Source of the DNA: Gracilariopsis chorda | Lineage: Eukaryota > Rhodophyta > Florideophyceae > Gracilariales > Gracilariaceae | Assembly (NCBI GenBank): GCA_003194525.1 | Contig: NBIV01000208.1 | Span: forward strand, 85,967-149,966 | Length of the DNA: 64,000 nt | Reading direction: 5' to 3' | Part shown: positions 1-64,000 of the stretch, in pieces | How positions within the stretch are numbered: position 1 is the first letter of the stretch | Layout of the letters: every line of letters begins with the position of its first letter | The notes under the pieces: generated by a model | The model's database searches: none | Seen by the model: only the letters and a program-made list of their open reading frames with translations | What the model was told of the DNA's origin: nothing | Program-made: the position numbers and the translations under genes

Positions 1-1015
1 TTGCACTTCTTTCTAGTTTGGAGTGAACACCAGAACTTTTTCAAGTTTGGAATTCTCTGCATTGCTGTTGTTGGGTCATGGGAATTACTATGCTGTACCG
101 GGCGCTGAAAAGCGCGGCAGTATTCTCAAAGAACTTCTTAATCCCGTTCAGGGGATGCAGGGTACAGTTGGCAGTGTCACTCGGGCAGCAGGAAACAAGC
201 GGGTACCCTCACTGGCAGTGTGATGCCCTCTGGTGAGGGGCCGCTCGAAAACGAGTGGCCTTTACGGGAACCCCTGCCAAACAGAACAAGCGCTGTTTTG
301 ACGGACATGACTGATAGCCATGTTAGTGGCTATCATTATAGCTATCGAGATGTAGAATCTTACGAGTTCTAACTTGATGTAGTATGGGCCACTGATGGAA
401 AATGTTGAGAAATTAGTGCCACTTTTTTGCCGTTATGGCCAAAACCAGCATTTGCGTCCCAGATTGACATCATCTCTCAAAACGCATGTGTATCATTTTC
501 ATACATGCGCCTACGTGGCAGCAATGGTCAGTGTATGCAACGCCATCCATTACTCGTTTGAACCTGCAGCCTATCGTATCCAAATCAAAGAATGGAGCAA
601 GACCCTTGAGCACGTTTCTAAGTTTCGAAGAAGGCGCGCCATCGACCGAGAGGATGGGTTTCTGTCGACATTTGAAACATCACACATATGACGACCAATG
701 CGTTTAGATCTTATTTAACCCGTAGGATTCTATCAATACCAATTACACTGTGTATAATCGATGAAAAGAAAATGCATTCATCATACAACAAAGGAGAACC
801 TAGAGTTCATCCACAGTTCTAAATATGTATTTCAGGAAGACGCTATCGTCTATAGCGACCCAGCATCCTCCATAAATACCAGGAGCACAGTAAAGAATTG
901 ACTTCTATCCATAAGCAGTACCAATCACAATACGTACAAAAACAACTATCAAACCAACTATCAATCAACTTTGAAGCGATTTTCATAAAATACCAAAGCA
1001 AGGGTTTAATCTAAT
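1..1015. other. Upstream region without a supported gene; retroelement-like hairpins at 210-260
   Basis: I see no convincing gene here. The short open frames at 23-223 and 395-707 overlap each other and have no recognisable domain. Between 210 and 260 there are three adjacent short inverted repeats: CACTGGCAGTG at 210-220, CCCTC-TGGT-GAGGG at 226-239, and a 9-bp stem around AAAA at 239-260. They have the same style as the mini-palindromes in the LTRs at 35.6 and 54.4 kb, so positions 1-300 may be an LTR or internal fragment of a related retroelement. The last 100 bases before 1016 are rich in CAA and ATCAA and may be the 5' leader of the next gene. Confidence 0.4.
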
Positions 1016-2404
1016 ATGTCATCACGAAAACATTCGAATAGAGACAGGTCCGGTAGCTACCGCTCGACAAGCAGTAGCCGAACAAGTAGTGCCACACGAA
1101 ATAGTGACACAATGGAAGTTGCCGAAGCTCTTTTGCAACTCGGTAATAGAAGGAGGTTCCCCACTACGCCAGCTCCCTCAGGTGCCGGAACGCCGGCAGC
1201 ATCCGAGAGGAATGTTGCCCGCGGACGGGGATCTTCAAGCGTAGCACATCAGTCGGGTGCAGGTCCACTTACTGCAGGTCAGCCTACTGCAAGTCAGCCT
1301 ACTGCAAATCGACCTACTGCACGTCGACCTACTGCAGTTCGATCGCCTGTTGTAGGTCAATCACCTGTTGCAGGTCGATCTACCGCAGGTCCATCAGGAG
1401 CAGCAGCTTCTGGCACATCCCCACACGTTGCCGGTCCATATCTCATAGGTCCTTTTGTGCCAACAACAAGAACATATTTCGCCGGTTCCGCAGGCGCAGG
1501 CTCATCTGGCGCAGGCCCATCTGGCGCAGGCCCATCTGGTGCAGCTCGTGGAGCAGTCCCTGGTGCGTCTCGACATGTTATAGGTCCATATTTCACAGGT
1601 CCGAATGTCGCAAGTTCATCAGTCGCGGGAGCAGGTCCATCGGGCGCAAGACCATCTACAGGCGGCGCAGCACGACCTCCAGCCTCTCGCAAGCGAGCTG
1701 TGCCTGTGCCTGCACCTGCGCCTGCGACTGCGCCTGCGCCTATGCCTGCGCTTGCCCCTGCACCTGCCCCTGCATCTGCCCCTGCACCTGCGCCTGCGAC
1801 TGCGCCTGCGCCTATGCCTGCGCTTGCCCCTGCACCTGCTCTAGCACCTGAGGCCGCAGGACAACGGCAATCCAAGAAAAGTCGGAACTATGATTGCAAT
1901 AAGTGCAAGCGCACATTCAACACCGTGCAGGAAGCCCATGAGCACAAACGCAGCTGTCTACAAGTTCACAAATGCGCGTGTGGCTATACAACCCCATATG
2001 TGAAAGTGTTCTTACGGCACTCCGCAAGGCATGAGGAAAAGAAATGTCCCGAATGTGACCAGACTTTTTTCTCAAAGGAGGCTCGAAACAGTCACATTGC
2101 ATCACATCATAGGGTTCCGTCACAACCGCAAAGTTATACCTGCGAACTATGTGGAAGGACTTACTCAAGACAAGACAGCTTGAAAAATCATACTCAGCAA
2201 ATGCACCCAGGCACGATTCCGCTGCCATTTTCATGTCCACATTGTTCTCGTACCTTCACTTCAGAAAGAGCCTTGAGGACCCACTCTTCCAAATCACATG
2301 GGAAAGAAGAGAGGCCGAAACTTCAATGTGACATTTGTGGACGTGAATTCGACAGAAGTTTTAATCTGAAGAGACATAGGGATTCTCATAAAGAGGGCCA
2401 ATAA
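1016..2404 (+). CDS. C2H2 zinc-finger protein with Pro/Ala-rich repeat region
   Basis: This is an intact 462-codon frame. Residues 1-85 are Ser/Arg-rich. Residues 85-285 are low complexity, with repeated PTAxxPTA, AGPSGA and PAPAPA-type motifs that suggest a disordered linker. The C-terminal part (about 292-460) carries six consecutive zinc-finger units. Four are clear C2H2 fingers (CPEC..H..H, CELC..H..H, CPHC..H..H, CDIC..H..H). The first ends in H-x3-C and the second has CxC spacing, so both are atypical. A nuclear DNA-binding regulator is the natural inference; its target is unknown. The ATG follows an A-rich leader and there is no sign of an intron. The long minus-strand frame at 1357-1875 is a shadow of the Pro/Ala repeats. 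This is the best candidate for a host gene in the window. Confidence 0.85.
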   Translation: MSSRKHSNRDRSGSYRSTSSSRTSSATRNSDTMEVAEALLQLGNRRRFPTTPAPSGAGTPAASERNVARGRGSSSVAHQSGAGPLTAGQPTASQPTANRPTARRPTAVRSPVVGQSPVAGRSTAGPSGAAASGTSPHVAGPYLIGPFVPTTRTYFAGSAGAGSSGAGPSGAGPSGAARGAVPGASRHVIGPYFTGPNVASSSVAGAGPSGARPSTGGAARPPASRKRAVPVPAPAPATAPAPMPALAPAPAPASAPAPAPATAPAPMPALAPAPALAPEAAGQRQSKKSRNYDCNKCKRTFNTVQEAHEHKRSCLQVHKCACGYTTPYVKVFLRHSARHEEKKCPECDQTFFSKEARNSHIASHHRVPSQPQSYTCELCGRTYSRQDSLKNHTQQMHPGTIPLPFSCPHCSRTFTSERALRTHSSKSHGKEERPKLQCDICGREFDRSFNLKRHRDSHKEGQ

Positions 2405-3670
2405 CTATACCCATTGTGATTGTGAAGCAATACTTTTGGAAAACGAAGGATATGAATCGCTGCATAGAGCAATTGCCAAGTCCCTCAACTGCATAGACAT
2501 TACATGACAGACTCTGTAAACGATAAATCCCTTCCATTAAAACTTGCTCGCAGTATTGAGATAAGCACAACCCGCCAAGACGGAGATGAGCATTAAAACG
2601 GTCCACAAACGCACTTGCATACAGCACTACGATATTGGTACAGGACGTATTCCATAATAAGACATGCGAGTACATATTCACTACTCATGTCGTATTCAAT
2701 TCCGGGGGTTCACGTATCGAGCAGAATCGTAGCAAGTAAACGATGACGTGGTACTGGGAACATGCCAGAATCAATCTATACGACACATTCGGTTGCTTTT
2801 TGTAAGACTTAAAGAGGTCAAACAAATTAAGAGAGCCAGTGTCGGGAGCATCGAACTTTCTACTTCGTGCTGCCCGTGGTGCCGTTCATGTATTAAGAGA
2901 AGCATAAAGGTAGGTAGCTTTGCCTTCAGTGAATTGATTAGAAAAGAATACGGCTTCCAGGGCACTGCAGAAGTGGATTTATTTGAGCCAAATTTGGTTA
3001 TGGAGGGCAACAGAACACCCGGCCGGCGCTACTTTGGCAAAGGCGACCTTTCGTTGTTGTTCTGTTGATGTACTACGGTATCAATCGTGTTCAATGTGTG
3101 ATATGCTGTAGCACTTCAAGTTACCCGCTCACAACTCCCCGGAATAGTATGTATCCTCTGCGGAACCCTGTACGATCTCAGCTCTTCTGAGGTCTTGCTG
3201 ATGGTATGTAAACCTGCACCTCTCCCTTTCCCAAAGATAAAAGATATGTCGCTTGGAAACCGCCCAAAGGCGAACAATAACTTCAATTTAGTTTATTTTA
3301 TTCCGCCTTTGTCCGCAGCTAGAAGTCTGGTTGTTTAAAGATGATCAGCAAAAACAGAACCAGCCTATCGAGGTTTAATGTTTGCCGAATGCTGCGAACT
3401 TGCAGTGATTTCTTTCCAGAAGATGCCAATGTCAGAAATTTCCACAACCCTCAATTGTTCAAAACACTAGAAGCATCCGCGCAGGTTCCTCCCGAGCGAC
3501 TGTACCTATTCGCTGGCCGTTGGGCTATTGAAACTAATTGAGCTACGGGTATAAAACAACCACTAAGAAAAGTGTAGGGGGGGTGAAAGGAAACAGAAAA
3601 TCACTGCGTCACTGAAGTTCAGAGAGAACTAGGGCCGTATTCTTGACTGAATGACTACACCAAAAACATG
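2405..3670. other. Non-coding interval
   Basis: No supported gene is present. A 106-codon frame at 2748-3068 and a 66-codon frame at 3341-3541 have no domain and are overlapped by antisense frames. I see no clear terminator, repeat or RNA gene. The interval ends at the target-site duplication of the next retrotransposon. Confidence 0.4.
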
Positions 3671-3675
3671 GTGAC

Positions 3676-3984
3676 TGTTGGTCGGATACGATACGCGGTC
3701 GAAGTGTTTCTGAGTAGCGCGATAGGCGAGAAGAACAGGCACAAAAATGCTCAGAGGTCTCTCTGAGCTCTGCCCCCTTCCTCCAGAGTTCTTCCTCCGA
3801 AGGCAGGCTTATTTATTCTCTAGTTCTACAACGCGCCGCCTTCCACTAGAAGGCACCTACGACTGCGTAGGTTGCGTGTGCACTGCGTGGACTACCACGC
3901 AATTCAAACTGCTTCAGTTTGAATTTTGGTGCTTCTTCTGGAAACAACTGTTTCCGCTTTGGGGAATTGCCGCAATAGTTAATA
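3676..3984 (-). repeat. 3' LTR of element 1
   Basis: This is the downstream LTR in element orientation. On the plus strand it starts TGTTGGTCGG and ends TTAATA, whereas the other copy ends TTAACA, so the element-sense TG terminus has become TA. It contains six neat short inverted repeats: an 8-bp stem around GTCT near 3750, CCTACG-actg-CGTAGG, GCGTGG-acta-CCACGC, CAAACT-gcttc-AGTTTG and GGAAAC-aact-GTTTCC among them. Several of these stems are broken in the partner LTR. The purine tract lies immediately outside the right end. Confidence 0.92.
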
Positions 3985-4012
3985 GTCCCCCATAATCGAA
4001 CGACTCGTTTGA

Positions 4013-4345
4013 TTAGTGTAGTTCAATGTTGCGAGCACTTTTCCGCTGACGCTGGGTTCGGGACGTTTGCAGGTCTTCCAAATATTCCTCCAACAGTATC
4101 GGTACATCTTGCTTGAGTGATTCAACAGAGACCCAGTCGGTCTCATCTTTGGTAAGGCCTTTCCACTTCACAAGCAGTTGCGGAACGCCGGCGTTGCGAC
4201 AAATGTCCTTGAATTCCTCGATTTTCAGCAATTCGTTTGCTTGATATGCAAGATGGTCCTTGACTTCTTCAGTAACCATAAAGTCTCTGTTGCTGTAGAA
4301 ATTTACGTGACGTCCATGAACCCATTCTTTTTCTTCTGATAGCAA
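4013..4345 (-). pseudogene. Integrase C-terminal chromodomain of element 1
   Basis: This 110-codon frame lies out of register with the integrase. It contains LVKWKGL, a DETDWVSVESL stretch and a final helix VPILLEEYLEDL, which together are a chromodomain as found at the C-terminus of chromoviral integrases. In this family the domain targets insertion to modified chromatin. The stop lies next to the polypurine tract and 3' LTR. Bases 4346-4686 hold out-of-frame remnants of the integrase C-terminal barrel region. Confidence 0.85.
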
Positions 4346-4686
4346 GTCCTCGACTTGAAAGACGTAGTGGGATATGCAGTGTGTAACTCTAAAAGGCTCA
4401 TACCATTTCAGATTGAGTTTTGAATCAGCGTGCTTCTGCGAGACACCTCGAAGGACAAAACTCCCTTTGAGAAGTTGATGCTTCGGATTCCTGTTTAGCG
4501 ATTATGGGAGTCAACAGAGGCCTTTTGGTGCTTGTCTGCACCGCTAGCGCATGCTTTGTGCAGTTGCACGAGTGATTCGTGCAGCTTCTTGGTTTCGATT
4601 ACGGCTTCCCGTTTCGCTTTCTCAGCTCATTTCGTCGTCACAACTGCATGATCCCTGACGATGGCAGACAGTGGTGAGTCCCGTGA

Positions 4687-6405
4687 TTATCCAGTGAAAA
4701 TCATGAGAGGGCATTTGCCGTTCAGTCTACGCGTAGGTGAATTGTTCAGGGCAGACTGGACTAGAGGAAGAATTGACAGCCAGGCCTTTTGCGGCATTTG
4801 AAACTCAGACATTATCGCCCTTGTCGTTTTCAGTAACTCTCTACACACTACTTCCACATATCCATTAGTCCATGGGCAATACGAGAGTGTGAAATGGTGA
4901 TTAGCGTTCAGTGCCTCGGCAAACTGCTTCACTAGCTGATTCTTGAAATAGCTTCGTTTGTAGGATATCCAACATTTCGGCACTCCGAAGGATGCAAACC
5001 AGTCCAATAGTACCTCTGCTGTATTCTCTGCGTCAGCCTCTGACGCAGGCTTTAGCCAAACGTATCCCGACAAATCGTCCTTGACGATTAGGACGTACAG
5101 AAAGTCTCTCTCTCCGCGTTTCATGAAACAGTAGTCGAAATGGATTATCTCGTTCGGCTTGCTTGCATGCATGGTGTGGCCGAGGGTTCTGGGTAGAATT
5201 GAACCAGATTCTGTTGCAATGCAGTGAACGCAGTATGATACAAACTGCTGGGTGTCTTTGCGAATGTTCTTCCAACGAAAGTGTTCCGAGACGGATGCTA
5301 GCGTAGGGTCAAATGCTCTGTGGCCACCTCTTCCGGTATTTGCGGCGATAACCGTTCGTAGGCGCAGCAGCTTTTCCGGTTCGGGAATCCATATCTGGCC
5401 TGAAACGAATTTCCAAGGCTTCTTTTGCTTCAAGAGATTCTTTGGAGCTTGTGTGAAGTGCATATTCTGTGACGCGATGATTTCTTTCTTCGATTGCCAA
5501 TGGAATTTTTCGTTGATCCCTGGATTGATCGAGGTGACCATGAGTGCGCTGACTCGTCCTACATTAGAGGACTGTACCGTCTTCTTCGGCTCTATCGCCA
5601 ATCTGGAGAGCATGTCCGCCCAGACGTTTTTCTCTCCCGGGACGTGCTCGATGATGTAGCAGAATGCGCTCAGCTTGAGGGCCCATCGCATGAGCTTGTC
5701 TGCTGCATCTCGCACGATTCCCGGGTTCTGACCGTCTTGGTCGTATATGTATACGAGGTTGGCATGGTCGGTGTAGATTGAGGTCGTTCTGCTAACTGTG
5801 AGATAGTCCATTCTGCACATCGCTTCGACTATAGCAAACCCTTCCTTCTCAGGGACGCTCCATCTTTCCGAAGAACCTCTGAAGGAACCAGACAAGAGAC
5901 ACACTGGCTCGTGCCTTTGGTTTTAGACTGATTTGCGTTCTTCCGCCTCAGGCGACTGCGTTAGGATGGCAGACCAATGAAAATCCGAGGCGTTGGTGAA
6001 GAGGCAAGTTCTGTACCCTTCCTTAGGGAGCGAGAGCTTAGTTGCGGCAGGTAGCTGGGAGATTATTTGGTTGAATGCTGTGGTGTGTTTATGCCGCCAA
6101 GAGTTGCTAATGCAAATCTTCTCCACCGCCTTCTTGGTTCGCTTACCGGCTTGCTTATACGCGTCTTCGAGTAGTTCATGAAGCGGCTGAACTATCTGTG
6201 AGTTGTTCGGAATAGAGGATCGCATCCAGTTTTTGGCGCACATTAACTGCTGCAGTTCGCTACCCATCTGAGGCTTTCGCATGGTCAACAGTGCCTCAAG
6301 GTTCCGAGGGTCGAAACGGACTCCTTCTTGCGATATGATTTTTCCGCAGAACTTCACTTCCTCGCAGAAAAAAACAAGATTTGGCCGGGTTGACTTTGAA
6401 ACCAA
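4687..6405 (-). pseudogene. RNase H and integrase of element 1
   Basis: This is one frame with a single TAA at 5923-5925. The first part (6405-5930) is the end of RT plus the thumb and connection. RNase H follows, with IYTDHANLVYIY and an ADMLSRL end. Integrase has an HHCC finger (GHRAFDPT..H..CVHC), then the core IHFDY. The region equivalent to SDxGSxF reads SYKRSYF, so the second catalytic Asp is lost. TNGYVE retains the Glu. Integrase function is therefore doubtful. The frame stops at 4687 and a further frameshift leads to the chromodomain. Confidence 0.85.
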
Positions 6406-7627
6406 TCTCGCGACAGACAGATAGAAAAGCCTTAATGTCTTCTAGTACCTTCTCCTCCGTTTTCGCGTACATGAGAAACTCGTCAAGCCACTGTATCATT
6501 CGCTGTACCTTTCCGGCAAATTGTTCGCTAGTGATAGACTGGAAATGATTCCCAGAATCCATTCCTCCCTGCAAAGTTCGTGTTGGTGAGTAAACTCCAT
6601 CTCGGGTTTGTATGGACATGATTTCTTGCGCGGTAGGGTCTAGCAGAATTTGCCAGTATCCGTGGGTGAAATCGATGTTCGCATAGCATTCGCTCTCACT
6701 GCAGTTCTGGAGAAGGGATTCCAGATGTGGCATCGCTGACTGCAGCGGAAGTGTCCTGGCATTGATTCCACGAAGATCCACTGTAAAAGGTAGCTTTTCC
6801 GTGCCCGGCTTCGGTACAGCTAGTGTTGGACTTGCCCAATGAGCGCCCGGGTTCTTATATACAGTGCCAATTTTTTCGAGCTGCCGTATTGTGTGTTGGA
6901 TGAAAACTCTTTGGTTTGGGGCGTAGTGGCGCTGGGCGCATCGGAAGGGCCTGGAGTTAGGTTTAAGCTGCACAGACAGCGGTTGTACCTTTGCCGGAGG
7001 ATCGGGCCCCAGTTTGACGCGGAAGCAGTCCCGATGGCTTTCCAATAAGGATTTCAATTCTTTGGTGCCTGTCGGTGACATTCCGTTGGCTGTGGCGTTT
7101 TCAACGGCCTTCAGTACTGCTTCTTGAATCGTTTTGTCTGTGTCGATCCCGAATCCTGCTTGCAGATACTCTGGAAGTTCTATCGGATCGTCATCTGCTT
7201 CGTTGTAGCTCAGTCCCTTGAAGGGTGTCGAGGAAAACCGAGCAGTCTCTGACTTCAGCTCTCTCTCTGACATACCGTTGATTTCCGCGCCAACTTTCCA
7301 AAGGTGCTTTCCTAGATCGAATCCGATCGCCTTCAGAAGCGGTCTTCCTAGCAGCACTTCTGCCATGTCGTCATCTGCAATAAAAAAGTCTACTTTTCGA
7401 ATGCGGACGGGAAGGCCAGTGTTCGGCAAGATAATCGTAAGTGATAGCTGCGTCTTTCCCGCAGGTGTCGAATTACGCATGTTTGTATGGTCTCGGAATG
7501 CGGGCTCCAGTATCATTGGCTTCTCCAGTCTCTGGTAGGGCGTGTCGGGATGCTTCTCCCGGATTACTGCAAATACCGCGGATGATATTGCAGAATAGTC
7601 GGCTCCTGAATCTCCCAGGGCGACTTC
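6296..7627 (-). pseudogene. Protease and reverse transcriptase of element 1
   Basis: The frame begins right after the TAG with the aspartic protease motif DSGAD (about 7598-7612) and the later LLGRPLL flap-side motif. It continues into reverse transcriptase with WASPTLAVPKPG, PFTVDLRG, DFTHGYWQ and QGGMDSGNHFQ. The catalytic YxDD equivalent reads WLDE: Glu at 6479-6481 replaces the second Asp, so the polymerase is probably inactive. The frame ends at 6296 after shifting out of register around 6370-6400, where the true continuation is read in the next frame. Codons 1-100 downstream of the first ATG (7516) are protease C-terminus and linker. Confidence 0.85.
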
Positions 7628-7630
7628 CTA

Positions 7631-8638
7631 CACGTCGTTGAGAAATACCGAGTACCTGCCTTCGTCTTCATTCAGGATTGTTCGTGAAAGGGAACGAACG
7701 GAAGAAAAGTTCGCTTTCTTGCCTGTTCTCTTCTTGTTTCCGAAGAATCGGTCCAAAATTTCCCGCCGTCTCTCCTTAGAGGTGACTGGACACTTGCTCA
7801 TGGAGTGGCTGCCATCGCATTTCTCGGTGTTGAGGCATGGCTTGTTCCAGTTTCCTTGGGCTTCCTTCCTTTTCGTGTGGGCGGGATCTCCCTTCTTTCC
7901 AAGACGTTCGGGGACGGGACGGTTAGTCTTCTGAACCTTTCCTGGGCGCTCTTGCCCGGTTGCGTTCTGGTTATTCCTCTGATGACTCTGTCAGTGCTTT
8001 CGTTTGAGCTTTGAAGTAGCTGACTGTACGGGGTGAACGTGGTCGGCGAGTTTTGAGAATGTGTTGGCAAAGAACGTTAAGTTTCATTGTTGCTCTGCAG
8101 TCCACATACCCATCTTGTCTCTAACCATTTGCTTTAGTTCGGGCGGTTCTACTTTGCTGACGAGCTTGGCAATTAGCTGTTTGCACCTGTCGCACTCTGT
8201 GATTAACTCGGATGCATTGTGCTCGTCGAGTGCGGTTATCACGTCAAGCACAAACTGTTCGGCTGTCCCGGCGGGGTCTTTCGGTAAGAGCTTATAAGTC
8301 ACGCTTGAAATCACTTCTTCCACGCGATCATTTAAGTCACGCGATGTGTGTGCCAGACGGGAGTGAAACCAGTTCTTCACGGCATCCTCGGTAGCGTCTT
8401 CGGCCTTCGAAGCGCACTCGATCCTACCTAGGATGCAAAGGCTGTGCAACAGCTTTGGTTTGATGCATTGACGAATTGAGGCAGCTTTGATTCTCTGGTT
8501 TGTTGGTCTTCTCGCATTGATGTCATTCACGCGCTCCACATAGGCTGAATAGTTTGTCTCAAAACGAATTAGTTCCGGTTGCGTTGCTTTACCCAAGTTC
8601 GGGGCCTGGATTGTGTTAACCAATCCGTAAATAGACAT
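7631..8638 (-). pseudogene. Gag polyprotein of element 1 (in-frame stops)
   Basis: The start is taken at the ATG at 8638; the frame is open a few codons further upstream from a TTG. The capsid-like part runs to a TGA at 8081-8083. The frame then stays open through a lysine-rich region with a C-x5-C-x3-H-x4-C motif near 7805-7855, a variant zinc knuckle. A second TGA lies at 7991-7993 and a TAG at 7628-7630 immediately before the protease. No frameshift is needed from 8638 to 6296. Gag would package element RNA. The stops may be nonsense mutations; the position of the last one, at the Gag/protease border, resembles stop-codon read-through sites of some retroviruses, which is only a possibility here. 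Confidence 0.75.
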
Positions 8639-8684
8639 CTTCTCCTCGTAGTGTTCCGGTACGATTTGACGTCTCAAAGCACTT

Positions 8685-8993
8685 TGTTGGTCGGATACGA
8701 TACGCGGTCGAAGTGTTTCTGAGTAGCGCGATAGGCGAAAAGAACAGGCAAAAAACTTCTCAGAGGTCTTTCTGAGTTCTGCCCACTTTCTCCAGAGTTC
8801 TTCCTCCGAAGACAGGCTTATTTATTCTCTAGTTCTACTACGCGCCGCCTTCCACTAGAAGGCAACTACGACTCCGTAGGTTGCGTGTGCACTGCATGGA
8901 CTACCACGCAATTTACAATGCTTCAGTTTGAATTTTGGTGCTTCTTTTGGAAACAAATGTTTCCGCTTTGGGGAATTGCCACAATAGTTAACA
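8685..8993 (-). repeat. 5' LTR of element 1
   Basis: This is the same length as the 3' LTR and about 93% identical by eye count. It is followed by the target duplication GTGAC. The bases just inside it (minus strand AGTGCTTTGAGACG) do not begin with TGG, so no standard tRNA primer-binding site is evident. AT-rich TTATTTATT near 8818-8827 could hold a TATA or polyadenylation signal. Confidence 0.92.
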
Positions 8994-8998
8994 GTGAC

Positions 8999-9369
8999 TT
9001 TTGACTGACTAACTTCAGTTTTAGAAATTCAGTCATCAAAAATATTGAATTCAAATGCTTAAGTTTAGACAAGGAAAAGCGGCCTTTGGCCGCAGGCGAT
9101 TCCTCGCGCCGCGGCCGAAGGTTTGCATGAGATATAAGCACACATTTTGGTTTACGCATAAACTAAACTATGTCAAATTATTGACGCCTATGTACAAAGT
9201 CTACAGCTTCTTTTAAAACACGGTTTTTGATGCTTACCGGCATAAGATGGAAATTATGTGCATTTTGGGGGGTGTCGTCTTCACTATGAAGCATTTACAC
9301 ATCATCAGATGTTTTTAAACGCGAGACTCTAACATAGACCAGGCCCGACAAAAACTTGTTTCTTCGAAC
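8999..9369. other. Interval between element 1 and Helitron A
   Basis: No coding signal is recognised. A 78-codon minus frame overlaps the LTR boundary (8923-9159) and is not supported. A 3' truncated end of the Helitron gene or its flank lies here, but I could not place a CTRR-type Helitron terminus. Confidence 0.35.
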
Positions 9370-9829
9370 GTCAATTATCCTTTTCGCAAGCATTTGTCTC
9401 GTAATATGTCATGTAGTCCAAGTCCATGTACCGGGAAGGTAGCTTGAAATATCTCTCGAGCAGGGAAGACTTCAGACGTGTAGGCAGTTTTACCTTTCGA
9501 ATCAAAACCTATCGCTGTCCACGGGGATGTATCTCAAGTGCCTGTACAGTTGGATTGATGCAAACATGCCTGAATTCAAAGAGGTTCCATGCTGCTTCAA
9601 CCGTGCCTAACACTCTCGCTCTCATTTATGCTCTGATTTCATTTTGAATCATGTCGCTCTGTGCACTTTATTACCTTTCCGTTCGACTTGATACAACCAA
9701 ATTCGGTTTTTTGGCACTGGGGAAAGCGTATTGTATCAGGTATGCTACAGCGCAGCCTCCTTGAATTCTGTCAACATTGATGTGAGCCTTTTATTTCATT
9801 GTGAGACCTGGATTGTACGGAAACACTTT

Positions 9830-10539
9830 CTAATCTTCTGCCTTTCTTCTTCGGTAGGTCACTCGGTTTATGTACTGATTCCTCGTTGTGTAAGCCACCA
9901 TTTGTTGTCGATAATAGCCAAACCTGCAGCTCCCATCAGAGGTACGACCGCGGCAATATGGAGAGTGTCTCTGCATATTGAATTCCTTCACCAATTTCCG
10001 AGGTTCCTGGTCTTTAGGTGAGTCAACTTGACGCAGTTCAGCTTTGATCCAACTGGCAATGATCTCAGGATCTTCAATTTCGCCCCCTCCAACCAAAGAA
10101 GAATATGATGATGTGGAGTATTTCTCTCCTCGGACTCACGTTTGGCAGCAATCCCAATGGCTTTGAAGCCAAAGAGCTGTTCTGAATAATTCTGTAAATC
10201 CTTCATTATTGATTTCTTATACTGGTTGTACATGTTTGCAATAAGATCTGGACTATCAAAAGGACGGCTTCTGTTTCCCTGTGGAGAAAATGCTCCGGTG
10301 TTTTCGTTGTCCATACTAAGCCTTTTCATCCCTTCGTGCCATACGTTCATTGTCACTGTGACGAAAAGCGTCGGGGAGCCCATTCGAGCGACCATTGCTT
10401 GCACATCAAGTCGTTTTTGTCTCCAATACGCCGCAGAGTTTTTGTGATAACCTGGAAGGAAGACTTTATAGGGAGGGCCAAGTTCATCTGTTCCGGTGTG
10501 GGTTCCAGCCCGCAGCTCCCGTTCTTCAACCATTCTCAT
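9830..10539 (-). pseudogene. Helitron Rep nuclease domain (Helitron_like_N), copy A
   Basis: Two overlapping frames (10539-9988 and 10096-9830) encode the rolling-circle Rep. SPTLFVTVTMNVW is the first conserved motif. TPHHHILLWLEG holds the metal-binding HUH motif, here His-His-His at 10105-10113. The product would nick DNA and start rolling-circle transposition. A frameshift near 10000-10050 and stops upstream and downstream show it is broken. The closest relative in the window is copy B at 19.3-20.0 kb, which shares the HHH variant. Confidence 0.8.
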
Positions 10540-11041
10540 CTATTCTGTTTCCATGTAACGATGTCTCAAGTCTTCAATGTTTGTGCTAGTACGAAGCAAC
10601 CATTTTTGAAGAAAAGTACCGAAGTTCAGCCGCACATTATCGGTGTACAGTCCTCGCTTAGAGTCTTTTGCCCATGTTAGGCTCCTTTCGTCTCGGTTGT
10701 TCGCATCTATTGATTAAATGTATGTGCTGTATCATACTGGGCGTGAATCTCACCGTACGGGTAGAGCAGTGGAAAACCCCCTTTCTCAGCGTCCATTGAA
10801 TCAGGCTTCAAAGGCTTGTACTTGAAAACTCGACTTCGAAAATTTCCGTTGACATGTGATGGAATTCCCTTCCCCCTACCAGCTGGGGAACTGGGGCTTC
10901 CGACCTGAACAGTCCACTTGGCTCTACGACGAAAGCTCTCATTGCAAGAGGTCTGCGTCGGCTGTCCTCTAGTAACGGTCCTGCACCGGAGCTCACCTCG
11001 ATTCGGGCTTCATTGGTACCTTGACAATTCCGGACAACTAT

Positions 11042-11965
11042 TCATTCCTGAACAGCGTCTGCAGAGATATTCAGAGTAGAATCGTCTGCGTTCGATCTCT
11101 TCGGAACATTTTCGTCTGGTCTGAACAAATTTCTATATCCTTGTCGGACAATTTCTGGTCTTGTTTGCAAGAGACCGTATAAATGTGGAACCAAGTATCG
11201 AATATTCGGGTCAAACACTACTCTTCTTGTGAAAGAAGTAGAAAAATCCCATGAATTAAGACTGGGAGGACTTTCTGACCACGAATATGTGTAGTGCATC
11301 TGTTTTCCTGGAACAGAAAGAGACATATTGCCTTGAAGTTGAAGAAATGACGGACCTCCACCCCGAACGTACTTCATATCCATGAATGTGGCAATGGTTG
11401 AAAATAACACATTTTAGTGTGTTGGTAGCGTTTGAAAAGAACGAAAGCGGTGTATGTCGTCAAGTTGCGAATCGATATGCAGTCATTTGAAAGAAACTAC
11501 AAGCCATCTGGAGCTTTTATATCCACAGCATGTTCCTTCGGTCTTCGCACCAAGCAGAACTGCGCCACAATATTTGCACATACGAATACGAAGCACCCAC
11601 CCAGAATCTTTGAGAGGACACCAAGTTGCTCAATGGCCGTTTGCACCGCACGTCCCACAACATGCTGGGAGTGTGCCAGTGATTCGGTAATACTCCAGAT
11701 ATGAAAAGCTCAGACTTGCGAGGCCTTGAAAATTGTTTTCTGCCCTTGCATCCCAGATATATTTTGCTCCATAGTGAATGGCTTGGCGAGGTCTCCCAGC
11801 GAACTGCATAATCGTCCTATCTCGTTCCTGTTGAATTCCAGAAGATTGAAAGGAGTTCAAGTAAATCTCTTCAGGGTTATGAGGTTCCATTTCATTTTGA
11901 GGAAGCTCGGTTCTAGTTCCGAAGGCCACCTGCACAAGCTGATCTGTTATGTCTCGATTATGCAT
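11042..11965 (-). pseudogene. Helitron A N-terminal region
   Basis: Frames 11965-11630 and 11410-11042 contain MQFAGRPRQAIHYG followed by a Cys pair motif LPACCGTCGANGH. The same order (MQCAGRQDRGLH ... RRCGRCCEHAH) is seen in copy B at 21527-21120, so they are homologous N-termini of Helitron proteins. Residue spacing suggests a zinc-binding module. The first Met (11965) is a guess; the open region continues slightly upstream. Confidence 0.6.
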
Positions 11966-11970
11966 GGGCT

Positions 11971-13179
11971 GTATATTCTATCTTGGACGACGCCCTGCTC
12001 CTGACCGGCATTCACCACGTCGTTATGGTGGTGGATGCGAAGAAGAGCTCATGTCGGACTGTGGGAACCGGAGATAGATTGAGAGATTTATTGATCACCT
12101 TTCGATGTAACATGTACCGTTTCTGTCCCTCCAGTAGAGAACTGGTGTTGCACAATAGTTTCCCGCCTGATGTATACTTATACATATTGTCTTCATTGTC
12201 TCAAGATGTTCCAGACACCAGCAGTACCTTGATAGTTTACATATTTAGTACTTAACACAGTATATATGCAATGCATTCTTATTCGGTCTTAGTTTAAGAC
12301 GTCACTACATATCGAGTACGATTTACCTACGTATGAAACGTATAGTTAGTTCCTATACTTGTTACAGCGTTCTTCGTTTGTAGAACTGTGTGGCCTACGT
12401 ATGCACTACATAGATTAAAACTATTTTTCTTAGAATGGTATACCTTTGCAGTACTGTGCAGCCTACTTATGCACAGTTAAACTATAACTATTTTTTAAGA
12501 AGAGCATACGTAGGTTGTAATATACTTTACTAATTTTGATGTTTGAATAGGATACGCTTCTATTTTACCTATTTTCTAATCTCCTGACGATTGTGTACTT
12601 AACCTAGAACGTACCCTAAAGTTGTAGAAAACTTTTCTCCAAGCAGCCATCTACAACTAATTTCACTCTAGTTCGTCGTTTCAACAATCGTCTAACACCA
12701 TGGCCGATATGTCCCAAAAAAAGGTTCGCTACCTACAACTATGCCTTACGCGCTGCCGTAAGGATGCTATTGTACCGCGCTTGGGCAAAAATTGTGCATA
12801 ATATAGGCTGCATTGAAGCAAATTGATATGCACCGTGGCAATGTCTATTGGTTTTTTGGAAAAGATATTGTGCTCCATTGGCCCGAACATCGACACCGTG
12901 TTCATGGAATTGGAAGACTACCGCCTGATTAGACGCAGCAAGAATTTGTCTGTTCACTGGCCGTCAGAGATATCCACGTGTGAGACGTGGTAAACGGGGC
13001 TGATAGAAGTTGAGGCTGTCGAGATTAACATATCATACACGTGCTCGACCGATTCTCGCCAGTAGGGCAAGTCCTGTGATTACCATTTGCTAGTCGTTTG
13101 GAGGGAAATAAATGTGCGTTTATAGATATAATCTAAGGGGTCAACTTGCTCGTTGTCAGAGCAATCCTTAGGTAGGTTA
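11971..13179. other. AT-rich non-coding region with a short imperfect tandem repeat
   Basis: No gene is supported. At about 12382-12510 two imperfect units roughly 68 bp apart share ACTGTG-gCCTAC-TATGCAC and a T-rich block. The rest (12240-12720) is AT-rich, with frequent TACGTA and GTTTAG. A 72-codon minus frame (12739-12957) has no recognisable domain. Confidence 0.35.
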
Positions 13180-14150
13180 GACAAGTAGAAGCAGCCTTCG
13201 GCCGCGGATGGCGCTGCACGACGCTGAATAAGAGTGCCTTTGGCGGATATGGAGGCCCCTTTCGCTCGCTATTGGTCGAAGACGGACTGAAAACCAAAAC
13301 GAGCCGCGGCGCCAAAAGTGGCTATGGAATAGACTCGCAAGTAGGCGCCCGTGCATTGGTGAGTGGCTTGCATTGCATTAATCTGTGTAGATTACAGTCA
13401 ATTGCAATTGGCTGGTGATTCTATAAGGAATGCAGTCCTAGCATCTGCGGAGTAGAATGGCTGGCACTGCTGTTGTGCCAGCCACTGAGCAGCAGCAGCA
13501 GTCAACATACAGCAGCAGCCAATGAGCTTTGAGCACTGCTGTTGCTCCTGGGGATGCTGCTCCTGCTTCGGCTGTGTAATTGTTTTAATTGTCGGAGTGG
13601 CTTTGCACCAAAGTGGAAATTGCATGCACTGAAGAGGGCGTGCAAAAGGATTTTGGTTTGGTGCAACGCCTCCCGTCAATCAATCACAACCTTTCCATTT
13701 CAACTCACCCTCGTACTAAAATGACTTGCTGAAGGAAACAATATGCTTACAAATCCATCTTTAGCTTGGTATACCAGAGAGGTTTCCGCATGCTTTGTTA
13801 GACTATTGAGTGATGGATCTGAAGAGGAAGAAGAGGCATTTCTTTAAATTTGAATAATTTTGGATAAGAGATGGCGATATTATGGAACGTAACTGCAACT
13901 CAATGGCATTACAGTAATTTACTGTAGTGAAAGCCACTTAGCAGCAGGCACAGTCAACATGCAGCAGCAGCCACTAAGCTTGGTACTTTTTTCTTGCTGC
14001 TCCTGCTGCAGACTTTTCAACTGACGGGAAGACATTGCGGCAAAGCGGGAAATGTATGCACAGAGGGCGGGTGCAAGAAAAGTTTTCGACGAAACGCCTT
14101 CCGTCAATCAACAACATCCCTCTCATCCTTTACCAAACCATTATAGTGCA
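13180..14150. repeat. Dispersed composite repeat, copy 1
   Basis: This resembles 53565-54425. Shared blocks are a GGCCTTTGGCCGC start, AAAAGTGGCTATGGAATAGA, CTGTGTAGATTACAGTCAA, a GGCTGGCAC/GTGCCAGCC inverted pair, a CAGCAGCAG-rich tract and an end of the form CGCCTCCCGTCAATCAAT. Two successive units of the second half are present (13440-13740 and 13905-14150). There is no coding capacity. The hairpin and CAG runs suggest a non-autonomous element, but I could not define termini or a target duplication. Confidence 0.6.
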
Positions 14151-14299
14151 GGGGGTGCTGAGATACCTATCTCAGTCATGTAGGCCCCTTATTTTCTAAC
14201 CATCTGGAAGCACTCTTGGACCTCGGGCTGCACTGCGTGCCACATTAAAAGAATAATAAAAAGCCATAAAAAGAAAACAAAGTTGGGGAAAGCATAAGT

Positions 14300-14620
14300 A
14301 AAAAAGCAAGTAGTTTAATTCAATTAATGAAGATCTCGAGCAATATTATTACAGTTGTGCAGGGATGCAGAACTGAGTGGCTTCAAGCTGTACTGTGTTT
14401 GCGATTTGCATAGGCATGGAATAAACTTTGAGCGCTTTCCCAGATGTATGTGGACGGTCATCCAGGAGCAGCGCATTGTCGTTCCTTTGAGCGCGCGACA
14501 ATGACGCGTACAACTGACCGGCGCAGAAAAGTTGGGACCACCCATCCACAACTAAGCCAGCTAAGGTCTTCTGCTGTTCTTTGTAAGCGATTGCTGTAGT
14601 ACAGTGGGTACTATATATGC
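14300..14620 (-). pseudogene. PIF1/Helitron helicase C-terminal fragment
   Basis: The minus-strand translation of 14620-14349 reads through a conserved helicase tail. YKEQQKTLAGLVVDG corresponds to the SQGxT helicase motif V. CAGQLYASLSRAQR corresponds to motif VI (HGQLYVALSR in the family). The frame opens 5' without a start. It may be the end of the helicase at 16.0-17.2 kb, from which the LTR at 15092-15973 now separates it. Because 16.02-16.05 kb already contains part of motif V, it could also come from another copy. Confidence 0.7.
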
Positions 14621-15086
14621 TCTTAAGGATGAGCTGTTACGGAAGATTCCTAATGGAGTACTTGCGTTATCTAACTGGTGCTACGTAGCACACCACTCCA
14701 GATAAATCGTTCCAGCGTACTATAATTCCACTAGGTAGAATAACTTAACTTAGATTTTTATAGGGTACAGTAGATAGTTTCCGTCGAGGTCAGCTAGCGG
14801 CATGGTATATAGTGCGCTGCTGGAGCTCCACCTCCGGGAACTAAACCAAGCACACCCCAGGCTTGTTCTAGTTCGACTGGTTCAACCTCGTGATACTCAC
14901 CTTCAGGTACACTATTATGTCACCCTCTAGGTGTGGTTTTTAAGCCGCAGATACCGAGTGCGCCCCGTAGCAGTGCCTGTAGGAATATCTTCCACCCAGT
15001 GAACCCGCTCTCCGCTTGGTGCTTGCGGCTCTTCTTTCAGAATTCCCCGGTCACCGCTCCTATGCTAAGGAAAACACCACCTATTG
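14621..15086. other. Unassigned spacer
   Basis: No gene or known repeat is recognised between the helicase tail and the target site of the LTR. The short plus-strand frame 14933-15202 runs into the LTR and is not supported. Confidence 0.3.
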
Positions 15087-15091
15087 GATCC

Positions 15092-15973
15092 TGTAGTGCA
15101 AAACCCGGTTCGGGAAAAACACCCAAGGCAGCTCGGAACCTTGCCCTCAATGAGGTAGTCCCAGCTGGAAAGAGCCCTCTGTATACGGCGTTGCGGGTGT
15201 AACACCGCCGGTATTTCGGAGATACCACAGAGGTGGAATGGGCTGGGTGACGGGGTATCCGCGGTCAGAACAAACCCGAAAAAGGGGAAAAGTGTAGCGA
15301 AAAGGGGGTGAAACGGAAGGAAATGAAGAAAACCCGACGTGGGCCGTGCGGAAAGCGGGAAAGACCCGACGGAGGGCGAGCAGAGAAAAGGAAATGTCGC
15401 AGAGCGACGAGGAATTAAGGGGAAATTACGGGACGGTAAAGAAACCCAATACTGGAGCGGAGAGGTGGCCTGATAACGGGCGAAACCAGAAACAATCGTG
15501 TGTTCAGTAGACAATCCACTGCGGATGTACATACTGTCTCCTCGTTGAAGCGAGCCCGGTGAGAATTCCGTACGCAATGCTGTGTACCTCCGGGAGGAGT
15601 TGAACACTTCGCAAGGCGAAAAGACTCAGGGCTGAACTCGGTTGACTTTACTCTGTGGTGGCGGCGGCCGCCGGCCGGCAGCTAAGTACCACTAATCTGC
15701 AATAGCAGAATAACAGAATAAATATCTAAATAAATATAGCCCTTAAGGGGTAGACATTGCTGTCATCAAAATCCAGATCCTCCACGTGTTCCACGTCCAC
15801 TGTACTGCAGTTACCAAAATAACAAATAAACCAAACATATCCAGGTATCCACACGTTCTTGTAGACCCGTTATCGGGACACGACTCATACTTGAAGTTAG
15901 CCCCGTTTCTGGCTTAGTGAATCTCACATATGAGAACCAATCTTCCGTAGCCGCCGGAGTGCATTGCACTACA
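15092..15973. repeat. Solo LTR, family related to element 2
   Basis: The 882-bp block starts TGTAGTGCAA and ends TTGCACTACA, giving 10-bp inverted termini with TG..CA ends. Flanks are GATCC and CATCC, a target duplication with one mismatch. Internally it shows the same architecture as the LTRs at 17.3, 35.6 and 54.4 kb, with rows of short inverted repeats (CCCG-gtt-CGGG, CCTC-aat-GAGG, TTCGC-aag-GCGAA, CCCG-tta-TCGGG) and an AAATATCTAAATAAATA tract after an ACTAAGTAC-like motif. No internal retroelement sequence is attached, so it is probably a solo LTR inserted in Helitron B. Confidence 0.75.
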
Positions 15974-16020
15974 CATCCCATTTGTTAGGCCGAATCTAAA
16001 AGTCCTATTTTTTGGACGTT

Positions 16021-17250
16021 TTGCTCACCACTGGCTGTATCAAAGTTGCTGCAAACGCGGGACGAATGGGGAACTGCCTTGAAATCTTGCAAATATCTGC
16101 GAAAGAAGACTCAGAGCCGATACGATTCAGGGTCTGCAGTTCCCGCACCTGTTCATTTTCGTCAAATCAAGCCATCTACATCGTAATCTGATCGACACAC
16201 ACGACCACAAACAGCTTTCTATTGACCACAGTGGGATGCAGCACGTTCGGAATGACCATAACTGGCACACCAATCTTCAAGTCCAAATTATGAGGCGGTA
16301 CTCCAGTAGGCGCATACTGATATACAAAGCCGGGAACGATAGCACTGACGATGTCGGACTCTGAGTTCCGTCCACGATCCGGTTCTACAGTCGTCTCTGA
16401 CGGAAGAGTGAAGCGCTGACCGGGAAACCGATTGAGCACTGCCACGTTCATGAACTGACTGGTTTGTGGGCACCATGAACATTTTCTGAGATCCAAATCC
16501 TCCTTGTGTCGTGATGTGAAACACTTCCACAGGAGTTCGTGAGCGATTTGCATGCCACCGGTAGATCTAAGTGGTAGTGGAGCGTTGTTGGATATTGTAT
16601 TGCGTTCAATGGAACGTAAGAGCAACGCAAATGCCAGATCATGGGCCTGGCGTACTTGTTCGGTGAGGTATTGCACTTGAACCGAGCACAATGTTCATAG
16701 ATCACTCTGCAATGGCAACTCGTTGAGAATGTTTGTGTACACCCGTCTGACATTTCCCCTCAGTTCAGCCTTCATGTATCCCTGCAGCACTACTGGAAGC
16801 AGCTGGGAGTAGTCACCGGATAGGAAGATCGTCAAGTCCCCAAACGGAGCCGGGTTTTCCATTCCACTGCAGCGAAGATCTTTCAGCAACACATCCATGA
16901 GTTCAAAGAGTTTCGTGAGAGCACGGACGCCTCATCCTACACCAACAGTTTTATTTTGCGTAGCAGTATGGCACGCTGAGATCGGGGACCGTACTTGGAC
17001 AAAGTGGCTGTAGTGCTGCTTTTACTGTCATTATCAGCTATACCCGGTACGAGCAGGCTATATAAAGTGCGGCTAAGTTCGTACAACGAAGCTGCAATGC
17101 TTGTTGTAGCAGTGATTTTGGCGAGCATTCCTTCCTACTCAGCAATATCGCGAAGGAGGTTGAGCAAGTGTATCTTTCCGGTTCCTGCGGATCCTTGCAC
17201 AAAGAATACCTTTACCGGAGTGCTTGTTTGCTCCTGCAGCACTTATTAAA
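16021..17250 (-). pseudogene. PIF1-type helicase domain of Helitron B
   Basis: Walker A is GSAGTGK at about 17190. Walker B is LLV-stop-DEAS near 16930, where an in-frame TAG replaces a residue that is often Trp in this family. FLSGDYSQLLPV (16898-16695 frame) is the next conserved motif. PPHNLDLKIGVPVMVI and later RQFPIRPAFAAT are typical of Helitron helicase C-termini. A second TAG lies shortly after Walker A. The helicase would unwind the displaced strand during transposition; this copy is inactive. Confidence 0.82.
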
Positions 17251-17304
17251 TATTACATATCGTTATATTTCTGTATAGTTTGCATTTATGATTTTTGTAC
17301 GTAG

Positions 17305-18100
17305 TGTAGCGCAATGACCGGAAGCGGGAGTGCACAGGAAGACGTTCGGGATATTTCCTCGTTAGAGGTGAGCCCAGTTGTGTAGAGCCCTCCCAGGAGT
17401 GGCGCGACCATTTTGGGTTGTAAAGCTGAGCCCACCCGTTGCGACTTGCGCAGGGAGGTTGAGGCAAGAATCGGGTACCCGCAAGAGCAATGTATGGGGG
17501 TAGTCGTTCTCTAGAGAGGTGAAGTTTCCACTTGAGTGGCACGCGCGAACACGAGCCGTGGGTAGCGGGAAAGCCTCCATGTAAAGGGAAAAGAAAAGGT
17601 AAGCTGAGTGACGAGTGTCGTGACGAAGACTAACGGCAGTGCCGGTAAATAAACCTTATACAAGGCGAACACCAAGACAGTTGGTTTAGAAATCCAAATA
17701 CTTGGGTGCTTTAGATAGGAAAGGGGGTTAGACTTCCCGTATGCGACAGTGCTTCCCTCCAAAGAGGAGTAGAGATCACGCGAAGGCGGTGAGGCCCACG
17801 CCAATTGCGCAGGTTGGGGTCCCCTGTTTGGGGAAAGTTTACTGGTGCGACGGCAACTCGCCGGAGCACTAAGTACTAACCACCCCAGAAATGGGTGTAA
17901 AAGTAATAAATAAAATTAACTAAATTACTCCACTTTGGTGGTTCATGCCAACTACTATGGCCAACTGCCAATTGAATCTTCCGTGTGTCACGTGTCCAAT
18001 CTACTATTAGTGGTCGTAGTTAATGTAATGACTAAAATACCGAAACATTCGTGAAATCAATCAAGTACCAAGAATCCTTCCCTGAGGGCATTGCAGTTCA
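17305..18100 (-). repeat. Solo LTR of the element-2 family (TSD CGTAG)
   Basis: The 796-bp LTR starts TGTAGCGCAATG and ends GCAGTTCA. It has exact 5-bp duplications CGTAG at 17300-17304 and 18101-18105. It aligns along its length to the LTRs at 35569-36393 and 54426-55253 but is more diverged. Several short stems are kept by paired changes: CCTT-atac-AAGG here against CCCT-atac-AGGG in the other two. Orientation is set by the 54.4-kb copy, whose pol is on the minus strand. Confidence 0.88.
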
Positions 18101-18244
18101 CGTAGTTTTAAAGACTTCATAAATTTGGGGAAAAAAGGACTTGTCTTTGGCGAATTTTTAAGGTGGCGTACCTTCATTGCAACGTTGATTCATTTAGCAC
18201 CACGCACATATCTCGGTTTGTTGTAGCTCGATTGTTCTCAGTCA

Positions 18245-20633
18245 ATGCTCCTTTATCCAGCTGTAAGTGTTGGGAGAAGAAGCTGTGATCGCTCAACAGT
18301 CGTCCACCATGCCAGTCTGAGATCTCCAGCACACGCCGGTACAGCTCTTGCTTTCATTGCTGCTCATCGCCTGTATGTATGGCGCTATATAGCGCCTCCC
18401 AGTTGTCGACGGGAATTTTCTCTGGGTCTGTGCCTTGCTGGTACAATATAAAAACCAGACGTCGTAGATCAAAGGACGTGCTGTTGATCTGCACTGCTTC
18501 TTGGAACGCAATATCAAAGTCAATTCCGTCCGCGAGCAGTCCGCTTGAAATCGCTGTTTCACGATACGTTCCATACTGCTGTCCGTTGAAAACCCTTGGG
18601 TCTTCATAAGAGCTCGAGCCGTGATTTGTGAGCAGCAAGCAAAGCGCAAACAGCTCAATGTCAGACGTTGAAACACCTTTGATACATGCGACGCATTAAT
18701 CGTCTTCCGTGCGCTGTACCACGTATATGGGCGGATTGCAATCGTCTGTGGGCAGCTGAGTGCTGCCTCGTCGAATTGGGCTAGCACACGGGTTGGAAGC
18801 GTGCGATATATTCGAACTCTTTCAAAGTTCGAAAGGTAGTCGAGGTTCGCATATGCTTCGGGTCTTGCAAAGTATCTCTCCATGGTAGACGGCTGCGATG
18901 CAGAATGGATTTGATTTGGGCCTCTGATCAGAAACATTCGCTCTCCTTCCAAGTTAATGGCAAACTTCCCTACTTTTAGTAGGATGTGAACATGTCGAAA
19001 CTCGAAAATTCTCCAAGCTACATTGACGGCGCCCCCAACACGCGCTCGCATGTAGGCACAAATGTCGTTCTGTGCCTTTGGCTCTTGTTGCTTCTCAATC
19101 TGTTTGCCTGTTTCATTAGCACCACTCACATTGAGCACCACCTCCTGAGCTTTGGGCTGCTTAAACGCGTATTTCATCACATAAGCTACTGCAGTCCCTC
19201 CTTGCGTGCGTTCTAAGTTGATACGAAAGCGGTACTTCTTGGTCAGAGTTGGGTTGCATGGGACAATTTTGAGGTCTTCTTGCCTTCTTCTGCGTTAAAC
19301 CAAGCGATTCATGCCTTCCTGAATGTACGTCTCTGGCACAGTCATGTTGCTGTCGTATCGAAACTTGCACCGCCCAGCGCGATTCCGGCAAAATGGGAAG
19401 TGGTGGTGCCTGTGCATGGAACGAATGGAGGAAGGCAACGCGTTGTCTTCTTTTGGAAGGAGGCGTTCTGCACGAATCAGCTCGTCGAACACATCAACGT
19501 CTTCAATCACGCCTCCTTCCAGCCACACGAGCATGTGGTGATGAGGCACATTACGTTCTTGAAACTCGAGCTTTGATGCAATCCCTAGGCACTTCATTCC
19601 AAGAACATGCTCCTACTTCTTCTCCAATTCATTCATGAAGTCGTTTGCATATTGGTTGTACACCCTTGCAATCAGATTCGGTCGGTCAAATGGTCAAGGG
19701 CGGTTAATCTGTGCCGTAAATACGCTCCGATTGGTGGGGTCCATACGAAGGCGCTGAATGTCCTCTCGGCAGATGTTCAAGGTGATTGTAATGGAAATAG
19801 AAGGCAGTCTTAGCCGCGCTACGATCGCCTGTACATCATTTTTTCTTCCAGTACGCTGCTGAGTTGACCGATTCATCAGGCAGAAATATGCGTCCCATTT
19901 GTGCGAACTGTGATGGTGACCCATGACCTGTTTTCTGTTGTGGTTGCTGGATCTCTTGCTCTTGTAAAATACGTGCCTGTTGTTCTCTCTCCATGAAATG
20001 TACTCGCTTGTTCTCAATTTTTGTGTAAGTGCGGAGCATCCACATCTGCATCAACGCTCCACTGTTTAGGAGGATGTTGTCTAAGTACAGTCGTCTCTTC
20101 ACGTTCTCAGCCCAGATGAGATTTTCGAGCTTCCACTCGTTGATGCTGGGACCTGAGCTTTGCTGTGTGTAGTTCCTTGCACCCAGAAACAGGCCGATGT
20201 CAAAGGTGCTGGGCCGATCACCGTACGGGAAGGAAAGAGGGAAACTGCTCTTCTCTGCAAGTTTAGGTGCCAGTTTTAGAAGTCGGTACTGCACTTGCGC
20301 ATTGTTTGTGGCTTTCGCAGTCGCCACTGCTGTAGCAGCAGCAGTCTTCATTGCAGCGTGCTCTTCGTTAATGGTTCCTCCTACCAAGCGCAGTACTTGA
20401 GACTCCACTCGGTACAGTCCACTCGTATCAACCACGAGGGTTCTCATCATCTTTAGCCCCACACCTTGAACATCGTCAGGGAGTGGGCCAGCGCCTGCAT
20501 GAGCAGCACTGACTGTAGCACTTCGGGTTCCTTTGTATCCACGTACGACTACTCCTTGTTCTGCTGCTCGCACGCTGGTATCCATCGCGGTCTTCTCATT
20601 TCTTTGTTGTTGTTGCTGTTGCTTGCTAAGCAT
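18245..20633 (-). pseudogene. Helitron Rep protein, copy B
   Basis: Pieces in order are as follows. 20633-19836 is Gln-rich at its start, with VVDTSGLYRVESQVLRLVGG. 20017-19694 carries the first Rep motif. 19597-19295 holds the HUH region VPHHHMLVWLEG, with HHH at about 19535-19543. 19180-18293 carries DICAYMRARVGGAVNVAWRIFEF. 18638-18354 encodes YEDPRVFNGQQYGTYRETAISSGLLADG, a typical Helitron central motif. Frames change at least four times. The linker also appears in Helitron A (10996-10808), so A and B are cousins. Confidence 0.8.
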
Positions 20634-20681
20634 GGATTGCTAAAAATCACGGAACACATCTGGCTTTGGCTGGATTACATC

Positions 20682-20909
20682 CTAAACCTTGGGTAATATG
20701 TCTCTTACGTTGATGTCCTGAATGAAAGCACACATATTGGCACACGTATAGTAAGATGGATCCAAGGAAGCCAGACTGGTACCCCACAGAAATCTGTAGC
20801 GCGTATTGTTCTGGCTCTGCGTGGGCAGAGCAAAAGCTGCGTTGCCCTCAAGTCTGAGAAAGAAAGAACCGCCTTTTTTCACAAACGAAATGTATCTAAA
20901 TGCTTGCAT
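20682..20909 (-). pseudogene. Helitron B linker fragment
   Basis: This 75-codon frame has KKGGSFFLRLEGNAAFALP and NNTRYRFLWGTSLASLDP. It matches the Helitron A segment at 11410-11042 (GGGPSFLQLQGNMSLSVP, YTYSWSESPPSLN), which places it between the N-terminal and Rep parts of the Helitron protein. Confidence 0.6.
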
Positions 20910-21119
20910 CGTCGCGAAGAGTCTAATAAAGTTGATTAAATGGGATCAAAACGCTCTCAGGCTATAAAGACTTCGAACCTACTCGTGTTTATGCCTTTTG
21001 CGGAAAGTTACGCCCCATCCTGACATTCTTCTCATTCCAAAGCACAATTTACTGTTCTCTTTGCCAAGCAAAATGTATCCACAGTACTTGCGTCTATAAA
21101 TTATTAATGTCCAGTCCAG

Positions 21120-21660
21120 TTACGGGCAGGAGTAGAGCGTGTGCGCGTGCTCGCAGCATCTTCCGCATCGCCTTAGACCTGCAGTGGAAAGCGTTTCAAA
21201 CTTTGGAACGCTTGAACGGATGGCCGGATCATTCCAAAGTTCATCTTCCACAGTATTACACACAAAGTAGATACGATGCAGCCCTCGATCTTGACGTCCA
21301 GCACACTGCATGACCGTCATATCTAGATGCTGCTGTGGGTGCTGTGGGTGCTGCAGGTGCTGCTTTGGCGGGTATAAGGGACCAGTAATGATCTCATCCA
21401 CTTTAACTTCCATGGGAGCTGGCATCTGCTCTTCTTTTTGTTTGGATTGTGGCAGAGCAGGTTTCTGTGGCGTCTGTGAGGGGGCACGAGTGATCTCATT
21501 CTCTTCGACTTCTATCAGAATGGGCATCTGTTGGTCCTCTTCAACTTGCGGCAGAGAAAGCTGCTCACTACGGGGTCAAATATTTTGGAAAGCATTGATT
21601 CACAAACGGAAATTCGGAAACGGCATCAATAGAACTGTTGATGTGTGGCATTGGAAGTAA
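21120..21660 (-). pseudogene. Helitron B N-terminal region
   Basis: The 135-codon frame 21527-21120 has two PxPMEVxxDEI-type repeats, then MQCAGRQDRGLH and a Cys/His cluster CGRCCEHAHTLYSC. The region upstream to 21660 repeats the EVEE motif. The same motif (PILMEVEEGKINAVPSQP) recurs in the scrap at 51.3-51.6 kb. Role unknown; the Cys/His cluster suggests DNA or RNA contact. Confidence 0.6.
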
Positions 21661-22151
21661 AGTGTTCGAACCACTGATCTGTTGGTTCCAAGACGATGTT
21701 CTTTATGATACCCTCCCATTACTTCCATTGATGTACATCAATAGGAGATGGTACACGCAAGGTAGATGTATAATAGCGGCAATAGCTCTAATGGTTCCGT
21801 TGTAATAATGTCATTGGATGCGGCATGTTCGTAGCCTAGGTTTCAGTATCAATACAAACGGTACAAAGATGTATTAATCCCATTCATTTCTAAGCGTCAG
21901 ATACGGTGATGTGACACATTAGTATTATTGAATGAGGGAACAGCAATTCTATAGCTGAGAAGAGATTCGTGTTGACAATCGGTACCGACAATGTCATCGT
22001 TCCGAGGTGTTGGTTATAATACTTGATATACACATTATTTATTGGATCGCATATGGCAGTTACTATCTGTCTCGACACAATCATTGCCACCCACCATTGC
22101 TGTGCATTGCAGTGCAGCTCCTCTCCCCTCGGCTGTCTTCACAGATGCTCG
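21661..22151. other. Spacer left of the TNP2 block
   Basis: This AT-rich stretch has no coding signal. The left terminus of the TNP2-type transposon should be here or just inside, but I found no CACTA-like inverted end that also occurs on the far side. Confidence 0.3.
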
Positions 22152-25100
22152 CTACCCAGCCCTCGCCAGGTACCCGTCGATGATCGTCTGAAACCGATAC
22201 ATTCCACCACCGAGCACTCTCTCCGAATGGATGACCGCCTCCTTGCAAACGTCAATTTCGCACGAGGTATTGCAGCAGTGATACAATCCCACTCTTCGCA
22301 TGTCTTCATGCATACCGACGAGCTGCTCACAACTCTCATCGCACTCCCCGCATAGCTTCAGCCGTCGTCCCGTCACCACCTCGCAACGAAAGGAGATCGG
22401 CCACGGGTCCTCCCCAGTCCTCAACATGAAACCCAAAACTGCAAAAATGGCCTCCTCGCTTCTCTTGTAATGCGGTGGTGCACACCTGTACACTACTTTG
22501 TCAGCCCTGCATCCCTCTCGAACACGCGTCAAGAAGACGCAGCCGGTTTCCAGTGTCTCGCAGGCATACGAAGCCCTCTTGTCGTCTTCTCCGTTCGACG
22601 TTCTCAATCCATACTTCTTGCACCCTTTGAACACTTCAATTTCCTCCACGTGTCCACCTGATCCTGACCCGAAGCGAGGGGCATAAGCCCGAAGCAAATT
22701 TTGCGCGTACTGCACAATCCCGACAACTCCTGCCACGTCTGCAAAGCAGATCTGCATCTCCAGTGCTCCTATCTTCCCGATCCCTCTCCACATAAAACCA
22801 GTGGGCGACATGGCTATTCCTGTCTTCCCTTCTGATCTTATCTCCGACAACACAGGTGCACAAAACAGTCTGTGCAGTTTCTCGTCTGTCTCACGTGCAA
22901 CGATCACGTGCTCTTCATCATCCCTCTTGAGTTGCGCGGCTTCTCTCCCAAGGAGCAGCTGCTTCAGACAGGGCAACTTCTGTCCGTCACATTTGACTCC
23001 GTCCTGACGATCGTCGGGAAGCGGCACATGCAGACACGCCAGACGCCCCTGCCAGTCGTTACTTAGGCAGTGCTCTACAGTGGATACATGGGCATTGTGA
23101 TGATTGCTGCGAGATACACATCTCTTTAGCGGTTGATGAGCAGTTTCGAACACTAACTCAGTGAAGTGCCGTGCGTGCCCGAAGGCGGGAATTGTGTTCC
23201 CGTACAGTTCTATGAGTCGATGCAGGTTTGGCTTGTCAAGCACTTTTGCAAGGAGATCTCCCGACTCGGCGCACTTCTTCCAGAACTTATCCACTTTCGC
23301 AACGTATCCCTTCGAGAGAGTTTGAAGATCCTCCATGTATGACGCGCCTTCCCGCGCCCACACGTAGTCACATGCCTCCCGACCATCGGCTTCCATCGTC
23401 GGCCACCAGAACGTAAGTCCCACCAGTTGTTGAAGATCTTCCAGCAGCTCGCACAGCTCGTCGTTCACCCCGCGCAGCCATCTAGGAAATACGGCAGCGG
23501 CCACTAGCAGCAAGCAGTACGTCCCCGACAGCGTCATGGAGTGCAACTTCTTCTCCTTCACGTTGTAGACAGATGTCTGCCTGATCAGACCGTTATCACG
23601 CAGGGCAGAACACAGGGACACATCCGCCTTCAAACGAGCATCACGACTCCCAAGAGCGGCAAAGCACGCGTCAAGTACATTCTTCGTCACGCCTGTTAGC
23701 AAGTGATCGGGGGCGATTACATTGCTCCTATAGCTGTCAAAAAGTCCGGAAACGACTGGGAGACCTCCTATCGAATTTGGTATCTCGTCTCTTTTCCTGT
23801 CCAGCTCTCGTTGAAATGCAACCAGCGGTGCGCTGGAGTCCGCAAACGATTCGTTTGATCTCATATCGAGCCTGTTGGCATGATCATCATCAATTACGCT
23901 GTTCCTGAGTGCCATGTGTCTCTCGAACGTCCTCAACCCCGCGGAAACTTGCGTATTCACTATTGTCGAGAAGCCGTACATGCTTGATCGACCTCCTGTA
24001 CTCCTTCTGAAATTGCAGAGCGTGCAGGGAGCTGCGGCGTTGTGGCCCATTACATCGGTTGTGTGCGCAGCGGCTGGATAGTCTCCCACAAAACCAACTA
24101 CGTCCGTGAAGATCTTCACAGGATCACCGAAGGCATCAATGCCATCCACCCCTTCCGTACCAGAATGAACCAAATCTGGAATGATGTGGGAAAGAACTTC
24201 ATTGGTGGATACAACGGGTGGAGTGAGAGAGATTATGCGGACAGCAGATCGAGAACTGCGACACCTAGTCGGCAGGCCGATCGGCAGCATATAGCAGCTT
24301 CCCGCGGAACCCTGCGGCAGCAAAGAAGAGAACGGGCGGAAATCATCACAATAAAGCATCACCCTATACACGACATACGTAGAGCCGTCTGGCAAGAGGC
24401 CGAAGTTCTCAGCACTTTCCGATCCTCCACTCCCATCTTCACGAGCGTCAGGCCCTTCTTCACAGAGTTCCAATATTCCTCATACGATCTGTGCGCCGAG
24501 ATTCCGGATTCGGAATCGTTGATCGCCAGCATCGTTCTCTCCAGCCGAGTTCACGCTTTCCGATCTTATCCATAGCAATCGCTGGGACGCAATGCCATCT
24601 TCATGTTTCCAGAACCTTGACACTAACACGCAAAATAGTTCGTCCCTCCGATGATTGTCCCGCGCATTTCGCGATCGCGGAGTCAGCAGGGCGCAAATAT
24701 CACCAGGTATCAGGCGATTGACCTGTGAGGTATGCACTCCGAACGACAAGCCATTACTTTCAGGCGCAGCCGCACCCCTGACTCTATCGGAGATCGGAGG
24801 AGCCGTGCTCAGGGTTTTCACTGCTGCCTTTAGACACTACTGTACCTCAGAGGCGGCTGCCCTCGCGCTCTCAGTCAGCAGACCAGTAGCACCGATGCAC
24901 TACACGAATGCAACCCTGCCACCTACAGCGAAAGAATATCTATCCATTCCTGCCTCGTCCCGTTCTGGCACATCGAAACCGGCCCAGAAGCACGTCGTGT
25001 GCTCGATAGAGCCCGGAAAAGACCTAGTCTGTGCCAATATAACAGCACCACATTCCGCTTTTCCGCTTTTCCCATTCTTCCTGACCGGTAGGAACCTGGC

Positions 25101-26022
25101 AGCGTTCGTCACGCTGGCTCGGCTTCTCACGATCCGTGAGTTCTCAATACTGTGCCGATCGGCCTTTTCCTTTAGGATACTGCACCTGTCGTCACTCCTC
25201 CAGTACACAGCATTGTAGAAATTTGGCAAGGCGACATCTGTCTTCGCCCATTAAACTTGGCATCACAATTCGAACCGGGGTTTTCGACCGCAAAGTGTTT
25301 CCCGCGATCGCGTTCAAAAGTGAGTAGAACTGCACGACGCGGCTCTCCGGAAAGCAGGACTTCATAATGTGCGGGAACATCAACCGGCGAGCGGTGGAGT
25401 ACGAAGGCAACGACTTGCCCGCTGATAACCATTCCACCATTCCCCGGAGCATGTCATACTGCTTCACCGTTTACCTCACACTGCCACAGACTGCAACGAC
25501 GCCGAGGAGATTGGTCCATGAGTAAATAAGAAAGCTCTTCCTTCGCACCTCGTGAAAAAGGCTGCGATCTTCAGGCTCTTCTGTAGGTGAGGTCGGGAGG
25601 AGGACGTGTTCTTCCGTGTCTTTCTCGGCATTCGACCCCGACGATCGGTTGTCCTGTTCAGAATCGGAAAGGAAGAGATACTCCGGCCTGTAGACTTCCC
25701 CTGAGTTTCTTCGCTCGTTTTTGGCTTGCTGTACGTCGCGCAGATGATCATCAGGCGTTGGTGGGTGCGCCTCACTGTTTTCCTCGCCTTGCTGAACAAC
25801 AGCCGTGGCGACATATTGGTCCTCCATCCGTTCTGATACTATCCCAGGTGGATTTCTTCCAAGAGGATGCTCCAGCGCCGAGAGGAAACGAGGCGAGGCG
25901 CACATGAGATCGGTCCAAGTGGCAGTGGTCTTCCGGCGTCGCTTTCTGCGCAAAGTGTGCGTGTGGCATTGCATGTTAGGAGTCGTCGGGCGACATGAAC
26001 ACAGCGGTGCTGACGACGACAA
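22152..26022 (-). pseudogene. TNP2-type (CACTA/EnSpm) transposase
   Basis: The 773-codon C-terminal frame starts at 24473. It carries YCDDFRPF (residues 40-47, first Asp), a GSCYMLPIGLPTR motif, GFVGDYPA (Asp131), a CTLC pair (150-153), and HARHFTELVFETAHQ (Glu about 439 or 443). This is the transposase_21/TNP2 DDE arrangement. The upstream frame is continuous to 26022 apart from stops TGA 24480-24482, TAG 24837-24839, TAG 24900-24902 and TAA 25471-25473, plus one frameshift near 25200. The N-terminus has a Cys/His-rich start and an acidic linker. A cut-and-paste transposase is certain; activity is not. GC content is higher than in the neighbours, and six or seven CGATCG palindromes lie within the gene. 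Confidence 0.85.
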
Positions 26023-26638
26023 TGTCGGTGCTCAGTGAGCGTGTGTGCTCGTCGGCCTGAACAGTCGGTGACGTGATCTTGGCGGGGTGCTGTAGCCGTA
26101 GGTGCTCATGCGGGAATGCCGATCGGCATCCGCCTTCGATGGCGGTGGGATCAAAATACCCGCCTTTTTCTGACCATGATTGGCTGTCAGCTCGCAGATC
26201 AAAAAAAACATCATTTGAATTACAGTCCGCGCTGCAAGAACGGCACAGGAGGCGGAGCGGGAGCCGGTTTGGGAGGAGGTAACTTATCGTAGGGCGATCG
26301 CCCTTGAGTGTTCCGTACGACGCTCGCCTCCCAAATGGCTCGTATAATCTGACGCCCCAATACGGGCGCAGCAGGAGGCGGAACAAGGGGTCGAAAGCCG
26401 TGTACGGTAGACGATATAAGGTGCTCGCGACAACACGAGCACAGTATCGCTGGCGCCGGCTGCGCCGACGATCGTCGAAAGCGGTGACCGCTCCATGTCC
26501 AACGTCGTGTGGGTTTACATTGTCAACTGCTACTAACAAACTATTCATCTACCGAAATCAAGCGGCAAGGGTAGTGGAATGTCGCAAAAGCTTTCCCATC
26601 CTCCTCATCATTCCAGCGACGATCGTCGAAACCAGCAT
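26023..26638. other. Spacer between transposase and accessory gene
   Basis: A 190-codon minus-strand frame (25976-26548) exists but has no domain and overlaps the transposase start, so I leave it unassigned. Four CGATCG palindromes lie here: 14-bp perfect ones at 26116-26129 and 26291-26304, and identical 12-bp CGACGATCGTCG at 26466-26477 and 26617-26628. The region could be the transposase promoter or a protein-binding array. Confidence 0.4.
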
Positions 26639-29054
26639 TCAGCGTCTATCACCGCGTTCGTAATAACCGTACCCGATCCGACTCTTTTCTGTCTCAAATC
26701 GCCCATGTTGTGTGCCGTCTCGAATCGCACGCATACGCTGCGTAACAGCGTACGCGGGCTGGTATCCATTGTTGCGCATCGTCTGTGCGTCTCTCTGTTC
26801 GTGGCCTCGTTCCTCACGGCGCGGGTACGTGTGTCCTCGCTCATACCCAGAGTCGCGCGTTGCACGTCTTGCCCTCTCATCTTGGTTCCAGTGCCCATCG
26901 CGCCAATACTGTTCATTTCCCCAGTTCTCCCGGTGATCACCGCGTTCGTAGTACCCAATCCCTGAACCGCCCTCACGATGTGTCGCGGCGGGTTCACGGC
27001 CATGACGTGCCGCAGCCCGGTCTTGCTCATCCATCAGCGCACGCATTTCTCGCAACACTCCGTCCAGGTCGCGCTCCGACCGTCTAAGGTCCTGAAGAAA
27101 CATGGTGAGGAGCTCCTTCACCGACAGCAGTCCATCTCGACCCCAGCCCCTCTCATCCAAGAACTGTTTCAGTCCGTCGACTTCTAACACATCTTCCAGA
27201 CTGCATTGCAGCGCCATTGGAGATGAGTGGGCGATCGCCCGTCTGTGGGCCTCCCTTGTGACGAGGCGAAGACGCCGAGAACGAACGTCGGCGAACACGA
27301 GCCTCCCCTCTCGCGGTCTCTGTTGCAGTGCGCCAGTACCGACGTCGCACTCGACGTAATGGGAACTCTGGAACCCCTTTAAACCGCTAGAAACACGCCA
27401 TCGGTAGGCGGGATGAACCGAGACAGCAGCCTGCATCATGTGTATTATTGTCCCCGTAGCCAATTTGGGATCGATGACCATTTGTTGGCAACGCGCTTCG
27501 AGATACCGCACTGTTCTCGCGTTAAGGAGGATTTGGCGACCACCATGACAGGCTTCGTTCCACCAAATCGCCGCAACTAATGCACACGTCTCCACCTCGA
27601 AGTAGTAGTCGAACTTGGCATTTTCCTCTGGCGAAGCCGGGGCAGCGAGTCGTCGGTGGTAGTACCAAGCGACCGGAGCCATCGGGAAAGGGAGGTGATG
27701 TGTCAGTTCGAGGTTGATCAACCACTCAGGGACTGCTGGAAAGATCTTCTTCGCCTCGTCCATGCCTAGGTGAGTGGCCTCATGAGCATCAAACGGATAG
27801 AAAATACCAAACCTTGTACGTCAGTACGACTCGAAATACAAGTCCGAACGGAAACGGAAGGCGTTCCACCACCTTGTTGACGGACCGTTCACGAGCGGTT
27901 CCGCCAGAAGAGGTACGAGGTGCGGAGCCGGGGGCACCTGTGCTGCAAGGCATGCATCCATGGCATCCAAGTAATACACCTCGCCTACGTCTCGAAAAAA
28001 TGTGCGATCGCACAGCAGACTACTACACACCAGCCACCACGTTCTGCTCTCCACAAATTGCGACCACACGTCCTGAGCTGCTCTCTCTAATCCTTCTTCC
28101 AGTACCCCTTGATAGTTTCCGTGTCGCTCTTTTCCCCGCCTCGTCCATTGATCACAAGCTCATGGAAGGAGGGATCCCCTAGAGCCGTCGTGCGCCACTC
28201 GTGGCGTCTGCTAAGACGCGCGGGGTTGATCGACTCTTGAGGAACATCGTCACGGGCCCGACCACTTCCTATCCTTGACGGTCGTCGTGGCACATCCTGT
28301 ACCCCTGCACAGCGTGAGGTGAAGAATGGGATCGACGTTGACTCACGTCCGTGCAGATCTGCACGCTTTTCCAGTATAGCGCCGCTGTCAACCCCGTAGC
28401 TGTGATATGGTGCCGTAGCATCGGGTCCAGACGGTGCATGCCGCCGTTTTCGCAAAGCCAGTGTATCTTCATCGGCCGCAGGCGGAGCGCGCCGCTTCCG
28501 CGGGACTCTTGTGCACTGTATGATGTCGCGGTCATCTTCCCGGGCCGTCGCCTTGGCAGGAGCAGACGTCGTGGCAGCTTTTTGACTTGTTGCGGCGGTA
28601 ACTTCCATTGCAGCTTCAGAAAGAGTGGGTGCCTGACGAGTTTCTGTGCCAGCGATCGCCTCCGTAGGAGCAGACGTCGCCGCAGCTTCTTCAAAAGTTG
28701 CGGCAGTTATTTCCATTGCGCTGGCGATCGCCGCTGTAGGAGCACACTTCGCGGCAGCTGCTTGGCTTGGTGCGGTGGTTGCTTCCATTGCAGCGTCGGA
28801 TACAGGCGGGGCCTGACAAGGTTCTGTGCCGGCTGGAGCGGCGACAGAGGCTGCTGTAGTGGGCAGCGCGGTCGGCTGGGGGGGGGGGGGGGGGGCGGGG
28901 GCGCAGGTGCGGATGACTGTTGGCTTAGCGGGGCTGTCGCCCGGATGGCAACAGCGGGGCAAGCGTTACTCGGAGAGGTCGTCGCGTTTGAAGCGCCAGC
29001 AGTAGGACCTTCGGGTTGACTTGTCGGGGCGGTCGCTTTATCTCCTGACGACAT
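26639..29054 (-). pseudogene. Accessory protein of the TNP2 block (Ala/Pro-rich N-terminus, tyrosine/arginine-rich tail)
   Basis: The start is taken at the ATG at 29054 (MSSGDKATAPTS). The first 150-200 residues are Ala/Pro/Thr-rich, with imperfect repeats of about 30 residues (AAMEATTAPSQ, AMEITAATFEE, AAMEVTAATSQ). An 18-bp G run (28878-28895, poly-Pro) is where the frame changes. A second frame change lies near 28090. From 28069 the frame is open to 26639 except a TGA at 27821-27823. The middle part (PAVPEWLINLELTHHLPFPMAPVAWYYHRR) looks globular. The tail repeats GYYERGD. No family is recognised; it may be the second, DNA-binding gene usual in CACTA elements. Confidence 0.55.
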
Positions 29055-30074
29055 TAGTGCGGAAAGAGTGGGCGGAATACTTCAGCTGCACTGGAGTTGA
29101 CTTTTTTGCTTGGGTGGTTCGACGAAGGGAGAAGGCTTGTGGTCGCAATGACGGCTCTTAAATACATCAAGAGAGGGCGCACTGCAATTAGCATCACTGC
29201 TTCGGGGGTGCAAAGGGCGGACTTCGAAGAAGATGTTGACGAAACAGATCTTAATTCGGGAAATATGAGTGCTCTGGGCCGCCATGGCGATCGCCATCAC
29301 ACTCGAGTGTGAGATCATCCCCAACCGGCATCACATCACTGCAACGTGACCCGTGGCATATATTACCCAAAAATATACGATCAGGGTGCACACGCGCACA
29401 GGCGCGACCGCGCATGAAATGTGCGTGCACATTTGAGGCCTGTGCCGCGCATGCTAGGTTATCGAGAGCACTGTTCCCCTCCAGGGAAACACCCGCGATC
29501 GCGGCCACGCTCCTTTCACGCAATGGCTTCCAGCTGGGGCGCGCCGCCTACCCTGTAGCGGGGGTTCACCGATTCAGACAGAAACGCGCAGCGAAGATGG
29601 CACAAACCGGGCACGGTCCTCACCGGGAGCTGGGCGTATCTGACGACTGCGCGATCGCAGATCTCCAGAACCCGCACTATGCACGGTGAAGAGCTGCGGG
29701 TTGATCAGCATGTGTGAAGAACCTCGTGGCTCTGTTAGGCACTAACGTTGATATGCCGAAGGGAGCACCGAGATCTCGGAAAGGCGAACATGACTTCCCA
29801 TAGGGAACGTTGGTTTGATGCGGCGAGAGGTGGACTACTCGATCGGAGACCTCCGGCTGACTTAGCAGGGAATATGCACGATTCGTGGTCACGACGAGTA
29901 CCGTTTGCAATTCGGGAAGGTTCGAAAGTTGAAATGACGAGCAACCTGGCGCGTACCTTGCGGTGATCGCCGCGAGCTGGTAGGCATAACAAAGCTTTAC
30001 TTTGGAGTGGTGGCGGCAGCGTCGAAATTGTAGCACCGCGTTGATTATCTAAAGTCGTAATGACTTGCGTGGCA
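29055..30074. other. Intergenic region with CGATCG palindromes
   Basis: No supported gene. It contains a perfect 14-bp palindrome ATGGCGATCGCCAT (29284-29297), a 12-bp one (29493-29504), GCGATCGC at 29651-29658 and CGATCG at 29840-29845. It lies between the start of one accessory gene and the end of the next, so promoter elements for the 29054 gene are expected here. Minus-strand frames at 29677-30169 have no domain. Confidence 0.45.
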
Positions 30075-32504
30075 CTACAATGCGAAAACACCTGGTTGGT
30101 TTTCCAGATCCGACTGGGCTGCATCCATGTCCTTATCCCTCTCCTCCGTACTGGCAGCATCTCGGCCACCCCTCCCCCGCGAATCCGCGTGAAGCTTCGT
30201 AAACTCGTATGCGGTCATTCGTAGGCAGCGGCTTTGTAGAACACGACGCCGTACAGTAGCGCCCGGACATAAGGCGTCAAAACAAAGGCCTTTGCACTCC
30301 ACTGCACGCAAATCTTCTTCTTCTGTTGGGACGGGAAGTCCACTTCCTGAGCAGTAGGTGCCCATTGCGTCGGTGACAAGCCGCCTCATAATTGTGGCGA
30401 CCGCCCTAATGCATCTCAAAGCATCGAGGTGACCTATCAGGAAGGGGGCCGCAGAGTACTCCCGCTGCGGGGCGTTGGCGAAGCTGACGCAGAACTTTGC
30501 AGCCACGTCTACCAGATTGATGGCCCTCCCAAGCAATTGCGTATTCCCCCCCATTCGCTTCCGATGCACAGTGCTGTTCGGTACGACGGCCACGTCGTGC
30601 GTGGCGATCAGAACCACATCCTCAGCCTCGGACATTACTTTGACGAGGAGGTCTCCATTGAAGTCATCGGCTGCGGAGACGTTTTGCGAGCCTCTTGCGT
30701 CACGCGTTGCGGGTACATCTGCTGAGCGTCGGTCGACAATGCCGGGTGACGGGTACGCCCACTTCATTTTCGTCCGCTATTGCCCCTCAGCGGAAACACC
30801 GGCCGCGTCCCAGCTAGTGAAGAGGTAACCCAGCTCTCCGAAGAAGAAGGACTTGGCTCTATCGCGTCCAGCGTGCAGATGCTTCTTTACGAGAGGGAAG
30901 ATCTTCCTCACACCGTGTTGCGCAATATCCCGTCGAATGGGTACTTCTTTCACTTCGATATGCTTCGTCCTCGTGTCCTCCCTCCCCCGCCCTCTCTTTG
31001 ACATCCCCTCGAGGGCTTCTTGAACGAAGTCGATGTCCTGACTTGTAATAAACCTTTTGCGTAACCATTTCGGTTGCGTGAACTTAGCAATTGCTGGGCC
31101 CATCTCACTGCTGTCGTCATCTCCTCGATCAGAAAATGGCTCATCGTTCGTGTGCATGGCGGAGTCGCTCGGTGTAGCATGCCACGGCAAAGGAGACGAG
31201 GATTCGGGATCCCGAAACAGATAGAACGCATTGTTCTGGACATTGAAAATTGCGTTGGACACGACGGACTTGCGGAAACGGGAGTGCTGGCGGCCGATAC
31301 CCACGCAGAACTCACCTCGTGTCTGGTTCGGCTGAAGACTGAAGAAGAGGGTGAGGACTGCCTTGGATATGAGACGGGGCGATGAGTGTTCGCCGTCTCC
31401 TGCGGATATGGCGACGACCGTCGCAACAATTTTCATGCTCATGACTCGTGATAACGTCGATTCCGTGAACACGAGATGGGCGTGCGGTGTAGCGGATTTC
31501 TGCTTCGCCGTGAAGACAGACAGAGGAGTCGACTTGCCTCTACTGGCAACCACCGCCCCGCCGGATCCGGTATGGCTCGCCGAGGCCTTCATTTCATCCA
31601 CTTCACGGCACAGAACTCGGATCTCGTCCTCCACGCGACGCAGTCTCCTGGCAATACCTCGTTCGAGACTGGTTATCCGTGTCGTCAAGCTTTCATCAAT
31701 CTTTTCGAAGAACCCATTGAGAACTGAATGCGTCGTTTTCAATGCTTGCAGATCTGCAGTCACTCCAGTACGGTCACGGCGGGTACTGCCTCTCGGAAGG
31801 TTATTCGTATTGGCATTTCGTCGGGGATCCCCCCTCGCCTCTGGTACGGACCAGTCCAGTGGCTGGGTATTGGAGACGGAATCGTCGCTCTATGAGGTCG
31901 GCAGCGTCCTCTCTCCACGGGACAATGGCGGCCGCTGGGGAATCGCACCGGAACCCGTCCTTGAAGGGTTGATGTCTCCCTCTCGAGAAGTAGATGGCAA
32001 GGCCTCGGTCCGCCGCCGTTTCGTACCGGAAGCAGGTTGGATGAAGATGTCGTCGGCGTCGCTGTCATCATTGTCGGAGGTGATAACCTTGGACTGAGGA
32101 CCTTGCCGTGGGCGGTTGGCGGCGTCCGCGCGCTTGCGCCCAGCAGGAAAAAGGTTGAGAGGAGCAGCTCTAGACAAACGACGGGGAGATCTCCTCGGAC
32201 TGAGTAAATCCCGGTCGTCCCGTGCCATATTTGGCTGCGCAACGGAAGGTGCGCTTTTCGGCGTACGCACGAGTCGGTGGAACTCTAGAGGAGTCTTGTT
32301 TGCAGCGGTTCGAGTGCACTGCCGAGGACTCTTGTGCTGGGGGGATCCTGGTGGGGCGGCGGATTCTGGGTAGGGCGTATCCTGTTGTGGTGTGACCGCA
32401 CCTCCCCGGCGCGGGAGCACAGGCTTTCCGGAAATATTCTTCTTGCTCTCGCGAGCCCTCGAGGGCGTAGTCATGACAAAGCGGTCAATGTTTGGCTTGG
32501 CCAA
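30075..32504 (-). pseudogene. Large accessory protein with coiled coil (two in-frame TAG)
   Basis: This is a single 810-codon frame with stops only at 31890-31892 (TAG) and 30777-30779 (TAG). The N-terminal 200 residues are basic and Ser/Pro-rich (SPRRSPRRLSR, SKVITSDNDDSDADD), as in chromatin-associated proteins. Next comes a coiled coil (SLERGIARRLRRVEDEIRVL). Then a globular part includes VMSMKIVATVVAIS and RKSVVSNAIFNVQNNAFYLF. The C-terminal part has IRAVATIMRRLVTDAMGTY. No family is recognised. The lack of frameshifts indicates recent function. It is divergently oriented from the 32.6-kb gene. Confidence 0.6.
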
Positions 32505-32584
32505 AGGGGAGAATCGAGCCGGGCTCGCGACGACGTGATCTTAGCTCAAGAATGGGGCCATAGTAAGGATATTTCCATGGCTGT

Positions 32585-33370
32585 GTGGATCCACAAAATA
32601 TCGAAAATACTCACGATGTGCGCGAGATGTTCGATTTCGGTGGAGATCACTGCGTCACTGCGTCTTCAGAGGTACCGCCGCAGACGAGGGTTGCAATTAT
32701 TTCACGAGGATTCTCAGACAGTCGAGCACGTGCAGTCGCATCACCGCAACCCCAGACTTGTTTCGACGCCGTGACGGGCTGTTGCGACGCACGCAGCAAA
32801 CCTGCGATGGGCACCTCTGCGCGTACTTCCAATCGGCGTGCTGCGCCCAGACGTCGGGCATGCCGTGAGATCGATGTGCTGCCTCAGTTGAATGACTACG
32901 TGGAGGTTCTTTGGGAGATAGATGACGGTGAAACGAGGTGGTGCAAGGCGGAGGTTGTTCGCGTCGATGAAGCTGATCAGCACGTGGTTCTAGCAACTGG
33001 GACAATACGGTACGCGTCAGTGAACGATTACGCGGAGGAGGAACATGACGAATTTCTGCCTGGGCGAACCGTGAGAAGAAGCGCAGACAATAATGCAGGG
33101 AATGAGAACCCCCGCCTGGACTGGAGGTCTTACCAAGTACTTCTGCAGCGACGAGATGAACAGGGCAGTGACACGGAATGGGAATGGATGCGAGGATCCT
33201 CGAACAGCACGAGACTGAAGAAGCCAACAACCCCAACAGGACGAGAGGTGTTAAAGTTTGTGAAGAGGTTGCACGTCAGCAACGTCGGTGTTTTCGGGAT
33301 GCTAGTGTCTATCCGCCCGGACGAAATGTTGCCAAATGATTATTTTTTGAAGGTTTCGAACCTTTCATAA
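32585..33370 (+). CDS. Protein with Tudor/chromo-barrel-like segment
   Basis: An intact 261-codon frame; ATG 32806 (MGTSARTSNRR) is a possible shorter start. Residues about 100-150 read VEVLWEIDDGETRWCKAEVVRVDEADQHVVL. The pattern of aromatic-bounded short strands resembles Tudor, Agenet or chromo-barrel domains that bind methylated histones. This is a resemblance by eye, not an identification. Basic N-terminus, lysine/arginine-rich middle. It is transcribed away from the 32504 gene with only about 80 bp between starts (a divergent pair), and it is followed by an array of alternating TCAAAAA/TTTTTGA motifs. Confidence 0.6.
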   Translation: MDPQNIENTHDVREMFDFGGDHCVTASSEVPPQTRVAIISRGFSDSRARAVASPQPQTCFDAVTGCCDARSKPAMGTSARTSNRRAAPRRRACREIDVLPQLNDYVEVLWEIDDGETRWCKAEVVRVDEADQHVVLATGTIRYASVNDYAEEEHDEFLPGRTVRRSADNNAGNENPRLDWRSYQVLLQRRDEQGSDTEWEWMRGSSNSTRLKKPTTPTGREVLKFVKRLHVSNVGVFGMLVSIRPDEMLPNDYFLKVSNLS

Positions 33371-33842
33371 ACGCGTCAAAAACGGTGTTTTTGAATCAAA
33401 AGTACGTTTTTGATATCAAAAAAGCCGGTTTTCTAAAGCTTTGTAGTAAATTAGACACATTTTACGAGCACATCTCTATTAAACCATCTGCTTGTCTTAT
33501 GTTTCGGCTTCTCACCTAGCATAAACAACAGAAGCTCAGAATTTTTGCAATACAAAAACAAGTTGCATAACTTATACAGACTACAAACGGCGAAAAAATC
33601 CGATCAAAATAACTAAAATTAAAGGTTAAGTTGATTGTTTTGACCTCATATGAGGTCAGCGGTCGGATAGACACTAGTTTGGCATTCAAAAGGCAAACAT
33701 TTAAAATGAACGAATAACGACTCTTCAAACCCAATTTTCAATGAATCAAATTTCTCAAAATAATTCCATACATAGCACAGAGCTAGTTTGCTTGGGACAA
33801 AAGACTAGCAGTATACTAGACATTTCCCAGTTTCTTTGGAGG
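33371..33842. other. Non-coding region with palindromes, flank of the Harbinger insertion
   Basis: This AT-rich stretch has no gene. At 33376-33422 five alternating half-sites TCAAAA(A)/TTTTTGA form nested hairpins, including a 16-bp palindrome at 33407-33422. At 33641-33658 there is a perfect 18-bp palindrome TGACCTCATATGAGGTCA. Either could be a terminator, a protein-binding site or subterminal DNA of the TNP2 element. The Harbinger target duplication begins at 33843. Confidence 0.5.
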
Positions 33843-33845
33843 TAA

Positions 33846-33866
33846 GGGCCGTTCTATGACTTTCTT
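33846..33866 (+). repeat. Left terminal inverted repeat of the Harbinger element
   Basis: These 21 bases are identical to the reverse complement of 42176-42196. A further match (GTGAACGG here at 33879-33886) continues after a short gap, so the inverted end is about 40 bp with one indel region. The direct repeat TAA precedes it. Confidence 0.95.
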
Positions 33867-34056
33867 TACGCGGAAACAGTGAACGGAAAATCTGAAGACG
33901 TCCAATAAAACGACAGCACGTTGCAAGAACTGGAAGCCAAATGTTTCCGTATGCAGCTCAAACATTTCTGCAGTCATGTCAACAACATTTTAACTCACCT
34001 GCATGCTCTTCTTTAGTGAGTAGGCTCCTACAAATCACTTTCGACATCATACCAAG

Positions 34057-35418
34057 ATGGATGAAAATTCGATGCAAAGATCAAGCTCAAACATGCCTGA
34101 AAAGCATTGCAAACATCACTTTTTGTCCAATAAGTGGTTCCAACCAGGAAGTAGCCTGCTTGATGAAATACCGCGTCCAAATCTAACCGTTCCAAACACC
34201 GTTGGCGAAGCACAAGAGATTATAACAGATGCTGAACTGGATAATCACACATCGAAAGCCATACACAAATGCTTGAAGATTGTAGGAGCAAAAAATGCTC
34301 GATTATCAACAAGGCATCTTCTGATAGCGCACAAAATGGTACAGAGATCAATAGTCATGGCGGAAATACTGAAGGCAGTGAGCAACCCGAACGCCATTGT
34401 TGAGCAACAATGGACTCAAAATCTTCGTTCAACTAAGGTCAGAATACTTCGAACGGAAGACGGTAGTGAACAAATTGGACATGTGAGAGGATACATACCA
34501 GTTATAAGTAATGGAATAATCTCAGTTGGTTTGCCGAGTAATGTGTACCATGGCCAGAGTCTTACTCTGAGTGGTGAAAGAAGACCTGCATTTGAAGCAG
34601 GAGAGTACTGCCGCCTCCTTCATGTTTTGGCAGATGTGCTAATGACTGCAGCAAGACAACGTCTAATTCAATGCATGTCAAGAGAAGAACTGGACAAACA
34701 GCATGATGATCCGTGGTCTATTTCGATTGCACCACTATTTAATGACGAGCAGTTTACTCCGCAAGCCAATGCAGTCTTGTGCGGTGGCATTACGTTAGAT
34801 GACATAAGAATGATCGATCCGGCCCTTCACCCTCACTGGCGCGATGGTGGGGCACTGAAACGTAAGTTTGGTGAACTCAAAAGCCTTTATGGAACATGCG
34901 TGTCACGATTTGAAGCATCTGGCCAAGGTGATCCAGATGCATTTGCGAACTTTGCTCATGGTAAGTGGTACATTATGTATGCTTACTGTTTTCTACAGGT
35001 CAACCCCATCCTTCAACCATTAGCCACGCGTGCTTTAAGTACTGATGTACAAACGGAAGAAGGTGTAGGAGATTCTATATCTCCTTATCGATTTGGTGGA
35101 CAATCAGTTTCGTAGCATCCAGAGAAGCGGCGCAAGACAAAAGCACGAGAAGTAAACATTGTCGGAGTCGAGAGCCTCATTTCCGCGCTTAATTCGAATG
35201 AGGAGAAGCGAGATGCTCACTCCAAAGAGTCCGAAACGAGAAAACGGTCGTTCGAAGAAATTGATGCAGCGTCACGGGCTACCAAATCTACTCTACAGGC
35301 CCTGAATGAAGCAAAGCAAATGCATTCGTTAGCAAGCACAGAAGAAGAGAAAATCCTCCTTCAGGGTATAATTCATAAGCTTCTTGGACAGCTGGCAGAA
35401 GCCGAAGCTGCCATGTGA
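34057..35418 (+). pseudogene. Harbinger Myb/SANT-like accessory protein (one in-frame TAG)
   Basis: The open frame from ATG 34057 stops at TAG 35113-35115, but the same frame continues 100 codons to TGA 35416-35418. The continuation is clearly coding in character (basic KRRKTKAREV, then a charged helix ending GQLAEAEAAM, probably coiled coil). Residues about 240-290 contain WRDGGALKRKFGELKSLYG and ASGQGDPDAFANFAHG. These match the second Harbinger gene, the Myb-like DNA-binding partner that carries the transposase into the nucleus and to the ends. A GTAAGT..TACAG stretch at 34961-34998 looks like a 38-bp intron, but removing it destroys the frame, so I read through it. Confidence 0.75.
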
Positions 35419-35568
35419 AATTCTTGCAAAAGGAATGGGGCCTTCGCAAATGGTGCAGGAAGTTTTCATAGCTTGAAACAAAACGTGAGCCATCAGCCTC
35501 GGCCTCGCAGCCCCACATCGCAACGTTTATTAACGCTTCACTGACTCTTCACCCAAGGTCTCAGAAAT

Positions 35569-36393
35569 TGTGGTGCAATGCCCCAAAGGGGAAAAACACC
35601 GAAAGACGTTCGGGATCTTCCTCTCACGAGGTGAACCCAGTTGGGTAGAGCCCTCCCAGAGGTGTCACGGCGAAGCCGGTTTGTAAGACCAGGGACACCT
35701 GTCGCGACTCGCGCAGGGAGGTGAAGGCGAAGAATCGGTATCCGCGTGAGCGGGGTGTGATCCTCAGTAGAGGTATGTTTCCAAGTAAGTGGGGGCGTGT
35801 GAGCGGATGCGCACACGAGGGCCGCGGATAGCAGGAGGTGCTACCCTAAAAAGGGGAAAAAGGAAGGGCGAAGAGGAGAAAAAGAGGGCGAAGTGAGTCG
35901 CGAGAGCGACGGGGACGAACGGCGATGCCGGTAACAATATCCCTATACAGGGCGAAAAACCAATGCAATTGGAACAATTATACTCCCAGTGATGGGTCCC
36001 TTTAGATGTGCAAGGGGGTTAGATGTCCCGTGGTTTACGGCGTTTCCCTTCAAGGAGGAGTAGAGTACGCGCGCAAGCGGCAACAACTGGAGCCAATTCC
36101 CCAGGTTGGGGTCCCTTGTTTGGGAAGGTTTACTGGTGCGACGGCAGTGCGCCGTCGCACTAAGTACTAGCTTCCCAGAAATGGGTGTGAAAATAATAAA
36201 TAATATTAACTAAAATACTCCACATTTCGTGGCAACATCCACTACTGTGGCCAACCGCCAATTGACCCAAAACCGTGTCCCACGTGTCCATACCCACCAT
36301 AGTGGGGCGTAATTCATATACACACTACACAACCGATAATATCGGGAAAGCGTTCAAGTACCCAGAATCCCTGCCGGAGGGCGTTGCACTTCA
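35569..36393 (-). repeat. Solo LTR of the element-2 family inside the Harbinger element (TSD GAAAT)
   Basis: The 825-bp LTR starts TGTGGTGCAATG and ends GCACTTCA. It has exact GAAAT duplications at 35564-35568 and 36394-36398. It is nearly the same sequence as 54426-55253. It contains more than twenty short inverted repeats, most of the form CCNN-loop-NNGG, and one strong 10-bp hairpin at 36136-36160. An AT-rich segment AATAATAAATAATATTAAC near 36190-36210 could hold a TATA or polyadenylation site. It inserted 150 bp after the Myb-like gene, so it postdates the Harbinger element. Confidence 0.93.
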
Positions 36394-36667
36394 GAAATAT
36401 TCTATTCAGCCAGGGAAACGGGAGTACCCAGTTAACTCGGTAGTGCTGTAGTGAAGTCTGTTCGGGATCTGACGTATAGCAGGGACAAAGCTAAGCCCAG
36501 AGGCAACGCTCGCCTACCAGGAGATACCTCTTTGCAATTATTGACTTGTAAATGCGCGAAGACGGATTGCTATGACGAAGATTGTCCTCAAATTCTTTAT
36601 TTGCGCAGACATGGCACAGGGATATTCAGTTAGATCTTCACGGGTTTAGTTTCAGTTCACCATGCAA

Positions 36668-37625
36668 TCATAATCGATGTAAATACGGCATATTGCGCCA
36701 GTCAGACGGGAGGTGCGGGATGGAGTTGAAGTGCAGCAGCAGCGTTTCAATTCTGAGCAGCTGCAAGACGAAGTTTGGAAAAGCGGTGAGCTTATTGTGT
36801 GAAAGGTTCAGAAAACGCAACTGGCTGCAATACTGTAGCTGTTGACGGACGGCTCGTAAGCGACCGAAGAAGAGATCTAGAAAATGGAGAACACGTAGCT
36901 CAGATATGGCGGAGACGTTGCTGATGGGCGTGTTACAGTAAAGTACCCGTAGACGGGAGAAGTTGGCAGTGTAGAGAGATGCTTGTTGGGTTTGGGTGTG
37001 AAGATGAGGATGTTCTTGTAGAGCTCTTTGCGAGCGGGCAGTACGAACACAAGCGTCACGTATGTAACCGAGGCGTGCTTTCCAAAGACGAAGGAGACGG
37101 GAGTGATAACGGTTTGGTATTGCTTCACAGAAGCTTACTGCGTCGGAGAGAGGGAGCACCTGGAGTATTATGCAGCGCATGTCGAGGGGAGGTCAAGCAG
37201 TGTGGTGGGCGGGGAAGCAGAATTCATGAGGGCTTTGTTGGGACGGTTTGGGAAGTTGAAGGGGACGGCGGAGGAAGCGTGGGTTGCATTGGGTTGGTTT
37301 TTACTGACGACGGTGTCGGTGATGTACGTTTAATGCTGAGTGATACGGTGGCGGCGAGCAGTAAAAGAATGGCAGTGTTGTTCTCATTGAGAGCGCATGA
37401 TGCACTGCGACGGTATGCATGTGGCGTGGCGCACTGGGGGAGGGATGCGGCATGCACACGCACCAGTGCAAACGCGTCACGTATGCGCGGAATGCTCAGT
37501 ACGTTCAAGTGGCGCCCGATTGAACTGAACAGCGGTCCAACAACGCGTCGCACGTCATCTATAAACGAACCGAAACGCTCTTCGAGCCATCTTCCTGAAT
37601 CCTCTGCACAAGTGATTGCTTTCAT
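36668..37625 (-). pseudogene. Leucine-rich repeat gene fragment (cargo in the Harbinger element)
   Basis: The 170-codon frame 37180-36668 contains leucine-rich repeat units: LRVLYCN, LRVLHFLDL, LRFLNLSHNKLTAFPNFVLQLL and IETLLLHFNSIPHLPSDW. That is three to four LxxLxLxxNxL-type repeats. An upstream frame 37625-37224 (MKAITCAEDSGRWLEERFGSF) may be its N-terminal part, interrupted by a frame change and a proline-rich stretch. Such repeats bind proteins. The fragment has no role in Harbinger transposition and looks like captured host coding sequence. The 302-codon frame on the opposite strand (36979-37887) is taken as a shadow. Confidence 0.6.
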
Positions 37626-37887
37626 TGTCCTGCCAGCTGCTCTGCGTTTCCATCAGCTCTTCCCAAATCGCTCAAGACTCTTCGCACTGCCTTTCCAGCC
37701 GATGGAACCACCACATCACTGCTTATCATCTGTGTCCTCTCTCGGTTTCTCCACTTGCGAATGCTTTGTCCCCGCCGTCATCCATCGCCAAATCTACCAC
37801 CCGAACTTGCTTCGCCCCCCGATCCATCTTCGGGGGGCGTGTCAAATCCAGCTTTGCCCGGTGTGCTCAGCTTTCTATCTCACCTGA

Positions 37888-38734
37888 TGGGATGGAGCAA
37901 CATGCATTCGGGCATGCATCACCGACTTCAACACTTCGACAGCAACATAAATCCTGCGTTCCCGCGCTGAATCTAACTCTTCCCGACCATCACCGCACAA
38001 ATTTGAAACGGAATCGCAGTAGAGTCATTTCATTCATGCTGTTTTGCACTTGGCCTTCCCCAAAAGGCGCTACGTTGTACCAACTCGTCTGTTTCAATCC
38101 TTCCGTCAGAGACAAGCGCTATAGAAGCTTATTTAGCTTACCATGCTATGCCACACGACAACCAACACCAAAATCACGGTGAATTTCTCGCGCTGTGTCC
38201 TTCCGGGAAAAACAAAACGACAGCACTCCGTACTTAAACTTGATATTACCTATTCAGACCACTCTCCTTGCCTCTCTTTTTAATCCGCGTTAATTTCTTA
38301 CCGCCGTCACCAGCCTGGTAAATGCTGACAGAAATCCAACTGCACTTTCTTCATCAACTTCATTTGGGCCGCCCAACTTGCGCGTTTCGCTCTTTTCTCT
38401 CTCAGCTCCATAACGAATGCAACCCTCGCCCTTACTACTTTACCGCTCAACTCACCCGTGTCATACTGCCTACTAATTGTCTCGCTCTCGAATCCTGTCA
38501 AAAACATCGCAGCAATCCTCACCACCGTCCACGACTGCTTGTGTGATCCCTTTCCTTCGCCCCTACCATGGCAGCTTCATTTCGTCTTCCCACTACAGCC
38601 GCCCCCGTGAACCCACCATCCAAACTGCATCAAACCCCTCCCTCCATCACTGCATCTAGAACCCTTCAACTCCATTCTGCACTTCAATTCATCCCAGCCT
38701 CACCACCTAATCGATAACAGACTTACGATCCCTT
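37888..38734. other. Spacer inside the Harbinger element
   Basis: C/T-rich plus strand; overlapping short frames with no domain (37616-38182, 38322-38659). I see no LTR or inverted repeat here. It may be intron or untranslated sequence of captured host DNA. Confidence 0.3.
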
Positions 38735-39793
38735 TTGGAAGCCGCTACCGTGAAATCCAAGTCCTTATCGCCCGTGCCGTCAGATCATTCTCATTTTGCC
38801 CTCGGAATGCACGTCAAAGACGGCGTTGCCAAACGCCTAGAATGGAAAGCTCTGCTCGCTGAAGCCGCTCGTTCAGATTCTATTACTGCGAATACGAACA
38901 GTTCAATATCGCCAAAAGAGCAGCAACAATTTCTGTTTGATTTGAGTGCCTCCAATGCTAATTCCGTTCACGATCTCCTTAAAGATAAAAGTTATGAAGA
39001 TGAAGATGCTCGAACTTGTAAGTTTAAAGGTTCCCACGTTTGCTTGCTCTTTTTTCCTAGCTTTGGTCACAACCTGCGTGAAATTGTCAGTTCTTGTCCC
39101 CAGATTTCGAGACAGAACAATAACCTTTTTTCATTTTCTTTCCCTGGACCAACTACACAGATGTGATAGACGTGTTGGTATGGTCAGAGGCTCAAAATAC
39201 CCGCAAAGCTATTTTCAACGATGTTGTATCACCGTTCCGTCACGTGCACAAATCGGATGTCTAGCAGAGTTATCGATTTCCTGTTGTCATTCTATCCACA
39301 GAGAAGGCTGCCTTTCTTGAACCCTACTAGGTGCGTGGTGATCACGAACAGACCAGTGCGCAAAATGTATACGGTGCTCAAGCGCAGTTTCTGGCGCTCT
39401 GAAGGGGTTCTGTTGCTGATGATGTCGATGTTCTTGGTATAGTTGGAGAAACCTCCGACAGAATTAAAGCATCTCTGGAAGCTGTCCTGGAAGCAGATGG
39501 ACGTCAGTGGATTTCTAACGCCGTGTCGCAAGTCTTATATGCATCTCTTGATTCTGTTACCACAGCGAATCTATGTAGTAATCGCCGCATTTGTGAGGCT
39601 CAGGACATCAAGTTTTGCGTGGAAGGTCCAGCGCTTGCGTTTTTCTCTCAGACAGCTCGTCCATCTGACCCCAATGAGTGACTCCGAAACGCAGATATAT
39701 TGCTTACAAGTCCCGGCTCTTGGTTTGGATTTCATGACTGTGCGCATACTACCATACATTCAAGGCCTGCTTCCTCATTTTCTGTTCAGCTAA
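38735..39793 (+). pseudogene. Spliced host-like gene fragment (cargo)
   Basis: The first open part (38735-39017) encodes HSHFALGMHVKDGVAKRLEWKALLAEAARSD and SPKEQQQFLFDLSASN. A GTAAGTTTAAAG donor at about 39018 and pyrimidine-rich acceptors ending TAG (about 39059) or CAG (about 39161) suggest an intron. Downstream, in other frames, come DVIDVLVWSEAQNTRKAIF, IVGETSDRIKASLEAVLEAD and LYASLDSVTTANLCSNRR, with stops between. The family is not recognised. Codon-like bias and a plausible intron argue for captured or transduced host sequence rather than transposon DNA. Confidence 0.45.
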
Positions 39794-39976
39794 CGCATGA
39801 GAAGCATCAACGCATTGGTCCTTTCATGCGTATTATGCACCGCCAAGACCAGAGACGAGAAAAAATTCGGTTGCCTGTTTGTGAGGCTGTGGACCATGAT
39901 TTCCAAGATCGGCATTCCCACAATTCGAGATAAAGTAGATCACGCGACGCACATCTCTGAAGCATTCATGTATCCT

Positions 39977-40604
39977 TTATGAGACTGCCAGGGTTTGCTT
40001 TCGACCAACGAAGGCGTCGGATGTGTCGTAAGCCTCTCTTATGAGCTTTCCAGAAGCGAACGGAGTAACTTTGAAGTCAAAGAAATTGAAGTCCTCTCGA
40101 CTATCAGAAAGAGCTTGTACAGCTATGTCACTGACAATGCCAAACAGATCCCGATTTTCCAAGCCTGCAGATTCCCACCACTGGTACAGAACCTGCTCAA
40201 GAGCATGCGGATCATAGCGAGGTGGCATTTCGCGCTGTGGTCGCAGCTCCTCTGGTAACAGTGGGTCGGACTTGGGCGGCGCACAATTGGATCTGAAAGG
40301 GTCCGAAGATGGAGAGACCGCTGATGCACATGATGTATGCAGAATTCGGGAAGCAGTTCGAGATCGAAAGTTGAGACGGTGCTCTCGAAATCCTTCTAGG
40401 CTCAGTGATGAAATCTGGGCGATGCGTAGAAGGCAGGGGACCCATGGTGTAATGAACGGCGTATTTGTCAGCATTCACAAGCTTCGAGAGTGCGAAAAGC
40501 GAATAGCTGCGGTCCATGTGAGGATCGAAGAAACCGTGCCTTCGGAAGATGTCGGCCATTCTGTTGTGATGTGTTCACCAGGCAAAGCAGGGCTGATATT
40601 ATGA
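39977..40604 (-). pseudogene. Host-like coding fragment (cargo)
   Basis: The minus-strand frame 40474-39977 includes MPPRYDPHALEQVLYQWWE and DFNFFDFKVTPFASGKLIREAY. The first phrase resembles the start of class I aminoacyl-tRNA synthetases of the Val/Ile type, but the following residues do not continue that family, so no function is assigned. An overlapping frame 40559-40212 begins MADIFRRHGFFDPHMDRSYS. Two frames in the same direction suggest exons or a frameshift. Confidence 0.35.
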
Positions 40605-40761
40605 AGATAATGGCGAACAGAATCCATCCAGGTCCAGCAGATCTGTATTTTCACGCCCTACAACTCCACCAACAAGTGTCCCTTTCAGTACCTCAAGTTG
40701 AAAACCTTATACTCCACCATTTACCGCCTGGGATTCTGTTCGCAACACTTTAAAATAAAGC

Positions 40762-42057
40762 TCAGCATGTTCTTCTTCGTACAAAGCCCTGTCTTTGAAG
40801 ATGATCCGCAAGTTCATCTCTCAAATCGGAAACTTCTCTACCACGGTTTCTTGCACGCATGTTATCTCTCTCATTGTGCAGCCCATCTTGAAAATTCACA
40901 ACAGGACTGCCATAAACCTGATTGTCTTCATGCGCAGCAATGAATTCGTATGTATTATCGTCAGAAGTATCAATGAGAAAGTTGTGTGACTTACAGGCGA
41001 CAAGAATGATTAGAGTTGTGTGGTGCAAAGAATAGCGTATAGCAGACCAGAAGACTCCAAAGCGACATACTAGAATCCCGAACGCTTGTTCTACGCACGG
41101 CCGAGTAACAGAATGATAAGCGTTATATGTGTCTTCTCTCTGTGTTAAATGTCGACACGGAAAGGGCGTCAAAACTCGGGCTTTGTTACTATACGCGTCA
41201 TCCGCAACGACGGCTGCCCAAGAAGGTAATTCATCTCCATGTAGTAAGTCGTACAGTTTTGTATTACTAAAGGCAGTGGCGTCATGCGTTCCACCAGAAT
41301 GACGTGCAGAAACGAAGGAAAACTTATAGTCCGCTTGTACGGCTGCCTGCACACAAAGAGCAAAGAATTTCTTTCGATTGTAGTACTTCATGGGATCTGG
41401 AGCTTCTCTCAGAGAAGGGCACCTAATAGCAATGGCTATTCCGTCCAGTGCCGATATAGCACCATGTAGTGGACTGTTTCTTAGGCTTCGAAACATATTT
41501 GCCTGGTTCATACACTCTTCCTCTGTGCACGGAAATCTGATCTTTGGGAGTGTCTGATCAAGAACGATTAAGGTTTCCGTGAATGCATGGTAAACTGTTG
41601 AGGAGCCAAACCCGTATGGCCACGATATATCTAAGTAACTTGCTCCTGCTAGACGTCGTAATGTAAGAAATAACATAACAGGTAGAGTAAGAGAAGCTGC
41701 AACTCTAGAACAATTTTTCTGCTTTCGTTGGACAAAACTTTGCGTAGTTGAGAGAAGAAGGCTGTATTGAGATTTTGTAACGCGATACATTCTGGTAAAA
41801 ACAATGTCAGAAAGGGACTCTATGTGCGCCTGTGTGTTGAACGGAGTTCGGGGGAGCACGCAACAGAGTGCACGGTTATCTTGTTCCACCATTTGTGCGC
41901 ATATTGCACTGCAAATGATATGCATAACACATCTCGCTAAAAAGCGCCTTCGTTTGCTTCTTTTGCTCGACTGGATGGTTCTATCGTGAAGGAGTTGAAG
42001 GAAATGGATGGTGCGCGATGAAAGATTGATTTCCACCATGTTGTTGCCAAGTTGCAT
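40762..42057 (-). CDS. PIF/Harbinger DDE transposase
   Basis: An intact 431-codon frame. Residues 100-165 carry the helix-turn-helix-like region ending FGSSTVYHAFTETL. The DDE_Tnp_4 core has Asp205 (ALDGIAIAI), a KKFFALCVQAAVQADYKFSFV strand, GGTHDATAF, Asp287 (VADDAYSNKARVLTPF) and Glu323 (RPCVEQAFGILVCRFGVF). All three catalytic residues are present and spacing is normal for the family. It would cut and paste DNA at the 21-bp ends and 3-bp TAA/TTA targets. The start lies about 120 bp inside the right terminal repeat. It is convergent with the Myb-like gene. Confidence 0.93.
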   Translation of the reverse strand: MQLGNNMVEINLSSRTIHFLQLLHDRTIQSSKRSKRRRFLARCVMHIICSAICAQMVEQDNRALCCVLPRTPFNTQAHIESLSDIVFTRMYRVTKSQYSLLLSTTQSFVQRKQKNCSRVAASLTLPVMLFLTLRRLAGASYLDISWPYGFGSSTVYHAFTETLIVLDQTLPKIRFPCTEEECMNQANMFRSLRNSPLHGAISALDGIAIAIRCPSLREAPDPMKYYNRKKFFALCVQAAVQADYKFSFVSARHSGGTHDATAFSNTKLYDLLHGDELPSWAAVVADDAYSNKARVLTPFPCRHLTQREDTYNAYHSVTRPCVEQAFGILVCRFGVFWSAIRYSLHHTTLIILVACKSHNFLIDTSDDNTYEFIAAHEDNQVYGSPVVNFQDGLHNERDNMRARNRGREVSDLRDELADHLQRQGFVRRRTC

Positions 42058-42175
42058 GCATACTCTTCGCGATGGGATGGCTTTGTCATCTTAGACTTTT
42101 CATTTGTTTTTCGTAGTGTACGAAACGGGACCAAAATCGAAAATGTTTTAATTCAGAGTTAACCGTTCACGGATT

Positions 42176-42196
42176 AAGAAAGTCATAGAACGGCCC
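42176..42196 (-). repeat. Right terminal inverted repeat of the Harbinger element
   Basis: This is the perfect partner of 33846-33866 and is followed by TAA at 42197-42199. The transposase start codon is about 120 bp inside this end, so the promoter must lie within or next to the repeat. Confidence 0.95.
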
Positions 42197-42199
42197 TAA

Positions 42200-42539
42200 A
42201 ACTAGCGCCAGACTCCACTAATACCTACCCTCTCAGGTGCACGTGGAATCCAAATCTTACTGGTCCTGAGCGAGTGCCCCTTCAAATAGCAAAATAGAAT
42301 AGATAGAATAGATACATAGCGTTTATATAACCAAATAGTTTTGGCTTTCTATCACCCGTTGCCCGACCTGCTCCCTGCATCGCATGCTCTACCCCACGCC
42401 CTACGAAAAAAACGCTCTGCATCACGTGCACCACCTCATCTACGTGCCCCATAATATTACGCTCCCCGATATCCCACTCCGCCACCACCCTCCCTTCTCT
42501 GTTTCCAAGCATCCCGTTCTCCATTCTCCTTCCCCCGCG
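42200..42539. other. Right flank of the Harbinger element
   Basis: No gene before 42540. Short AGAATAGATAGAATAGATA repeats lie at about 42294-42315. Upstream in-frame codons from 42384 exist, but the zinc-finger start at 42540 is preferred. Confidence 0.35.
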
Positions 42540-43583
42540 ATGATACTCTGTTGCCATCCCCATTGCACCTTCTATGGCCGCACCGCGTTCTCTCTCCAGA
42601 GTCACCAACGCAGGTGCCCTCATCGACTCACCCACGACAAACGCCCTTCCTCCTCCGCCAACGCTCCCGTCCAGTTCCCTCCAAGGACCAAGCGACGAAA
42701 ATTCGTTCCAAACCTCTCCACCATTCCTCCTCCCACTCCCTCACACTGCCCCTCCGACAACGTCCCCCTCGCCGAAGATGAACCCTATCACATCCAACAG
42801 GCCTCCCTTTCCCTCCAAACACAAGACGCACACCACATGGCAAGTCACGCCCTCTGTTCAGTCTCCTCCTCAAACCCACCTCCCCATACCTCATCCCAAT
42901 CCCCCTCCCCTCTCCTCAACAACCCCCATCTCGAGCAACTCGTTTTCTGCATCTCCTCCATCGCTTCCTCCTTCAGCACACGCAAAGCCGACGAATTCAT
43001 CTCCCTTCTCAACCACTCGGACTTCTCCAAGTCAGCCTTCCAAAAATCCATCTCCTCCGCAAAGCAGTGCCTCGCACTCCAGTAACACCTCCTCAAGGAA
43101 TGCATCAACTCCACCGGCTTCCTCCCTCTCACACTCACCGACGAGCACAACTCCTTCTCCGCACCCCTCTTCCAAAAACGCGCCACAGACTTCCTGAAGC
43201 AACAACTCGCTCTCGCACACTTCAACAACACCTTCTTCCAACCCGTCTCCCAATCTTCCCCTTCCTCCTCTTCCACCCCCGCCTTCGCCCATCCTATGGC
43301 CGCAGCCTTTGGAAACAAAGTCGTTCCTGCCTTCAAACAAGCCATCATGCAGTGCCACATCAATTACATCGTCTGGCACACCCCCGAAACAACCGATAAG
43401 GAATCTTTCGTCGGTCTCGTCCAGTTATACTCTGATAAGTCCGCCACCTCACTCAAGAGCTCCTCCATCAACTCATATCCCCTTCACATCAACCTCCCGC
43501 ACGCATTGATCCTTCCTACCCACTTCACGAATCGACTCCCATCTCTCCCCCTCAATCTCAACGCCAATCAAGTACTTCAATAG
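42540..43583 (+). pseudogene. Single zinc-finger protein (one in-frame TAA)
   Basis: Start ATG 42540. Residues 4-30 (CCHPHCTFYGRTAFSLQSHQRRC) form a C2H2/C2HC finger. A Pro/Ser-rich linker follows, and then a helical region (SSFSTRKADEFISLLNHSDFSKS). A TAA at 43083-43085 interrupts, but the same frame runs on 165 codons to TAG 43581-43583 with LLKECINSTGFLPL and MAAAFGNKVVPAFKQAIMQC. CAA to TAA would explain the stop. The family is not recognised; a transposon-encoded DNA-binding protein or a host regulator are both possible. It is convergent with the gene at 43728-44600. Confidence 0.6.
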
Positions 43584-43727
43584 TTCATTACTTACTCCTC
43601 GCGACGACGGTGTGTACGACCTCATCTCAGACGCAATCTCAAACTGACATCGAGGTACAATCTCCTTTCCTCCCACAACAAATACACTCCCCTCTTTTCC
43701 CTTCCCCAATACTTCGCATCGATTCGT

Positions 43728-44600
43728 CTAGTTCCTTTCCACACCCTCCAAAGTAAAACAAAGCTCCGATACCTCCACCTTCGCATAGTACAACAACCTA
43801 TCATATACTACCCTGGCAAACCCATAAAAACCCTCTTGCACATCAAACACACACTTCCTACGCCCTCGCAATTCCTTTTCATCTTCAGATCCCTTTCTCT
43901 CCCCTCGTCTCACCTTCATCCCTTCCCGTAAGCTATCTATCAGCATATTCTTCTTGCTCATCTCTTCTCTCATCCTCTTCAGCTCCTCTTGCGTCAGCTT
44001 TAGCGACATCTTTAGGCTACAGTGGTCCCCATTGATCTGCCCGAGTTCTGCCTTCAACATATTGACCCTCTCAACTAACGAAGATCGACACATCACACCG
44101 ATTTCTTCACTCCCTGCATCTCCCAAAATATTGACAGGCAGCCGTCGCTCCTCAGCAAGCTCACTTGGCGACCGATGAACACTTCGTGTCCTCTCTCGCA
44201 TTCCTTCCGGAGCCCGCGGCGTTCTGCTTCCTTTATCACTTTCCAAGTCTTGAGCCATTTGCACCTTTCGCGCCCGTACCGGGGTGCTCGTACGTTCTCC
44301 GCTTTTCGATGCTTCCTGTATTCCATCCGTCGCTCTGACCACTTCTTCCACTTCTCGCGTTTCCTTTAAATCAGAGCGGCGTCCCACTCCTTCCTTTATT
44401 ATCTCTCTCGTCAATCTCCCCTTCACAATGTGATCCTCTTCGTCCCAATCACTCTCTACCAAAGGGACATTTACCTCTCCTCCATATTGATTTCCCCTTG
44501 GGGCTCCACCTCTCTTCAGCGCAACTGCCTCTTCCATTTGTTTCCTTTCCGTCATTTCTTCATCTTTATTTCGGTCTTCGACCCGCGCATTTGCTTTCAA
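43728..44600 (-). CDS. Charged coiled-coil protein
   Basis: An intact frame of 290 codons, although the ATG chosen may not be the true start. Residues 1-150 are highly charged and disordered. Residues about 180-235 form a coiled coil (SSLVERVNMLKAELGQINGD, LKLTQEELKRMREEMSKKNM). The last 45 residues (FDVQEGFYGFARVVYDRLLYYAKVEVSELCF) look globular. No family is recognised. It is separated from the zinc-finger gene by 145 bp and oriented towards it. Confidence 0.5.
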   Translation of the reverse strand: MKANARVEDRNKDEEMTERKQMEEAVALKRGGAPRGNQYGGEVNVPLVESDWDEEDHIVKGRLTREIIKEGVGRRSDLKETREVEEVVRATDGIQEASKSGERTSTPVRARKVQMAQDLESDKGSRTPRAPEGMRERTRSVHRSPSELAEERRLPVNILGDAGSEEIGVMCRSSLVERVNMLKAELGQINGDHCSLKMSLKLTQEELKRMREEMSKKNMLIDSLREGMKVRRGERKGSEDEKELRGRRKCVFDVQEGFYGFARVVYDRLLYYAKVEVSELCFTLEGVERN

Positions 44601-44649
44601 CCCTCCCTAATATGGTACCTCTTCTCTTCTCCTAGCAATCCGCACTTTC

Positions 44650-44967
44650 TTACCCTCCTCCCCACCACCAGACCCAGCCATAGATCGCTGTCCCAGAACC
44701 GAATCTCTCCCGCGTGCTACAGGCATGGGCATCAGCCTTCAAATTCTCACTCGTCGTGCGCTCGGATCCGACGTTCTTTGCCCCACCTCTTCCCCCTCTC
44801 TTCGAAGCACTTTCTCCTGACCTCCTCCCTGATAATCCGCTCCTGGGAACACATGATTTCGCTTTCGTTCCACCCGCGGTTCGCTCCTCAATAGCCTTTC
44901 GCCGCGTCTTAGGCGCACTCGCCGCACCACCCCTTGCCGGGCCTCGCTTCTTTCCCTTCGGCGCCAT
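44650..44967 (-). CDS. Small basic Lys/Arg/Gly-rich protein
   Basis: The ATG at 44967 (MAPKGKKRGPARGGAASAPK) gives about 105 residues. It is rich in Lys, Arg, Gly and Ser, as in histone-tail-like or nucleolar proteins. The C-terminus (YGWVWWWGGG) is unusual and the stop falls within a GGGTAAGA donor-like site, so it may be the first exon of the 44600 gene. A clean splice that keeps the frame was not found. Confidence 0.4.
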   Translation of the reverse strand: MAPKGKKRGPARGGAASAPKTRRKAIEERTAGGTKAKSCVPRSGLSGRRSGESASKRGGRGGAKNVGSERTTSENLKADAHACSTRERFGSGTAIYGWVWWWGGG

Positions 44968-45264
44968 TCTTGGAGTCAAGCCTCTTGCGCAAGTGGCTAG
45001 TGACGCTCTGGGATGGCGCACGCCGTGTGTTGTCCTGGAAAATCTCGCCACCCAATGCGCACAAAAATCTTTGTTTTTTGTGAAATCTTGAGAATACAAT
45101 CCTCCGTGGTATCGAAAATGGACGTTTCTGTATCACATCTATATCGCTTTTTATCTTATATCCTTACTAAAAAGTGATGTTCTCCTAAGTTAGGACTACA
45201 CATCCGTTCAAATAATAAACGTCGCCCCTTAGCCAAGCTGTTGACAAAGGTTTATAACAACAAA

Positions 45265-45935
45265 CTAATCAATGAATATCGTTCCATCTTCCACATTCAA
45301 ATGGGTTTGCCAGTCACAAACATCACCGTATCTGGCGAAGAGTTCCTCCCCTTGCTCTATGTCGGCTCTCACCTCCATCTTAATAAGTTTGTAGTCCGTT
45401 ATTCCCCCTGGTGTTCGTCCCACTCCCGGTGTCCATTTCATTCGCACATTAGCCTCCCTTTTTTCACGAGGCCATCCACCATGGCATCTAACTGTTTATC
45501 CCCTCCCACGTACTTTGGATCGTCGATATACCCCGCAATACAAAAAGAGGCAGGAACCACCCATAAAATAGGGTTTGCTTGTTTTTCATGCCAGTTCGTC
45601 AGCTGTTTTCGATGCAGAAGTGATTGGAACTGATGACCGTACACTTCTATCTCCACCGCATTCTTCCGGAAGCGATCCTTCTTCACACCCATGACTCCCT
45701 CCCCGTAGGTCTTGTGCACTTCTTTCCGTTTCGAAAGGTCATGATAAACCCACGTCCCGTAGAAATAGCACACTACCTCGCCTGCAGCAATTCGACGAGT
45801 TGCAAACACTCCAACACCAGCCTTTTCGTGACAAATAGTAGACTTGGCCACTTGCAACCCATATTGCACAGCCTTCATTGCCAATAGAGACTCATTTTCT
45901 CCAGAATCATTCTTCCCTGCAGCTCCCTCGGCCAT
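45265..45935 (-). pseudogene. SET-domain protein (lysine methyltransferase fold), frameshifted
   Basis: The start MAEGAAGKND at 45935 is 31 bp after the DNA methyltransferase stop. Residues 38-60 (EKAGVGVFATRRIAAGEVVCYFYG) are the SET-N motif. The frame 45447-45265 supplies the rest: an ANVRMKW-type segment and DIEQGEELFARYGD, the SET-C end. CIAGYIDDPKYVGG fits the asparagine-containing middle region, although the usual NHxC is not seen. The two halves are out of frame by -1 at an AAAAAAGGG run (about 45448-45460). The family transfers methyl groups from SAM to lysines, mostly histones. Confidence 0.75.
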
Positions 45936-45966
45936 CCATCTATAGCTTTCTTCCTTCCCATCTTCC

Positions 45967-47949
45967 CTAGAATATCACTTTGCCACAAAGTGGAGAGAAC
46001 GTCGACAACGTGTGGGGAGGAATTTGGTACGGTGGAAATCCGTCGATGGCCCTCCATAACACGGTGTGTCTGCGTCTTCCCATTGGGAATGCAGAGGAAA
46101 CACAATGGGCCATCTTTCGAAGCTCCTGGCTCTTCTCAATATCCGTGTGTCCTTCCCGTATTATGGAAGCGAAGCGAACAATAGCGGCATGCCTGGCGTG
46201 TTCAAAGCATGCTTTGTCCGGTTCACACCCCACAAACTTCCGATGCTTGGGCAGTTCCATGCACGCCATCGCTGTCGAGAACGATGCGGCAAACATGTCG
46301 ACCACGAGGTCTCCTGGCGGACTGAACCTGCAAATCACCTCTTTCAACAGTGCCCTACAATTCTGTTCCGGTCGCACCCTCTTTCTCGTATACTTCCCAT
46401 CCGGGGTTTTCACAGACCACATGAGCATCTCACTATTTGACCTCAGTGGCACCTGATCCATGATTGCATGATACGCTGGGTACCGTGAACCAACATAGTT
46501 GAAGTTCTCATAGTTGACCATCCGGTGCTGTTGTGCATAAGGAACTCCAGAACGAACAGCATGTACAGCGTATTCTGTCGTCTGGTACAACCGGCAACTT
46601 CTTCTCCCATCTTTACCCGTCGTAGTACCTAAAGACCGTATGAAATGGAGGGGCTGTTCGTCGACGACAAAGGAGTAACGCATACATGTAGGTAACTTTC
46701 CGTAGCACATCCCGCCACAACGGTACCTGATCCCATGAGCAGAACTGCTTAATATGTTCACCAGGACGTAGAAGCTTTGACGACCTCCTCGCTGACTTGT
46801 CATGCCCTTCTCGGTCAGAATATTGTGTTCGCTGTTCTCCAAACGACGCTCAGAACGAGTCCCATATGGCGGATCGGAAAGCAGGAGCTGTACCCTTCCT
46901 TCAATAGATACCTCGTTTTCGCCAGACTTGTTGTCGTCAACTTCGATGAGATTTTCGAGCTTGCAGTTGTGGAGACGGAAGTTGCGGGATATCTCCTTCT
47001 CAGAATAACTGTAAGCTATCACATCATCCAAAGTCGTAGGGTACGGTGGTGCATGAATCCCCTTGCCTTCGACATCATACGATAAGTTCTGCGACAAAGC
47101 TGTTGTCTGCAGTCCTTCAGTGGCCTTTGGTGCAGTACCACGTTCTGCAGTACCCCGTTCCGCATCCTCTACCATCTCTATCTCTTTCATTTCTTCCAAC
47201 TCACTCTGATCACCACCTTCCACACGCTCAGCACGTTCGTTCCCACGACCAGCCGTACCAGTTTCTACCGGCTCTATAATGATGTCAACGTCTTCTGCGA
47301 GCTCTGGTTTCACAGCTTGATGTGATTTGACATTGCTTCCATGCAATGCAATGAGCTTCAGAGGCTTTATGGCCTCTTGAACCGTAGTGACAAGAGATTC
47401 ACTAATGTTCTCAAACTGCAGAGAGAAAAGTCTCGTTCTCGTGATGATGAACCTTTTGAGGGCATCCCATTTGCTGGGAGCAGAGATGTCGAACGGTTTC
47501 TTTTGTACCACCACATTAGAAAGATCACCAAGGTATTATTTGGCACAAAGGCGAAGCGCTGTATCCACTGGGTCTGGCAGATTCCATGCCCATTTGGTAA
47601 CGTTTCCTTCTACGGTGGTGACGTTCTTCTCCTCCACAAACTGTTTGGAACAATCTTTGTGTTGGAAGCCCATGGGGCGTTGTGCGATATCGGTGAAGAC
47701 TACACTGATATAGTCGAGTCCAATGTAAGGCAAGATCATAACCTCAACGTTGGGAAACCCGAGGAATTGGGCGAAACAATCCCAAGCCCTGGTCACCAGC
47801 TGCACACCATACCCGACTCTCTGACTCTGGGTCTTGTCCGACAAACTCACTTTCGAGAACTTCTTAGCTGCCATGCCCCTTTTCCTCTTCCTACCACTTC
47901 CTTTCTTATCCACGGCAATCTGTTGCACCATAGACAACCCAACGACCAT
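45967..47949 (-). pseudogene. Beta-class DNA methyltransferase (N4-cytosine or N6-adenine), one in-frame TAA
   Basis: A 661-codon frame with one TAA at 47536-47538. In the downstream 515 codons (start 47514) the catalytic motif IV LLLSDPPYGT is at residues 211-219. Motif I (GDLVVDMFAASFSTAMA, 401-416) lies C-terminal to it, followed by RKFVGCEPDKACFEHA. Order IV then I is that of the bacterial-type N4C/N6A family (PF01555-like). The glycine-rich FxGxG is changed to FAASF, which may weaken SAM binding. The N-terminal 145 codons have a basic segment and an unassigned domain. Adjacent minus-strand genes encode a SET protein (downstream) and an unknown small protein (upstream). Confidence 0.8.
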
Positions 47950-48084
47950 TTCAAAGTCGGTGCAAGGATCCGTGTGGAAAGCGGAAGATTTCTTGGTTGC
48001 TCCCAGAACAAGGGACTAGCAAAAGACAGATAGCAACACGTTACGGGGAATTCCTTTAAGCCCTTCCCCTTTACAATAAACCTT

Positions 48085-48480
48085 CTAAAAGTCCCTTACA
48101 CGCCCGTCTTCTTCACGGTCCTTTACGTCCACCACTCTTGCCATAAGATAGAGTTGACGTGGAGGGCCTCTGAGAGACATGTTATGGAGCTCGGAGTCCG
48201 AATACGAGATGTAATCCGGTCCGATGAGAGTGAGAAACATTTTCTTGGCAGAGTCATGAACGCTACGACTTTGTACCACGAACTCCACAAAGTCGGTGTG
48301 CTTCAAACTTATCGCCTCATCCACATTTTGCCTCGTCGCTGCGTAGTCATCACGAACTGCAAGATAAGCATCAATAAGCTCTTCTCCGGTTCCGTGCATC
48401 TTGAATGAACCCGTTCCCTTCGCGGTTACAGTGGAGGCTGGGCTAGAAACCATGATAACTTCTTCTATAGAGGAGCTCAT
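48085..48480 (-). CDS. Hypothetical small acidic protein upstream of the DNA methyltransferase
   Basis: The start MSSSIEEVIMVSS at 48480 gives 131 residues; the frame is open further upstream to 48687. The sequence has a helical region (TGEELIDAYLAVRDDYAATR) and FLTLIGPDYISYSD. Its orientation and spacing (135 bp to the methyltransferase frame) make it the first gene of a three-gene minus-strand set. No family is recognised. It could also be a 5' exon of the methyltransferase. Confidence 0.5.
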   Translation of the reverse strand: MSSSIEEVIMVSSPASTVTAKGTGSFKMHGTGEELIDAYLAVRDDYAATRQNVDEAISLKHTDFVEFVVQSRSVHDSAKKMFLTLIGPDYISYSDSELHNMSLRGPPRQLYLMARVVDVKDREEDGRVRDF

Positions 48481-48751
48481 GAAATAGTGGTGTCGTAAGC
48501 GGACGTCGCAGCAGTCACGGGACTTTCCAAGCGGTGAGAAAGGGCGGATGGCAAAAAGGGAGTGGTCGCGGTAGCTTCGAAGGAAAGGGGTAAAACTGTT
48601 GGAGACGACCACTCCGGTGCTTTGTTTAACAAGAAAAAGTTGTTCTTCGGGTTCAATAGAAGTTTTCAATCGCCCAAACCGACGCAACGAATGTTGCGAA
48701 GAATGCGCAAGACGCCTTTGACTTGGTTGCCACGGATTATGTTTCTCTTCG

Positions 48752-48908
48752 TTTTGGGTCGAGGTCCGTGGTCCGAGGTGTCATGGTGCTCCACCGCGAT
48801 TACGATGGAGCGCCAGGCATGAATTTTAATTAAAATGTCGCATCGTGGCCCTCCATCGTAATCGCGATGGAGCACCACAACACGTCGGACCACAGCCCTC
48901 GACCAAAA
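48752..48908. repeat. 157-bp foldback / MITE-like inverted repeat
   Basis: Two arms of about 70 bp (48752-48822 and 48838-48908) are inverted copies around TTTTAATTAAAA. Each arm contains a smaller inverted pair CTCCATCG..CGATGGAG (one mismatch in the left arm), so the whole folds as a hairpin with internal hairpins. The outer ends are TTTTGGGTCGAGG and CCCTCGACCAAAA. A miniature inverted-repeat element is the simplest reading; a convincing target duplication was not found. Confidence 0.7.
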
Positions 48909-48929
48909 AATTATCAAATTCTTTTTGAA

Positions 48930-49494
48930 ATGCAAGTAATTGGGAGGGGAATTGCAGGGACGAATGGATGGGTTCTACCGCGATGTGAAGGAACTATTGA
49001 GGAGCGCTGGGGGAGGGCTTTAAGGAGCGTTTGGATGAGTGTGTTGAGGAGGTTGTCGTGGAGTTGGGAGGGATGGTTGTGATTGCGTCGGAGGAAGAAA
49101 TGCCAATGGGTGCTGTGGCAGACCTGCGCCAGAGGGTGAGGGAGGGTGGGGTGTGGGCCGAGCAGCACGTCGATGGGGTTGTGGCGTGTGTGGGAGAGGA
49201 GGTGGGAGGCTGTGGAAGGAGAATGAGGAGTTGCGAGGACGGATTTTGGAGTTGGAGAAGCGGCTTTTACTGGTGGATAGGGCTGTGCATCTATTCGAGG
49301 ATATGCGGAACAAGATGTATGGAGGTGGAGGGGAAGGTGGGGTGGGAGGTGCTGTCGGGAGTGGGTCTCCGGTTACTCTTGGAGGTAGAGGGGTCGTGAA
49401 AAGGAGGTTGGAGGTGAAGGACGAAGAAGGATTGGACGTTAAGAATCGGTTGAAGAGGAGGCATGGAAAGAGTGAAGAGGGAGAAGAAGGCTAG
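48930..49494 (+). pseudogene. Coiled-coil ORF with frameshifts
   Basis: From 49031 the frame reads VEEVVVELGGMVVIASEEE and DLRQRVREGGVWAEQHVDG. After a frame change near 49200 it continues as WKENEELRGRILELEKRLLL, a leucine-zipper-like helix, then Gly-rich and basic KRRLEVKDEEGLDVKNRLKR to the stop at 49494. A bZIP-like or transposon accessory protein is possible. Upstream bases from 48930 show two further shifts. Confidence 0.4.
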
Positions 49495-49692
49495 TGATGT
49501 TTAGGAGTGTCGTTGAGGCTGTTAGGACGACGGAATGGGTGGTATTGGATTCTGATTCGCGGTGCGTCGGGTGTGTGAGAACGGAGAGAGCTGCCCAGAT
49601 GAATTCCTGAGGACGAGTTGGAAGTCAAAGTAGGGCAGTATGACGTTTCAAATTCCAAAGATGGAAATAAAAATGTTAGTTTTGGTTGGGTG

Positions 49693-49735
49693 CTCGAAAT
49701 GGCGCTGGCCGCGCAGCGGCCAGCGCCATTTCGAG
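49693..49735. repeat. Perfect 19-bp hairpin
   Basis: The arms 49693-49711 and 49717-49735 are exact inverted copies (CTCGAAATGGCGCTGGCCG) with a CGCAG loop. It lies between two plus-strand ORFs. On the minus strand CTAA occurs about 14 bases beyond the hairpin, as in Helitron 3' ends, but the rest of a terminus is not evident. A terminator or RNA hairpin is also possible. Confidence 0.7.
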
Positions 49736-49999
49736 ATCTGTATCTACCTTTTAGTGGAGAATGATCTGGCTCCAAACTTGAAACTAGCGATGCGCAGTGC
49801 AGGTGAGGCAAGGCTCTGTAAGATATGGAAGTGTGAATTCCAAAATATTTTTTTTAACTTGGCAAGCGCCAGAGACTAGCAGAATCTATCATTTTCGTAG
49901 TATTTTTGAGCTTTTGCCTAAGCAACTTGCGATCTAGCACCTCTATCTAGCATTCTGAGAACACCGACGAACGGACAGCTGCAAGGCAAGGTACCTCGT

Positions 50000-50950
50000 T
50001 TGGAACACGTTGTCGAGGTGCACGCCCGTAGAATAGATGACGGCACCCATGGCTTCTCCTACGATCCTGTGGATGCTGTGAAGTGTTTTCTGCGGCAGAT
50101 GTTTCTTACGCAGCTCCTGAAGAACTTGAAGAAGGCCATGCGGTCGATCGAGGAGGACAGTGAGCGGAGATCTCCGAAGGAAAGTTTGCAGGGTGTGCGG
50201 AAATACCTTGTGAGGGCAGCAACGGACTGTGATCTATCGGTTTTTGAAGCTCTATCTTGGGGTTTCTACGCGAAAGCACGAGACGCCAATCGTAGTGATG
50301 TCACCTTCTACCCAGAATTCCGGTACACGCAGTGACCTGCCAACAAGTCGAATGAGTTCTTCGTGGTATTCTCAGGGTTGAATGCACTCTGCGAACACAT
50401 CGGTATACTTTCTTCTGCCGATCGGCTCGAAATGCTGAGGAAGGAGTGTTCCACGGGGTCGGGGAGGAGTCTACGGCTGCTGGGGTCGGGCAGGATTCTA
50501 CGGCTGCTGGGGTCGTACATATTCGACGGCCACGACGAGCGGAAACCAACGGCATTATTTCTGGGACGTAGCACTGGACCAAGTATGATTGTTTCCGACG
50601 AGGATGGGTGTGAAAGAGCGGAGAAAGCGCTGTGTCGGAGAACGGGGGAATGGGACATGGACGACCAGAGGTTCTACGCGCAGCTCCGGAAAGAGCGCAG
50701 AATTCCAGGAAATGTCAAGGATCCTCGGAGAGAGGTAGGACCGAGTGTCGCTATTAACGCATTCATGCTGGTGTGGAGGAGAGGCATGGACGTCAATCAA
50801 CGAATATGGTCAACGGAAATGTGTCGCCCGACACGAATAGTAGGTAGAGTAGAGATATCGGTACCGTGCGTGCAAATATCGGGAGATGAGATGTGTGATG
50901 AATTGGTGAAGCTGCTTGAAGACGGTTATTTGGAAAACGCCGTCATGTAA
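50000..50950 (+). pseudogene. Unknown protein, one in-frame TGA
   Basis: A 317-codon frame broken only by TGA 50333-50335. The first half has DPVDAVKCFLRQMFLTQLLKNL and KYLVRAATDCDLSVFEALSW. The second has FSGLNALCEHIGILSSADRLEML, a short internal duplication (RSLRLLGSGRILRLLGS) and WDMDDQRFYAQLRKERRIPG. Largely helical; the family is not recognised. CGA to TGA would explain the stop. It lies at the right edge of the SET/methyltransferase cluster. Confidence 0.55.
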
Positions 50951-51006
50951 GATAGGATTCGGAACTTGCCATACTCGTCTGCGGTGTAAGCCTCCGTGCA
51001 AAGTAC

Positions 51007-51086
51007 ATGTTCGCGCACACATATTAATGGCCTGGCAGGCACCTGGATGTTCGCGCACACATATTAATGGCCTGGCAGGCACCTGG
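51007..51086. repeat. 40-bp tandem duplication
   Basis: Two exact 40-bp units starting ATGTTCGCGCACACATATTA (51007-51046 and 51047-51086). The part GCCTGGCAGGC is itself palindromic. It is non-coding, just after the stop at 50950; a simple local duplication is likely. Confidence 0.9.
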
Positions 51087-51339
51087 ATGCTGCTGCCAGA
51101 ATGGCGATTCCGGTGATGCCACTTAATACAGGTGTTGTTCCCGGCCCATCAGAACTATCGACAACCTCCACTTCAACCATTGCTCTACGCATAGATCAGA
51201 GTAATGCAGTACCGCGACGTTTACATTGAGTGGGAATACGCAGGTCAACAATGTGCACCGACGAAATTTGCAAATTTTCTGACCCATTGAAATTGATGCA
51301 ATTTTTTCATGTTCTAATATTGAATCAAAAAATTTTTAC

Positions 51340-51920
51340 CTGGTAGTGCTGCAACGGCTGTGAGGGAACAGCATTGATCTTGCCCTCTTCCACTTCCATC
51401 AAAATGGGTATCTGTTCTCCTTCTTCACCTTGCAGCAGAGAACGCGCATTTGTCTCCACGGTTGTGTTGCCTTCATTATCGACAGCAGGCGCAGGCCTTC
51501 TTGGGAGAGATGGAGGCATAGAAGAGAAATATGGTCGTGATTTGGGCCTGGAATCACTTGCCACAGCGATGCACGTAGGTGCAAGAAAAATGTCATCCTC
51601 TTGCACGTCTGGAACAATGCGTACTTGTACGTGCGCTCAGCTCTCGTTTACGGGCATCTCATCTGGAGCGGGAGGAACTGGCATTCGTCGAGGTCGTCCA
51701 GCTCCTGGCCTTGCGTAGCCTGATTCACTCTGGCCCATCACGAATTCACGCTGTTGCCTCCAGATATTGCCCTGGCACCTCCTGAAGTTGCCCTGTCACC
51801 TCCAAAATGGGCCCTCGCTCGTCCGGAATTCGCTCTGGCACCTCTAGAATTCGCTCTGGCCCCTCCAGTGTTCGGGCGTGGACTTCCTTGCGTCATAGCA
51901 ATATACAAAAATAAAAACAA
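51340..51920 (-). pseudogene. Helitron N-terminal fragment
   Basis: The minus-strand frame 51920-51738 has repeats of the type GGARANS / GRARAHFGG. Frame 51606-51325 has EEGEQIPILMEVEEGKINAVPSQP, matching the EVEE motifs of the Helitron B N-terminus at 21.4-21.5 kb. Rep and helicase parts are missing. It is an isolated Helitron 5' scrap or a solo exon. Confidence 0.5.
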
Positions 51921-53225
51921 TCAATTCTAATTTTCTAAACCCCTAAAAAGATTTCCAGAGTTCCAGAATATACTTCCAATATATAACCAAGTTGAAAGTG
52001 CAAAACTGGTTGCAGTTTGTTGCTTTGCATCCACCGGGCCTAGTTGCATGAACAACTAGAAAAGTTGCCGCAGGACTAATATTTACCCGATGCATTCGTG
52101 CGCAGCACAGGGACTCTCGACACACTCCTGTTGAAGTTTGACGGGCGGAATGTGCCCAGCTCGTTTTCAAGCGGTTTAATGTTTAACCAACGTTCTGTTG
52201 AAAGGATTGTTCTGCCTTTAGTCACACATCAAAGTGTGGTTTCCGGTCCCAAGAGGCACGACACGGCAGCCGCCCCAGACTCTGCACAGCAAGATGGTAT
52301 TAGGTTCAAGAAACATTCAGACGTCCTGGATCGCCATCAAAGAAGCCGTATACCACAGAGGTGCACCTTACCGTTCATAGATCCGTGATACTCAGTAGAT
52401 TGCTTTTGTGATGACCTCCACACGATTTCGGCTTTGCTAAGGTCCCAGACCAGCAACAGTGCCAAAAGTAGCAAACTATTACCGCATTGCACTACTGGGC
52501 AAGCCTAAATGGGAGGTGAAAATAGTGTTTAGGGTTAGGGTCAGCACGCGAGACGCTTTTCGCACTGCTCTAGTGTTAGAAACAGAGGTGCAGTGTTTGA
52601 ATTGGTTGGAATTCGATGGTGATGATCCGAGTTAGAAGTTCGGAACCTCCATCGGGGTTTATATAGAGTTTCTAGTCTAGTTCTATCAGTGCCACTAGCC
52701 AATAAGAATTCGTCCGAGTTAAACGGTATGACGTTTGGTGTTCGTGCTGGCCTCTCTACGCGACTGGTTTGCCGGGTTCAATGCCAGATCTAGTGGTTTG
52801 ATGACTTGGGAAATTCCATCAATGCTGATGAATTTTCATTAGACAGGGTCTTGATGATCAGGCATGGACCCAGGGTGCCAGTGATGACTTAGCACGACTC
52901 CCTCGGGAATCTTCCATGACCGTTCTATCCCTGCTGTACCGTGTGAAGTGCCTGTCAACGTTATGAGTAGTAGGCAACGTGTACGTTAGAGCCAATATGT
53001 CCACGTGGTCAACCAAAACTTCTTTGACATGAAAATGTTGTCATGTCATATCGACAGGATGTCACGAAGATGTCAAATCGGCTTTGAGGCCAGTTTGGGA
53101 GGGCAAATGGGTAACTGATTTCTTCAGCAGATCGGGTAGAATAAAAATAACTGGTTTGTGCACATTATAACTGATGCTAGAGTCAAATAGATTCAAAGAA
53201 AGGTGAACAATAACTAATTATAATA
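51921..53225. other. Non-coding interval
   Basis: No gene is recognised. The 96-codon frame 52098-52388 has no domain. A TTTAGGGTTAGGG string near 52525-52540 resembles telomere repeats but is only two units long. There is no LTR or inverted repeat that I can define. Confidence 0.35.
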
Positions 53226-54425
53226 GCTTGTGCAGTATATATGTCCCGTTGACTTTTCGGCACTGGAGCGGTGCAAAACCGCAGCCACGTCTCGCACAAG
53301 CCAGCTACTGCTGATTGGCTGGCACAGCAAACATGTTTGAAGCACCAGCCACTCAGGAGCAAGGAGGCAATCAACACAGAGCAGCATCCAGTGCCCGGCA
53401 CGCTTGACTGCTACTGCTGCAGATTGTTTGCAGTGAGGTGTTGCGCCAAATGGGCGTTTTTATATGCGTACGGACCGTCCAAAGCGCTTTTGTGGCGCAA
53501 CGACTCCCATCAGTCAACGATATGCCCCTCGTTGGCAAGAAAATGCTTAAAAATTGAGAGACAAGTCTAAGCGGCCTTTGGCCGCGGGCGGCGCTGCGTG
53601 CCGCTGAATAAGGGTGACTTTGGGGCTGCTGCATGCCTCTTATGTATGGTGTTGCTCGCAAACGGCTTGAAAACGAATACGAGCCGCGGCGTCAAAAGTG
53701 GCTATGGAATAGACTTGGAAGTGAGCGTCGGCGCGTTGGTGAGTTGGTCGAATTGCATTACGCTGTGTAGATTACAGTCAACTGTAACTGGATTGTGCTT
53801 CGATAAAAACTGTAGTGCCAGCCAATGTGCAGTGCGGTAGCTGGTACTCCTGTAGTTCCAGCTACTGAGCAGCAGCAGCAGTAAAAGTACAGCAGTAGCC
53901 AGTGAGCTTTGCTGATGCTCCCGCTGCTGCTGTTGGTGATTCTTTTGGCGGGGATCCTTTGCGCTAGAATAGAAATTTCATGCTTTGAGGGGGGAATGGT
54001 AGGAGATGTATTCGCGCAAAGCCTCCTGTCAATCAATAATACCCCACATCTCAATACCGCGTCGTACTTGAATAATTATCTGAACGACAAAATTGTGCCT
54101 ACGGATCCATCCTTAGCTTCATGCAGCAGAGAGGTTTCTGCATACTGTGCCAAAGCGGAAGATTGGTTGACCGATGTGAAGAGGTTGTAAAGTTGCACCA
54201 TTAATTTGGAAAAATTATGCCTGAGACTTGGAGATGTAATTGCACTTCATTGCAATTGGCTGGCACTACGGTCATTTACTGTAGTGCCAGCCACTCAGCA
54301 GTACATATAGTCAACATGCAGCAGCAGCAAATTAGCTCTGAGCTTTGCTGCTGCTCTCACTGCTGCTGCTGCTGCCTGATTTTATATTTGACGGGAAGAA
54401 ATTGCGCAAAATTAGACATTACATG
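53226..54425. repeat. Dispersed composite repeat, copy 2
   Basis: Related to 13180-14150. It begins with one unit of the CAG/CAC-rich type (about 53271-53545). The GGCCTTTGGCCGC block follows at 53573, then AAAAGTGGCTATGGAATAGA (53694-53713), CTGTGTAGATTACAGTCAA, and two more units (53830-54060 and 54270-54425). The last is cut off by the LTR at 54426. Stem pairs TGGCTGGCACTA..TAGTGCCAGCCA mark each unit. Plus-strand frames at 53909-54190 and 53598-53840 are judged non-genic. Confidence 0.6.
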
Positions 54426-55253
54426 GCTGGTGCAATGCCCCAAAGGGGAAAAACACCAAAAGACGTCCGGGATCTTCCTCTCACGAGGTGAACCCAGTTG
54501 GGTAGAGCCCTCCCAGAGGTGTCACGGTCAAAGCCGGTTTGTAAGACCAGGGACACCTGTCGCGACTCGCGCAGGGAGGTGAAGGCGAAGAATCGGTATC
54601 CGCGTGAGCGGGGTGTGATCCTCAGTAGAGGTATGCTTCCACGTAAGTGGGGGTGTGTGAGCAGATGCGCACACGAGAGCCGCGGATAGCGGGAGGTGCT
54701 ACCCTAAAAAGGGGAAAAAGGAAGGGCGAAGAGGAGGAAGAGAGGGCGAAGTGAGTCGCGAGAGCGACGAACAAATACGGCGATGCCGGTAACAATAACC
54801 CTATACAGGGCGAAACACCAAGACACTTGGAACAATTAGTACTCCCAATGATGGGTCTCCTTCAGATGTGCAAGGGGGGTGAACTTCCGTACACTACGGT
54901 GCTTCCCTTCCAAGGAGGAGTTGAGAACACGCGGAGGCGGTAAAGCTCAGAGCCAATTCCCCAGGTTGGGGTCCCTTGTTGGGGAAGGTTTACTGGTGCA
55001 ACGGCAGTGCGCCGTCGCACTAAGTACTAGCTTCCCAGAAATGGGTGTGAAAATAATAAATAATATTAGCTAAAATACTCCACATTTCGTGGCAACATCC
55101 ACTACTGTGGCCAACCGCCAATTGACCCAAAACCGTGTCCCACGTGTCCATATCCACCATAGTGGGGCGTAGTTCGTATACACACTACACAACCGATAAT
55201 ATCGGGAAAGCGTTCAAGTACCCAGAATCCCTCCCTGAGGGCGTTGCACTTCA
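54426..55253 (-). repeat. 3' LTR of element 2
   Basis: Aligns end to end with the solo LTR at 35569-36393. The outer end begins GCTGGTGCAATG here against TGTGGTGCAATG there, so the terminal TG is mutated or the true edge is a few bases off. The inner end ..GCACTTCA abuts the polypurine tract. It contains the paired variant CCAAG-aca-CTTGG (54818-54830), where the other copy has CCAAT-gca-ATTGG. On the plus strand this LTR lies directly upstream of the antisense ORF, so a bidirectional promoter is possible. Confidence 0.9.
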
Positions 55254-55269
55254 TATCCCCCCCCTTAAG
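55254..55269 (-). other. Polypurine tract of element 2
   Basis: On the minus strand CTTAAGGGGGGGGATA stands immediately before the LTR start TGAAGTGC. In LTR retrotransposons this RNase H-resistant tract primes plus-strand DNA synthesis. Its position fixes the LTR as the 3' LTR and the orientation as minus. Confidence 0.85.
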
Positions 55270-55310
55270 ACGGGAAAACAACCGCGGACGCGGAGGATTC
55301 CCAGACGAAA

Positions 55311-57098
55311 ATGGGTGATAAAAGCGCGTGCTTTGTCTCCGGTTCTCCGGTAAATCCCTCTGCACCAGAGTCATCAAGCACACAAACGACAACAACAGCC
55401 ACCCTCCAAAAGGGAAAAATGAACGACGACAACAATATCAACAACCACAGCCAACCTCTGAGACTTCTCGGGCGATACAACACCGGTTTCCGGTCAGTTC
55501 CCCTGCCTCAGGGCGATCGAAATCCGGTACAACCGGGGAATATGGCTGCTGCTGCCGACCATCCCTTCGCATTACCACCTTCGGTGGTGTCCTCCGGAAC
55601 CACTCCGGTGTCCAACTGGCCAACCTACAACACCCTGGTGGGGCTCAACCCGATGAATCGGAACCACGCGTCGCGCCTGCGCCTTGCCCCGTGGTTTCAC
55701 CCGGTCGCTGTCCTCAATGAGGGATTGGTCACCGCTTATGCGGATGGTTCAGACACCCTTCCGGGGGATCTGCCCAGAGCAGTCACCACATCGTGGGATT
55801 GGCGTCACCGGATTGCGATTCCGCGTCACAACCTCCGAAGAAACTCGGGCGAGACCGTCACTGCGGCACAGACCGCGTTGACGCGCATGGCGTATCAACG
55901 GCAGAGCCGGGCTCCATTCGATGTACTGGTCCCACCGGAGTTTGGCTTTGACGTCAGCTACTTCCGCACTCGCGGGGAGATTGGGTACGGCGAGAACCTG
56001 TTCCGCCTCGAGACCCTCGCTTGGAGGAATTTCCCCGCAGCGCGGCAAGAAGCCCTTTGCTGGGAGCGACCGATTATTCGGGCGGAGTTCAGGTACCTTC
56101 CCCGGCAATACCGGTCCAACTTTCTCCAAAACTTCATCCGCTACGAGCGGCGTTGGCGATCCCGATTCGGGTATTTTATCCCGTATCAGAACGTGGAGAT
56201 AGAGCGGATTGCGCCGCCTCACCGACTAGGTCGGTATGTAGCACTCCCCGAGTGGTGGCGCTTCCATGAAGCCTGCCGGGGGTGCTACATAGAACTCCCG
56301 CCGGTACTTACGTACCTCGGTTCGCTGCTCACGCAGGATCCCCGGTCGGGGTTGTGGTCCGTAGTGGTTACGGAGTGGGCGGCCCGCAGTGCGGCTTATA
56401 TCCTCAACGAGGCGTACGACCAGTATCGTCTCTGGTTCCTTCAACCGCGTGTGCAGGCAGCGATCCGAAACCTGGATCTTCGCATCCCCCTTGGGGGCCA
56501 GGCCAACAATGAAAAGGTCCTCCAATTACTTGGGTACATCGACAGCGTTAGCTGGAGTGAGGTCCCGCTGGAGCAAAGAGGTCGTCTGGATGGCGGTAGC
56601 GGTAACACCGGTGGTCCGGGACTCGGTAGAAACACCGCCCTTGCGGGGGATTTTATCTACTTCGACCCCTGGGAGTTCCGGGAAATTTCCTCCGAGGAGG
56701 CGCGCGAGCTTCGCGATACGCCCCGGCATGTGCCGGAAGACCACCCGGTGGGGTACGTCGATTCCGACGACTACTACCGCGCATACGGCGGGGATGACCC
56801 AATGGTCGATAACGAACCGGAAGAACCCGGGGAGATGGACGTAGAGGAAACCGGCGCTAGCGCGGAAGCTTTCCCAGAGGGGGCATCTCCGGCCGAGCCG
56901 GCTGCTGACCCTTCGGCGGCAAGTGCCGGACCTTCTATCCCCAGCGGGGTGACGGCGAATGAAAACGAAATCATCGCACGTTTCCTCCAGGGTGCCGGTC
57001 TTAGCGCTGCCGAGGTATCGGGGGATGTCACCACCATGGCGGACGCGTTGGCCTACCGCCTTGCTGGGGGTTACGCCCCGGACGATGGGGGTGAGTGA
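55311..57098 (+). CDS. Intact antisense ORF of element 2 (595 codons, unknown family)
   Basis: Starts 57 bp inside the 3' LTR with a good context (AAAATGG) and runs to TGA 57096-57098 without interruption, opposite in direction to gag-pol. Residues 1-50 are Ser/Thr/Asn-rich. Residues 100-390 look globular, with many Trp, Tyr and Arg (TSWDWRHRIAIPRHNLRR, EFRYLPRQYRSNFLQNFIRYERR). 420-595 are acidic and Pro/Ala-rich, with FLQGAGLSAAEVSGDVTTMA near the end. No known family is recognised. Antisense ORFs between pol and 3' LTR are known in some plant Gypsy lineages. It is the only long undamaged frame of this element. AATAAA follows at 57186. Confidence 0.75.
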   Translation: MGDKSACFVSGSPVNPSAPESSSTQTTTTATLQKGKMNDDNNINNHSQPLRLLGRYNTGFRSVPLPQGDRNPVQPGNMAAAADHPFALPPSVVSSGTTPVSNWPTYNTLVGLNPMNRNHASRLRLAPWFHPVAVLNEGLVTAYADGSDTLPGDLPRAVTTSWDWRHRIAIPRHNLRRNSGETVTAAQTALTRMAYQRQSRAPFDVLVPPEFGFDVSYFRTRGEIGYGENLFRLETLAWRNFPAARQEALCWERPIIRAEFRYLPRQYRSNFLQNFIRYERRWRSRFGYFIPYQNVEIERIAPPHRLGRYVALPEWWRFHEACRGCYIELPPVLTYLGSLLTQDPRSGLWSVVVTEWAARSAAYILNEAYDQYRLWFLQPRVQAAIRNLDLRIPLGGQANNEKVLQLLGYIDSVSWSEVPLEQRGRLDGGSGNTGGPGLGRNTALAGDFIYFDPWEFREISSEEARELRDTPRHVPEDHPVGYVDSDDYYRAYGGDDPMVDNEPEEPGEMDVEETGASAEAFPEGASPAEPAADPSAASAGPSIPSGVTANENEIIARFLQGAGLSAAEVSGDVTTMADALAYRLAGGYAPDDGGE

Positions 57099-57185
57099 AC
57101 CCTCTAGTCTAGTTTCCTGGTTCTTCTTTCCCTGGCTATGCCAGTTAGTGTAGCGTAGTATTGTGGGGAGCTAGCTGCTCCCTTG

Positions 57186-57191
57186 AATAAA
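57186..57191 (+). terminator. Candidate polyadenylation signal for the antisense ORF
   Basis: AATAAA lies 88 bases after the antisense stop codon, in a 190-bp gap before the end of pol on the other strand. It would give the antisense transcript its own 3' end. The assignment rests on position and sequence only. Confidence 0.45.
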
Positions 57192-57289
57192 CTTTCCCGT
57201 TTAGAACGGTGCTTCTCGGTTGAGTTCCCCGTCTTCGACGGACTTTGCCTTGTTATCCTTTCCTTTCGCTCTCCGCTCGCGCGGCAACG

Positions 57290-59737
57290 TTACCCAACTT
57301 GGGCATTAACCAGCGTGGCTGGGGTTGCAGTTCCCGTTTGACGGTGGTATCGCAGGACCTGCGACCGTGGGAGGTGTTCGATTGGCTCCCACGTATCCCC
57401 ACTGGGGTCATACCCGTACCAGCGGACGCAGTATTGTAGAATACCATCCTGGTCCCAGGTGTGTCCGACAAGTCGGTCTACTACGAACTCTCGTTCGTAG
57501 ACCTGCCGGCCGTGCCGGGTGGTGGTTGTAATCCCTGGCGAGGGTTGCCCGCGGTGCGGTATAATGTCCCTTAGCAGGGTGTTCGGCGATAACTCCGACG
57601 TTGCCGTGCGCTGTCCTAGTGGCCGCTGCTCATGCGGGAAAATATCCCTCAAGAGGGTGTGTGGTGTCACGGTTTTCACCGGCAAGTCATTCCCCATTGG
57701 GGTGTCGTTGTTCCCGTCTTCACGGTAGGCCGGGCGAACCGCCAGTCGGCGGGGGACTTGGGCTCCGCCTTCGCGGTTGAGCTCACGAACCGCGAGTTTG
57801 CGGGAAGATGACTGCTCCTGCGGGATCGGCATTTCCACAATCCCCTGGGGGGTCCCGTGCGACACGGTGATTGGGTGGCAAACCGCCTCCCTGGCAGGCG
57901 CACGAGCGCTTTGCACCATACGTTCCGGCGATGCCGTGGTGTCCCCGGCTACTGACGGGTTGCCTGGGGTTAACTCCGGTACACCGGTATTTTGGTCAAA
58001 ATTCTCCTCTGGGGGGTGCCGGGCAGGTGCCGATGACACCCTTTTCAGGGGAATTGCCGCTAAGCGCAGTGCACCATCTCCGTGAGGAGGAGCAGCGTCC
58101 GGTACGACCGGTTTCGAGCGTGCGATGGCGCGCGTTATTCCCGAGTTCCTCGGTTCTTCGCCGCAGCGATGCGGGGGTTGGCGCAAATTATTCCCCGTAG
58201 CGGGGGCTTTGATTCCGTCAACGACGGGAGGCGTTTCCGGTGCTTGCGAGCCAGGGCTTAAAGCTTCGACTGCAGCTTGGCCGCCTTTTTCCCCAAGAGG
58301 GGTGTGGGTATTCCCCTGTGAGGCCGGCGTATCTGGGCGCCCCTTCTCCGCAGGGCGCGGGTCTGATCGACCTGATTGAACCGCTTCCGCGGGGACTTCC
58401 GCCAACGGCGGCTTCGAGGCATCGGGCGATTGCCTTTCTGCTGCTGCGGTATTGGATTGAGGCTTCTCGTTTTCCCGTGACAAACGGTGTATTTGCCGCT
58501 TTTGCGGGGCCTGCGCGTCTGGTTCCTGTTTCACAGCACTGCCCGGGAACGGGGGATTAGTGTCGCGTGACATACTCCATGCTCCACGGTCAGTGTTCCG
58601 TATGTTACGGTGTGTTTCCCGTTGCGACGGCGATATCGTTCCTCGAAAACGAGTGTTCCCCTCCCCCTCCTTAGTCGGAGCGGCGGGATAAGGGATAAAA
58701 TTCCCCGCCTGGCGGGTATAGATGCGCGCCAGTGGGGCAGACGTGGTAGGGGCGGGCGCTGAGGGGCCCGAATTACCCGGCTGAGCCGGTGAGTCCGACA
58801 GAGTCGGTAGGTCTGAGAGTCCCCGGCTGGGGTTTGGTAGTACCGTAGGTCTAGTACTCCCAGATGGTTCCGGTGTTGCAGAGTCCGTAGAAACGGGGTT
58901 GTCTGGATCCAGGACTACCTCTGACGAGGGAGGAGGGGCAAGGACAACACGATCACGGGAAATCCGTTCGTGCGTGTCGCCCATCTCTACCACGACAGTG
59001 TCGGTGTTAACAGAGATGACCTTGAAGGGTCCATCCGCCACAGGCGAGAGTTTGTGACGCTTCTCCCGTTCTGGGTTGTAGTATTCCTTCCTGATGAAGA
59101 CGTAGTTATTTGCCCGAATCGGGGGGGTCTTTCCTCGCAAGCGAGCGTCAAAATTCCGCTTGTAAGCGGCTTGGGCCCGTGCCATAGACTTCCACGCAGC
59201 GGGGACCAGCTTGGAAAGCCATTGCTTCCATTGCTGCCGGTAGATACCCACAGATGGGAAATTGTCCAAGGTAGCTTGGGGTTCCAGCGCCACAGGCGGG
59301 GGTGTTCTAGATAGAACTAACTCGAATGGCGAAACTCCGGTAGTCCGGTGTACCTGCGTATTGTACGCGTAGGTTACCGCATCAGCGTAGAGATCCCAAT
59401 TCGTTGGGTGGTCAGCGACGTAGGAACGTAACGCCGCGAGTAACGTCCGGTTAAACAGTTCAACTTGCCCATTACACTGGGGGTGGTATGTAGTCGTGAA
59501 CAAGTTCTTGACATCCAGGATGCGACAAACATCCTGGAAGAACTTGCTCACGAACTGCTTCCCGTTGTCAGAGAGCACCTCTACAGGGGGACCGTAGACA
59601 AAAATCCAGTGCGTCACCAGAGCCTGGGCCACCGTGAGAGCGGTTATCCTCCGAAGAGGGACAGTCCGTACCAGCTTAGAAAAGCGGTCGGTAATGACAA
59701 GTAGAAACTTGTTTCCACGTTTCGTGGTGAGTAAACG
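57290..59737 (-). pseudogene. Integrase core, Pro/Ser-rich tail and chromodomain of element 2
   Basis: The frame is open from about 59737 to 57290 (ATG 59632). The integrase core has EVLSDNGKQFVSKF (second Asp) and HPQCNGQVELFNRTLL (Glu), both intact. PLSPVADGPFKVISV is the C-terminal barrel. A tail of about 500 residues, rich in Pro, Ser and Thr and likely disordered, follows. The chromodomain is at the very end (REFVVDRLVGHTWDQDG, CVRWYGYDPSGDTWEPIEHL). A tail of this length is unusual for a chromoviral integrase. The frame is separated from the first part of integrase by one frameshift near 59738. Confidence 0.88.
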
Positions 59738-60398
59738 GTCCGAGAATATCGATCGCGATAAACTCGAGCGGCGCCCTTGCGGGGAATAGTTTCATCTTCT
59801 TCGCATTTTTGCGGAGTTTGACGCGATTCTTCGCGCATTCGCTACAAAACCGCACAGTTGCGTAGCAATCCACCGCCATTGCGGGCCAATAGAAATCCCT
59901 TCGCAGGGTTAGGTAGAGTTTCCTCCCACCTGGGTGACCTCCAATGGGGGCGTAGTGTGATAGATGTAACACCCACGATTGCAGGGAATGTGGTACCACA
60001 ATCTGTGGGCGGGCTTCGACCTTTCTTACGAGGTAGCCTTTGTCGTTTACCCCGAAAGGGAGATCTTCACCACCGTTGATACGGGCACGAATTCTCGTAC
60101 AGAATGGGTCGCCGAATTGTTCTCGGATCATTTCTTCCGGTGATACCGGTACAAAGTTTCCCGGTAACGGGTTCTCAGATTTATCTCGCGATGCGAGTAG
60201 TTCGTCAAAATCAGCATCCTCGTCCCAGGTTTCTGGCCTAGCCTCGACGGCATGTTCCGGATCATCCGGGTCTATGGCCATGAAACATGGGACTTCATCA
60301 TCCTCCGTTGGGAGTGCTTCCCCACTTGTGGGTAACCGCGATAAAAGCGTCGGCCTGGGTGTTCTGCGCACCCTTTTTATAAATGACTTGAAAGTCAT
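59676..60398 (-). pseudogene. Integrase N-terminal domain of element 2
   Basis: 240 codons. After an acidic linker (DDPEHAVEARPETWDEDADF) comes the HHCC zinc-binding domain (HLSHYAPIGGHPGGRKL and CSECAKNR), then the core start FIAIDILGPF with the first catalytic Asp. The final codons are out of frame: the next frame carries on with the integrase core. The start of this frame overlaps the RNase H frame by about 100 bp (a frame change near 60340). Confidence 0.85.
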
Positions 60399-60933
60399 AT
60401 TCCGCGAGGCGGAGTCTCCAGCGCATGAGGCGTCCCGACGGGTCGGAGATATTCATCAACCACCTCAATGAGGAATGATCCGTGTACACGGTGAAGTGAA
60501 TTCCCATAAGGTAGGGGCGCAGAGTGGACATCGCCCATACGACGGCGAGGGACTCTTTCTCCGATACGGAGTAGTTCCGCTCATGAACATTGAGTGAACG
60601 TGACCAATAACCAATTGGATGTCGTTCCCCTTCGGGGGTGGTTTGAAAAAGAGCACACCCGACTTGGTAGTCGCTCGAGTCCGTATCTACGGAGTATGGC
60701 AACCCAAGTTTTGGGAGATGTAGGATTGGTGCTGATGTGACAGCCTCCTTTAAGGAGTTAAAAGCTTCCGATTGCTCGGGCGTAAATGTTCCCAGTTTTG
60801 GGGGGTTCCCCTTTCGCAACAACGCGTTCAGGGCGCTGCAGTATCCGAAAAGTTCGGGATAAACCGTCGATAGACGTTGACCAGCCCAGAAAGGAGCGCA
60901 GTTCCGTTTGAGTACGGGGTTCTTTCGCCTCAA
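60298..60933 (-). pseudogene. RNase H region of element 2
   Basis: 211 codons. The RT connection (FTPEQSEAFNSLKEAV) leads to RNase H with PYSVDTDSSDYQVGCALFQ, HERNYSVSEKESLAVVWAM, HFTVYTDHSSLRWLM and a QADAF end. The typical DSS/E/D residues are visible. The upstream junction to RT (60934-61045) contains stops and a frame change. Confidence 0.85.
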
Positions 60934-61045
60934 CGAGGGATTTGACTCGAGCTTTCTAGATCGCTAACCGTCCAGGACGGATAATGTGACCCAGATACTT
61001 CTCAGTATCTGTGAAAAACTCGCATTTCCTCAACTTGAGGGTAAT

Positions 61046-61958
61046 TCACGCACCGCGGAGTACGGTCAGCACGTCTCGGACGTGAGTGAGATGGTCGTCC
61101 AACGAGTTGGAGAAGATGATAATATCGTCAAGGTAGACCAGACAACTCCGCCACTTAAAGCGGTTGAGTAGAATATCTACTGCACGCTGAAAGGTGGCGG
61201 GGGCGTTGGTTAACCCAAATGGCATCCGCTTGAAGCGGTACGTTCCTGCATGGCAGGTGAATGCGGTTTTGTCGCGATCCTCCTGTCTGACAGGTACTTT
61301 GCCAATATCCCCAATTGGCATCAAGGGCCGTGAACACGGTGGCGTCTCCAAGGGAGTCAATGCACTCATCCATAAGAGGGATGGGGTACGTGTCCCTAAC
61401 AGTCACGGCATTGAGCCGGCGGTAGTCGACACAGAACCTCCAGGTTCCGTCGGCCTTCAAAGCCAGTACAACTGGGGATGCCCAGGGTGATTTGAGCGGG
61501 CTCAATCACCCCTGCGCGGAGCATCTTGTCCACTTGGGATTGCTCCTCTTCCCGAGCTTTCGGACCTGCCTGTAAGGGGGTTGTGCAACCGGTCGCGCAC
61601 CGGGGATTAAATCGATCCGGTGTTCCGTTGCATTAATCTCGCCAAGCGAGCCATCCCACATTGTGGTGAATTCCCGTAACATAGTACGGAGTTTGTCGCG
61701 GTGCGACTCTGGCACGTGGCTGAAGTTCAGCGCTTCAAGTGCTTTTTCCGGATCAATCCGGTCGTTGCTCGATGGAGCATTGTCCTGTGGAACAGGTGTG
61801 GTTCGCAATTCCAATTCCGAGTTACTCGGTATGTTCGACGCTGAAGTAGCGGTTTCCTCCCCCTCCTTAGACTTGACGTCTTCGGACGGCGAGGCGAACT
61901 CCTCAGAAGAGGTGGTAACTCCGAGTACATCGGCGGCTGTCATCGTTGTTGGCAGCAT
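61046..61958 (-). pseudogene. Reverse transcriptase of element 2
   Basis: From 61958 the frame holds the pre-RT linker and TEHRIDLIPGARPVAQPPYR, then two small compensating shifts near 61500-61560. 61505-61310 carries SPWASPVVLALKADGTWRFC and VDYRRLNAVTVRDTYPIPLM. After a further shift, 61369-61046 carries KMPFGLTNAPATFQ-like sequence and the catalytic YLDDIIIFS, intact here, unlike in element 1. At least three indels make it non-functional. Confidence 0.88.
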
Positions 61959-62322
61959 TCCATAGGATGGGGGTTACACTCCAATTACTTGGTGTTTGAC
62001 CAGATACTGGGGGTGTTTGCCAAGGTTGGCAACCAATATCCGGAAAGGGACATCCGGGAAATGGAGACAATTCCATTAGCCAGCGCCAGCTGGGATTTCT
62101 CGTACAACGAGGCGAGGGGTTGGTATAACCCGAAGACCGTGTTGACGGGAATTTACCTGCACCCAGACTTGGGACTCAGCCGGTATAGAAACCGAGGCAG
62201 CGACGCAAAGCTTGGTGGACTCGCGGGACGCGGGCGGTGGTTCCTGCGCAGCAGGGAGCGGAACTTGTTTCCGAGAGGACCGCTTTAGCGGGCGGCGAAC
62301 AATCGGAACCGACGATCCGTCG

Positions 62323-62650
62323 TCAAGTTCTACACGCCTGAGGCGGGCCTGATTGCGTCGACAAATCTGTCGCAGTAATCACATCCCAGTATGACTGGTG
62401 CTGCAATGAACGGCAAAAGATGAAGTCCAACTTTACCACAGAGGTACCACAAGTCTCACGACGAGGTCCACTGTGCCCACGTTTGTAACGGATTGTTGTT
62501 CTCATCCGAAATGTCGGGGACCGCGTCAGAGCGGATACGCGACCGCACAAGCGGGGTAACAATGATTCCACAACAAAGTTGGGGCTGCACCTGTATCCAG
62601 GACGGTGAGAAACCTCACCATAAACTGGGGGTCAAGGCCAAGGTCGGCAT
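62323..62650 (-). pseudogene. Aspartic protease remnant of element 2
   Basis: The minus-strand translation near 62600 contains FLTVLDTGAAPTLLWNH, the DTGA active-site loop of retropepsins. About 70 codons later, in another frame, comes PVILGCDYCDRF, the second conserved glycine motif. Frames change at least once. Bases 61959-62322 and 62651-62869 are degraded connecting sequence. Confidence 0.65.
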
Positions 62651-62869
62651 AGACCTTATAGTTGCGCTGGCCAAGACCAGGACTCTACCGGGAATCCGGG
62701 GATTTTTACTCCGTATCCACGGGGCGACGCAACACACCGAGGTGCGCAGAGTCCGCGTCAGCGGTGTCTTTCCTCGAGAGGATTTTCACCGGGGAGCGAG
62801 GCGAGGACGCCTCGGGCGCCAAAAGCCTCGTTCTTGAGGACGCCTCTCCCAAAGGGGAGACTCCCTCAG

Positions 62870-63970
62870 TTAGTTTTCCGCCGTCGGCGGTGGGTTGGTT
62901 TCCTCGACAACGAGTGCTTCATCCCGTTGACGGGGGTTTCTCCGCAAAAGCGGGGGTTGCAACGGATGGTTGCGTGATCTCCCGAATCGGGTGTATGAAG
63001 CTTGCCGCGCACGCGTGGTCTGTGGTAGGGCGTGGGAAAAGTCCGTTTTAGCACGGAGGTAGGAAGCCGTCGGGACGGAACGTTTCTCCTCTGGAGTGAG
63101 GGCCTCATAATTTGCCACCACCTTGGCCATATTCTTCAGTGAACAAATACACTGAGGAGAGGTATGGCCATGGGCATAGCACAGGTGGCAAATGAGAGCC
63201 AGCACCGCGACACGCGGATTATTATTCCGAGTATCGGGAGAAGCGAACCGCAGGGCGGGTGTCAGTTTATCCAGGCCGTTGATAACGGGATTGACCGTTT
63301 GAAAACGGGAGTCGTTGGGGTTGAACCCGACTGTTACCACCGTATAGAACGGGATCTTCTGTTCCCGTATCATGGGTCATCTCCGTCGTTGACGGCAACT
63401 CACTGGTGGGTATCGACACCCATCCCCCTGCGCTAAATGCACGGTATCAAATCCCTGTCCAGGGTTCCCATCCGCAGTGAGCGGGAGTGAGGAAGCTTCA
63501 CTTTCCAGCATCAACGCCTTGGCGGATTTAGACCGATTGTTCGGAGTTCTTGCACGAAGTGCATCCCCTTCCGCTCGAGCGTGTTGGACCAGCTCGAGGT
63601 AGGTGATCCTCCGCTTATCCTCCCGATAACGGGTAACTAAACCCCGGATTGCCGGGTCAAGACCATCGATGAACATGGTGCAGCGCTCCCCAGCGGGGTA
63701 TACATTACCACATCTGTGGAAAGCCTTGTTAAAGCGCACCGAGTAATCGGTCTCGGTCTCTCCAGCACGCTGGCGTGTATCTTGCAAAGCGAGGATAGCC
63801 TGCTGAATAGCGGGTGTTGGTGGCGTAGGAGCGCAGAAGATACTGCACAGCCTCCGGCCAGCAAGTAACTCCTCCCTCGGAGGCGCGAGAAGATCCTCTG
63901 ACAGAGGTGTATTGGTCCTCCGCCACTCCCCGTAAGAAATACGGTAAAGCCAAATAGGCTTGTCCCTCAT
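62870..63970 (-). pseudogene. Gag of element 2 (one in-frame TGA)
   Basis: A single frame with TGA at 63377-63379; it is open past 63970 towards the window edge. The capsid part has QQAILALQDTRQRAGETETDYSVRF-type sequence, matching Retrotrans_gag. After the TGA the nucleocapsid part contains CHLCYAHGHTSPQC, a perfect CX2CX4HX4C zinc knuckle, then LTPEEKRSVPTASYLRAK. The TGA falls between capsid and zinc knuckle, as one of the stops does in element 1. The coding DNA is also full of CC..GG mini-palindromes. Confidence 0.85.
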
Positions 63971-64000
63971 TCATACCGAGGATATCGGCCTCCGCTACAA

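Follow-up and report, generated by a model that had tools for sequence, protein, structure and literature searches.

A Ty3/gypsy chromovirus of the red alga Gracilariopsis chorda carries a dense array of conserved CC/GG mini-hairpins

Why are the LTR and the coding DNA of one retroelement alike filled with short inverted repeats that open with CC and close with GG? We addressed this question in a 64,000-nt stretch of contig NBIV01000208.1 from the red alga Gracilariopsis chorda (the window), in which a copy of the element spans position 54424 to the contig end, where it is cut and thus incomplete. A sequence-only reading of this DNA knew of no named class for it; the element is in fact a Ty3/gypsy chromovirus with a chromodomain integrase, whereas its hairpin array was indeed not found described in the accessible part of the literature searched. 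The 3′ LTR (54424–55253, minus strand, which is the sense strand), delimited by BLAST against other LTR copies, holds 21 strict hairpins that occupy 31% of its length (counted over 54426–55253). It adjoins a polypurine tract (55254–55268, minus strand) that is G-rich on the minus strand, a layout shared by the C19 copy. The pol region (57293–62918, minus strand) encodes reverse transcriptase (RT), RNase H, an integrase zinc finger, the integrase core and a chromodomain; it contains 97 hairpins, and its reading frame is interrupted in the window copy. A partial gag (62873–64000, minus strand; 23 hairpins) ends at the contig end and is placed by inference from the C19 copy, in which gag encodes 728 amino acids and overlaps pol. 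An extra ORF of 609 amino acids (55269–57098, plus strand), antisense to pol, carries 31 hairpins and is assigned to no family by Pfam.

The translated pol of the C19 copy (1874 amino acids) matches RVT_1 (488–646), RNase H (712–841), H2C2 (975–1032), rve (1049–1146) and, at its C-terminus, the chromodomain PF00385 (1811–1852), which is present in the window copy as well. No aspartic protease was detected by Pfam at E 0.1 or by one simple D[TS]G pattern. The LTRs of this copy end in TG..CA and are flanked on either side by CTTAG; TGG lies 3 nt past the 5′ LTR as a likely primer site, and a G-rich tract precedes the 3′ LTR. Two solo LTRs also lie in the window on the minus strand: one of the same family at 35569–36393, with a 5-bp target-site duplication GAAAT and 18–20 hairpins, and an older one of a sister family at 17305–18100, with the duplication CGTAG, 9 hairpins and about 71% identity to the former. 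The LTRs with 5-bp duplications, CCHC-containing gag, RT–RNase H–integrase order and chromodomain are all shared with Ty3/gypsy chromoviruses (Metaviridae), as would be the likely primer site and polypurine tract. By contrast, the hairpin array across the element and the antisense ORF, which occurs in some copies, distinguish it from them.

The hairpins share a CC/GG foot, mostly four to five Watson–Crick pairs and a loop of 3–4 nt. Stems of five with loops of three (68 versus 1.5 expected) and stems of four with loops of four (95 versus 5.4 expected) are frequent, and stems of at least six pairs total 10. The CC-to-GG distance varies and is enriched from 7 to 12. The whole element carries some 170–190 hairpins, about one per 50 nt, extending across the LTR, gag, pol and antisense ORF, with even coverage of the element parts in the 20 stretches scanned. 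Spacing peaks near 20, 42 and 63 nt and skew power is maximal at 20–25 nt; exact 10.5-nt helical phasing was not seen in spacing or skew. On the pol-sense strand, an A follows the foot in 117 of 242 hairpins, as compared with 44 in the mirror case, a bias that points to one strand. CC..GG pairs without pairing show a milder A bias too (92 versus 56 of 318), and the bias is absent from family C10 (9 versus 10). Within 54000–64000, no Rfam family was matched at gathering scores.

The counts given by the sequence-only reading hold up closely: its roughly 20 inverted repeats in the LTR at 35569–36393 become 18 when non-overlapping with loops of 2–5, or 20 with loops up to 6 and overlaps allowed, and its roughly 13 in the last 600 bp become 12. 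Only the element's richness in CC and GG speaks for an origin of the array in base composition, in the usage of proline and glycine codons or in chance, and every control refutes this explanation, whose probability we regard as negligible. In the five 2-kb bins of 54001–64000, CCNN-loop(2–6)-NNGG stems number 34, 43, 34, 36 and 42 (dinucleotide shuffles: 3.5, 6.6, 4.2, 2.8 and 4.0; z from 16.7 to 20.6), which bears out the excess over chance claimed in the sequence-only reading. Stems that begin with GG number 1, 12, 4, 4 and 11 in the same bins against 3.3, 5.5, 4.5, 3.3 and 4.4. Among the remaining 27 bins of the window, the three with the LTRs at 17305 and 35569 reach z 5.2–7.9, and z ranges from −1.2 to 3.1 in the other 24. 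Codon shuffles are exceeded 3.5 to 8.5 times, with 44 hairpins versus 5.2 expected in gag, 101 versus 17.1 in pol, 31 versus 6.6 in the antisense ORF and a weaker signal in family C339 (11 versus 3.1), whereas four of four other window ORFs tested are at chance level. Enrichment is 12.5-fold for the CC foot and 1.3-fold for the GG foot; GG-foot hairpins are slightly more numerous in gag and pol than after codon shuffling (7 versus 3.6, 15 versus 10.4, 17 versus 10.4) and are thus enriched mildly at most. Furthermore, the noncoding LTRs of the main group carry 14–21 hairpins in each of 51 copies.

Comparison of copies bears on whether the array is kept by selection or by a mutational process, such as fold-back copying or template switching, that makes and repairs palindromes unselected. 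The sequence-only reading had named a mutational process such as template switching alongside selection. Perfect Watson–Crick arms whatever the base, and some paired changes, are what such a process would give. However, private substitutions in 51 LTR copies are equally common in stems (66/9047) and outside (202/28846), whereas shared variants avoid stems (3/178 versus 64/570, P 1.7e-5). The same holds for 16 pol copies, in which private changes number 138/13133 in stems and 584/62617 outside (P 0.22) and shared ones 28/942 and 214/4323 (P 0.0076). Because private changes strike stems as often as other sites while inherited variants avoid them, the array looks like one kept by selection rather than by mutation. 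For these tests a hairpin qualified when half or more of the copies had it, a rule that biases the shared count towards conserved stems; tests with hairpins defined from a single sequence are free of that bias and agree. With hairpins defined in one LTR only, 3/156 stem sites changed versus 46/604 outside, and at fourfold sites 15/232 changed in stems versus 116/674 outside (reverse direction, 21/241 versus 113/668), that is, 1.9–2.6 times less change within stems (P 3e-5, test on 15/229). The stems are conserved beyond protein needs.

The fate of individual hairpins points the same way. When a stem change is rare (at most two copies), the partner base is unchanged in 84 of 92 cells, so such changes mostly stay uncorrected, and 21 of 30 hairpins absent from a sister copy differ by only one or two stem bases. 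Arm-to-arm copying would, by our reasoning, leave the rate at stem sites unchanged, and these sites are slower. We therefore reject a palindrome-regenerating mutation as keeper of the array and regard it as very improbable. Both paired-change examples quoted in the sequence-only reading are present in the sequence as given, but CCAAG-aca-CTTGG (54818) is a rare variant, since it occurs in 1 of 62 distinct aligned LTRs; CCAAT-gca-ATTGG occurs in 41. The wider claim that copies differ in paired fashion is borne out mainly between LTR families about 20% apart, where paired arm changes are clearer and two-sided changes retain pairing more often than slid controls (small numbers). It does not describe the commonest fate: in two pol copies of about 90% identity, 86 of the 100 hairpins in the first recur unaltered in the second, which lacks 13 and has a paired change in 1 (reverse direction: 86 of 106 identical, 17 absent, 1 paired change and 2 in gaps). 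The claimed selection for pairing is supported by the excess over codon shuffles, the conserved stems and these two-sided LTR changes.

A clade of these chromoviruses in the alga carries the array, and between families 70% alike in protein the motif lies mostly at different places. Two other retroelement families of the genome, an intact gypsy and a copia, are without the pattern in the one stretch of each examined, respectively. Outside this genome, a search of a collection of genome contigs gave one distant locus, L082, that lacks the trait (8 hairpins over 8062 bases), and two scans of viral contigs gave no relative. At the protein level, relatives occur in Agarophyton chilense and Chondrus crispus.

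Local folding energy is below that of codon shuffles on both strands, with z of −8.7 (sense) and −11.1 (antisense) for gag, −15.7 and −11.7 for pol, and −6.5 and −6.8 for part of the C10 pol. When an RNA folding model is given the hairpins with a context of 40 nt, they form with a mean probability of only 0.39–0.46 on the sense strand and 0.31–0.62 on the other, and no consistent strand difference in pair probabilities was found. G-U tolerance on the genomic strand, as in ordered RNA structure, tested negative: sense-strand near-hairpins comprise 14 G-T and 13 A-C cases (shuffle background 7.1 and 7.0), shared stem variants of pol 5 and 8, and one-sided changes 3 and 7 between C19 and C23 and 5 and 7 between C19 and L055. 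This lack of preference for G-U pairs means that the array is not explained by plain RNA stability.

We tentatively propose, at somewhat short of an even chance, that selection keeps the mini-hairpins as docking sites on single-stranded nucleic acid of the element, probably read by Gag. Purifying selection would act while the elements are active. In the single-stranded genome, most probably the genomic RNA that is packaged, the hairpins would serve as numerous equivalent sites for docking, recognised by shape and foot. The reader would most likely be Gag of the element itself. This protein has a single CCHC knuckle (C622, C625, H630, C635) nearly invariant among 30 aligned sequences; its profile matches solved structures only weakly (best E 0.0093, an unrelated helical protein), as does the knuckle region with HIV nucleocapsid (E 0.13). 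Docking would allow selective packaging of the genome and its condensation. Several observations count against this proposal: the low modelled probability of the hairpins, the absence of a G-U preference, unlike in ordinary RNA structure, the missing A bias in family C10 and the milder A bias of unpaired CC..GG, the weaker signal in family C339 and the slight excess of GG-foot hairpins. Alternatively, a host factor may be the reader, or pairing may be required in the cDNA too.

Two other functions deserve weighing against docking on RNA. The hairpins could be needed in DNA, either while reverse transcription leaves the cDNA single-stranded or as protein sites in integrated DNA, which we consider unlikely but worth keeping in view. 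Strict Watson–Crick pairing, with G-U not preferred over A-C on the sense strand, favours a DNA role, as do the loop sizes, loops of 2–4 nt being suited to DNA hairpins. However, in the main family the A bias beside the foot is specific to one strand, and the variable CC-to-GG distance misfits a rigid dimeric double-stranded site, which is accordingly not favoured. Alternatively, by leaving no long open stretch the hairpins could shield the RNA against host defences, for example silencing guided by small RNAs. This would fit the even coverage, the spacing peak near 20 nt and the sister families with different sites under a similar rule. Yet shielding requires no CC foot, stem-length limit or ban on G-U, and one stretch each of an intact gypsy and a copia family of the same genome has no such array; we judge it improbable.

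How LTR retroelements select and condense their own RNA is only partly understood, and the known signals lie mainly near the ends. RNA viruses with genome-scale ordered RNA structure have it spread over the whole RNA, and the array is likewise spread beyond codon needs, but it has one hairpin form with a foot of one orientation and no preference for G-U over A-C. Algal organelle palindromic repeats and GC clusters are repeated sequences, mostly between genes; the array resembles them in its numerous short GC-rich palindromes, whereas its arms and loops vary by site and lie inside open frames too. In MS2-type ssRNA viruses, many short stem-loops with a common recognition motif are dispersed in the genomic RNA (PMC6281560, accessible part). 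The array is similar, here as a sequence motif only, and shares with dispersed packaging signals a selection on stem-loops beyond coding. In MS2, the accessible text places the motif in loop and bulge; here it is the size and the CC/GG foot that stay constant, the genome belongs to a retroelement, and coat/Gag binding is putative. For Ty1 and Ty3, the accessible part of PMC4974528 describes packaging signals mainly near the ends and reports nt 429–4979 of yeast Ty3 as dispensable with proteins supplied in trans; on that account an array through gag and pol is not expected in Ty3.

The array may, at rather less than even odds, be a second code over coding and noncoding DNA: a near-regular lattice of shape-defined mini-hairpins with a docking point every 20–50 nt, read site by site by a dedicated protein, in which positions shift from family to family under a constant rule. 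The element provides a naturally occurring test, with ample statistics, of genome recognition by structure, and its short, exact motif allows a search for the reader protein by means of small synthetic hairpins. Strong noncoding selection within open frames would also bias codon and dN/dS estimates in such elements. Our observations suggest that the element organises its genetic material as a string of docking sites.

The element at the end of the window is a Ty3/gypsy retrotransposon with minus-strand sense, located at the end of its contig (assembly of 91.3 Mb in 1081 contigs). Its 3' LTR (54424–55253, minus strand) forms the end of the element and is followed by an extra ORF of 609 amino acids (55269–57098, plus strand), which is antisense to pol; pol and then part of gag lie on the minus strand, gag being truncated by the contig end. 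Among named eukaryotes, pol has its nearest relatives in Agarophyton chilense and Chondrus crispus, and gag in Agarophyton chilense. Gag contains one CCHC knuckle, which is conserved in its relatives. In another copy, C19, the gag frame spans 728 amino acids and the pol frame 1875, the latter encoding RT, RNase H, integrase and a chromodomain; these long frames, a 5-bp duplication (CTTAG) and an LTR pair with 99.75% identity across 807 bases indicate recent movement of the family.

The antisense ORF is found in the window copy and in copy C23, and C19 has only a 78-base match to it. Relatives of the ORF, with no function assigned, number dozens in this genome, and one carries a hypothetical-protein annotation in Gracilariopsis chorda; BWQ96_03215 (P0159), a hypothetical protein of this species, matches the genome at 100% over residues 1–491, which together with the algal relatives of pol and gag makes this red alga the most likely host. 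Antisense ORFs also occur in plant LTR elements, which the 609-residue ORF recalls. Elsewhere in the window, a second gypsy element (4687–8821, minus strand) holds RT, RNase H and integrase pieces, has relatives with long open frames elsewhere in the genome and is not enriched in hairpins. Further ORFs encode 464 residues with C2H2 zinc fingers (1010–2404, plus strand), 442 residues with a DDE_Tnp_4 transposase domain (40762–42090, minus strand) and 522 residues with an N6/N4 DNA methylase domain (45967–47535, minus strand). The segment 42001–46000, with strong GC skew (–0.50, –0.33) and long overlapping frames, is probably a repetitive low-complexity stretch.

The hairpin pattern of the Ty3/gypsy family is real. 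The excess of CC-to-GG mini-palindromes claimed by the sequence-only reading is borne out, with 34–43 CC-first stems per 2 kb versus 2.8–6.6 in shuffles, whereas GG-first stems number 1–12 versus 3.3–5.5. Among all 16 outermost dinucleotides in C19, CC was observed 209 times versus 16.7 expected, CT 25 versus 6.1, CG 39 versus 14.9 and GG 21 versus 15.9, and the remaining dinucleotides reached 0.8–2.1 times expectation. Codon-preserving shuffles, in which CC-foot and GG-foot hairpins were counted alike, gave CC-foot counts of 44 versus 5.2 for gag (GG-foot, 7 versus 3.6), 101 versus 17.1 for C19 pol (15 versus 10.4), 107 versus 17.9 for C23 pol (17 versus 10.4), 22 versus 3.5 and 11 versus 3.1 for part of pol in families C10 (3 versus 2.4) and C339 (2 versus 1.6), and 31 versus 6.6 for the antisense ORF (6 versus 4.0). 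Four further ORFs from the window showed chance counts in these shuffles. Two other retroelement families of this genome, another intact gypsy family and a copia family, were each sampled by one short stretch, which held one hairpin in 1266 and one in 744 bases, respectively. Across 20 scanned stretches, hairpin density is even wherever they hold element sequence, the short leader also holds hairpins by eye, and each copy carries 170–190 strict hairpins.

The form of the hairpins is narrowly limited. Contiguous pairs were counted inward from the CC/GG foot in five pieces (the C19 copy, the antisense ORF, part of C10 pol and two LTRs). Four-pair stems were abundant with loops of 3 (60 versus 7.1) and 4 nucleotides (95 versus 5.4), as were five-pair stems with loops of 2 (26 versus 1.6), 3 (68 versus 1.5) and 4 (13 versus 1.2). 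Three-pair stems with loops of 3–4 were raised 2–3 times and four-pair stems with loops of 6–8 about 2.5 times (13–14 versus 5), and stems of at least six pairs totaled 10. Pairing just outside the foot is avoided (present in 24 of 188 hairpins in the window copy). On the pol-sense strand an A follows the foot in 117 of 242 hairpins and the mirror case occurs in 44; this bias is weaker in unpaired CC..GG controls (92 versus 56 of 318) and absent from family C10 (9 versus 10). Near-hairpins with one inner mismatch carried G-T (14) and A-C (13) about equally, each over a background of about 7, so G-U is not favoured. Centre-to-centre spacing peaks at about 20 nucleotides, with weaker peaks at about 42 and 63.

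Such palindromes could be kept by selection for pairing or by a mutational process that regenerates them, both proposed from sequence. In pairwise comparisons, hairpins were defined from one sequence alone, which is free of bias to conserved stems. The solo LTR at 35569–36393 and the element LTR differ at 3 of 156 stem, 8 of 68 loop and 46 of 604 other positions; C19 and C23 pol diverge by 3.6% in outer stems, 5.4% in inner stems, 16% in loops and 10% outside. Fourfold-degenerate positions had changed at 15/232 within stems, 12/55 within loops and 116/674 outside (reverse direction, 21/241, 9/52 and 113/668), the stem-versus-outside difference having the same direction for all four bases, with small numbers for A and T. 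Changes private to one copy were equally frequent in LTR stems (66/9047), loops (27/3914) and elsewhere (202/28846; 51 copies), and numbered 138/13133 in stems and 584/62617 outside in 16 pol copies. By comparison, shared variants were rare in stems: those common to at least three LTR copies numbered 3/178 there (loops, 13/77; elsewhere, 64/570), and those in pol 28/942 versus 214/4323 outside. These shared counts used hairpins found in no fewer than half of the copies and so lean somewhat towards conserved stems. After insertion, then, stems are free to decay, but they are constrained while the element is active. A regenerating process is disfavoured by private changes being as frequent in stems as outside, and we read the constraint as purifying selection rather than repair or copying.

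Sites turn over between families, and some arms change in pairs. Four pol copies from different families were compared for site overlap. C19 and C10 pol (70% protein and 66% DNA identity; 35 and 22 hairpins) share seven coinciding hairpins, versus 0.8 expected by shifting (maximum 4 in 171 shifts); two are identical, three differ only in the loop and two have arms changed in pairs. C19/C339 and C10/C339 each have four coinciding sites, of which two, as judged by reading, have paired arm changes. Among 62 distinct LTRs, 22 of 23 hairpin sites occur in at least three copies, 18 of these 22 are common to both main families and at least five of the 18 have arms changed in pairs; the change from CCCT..AGGG to CCTT..AAGG, noticed earlier by eye, recurs in this set. 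Where inner pairs changed on both sides between LTR families, pairing was kept in 5/5 (family C to family A) and 3/4 (family A to family C) cases versus 0/2 in slid controls in each direction, and one-sided changes numbered 5 and 10. Between groups A and D, two LTR groups closer to each other, no pair had changed on both sides; D consists of two copies that A also counts. Paired change is rare (1/100 hairpins) at about 10% divergence between pol copies.

The array spans LTR, gag and pol as well as a stretch with an antisense ORF as its only long frame, and thereby occupies what the genomic RNA of the element would hold, making translation an unlikely reason for it. We found no account of such an array among the open-access papers listed for red algal LTR elements, retrotransposon or algal palindromes, ordered RNA structure in retrotransposons and inverted repeats under synonymous constraint, and an earlier description elsewhere is possible. 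The limits on foot, size and loop, together with the indifference to G-U, suggest that a compact duplex is recognised, rather than that stability as such is what counts. A folding model gives a mean formation probability in context of only about 0.4, so either a stabilising partner is needed or the model misses some stability. A role in the cDNA or reading by a host factor is possible; judging from its conserved CCHC knuckle, Gag would be the natural candidate reader, and 170–190 hairpins per copy would fit a coat touching the RNA at many points.
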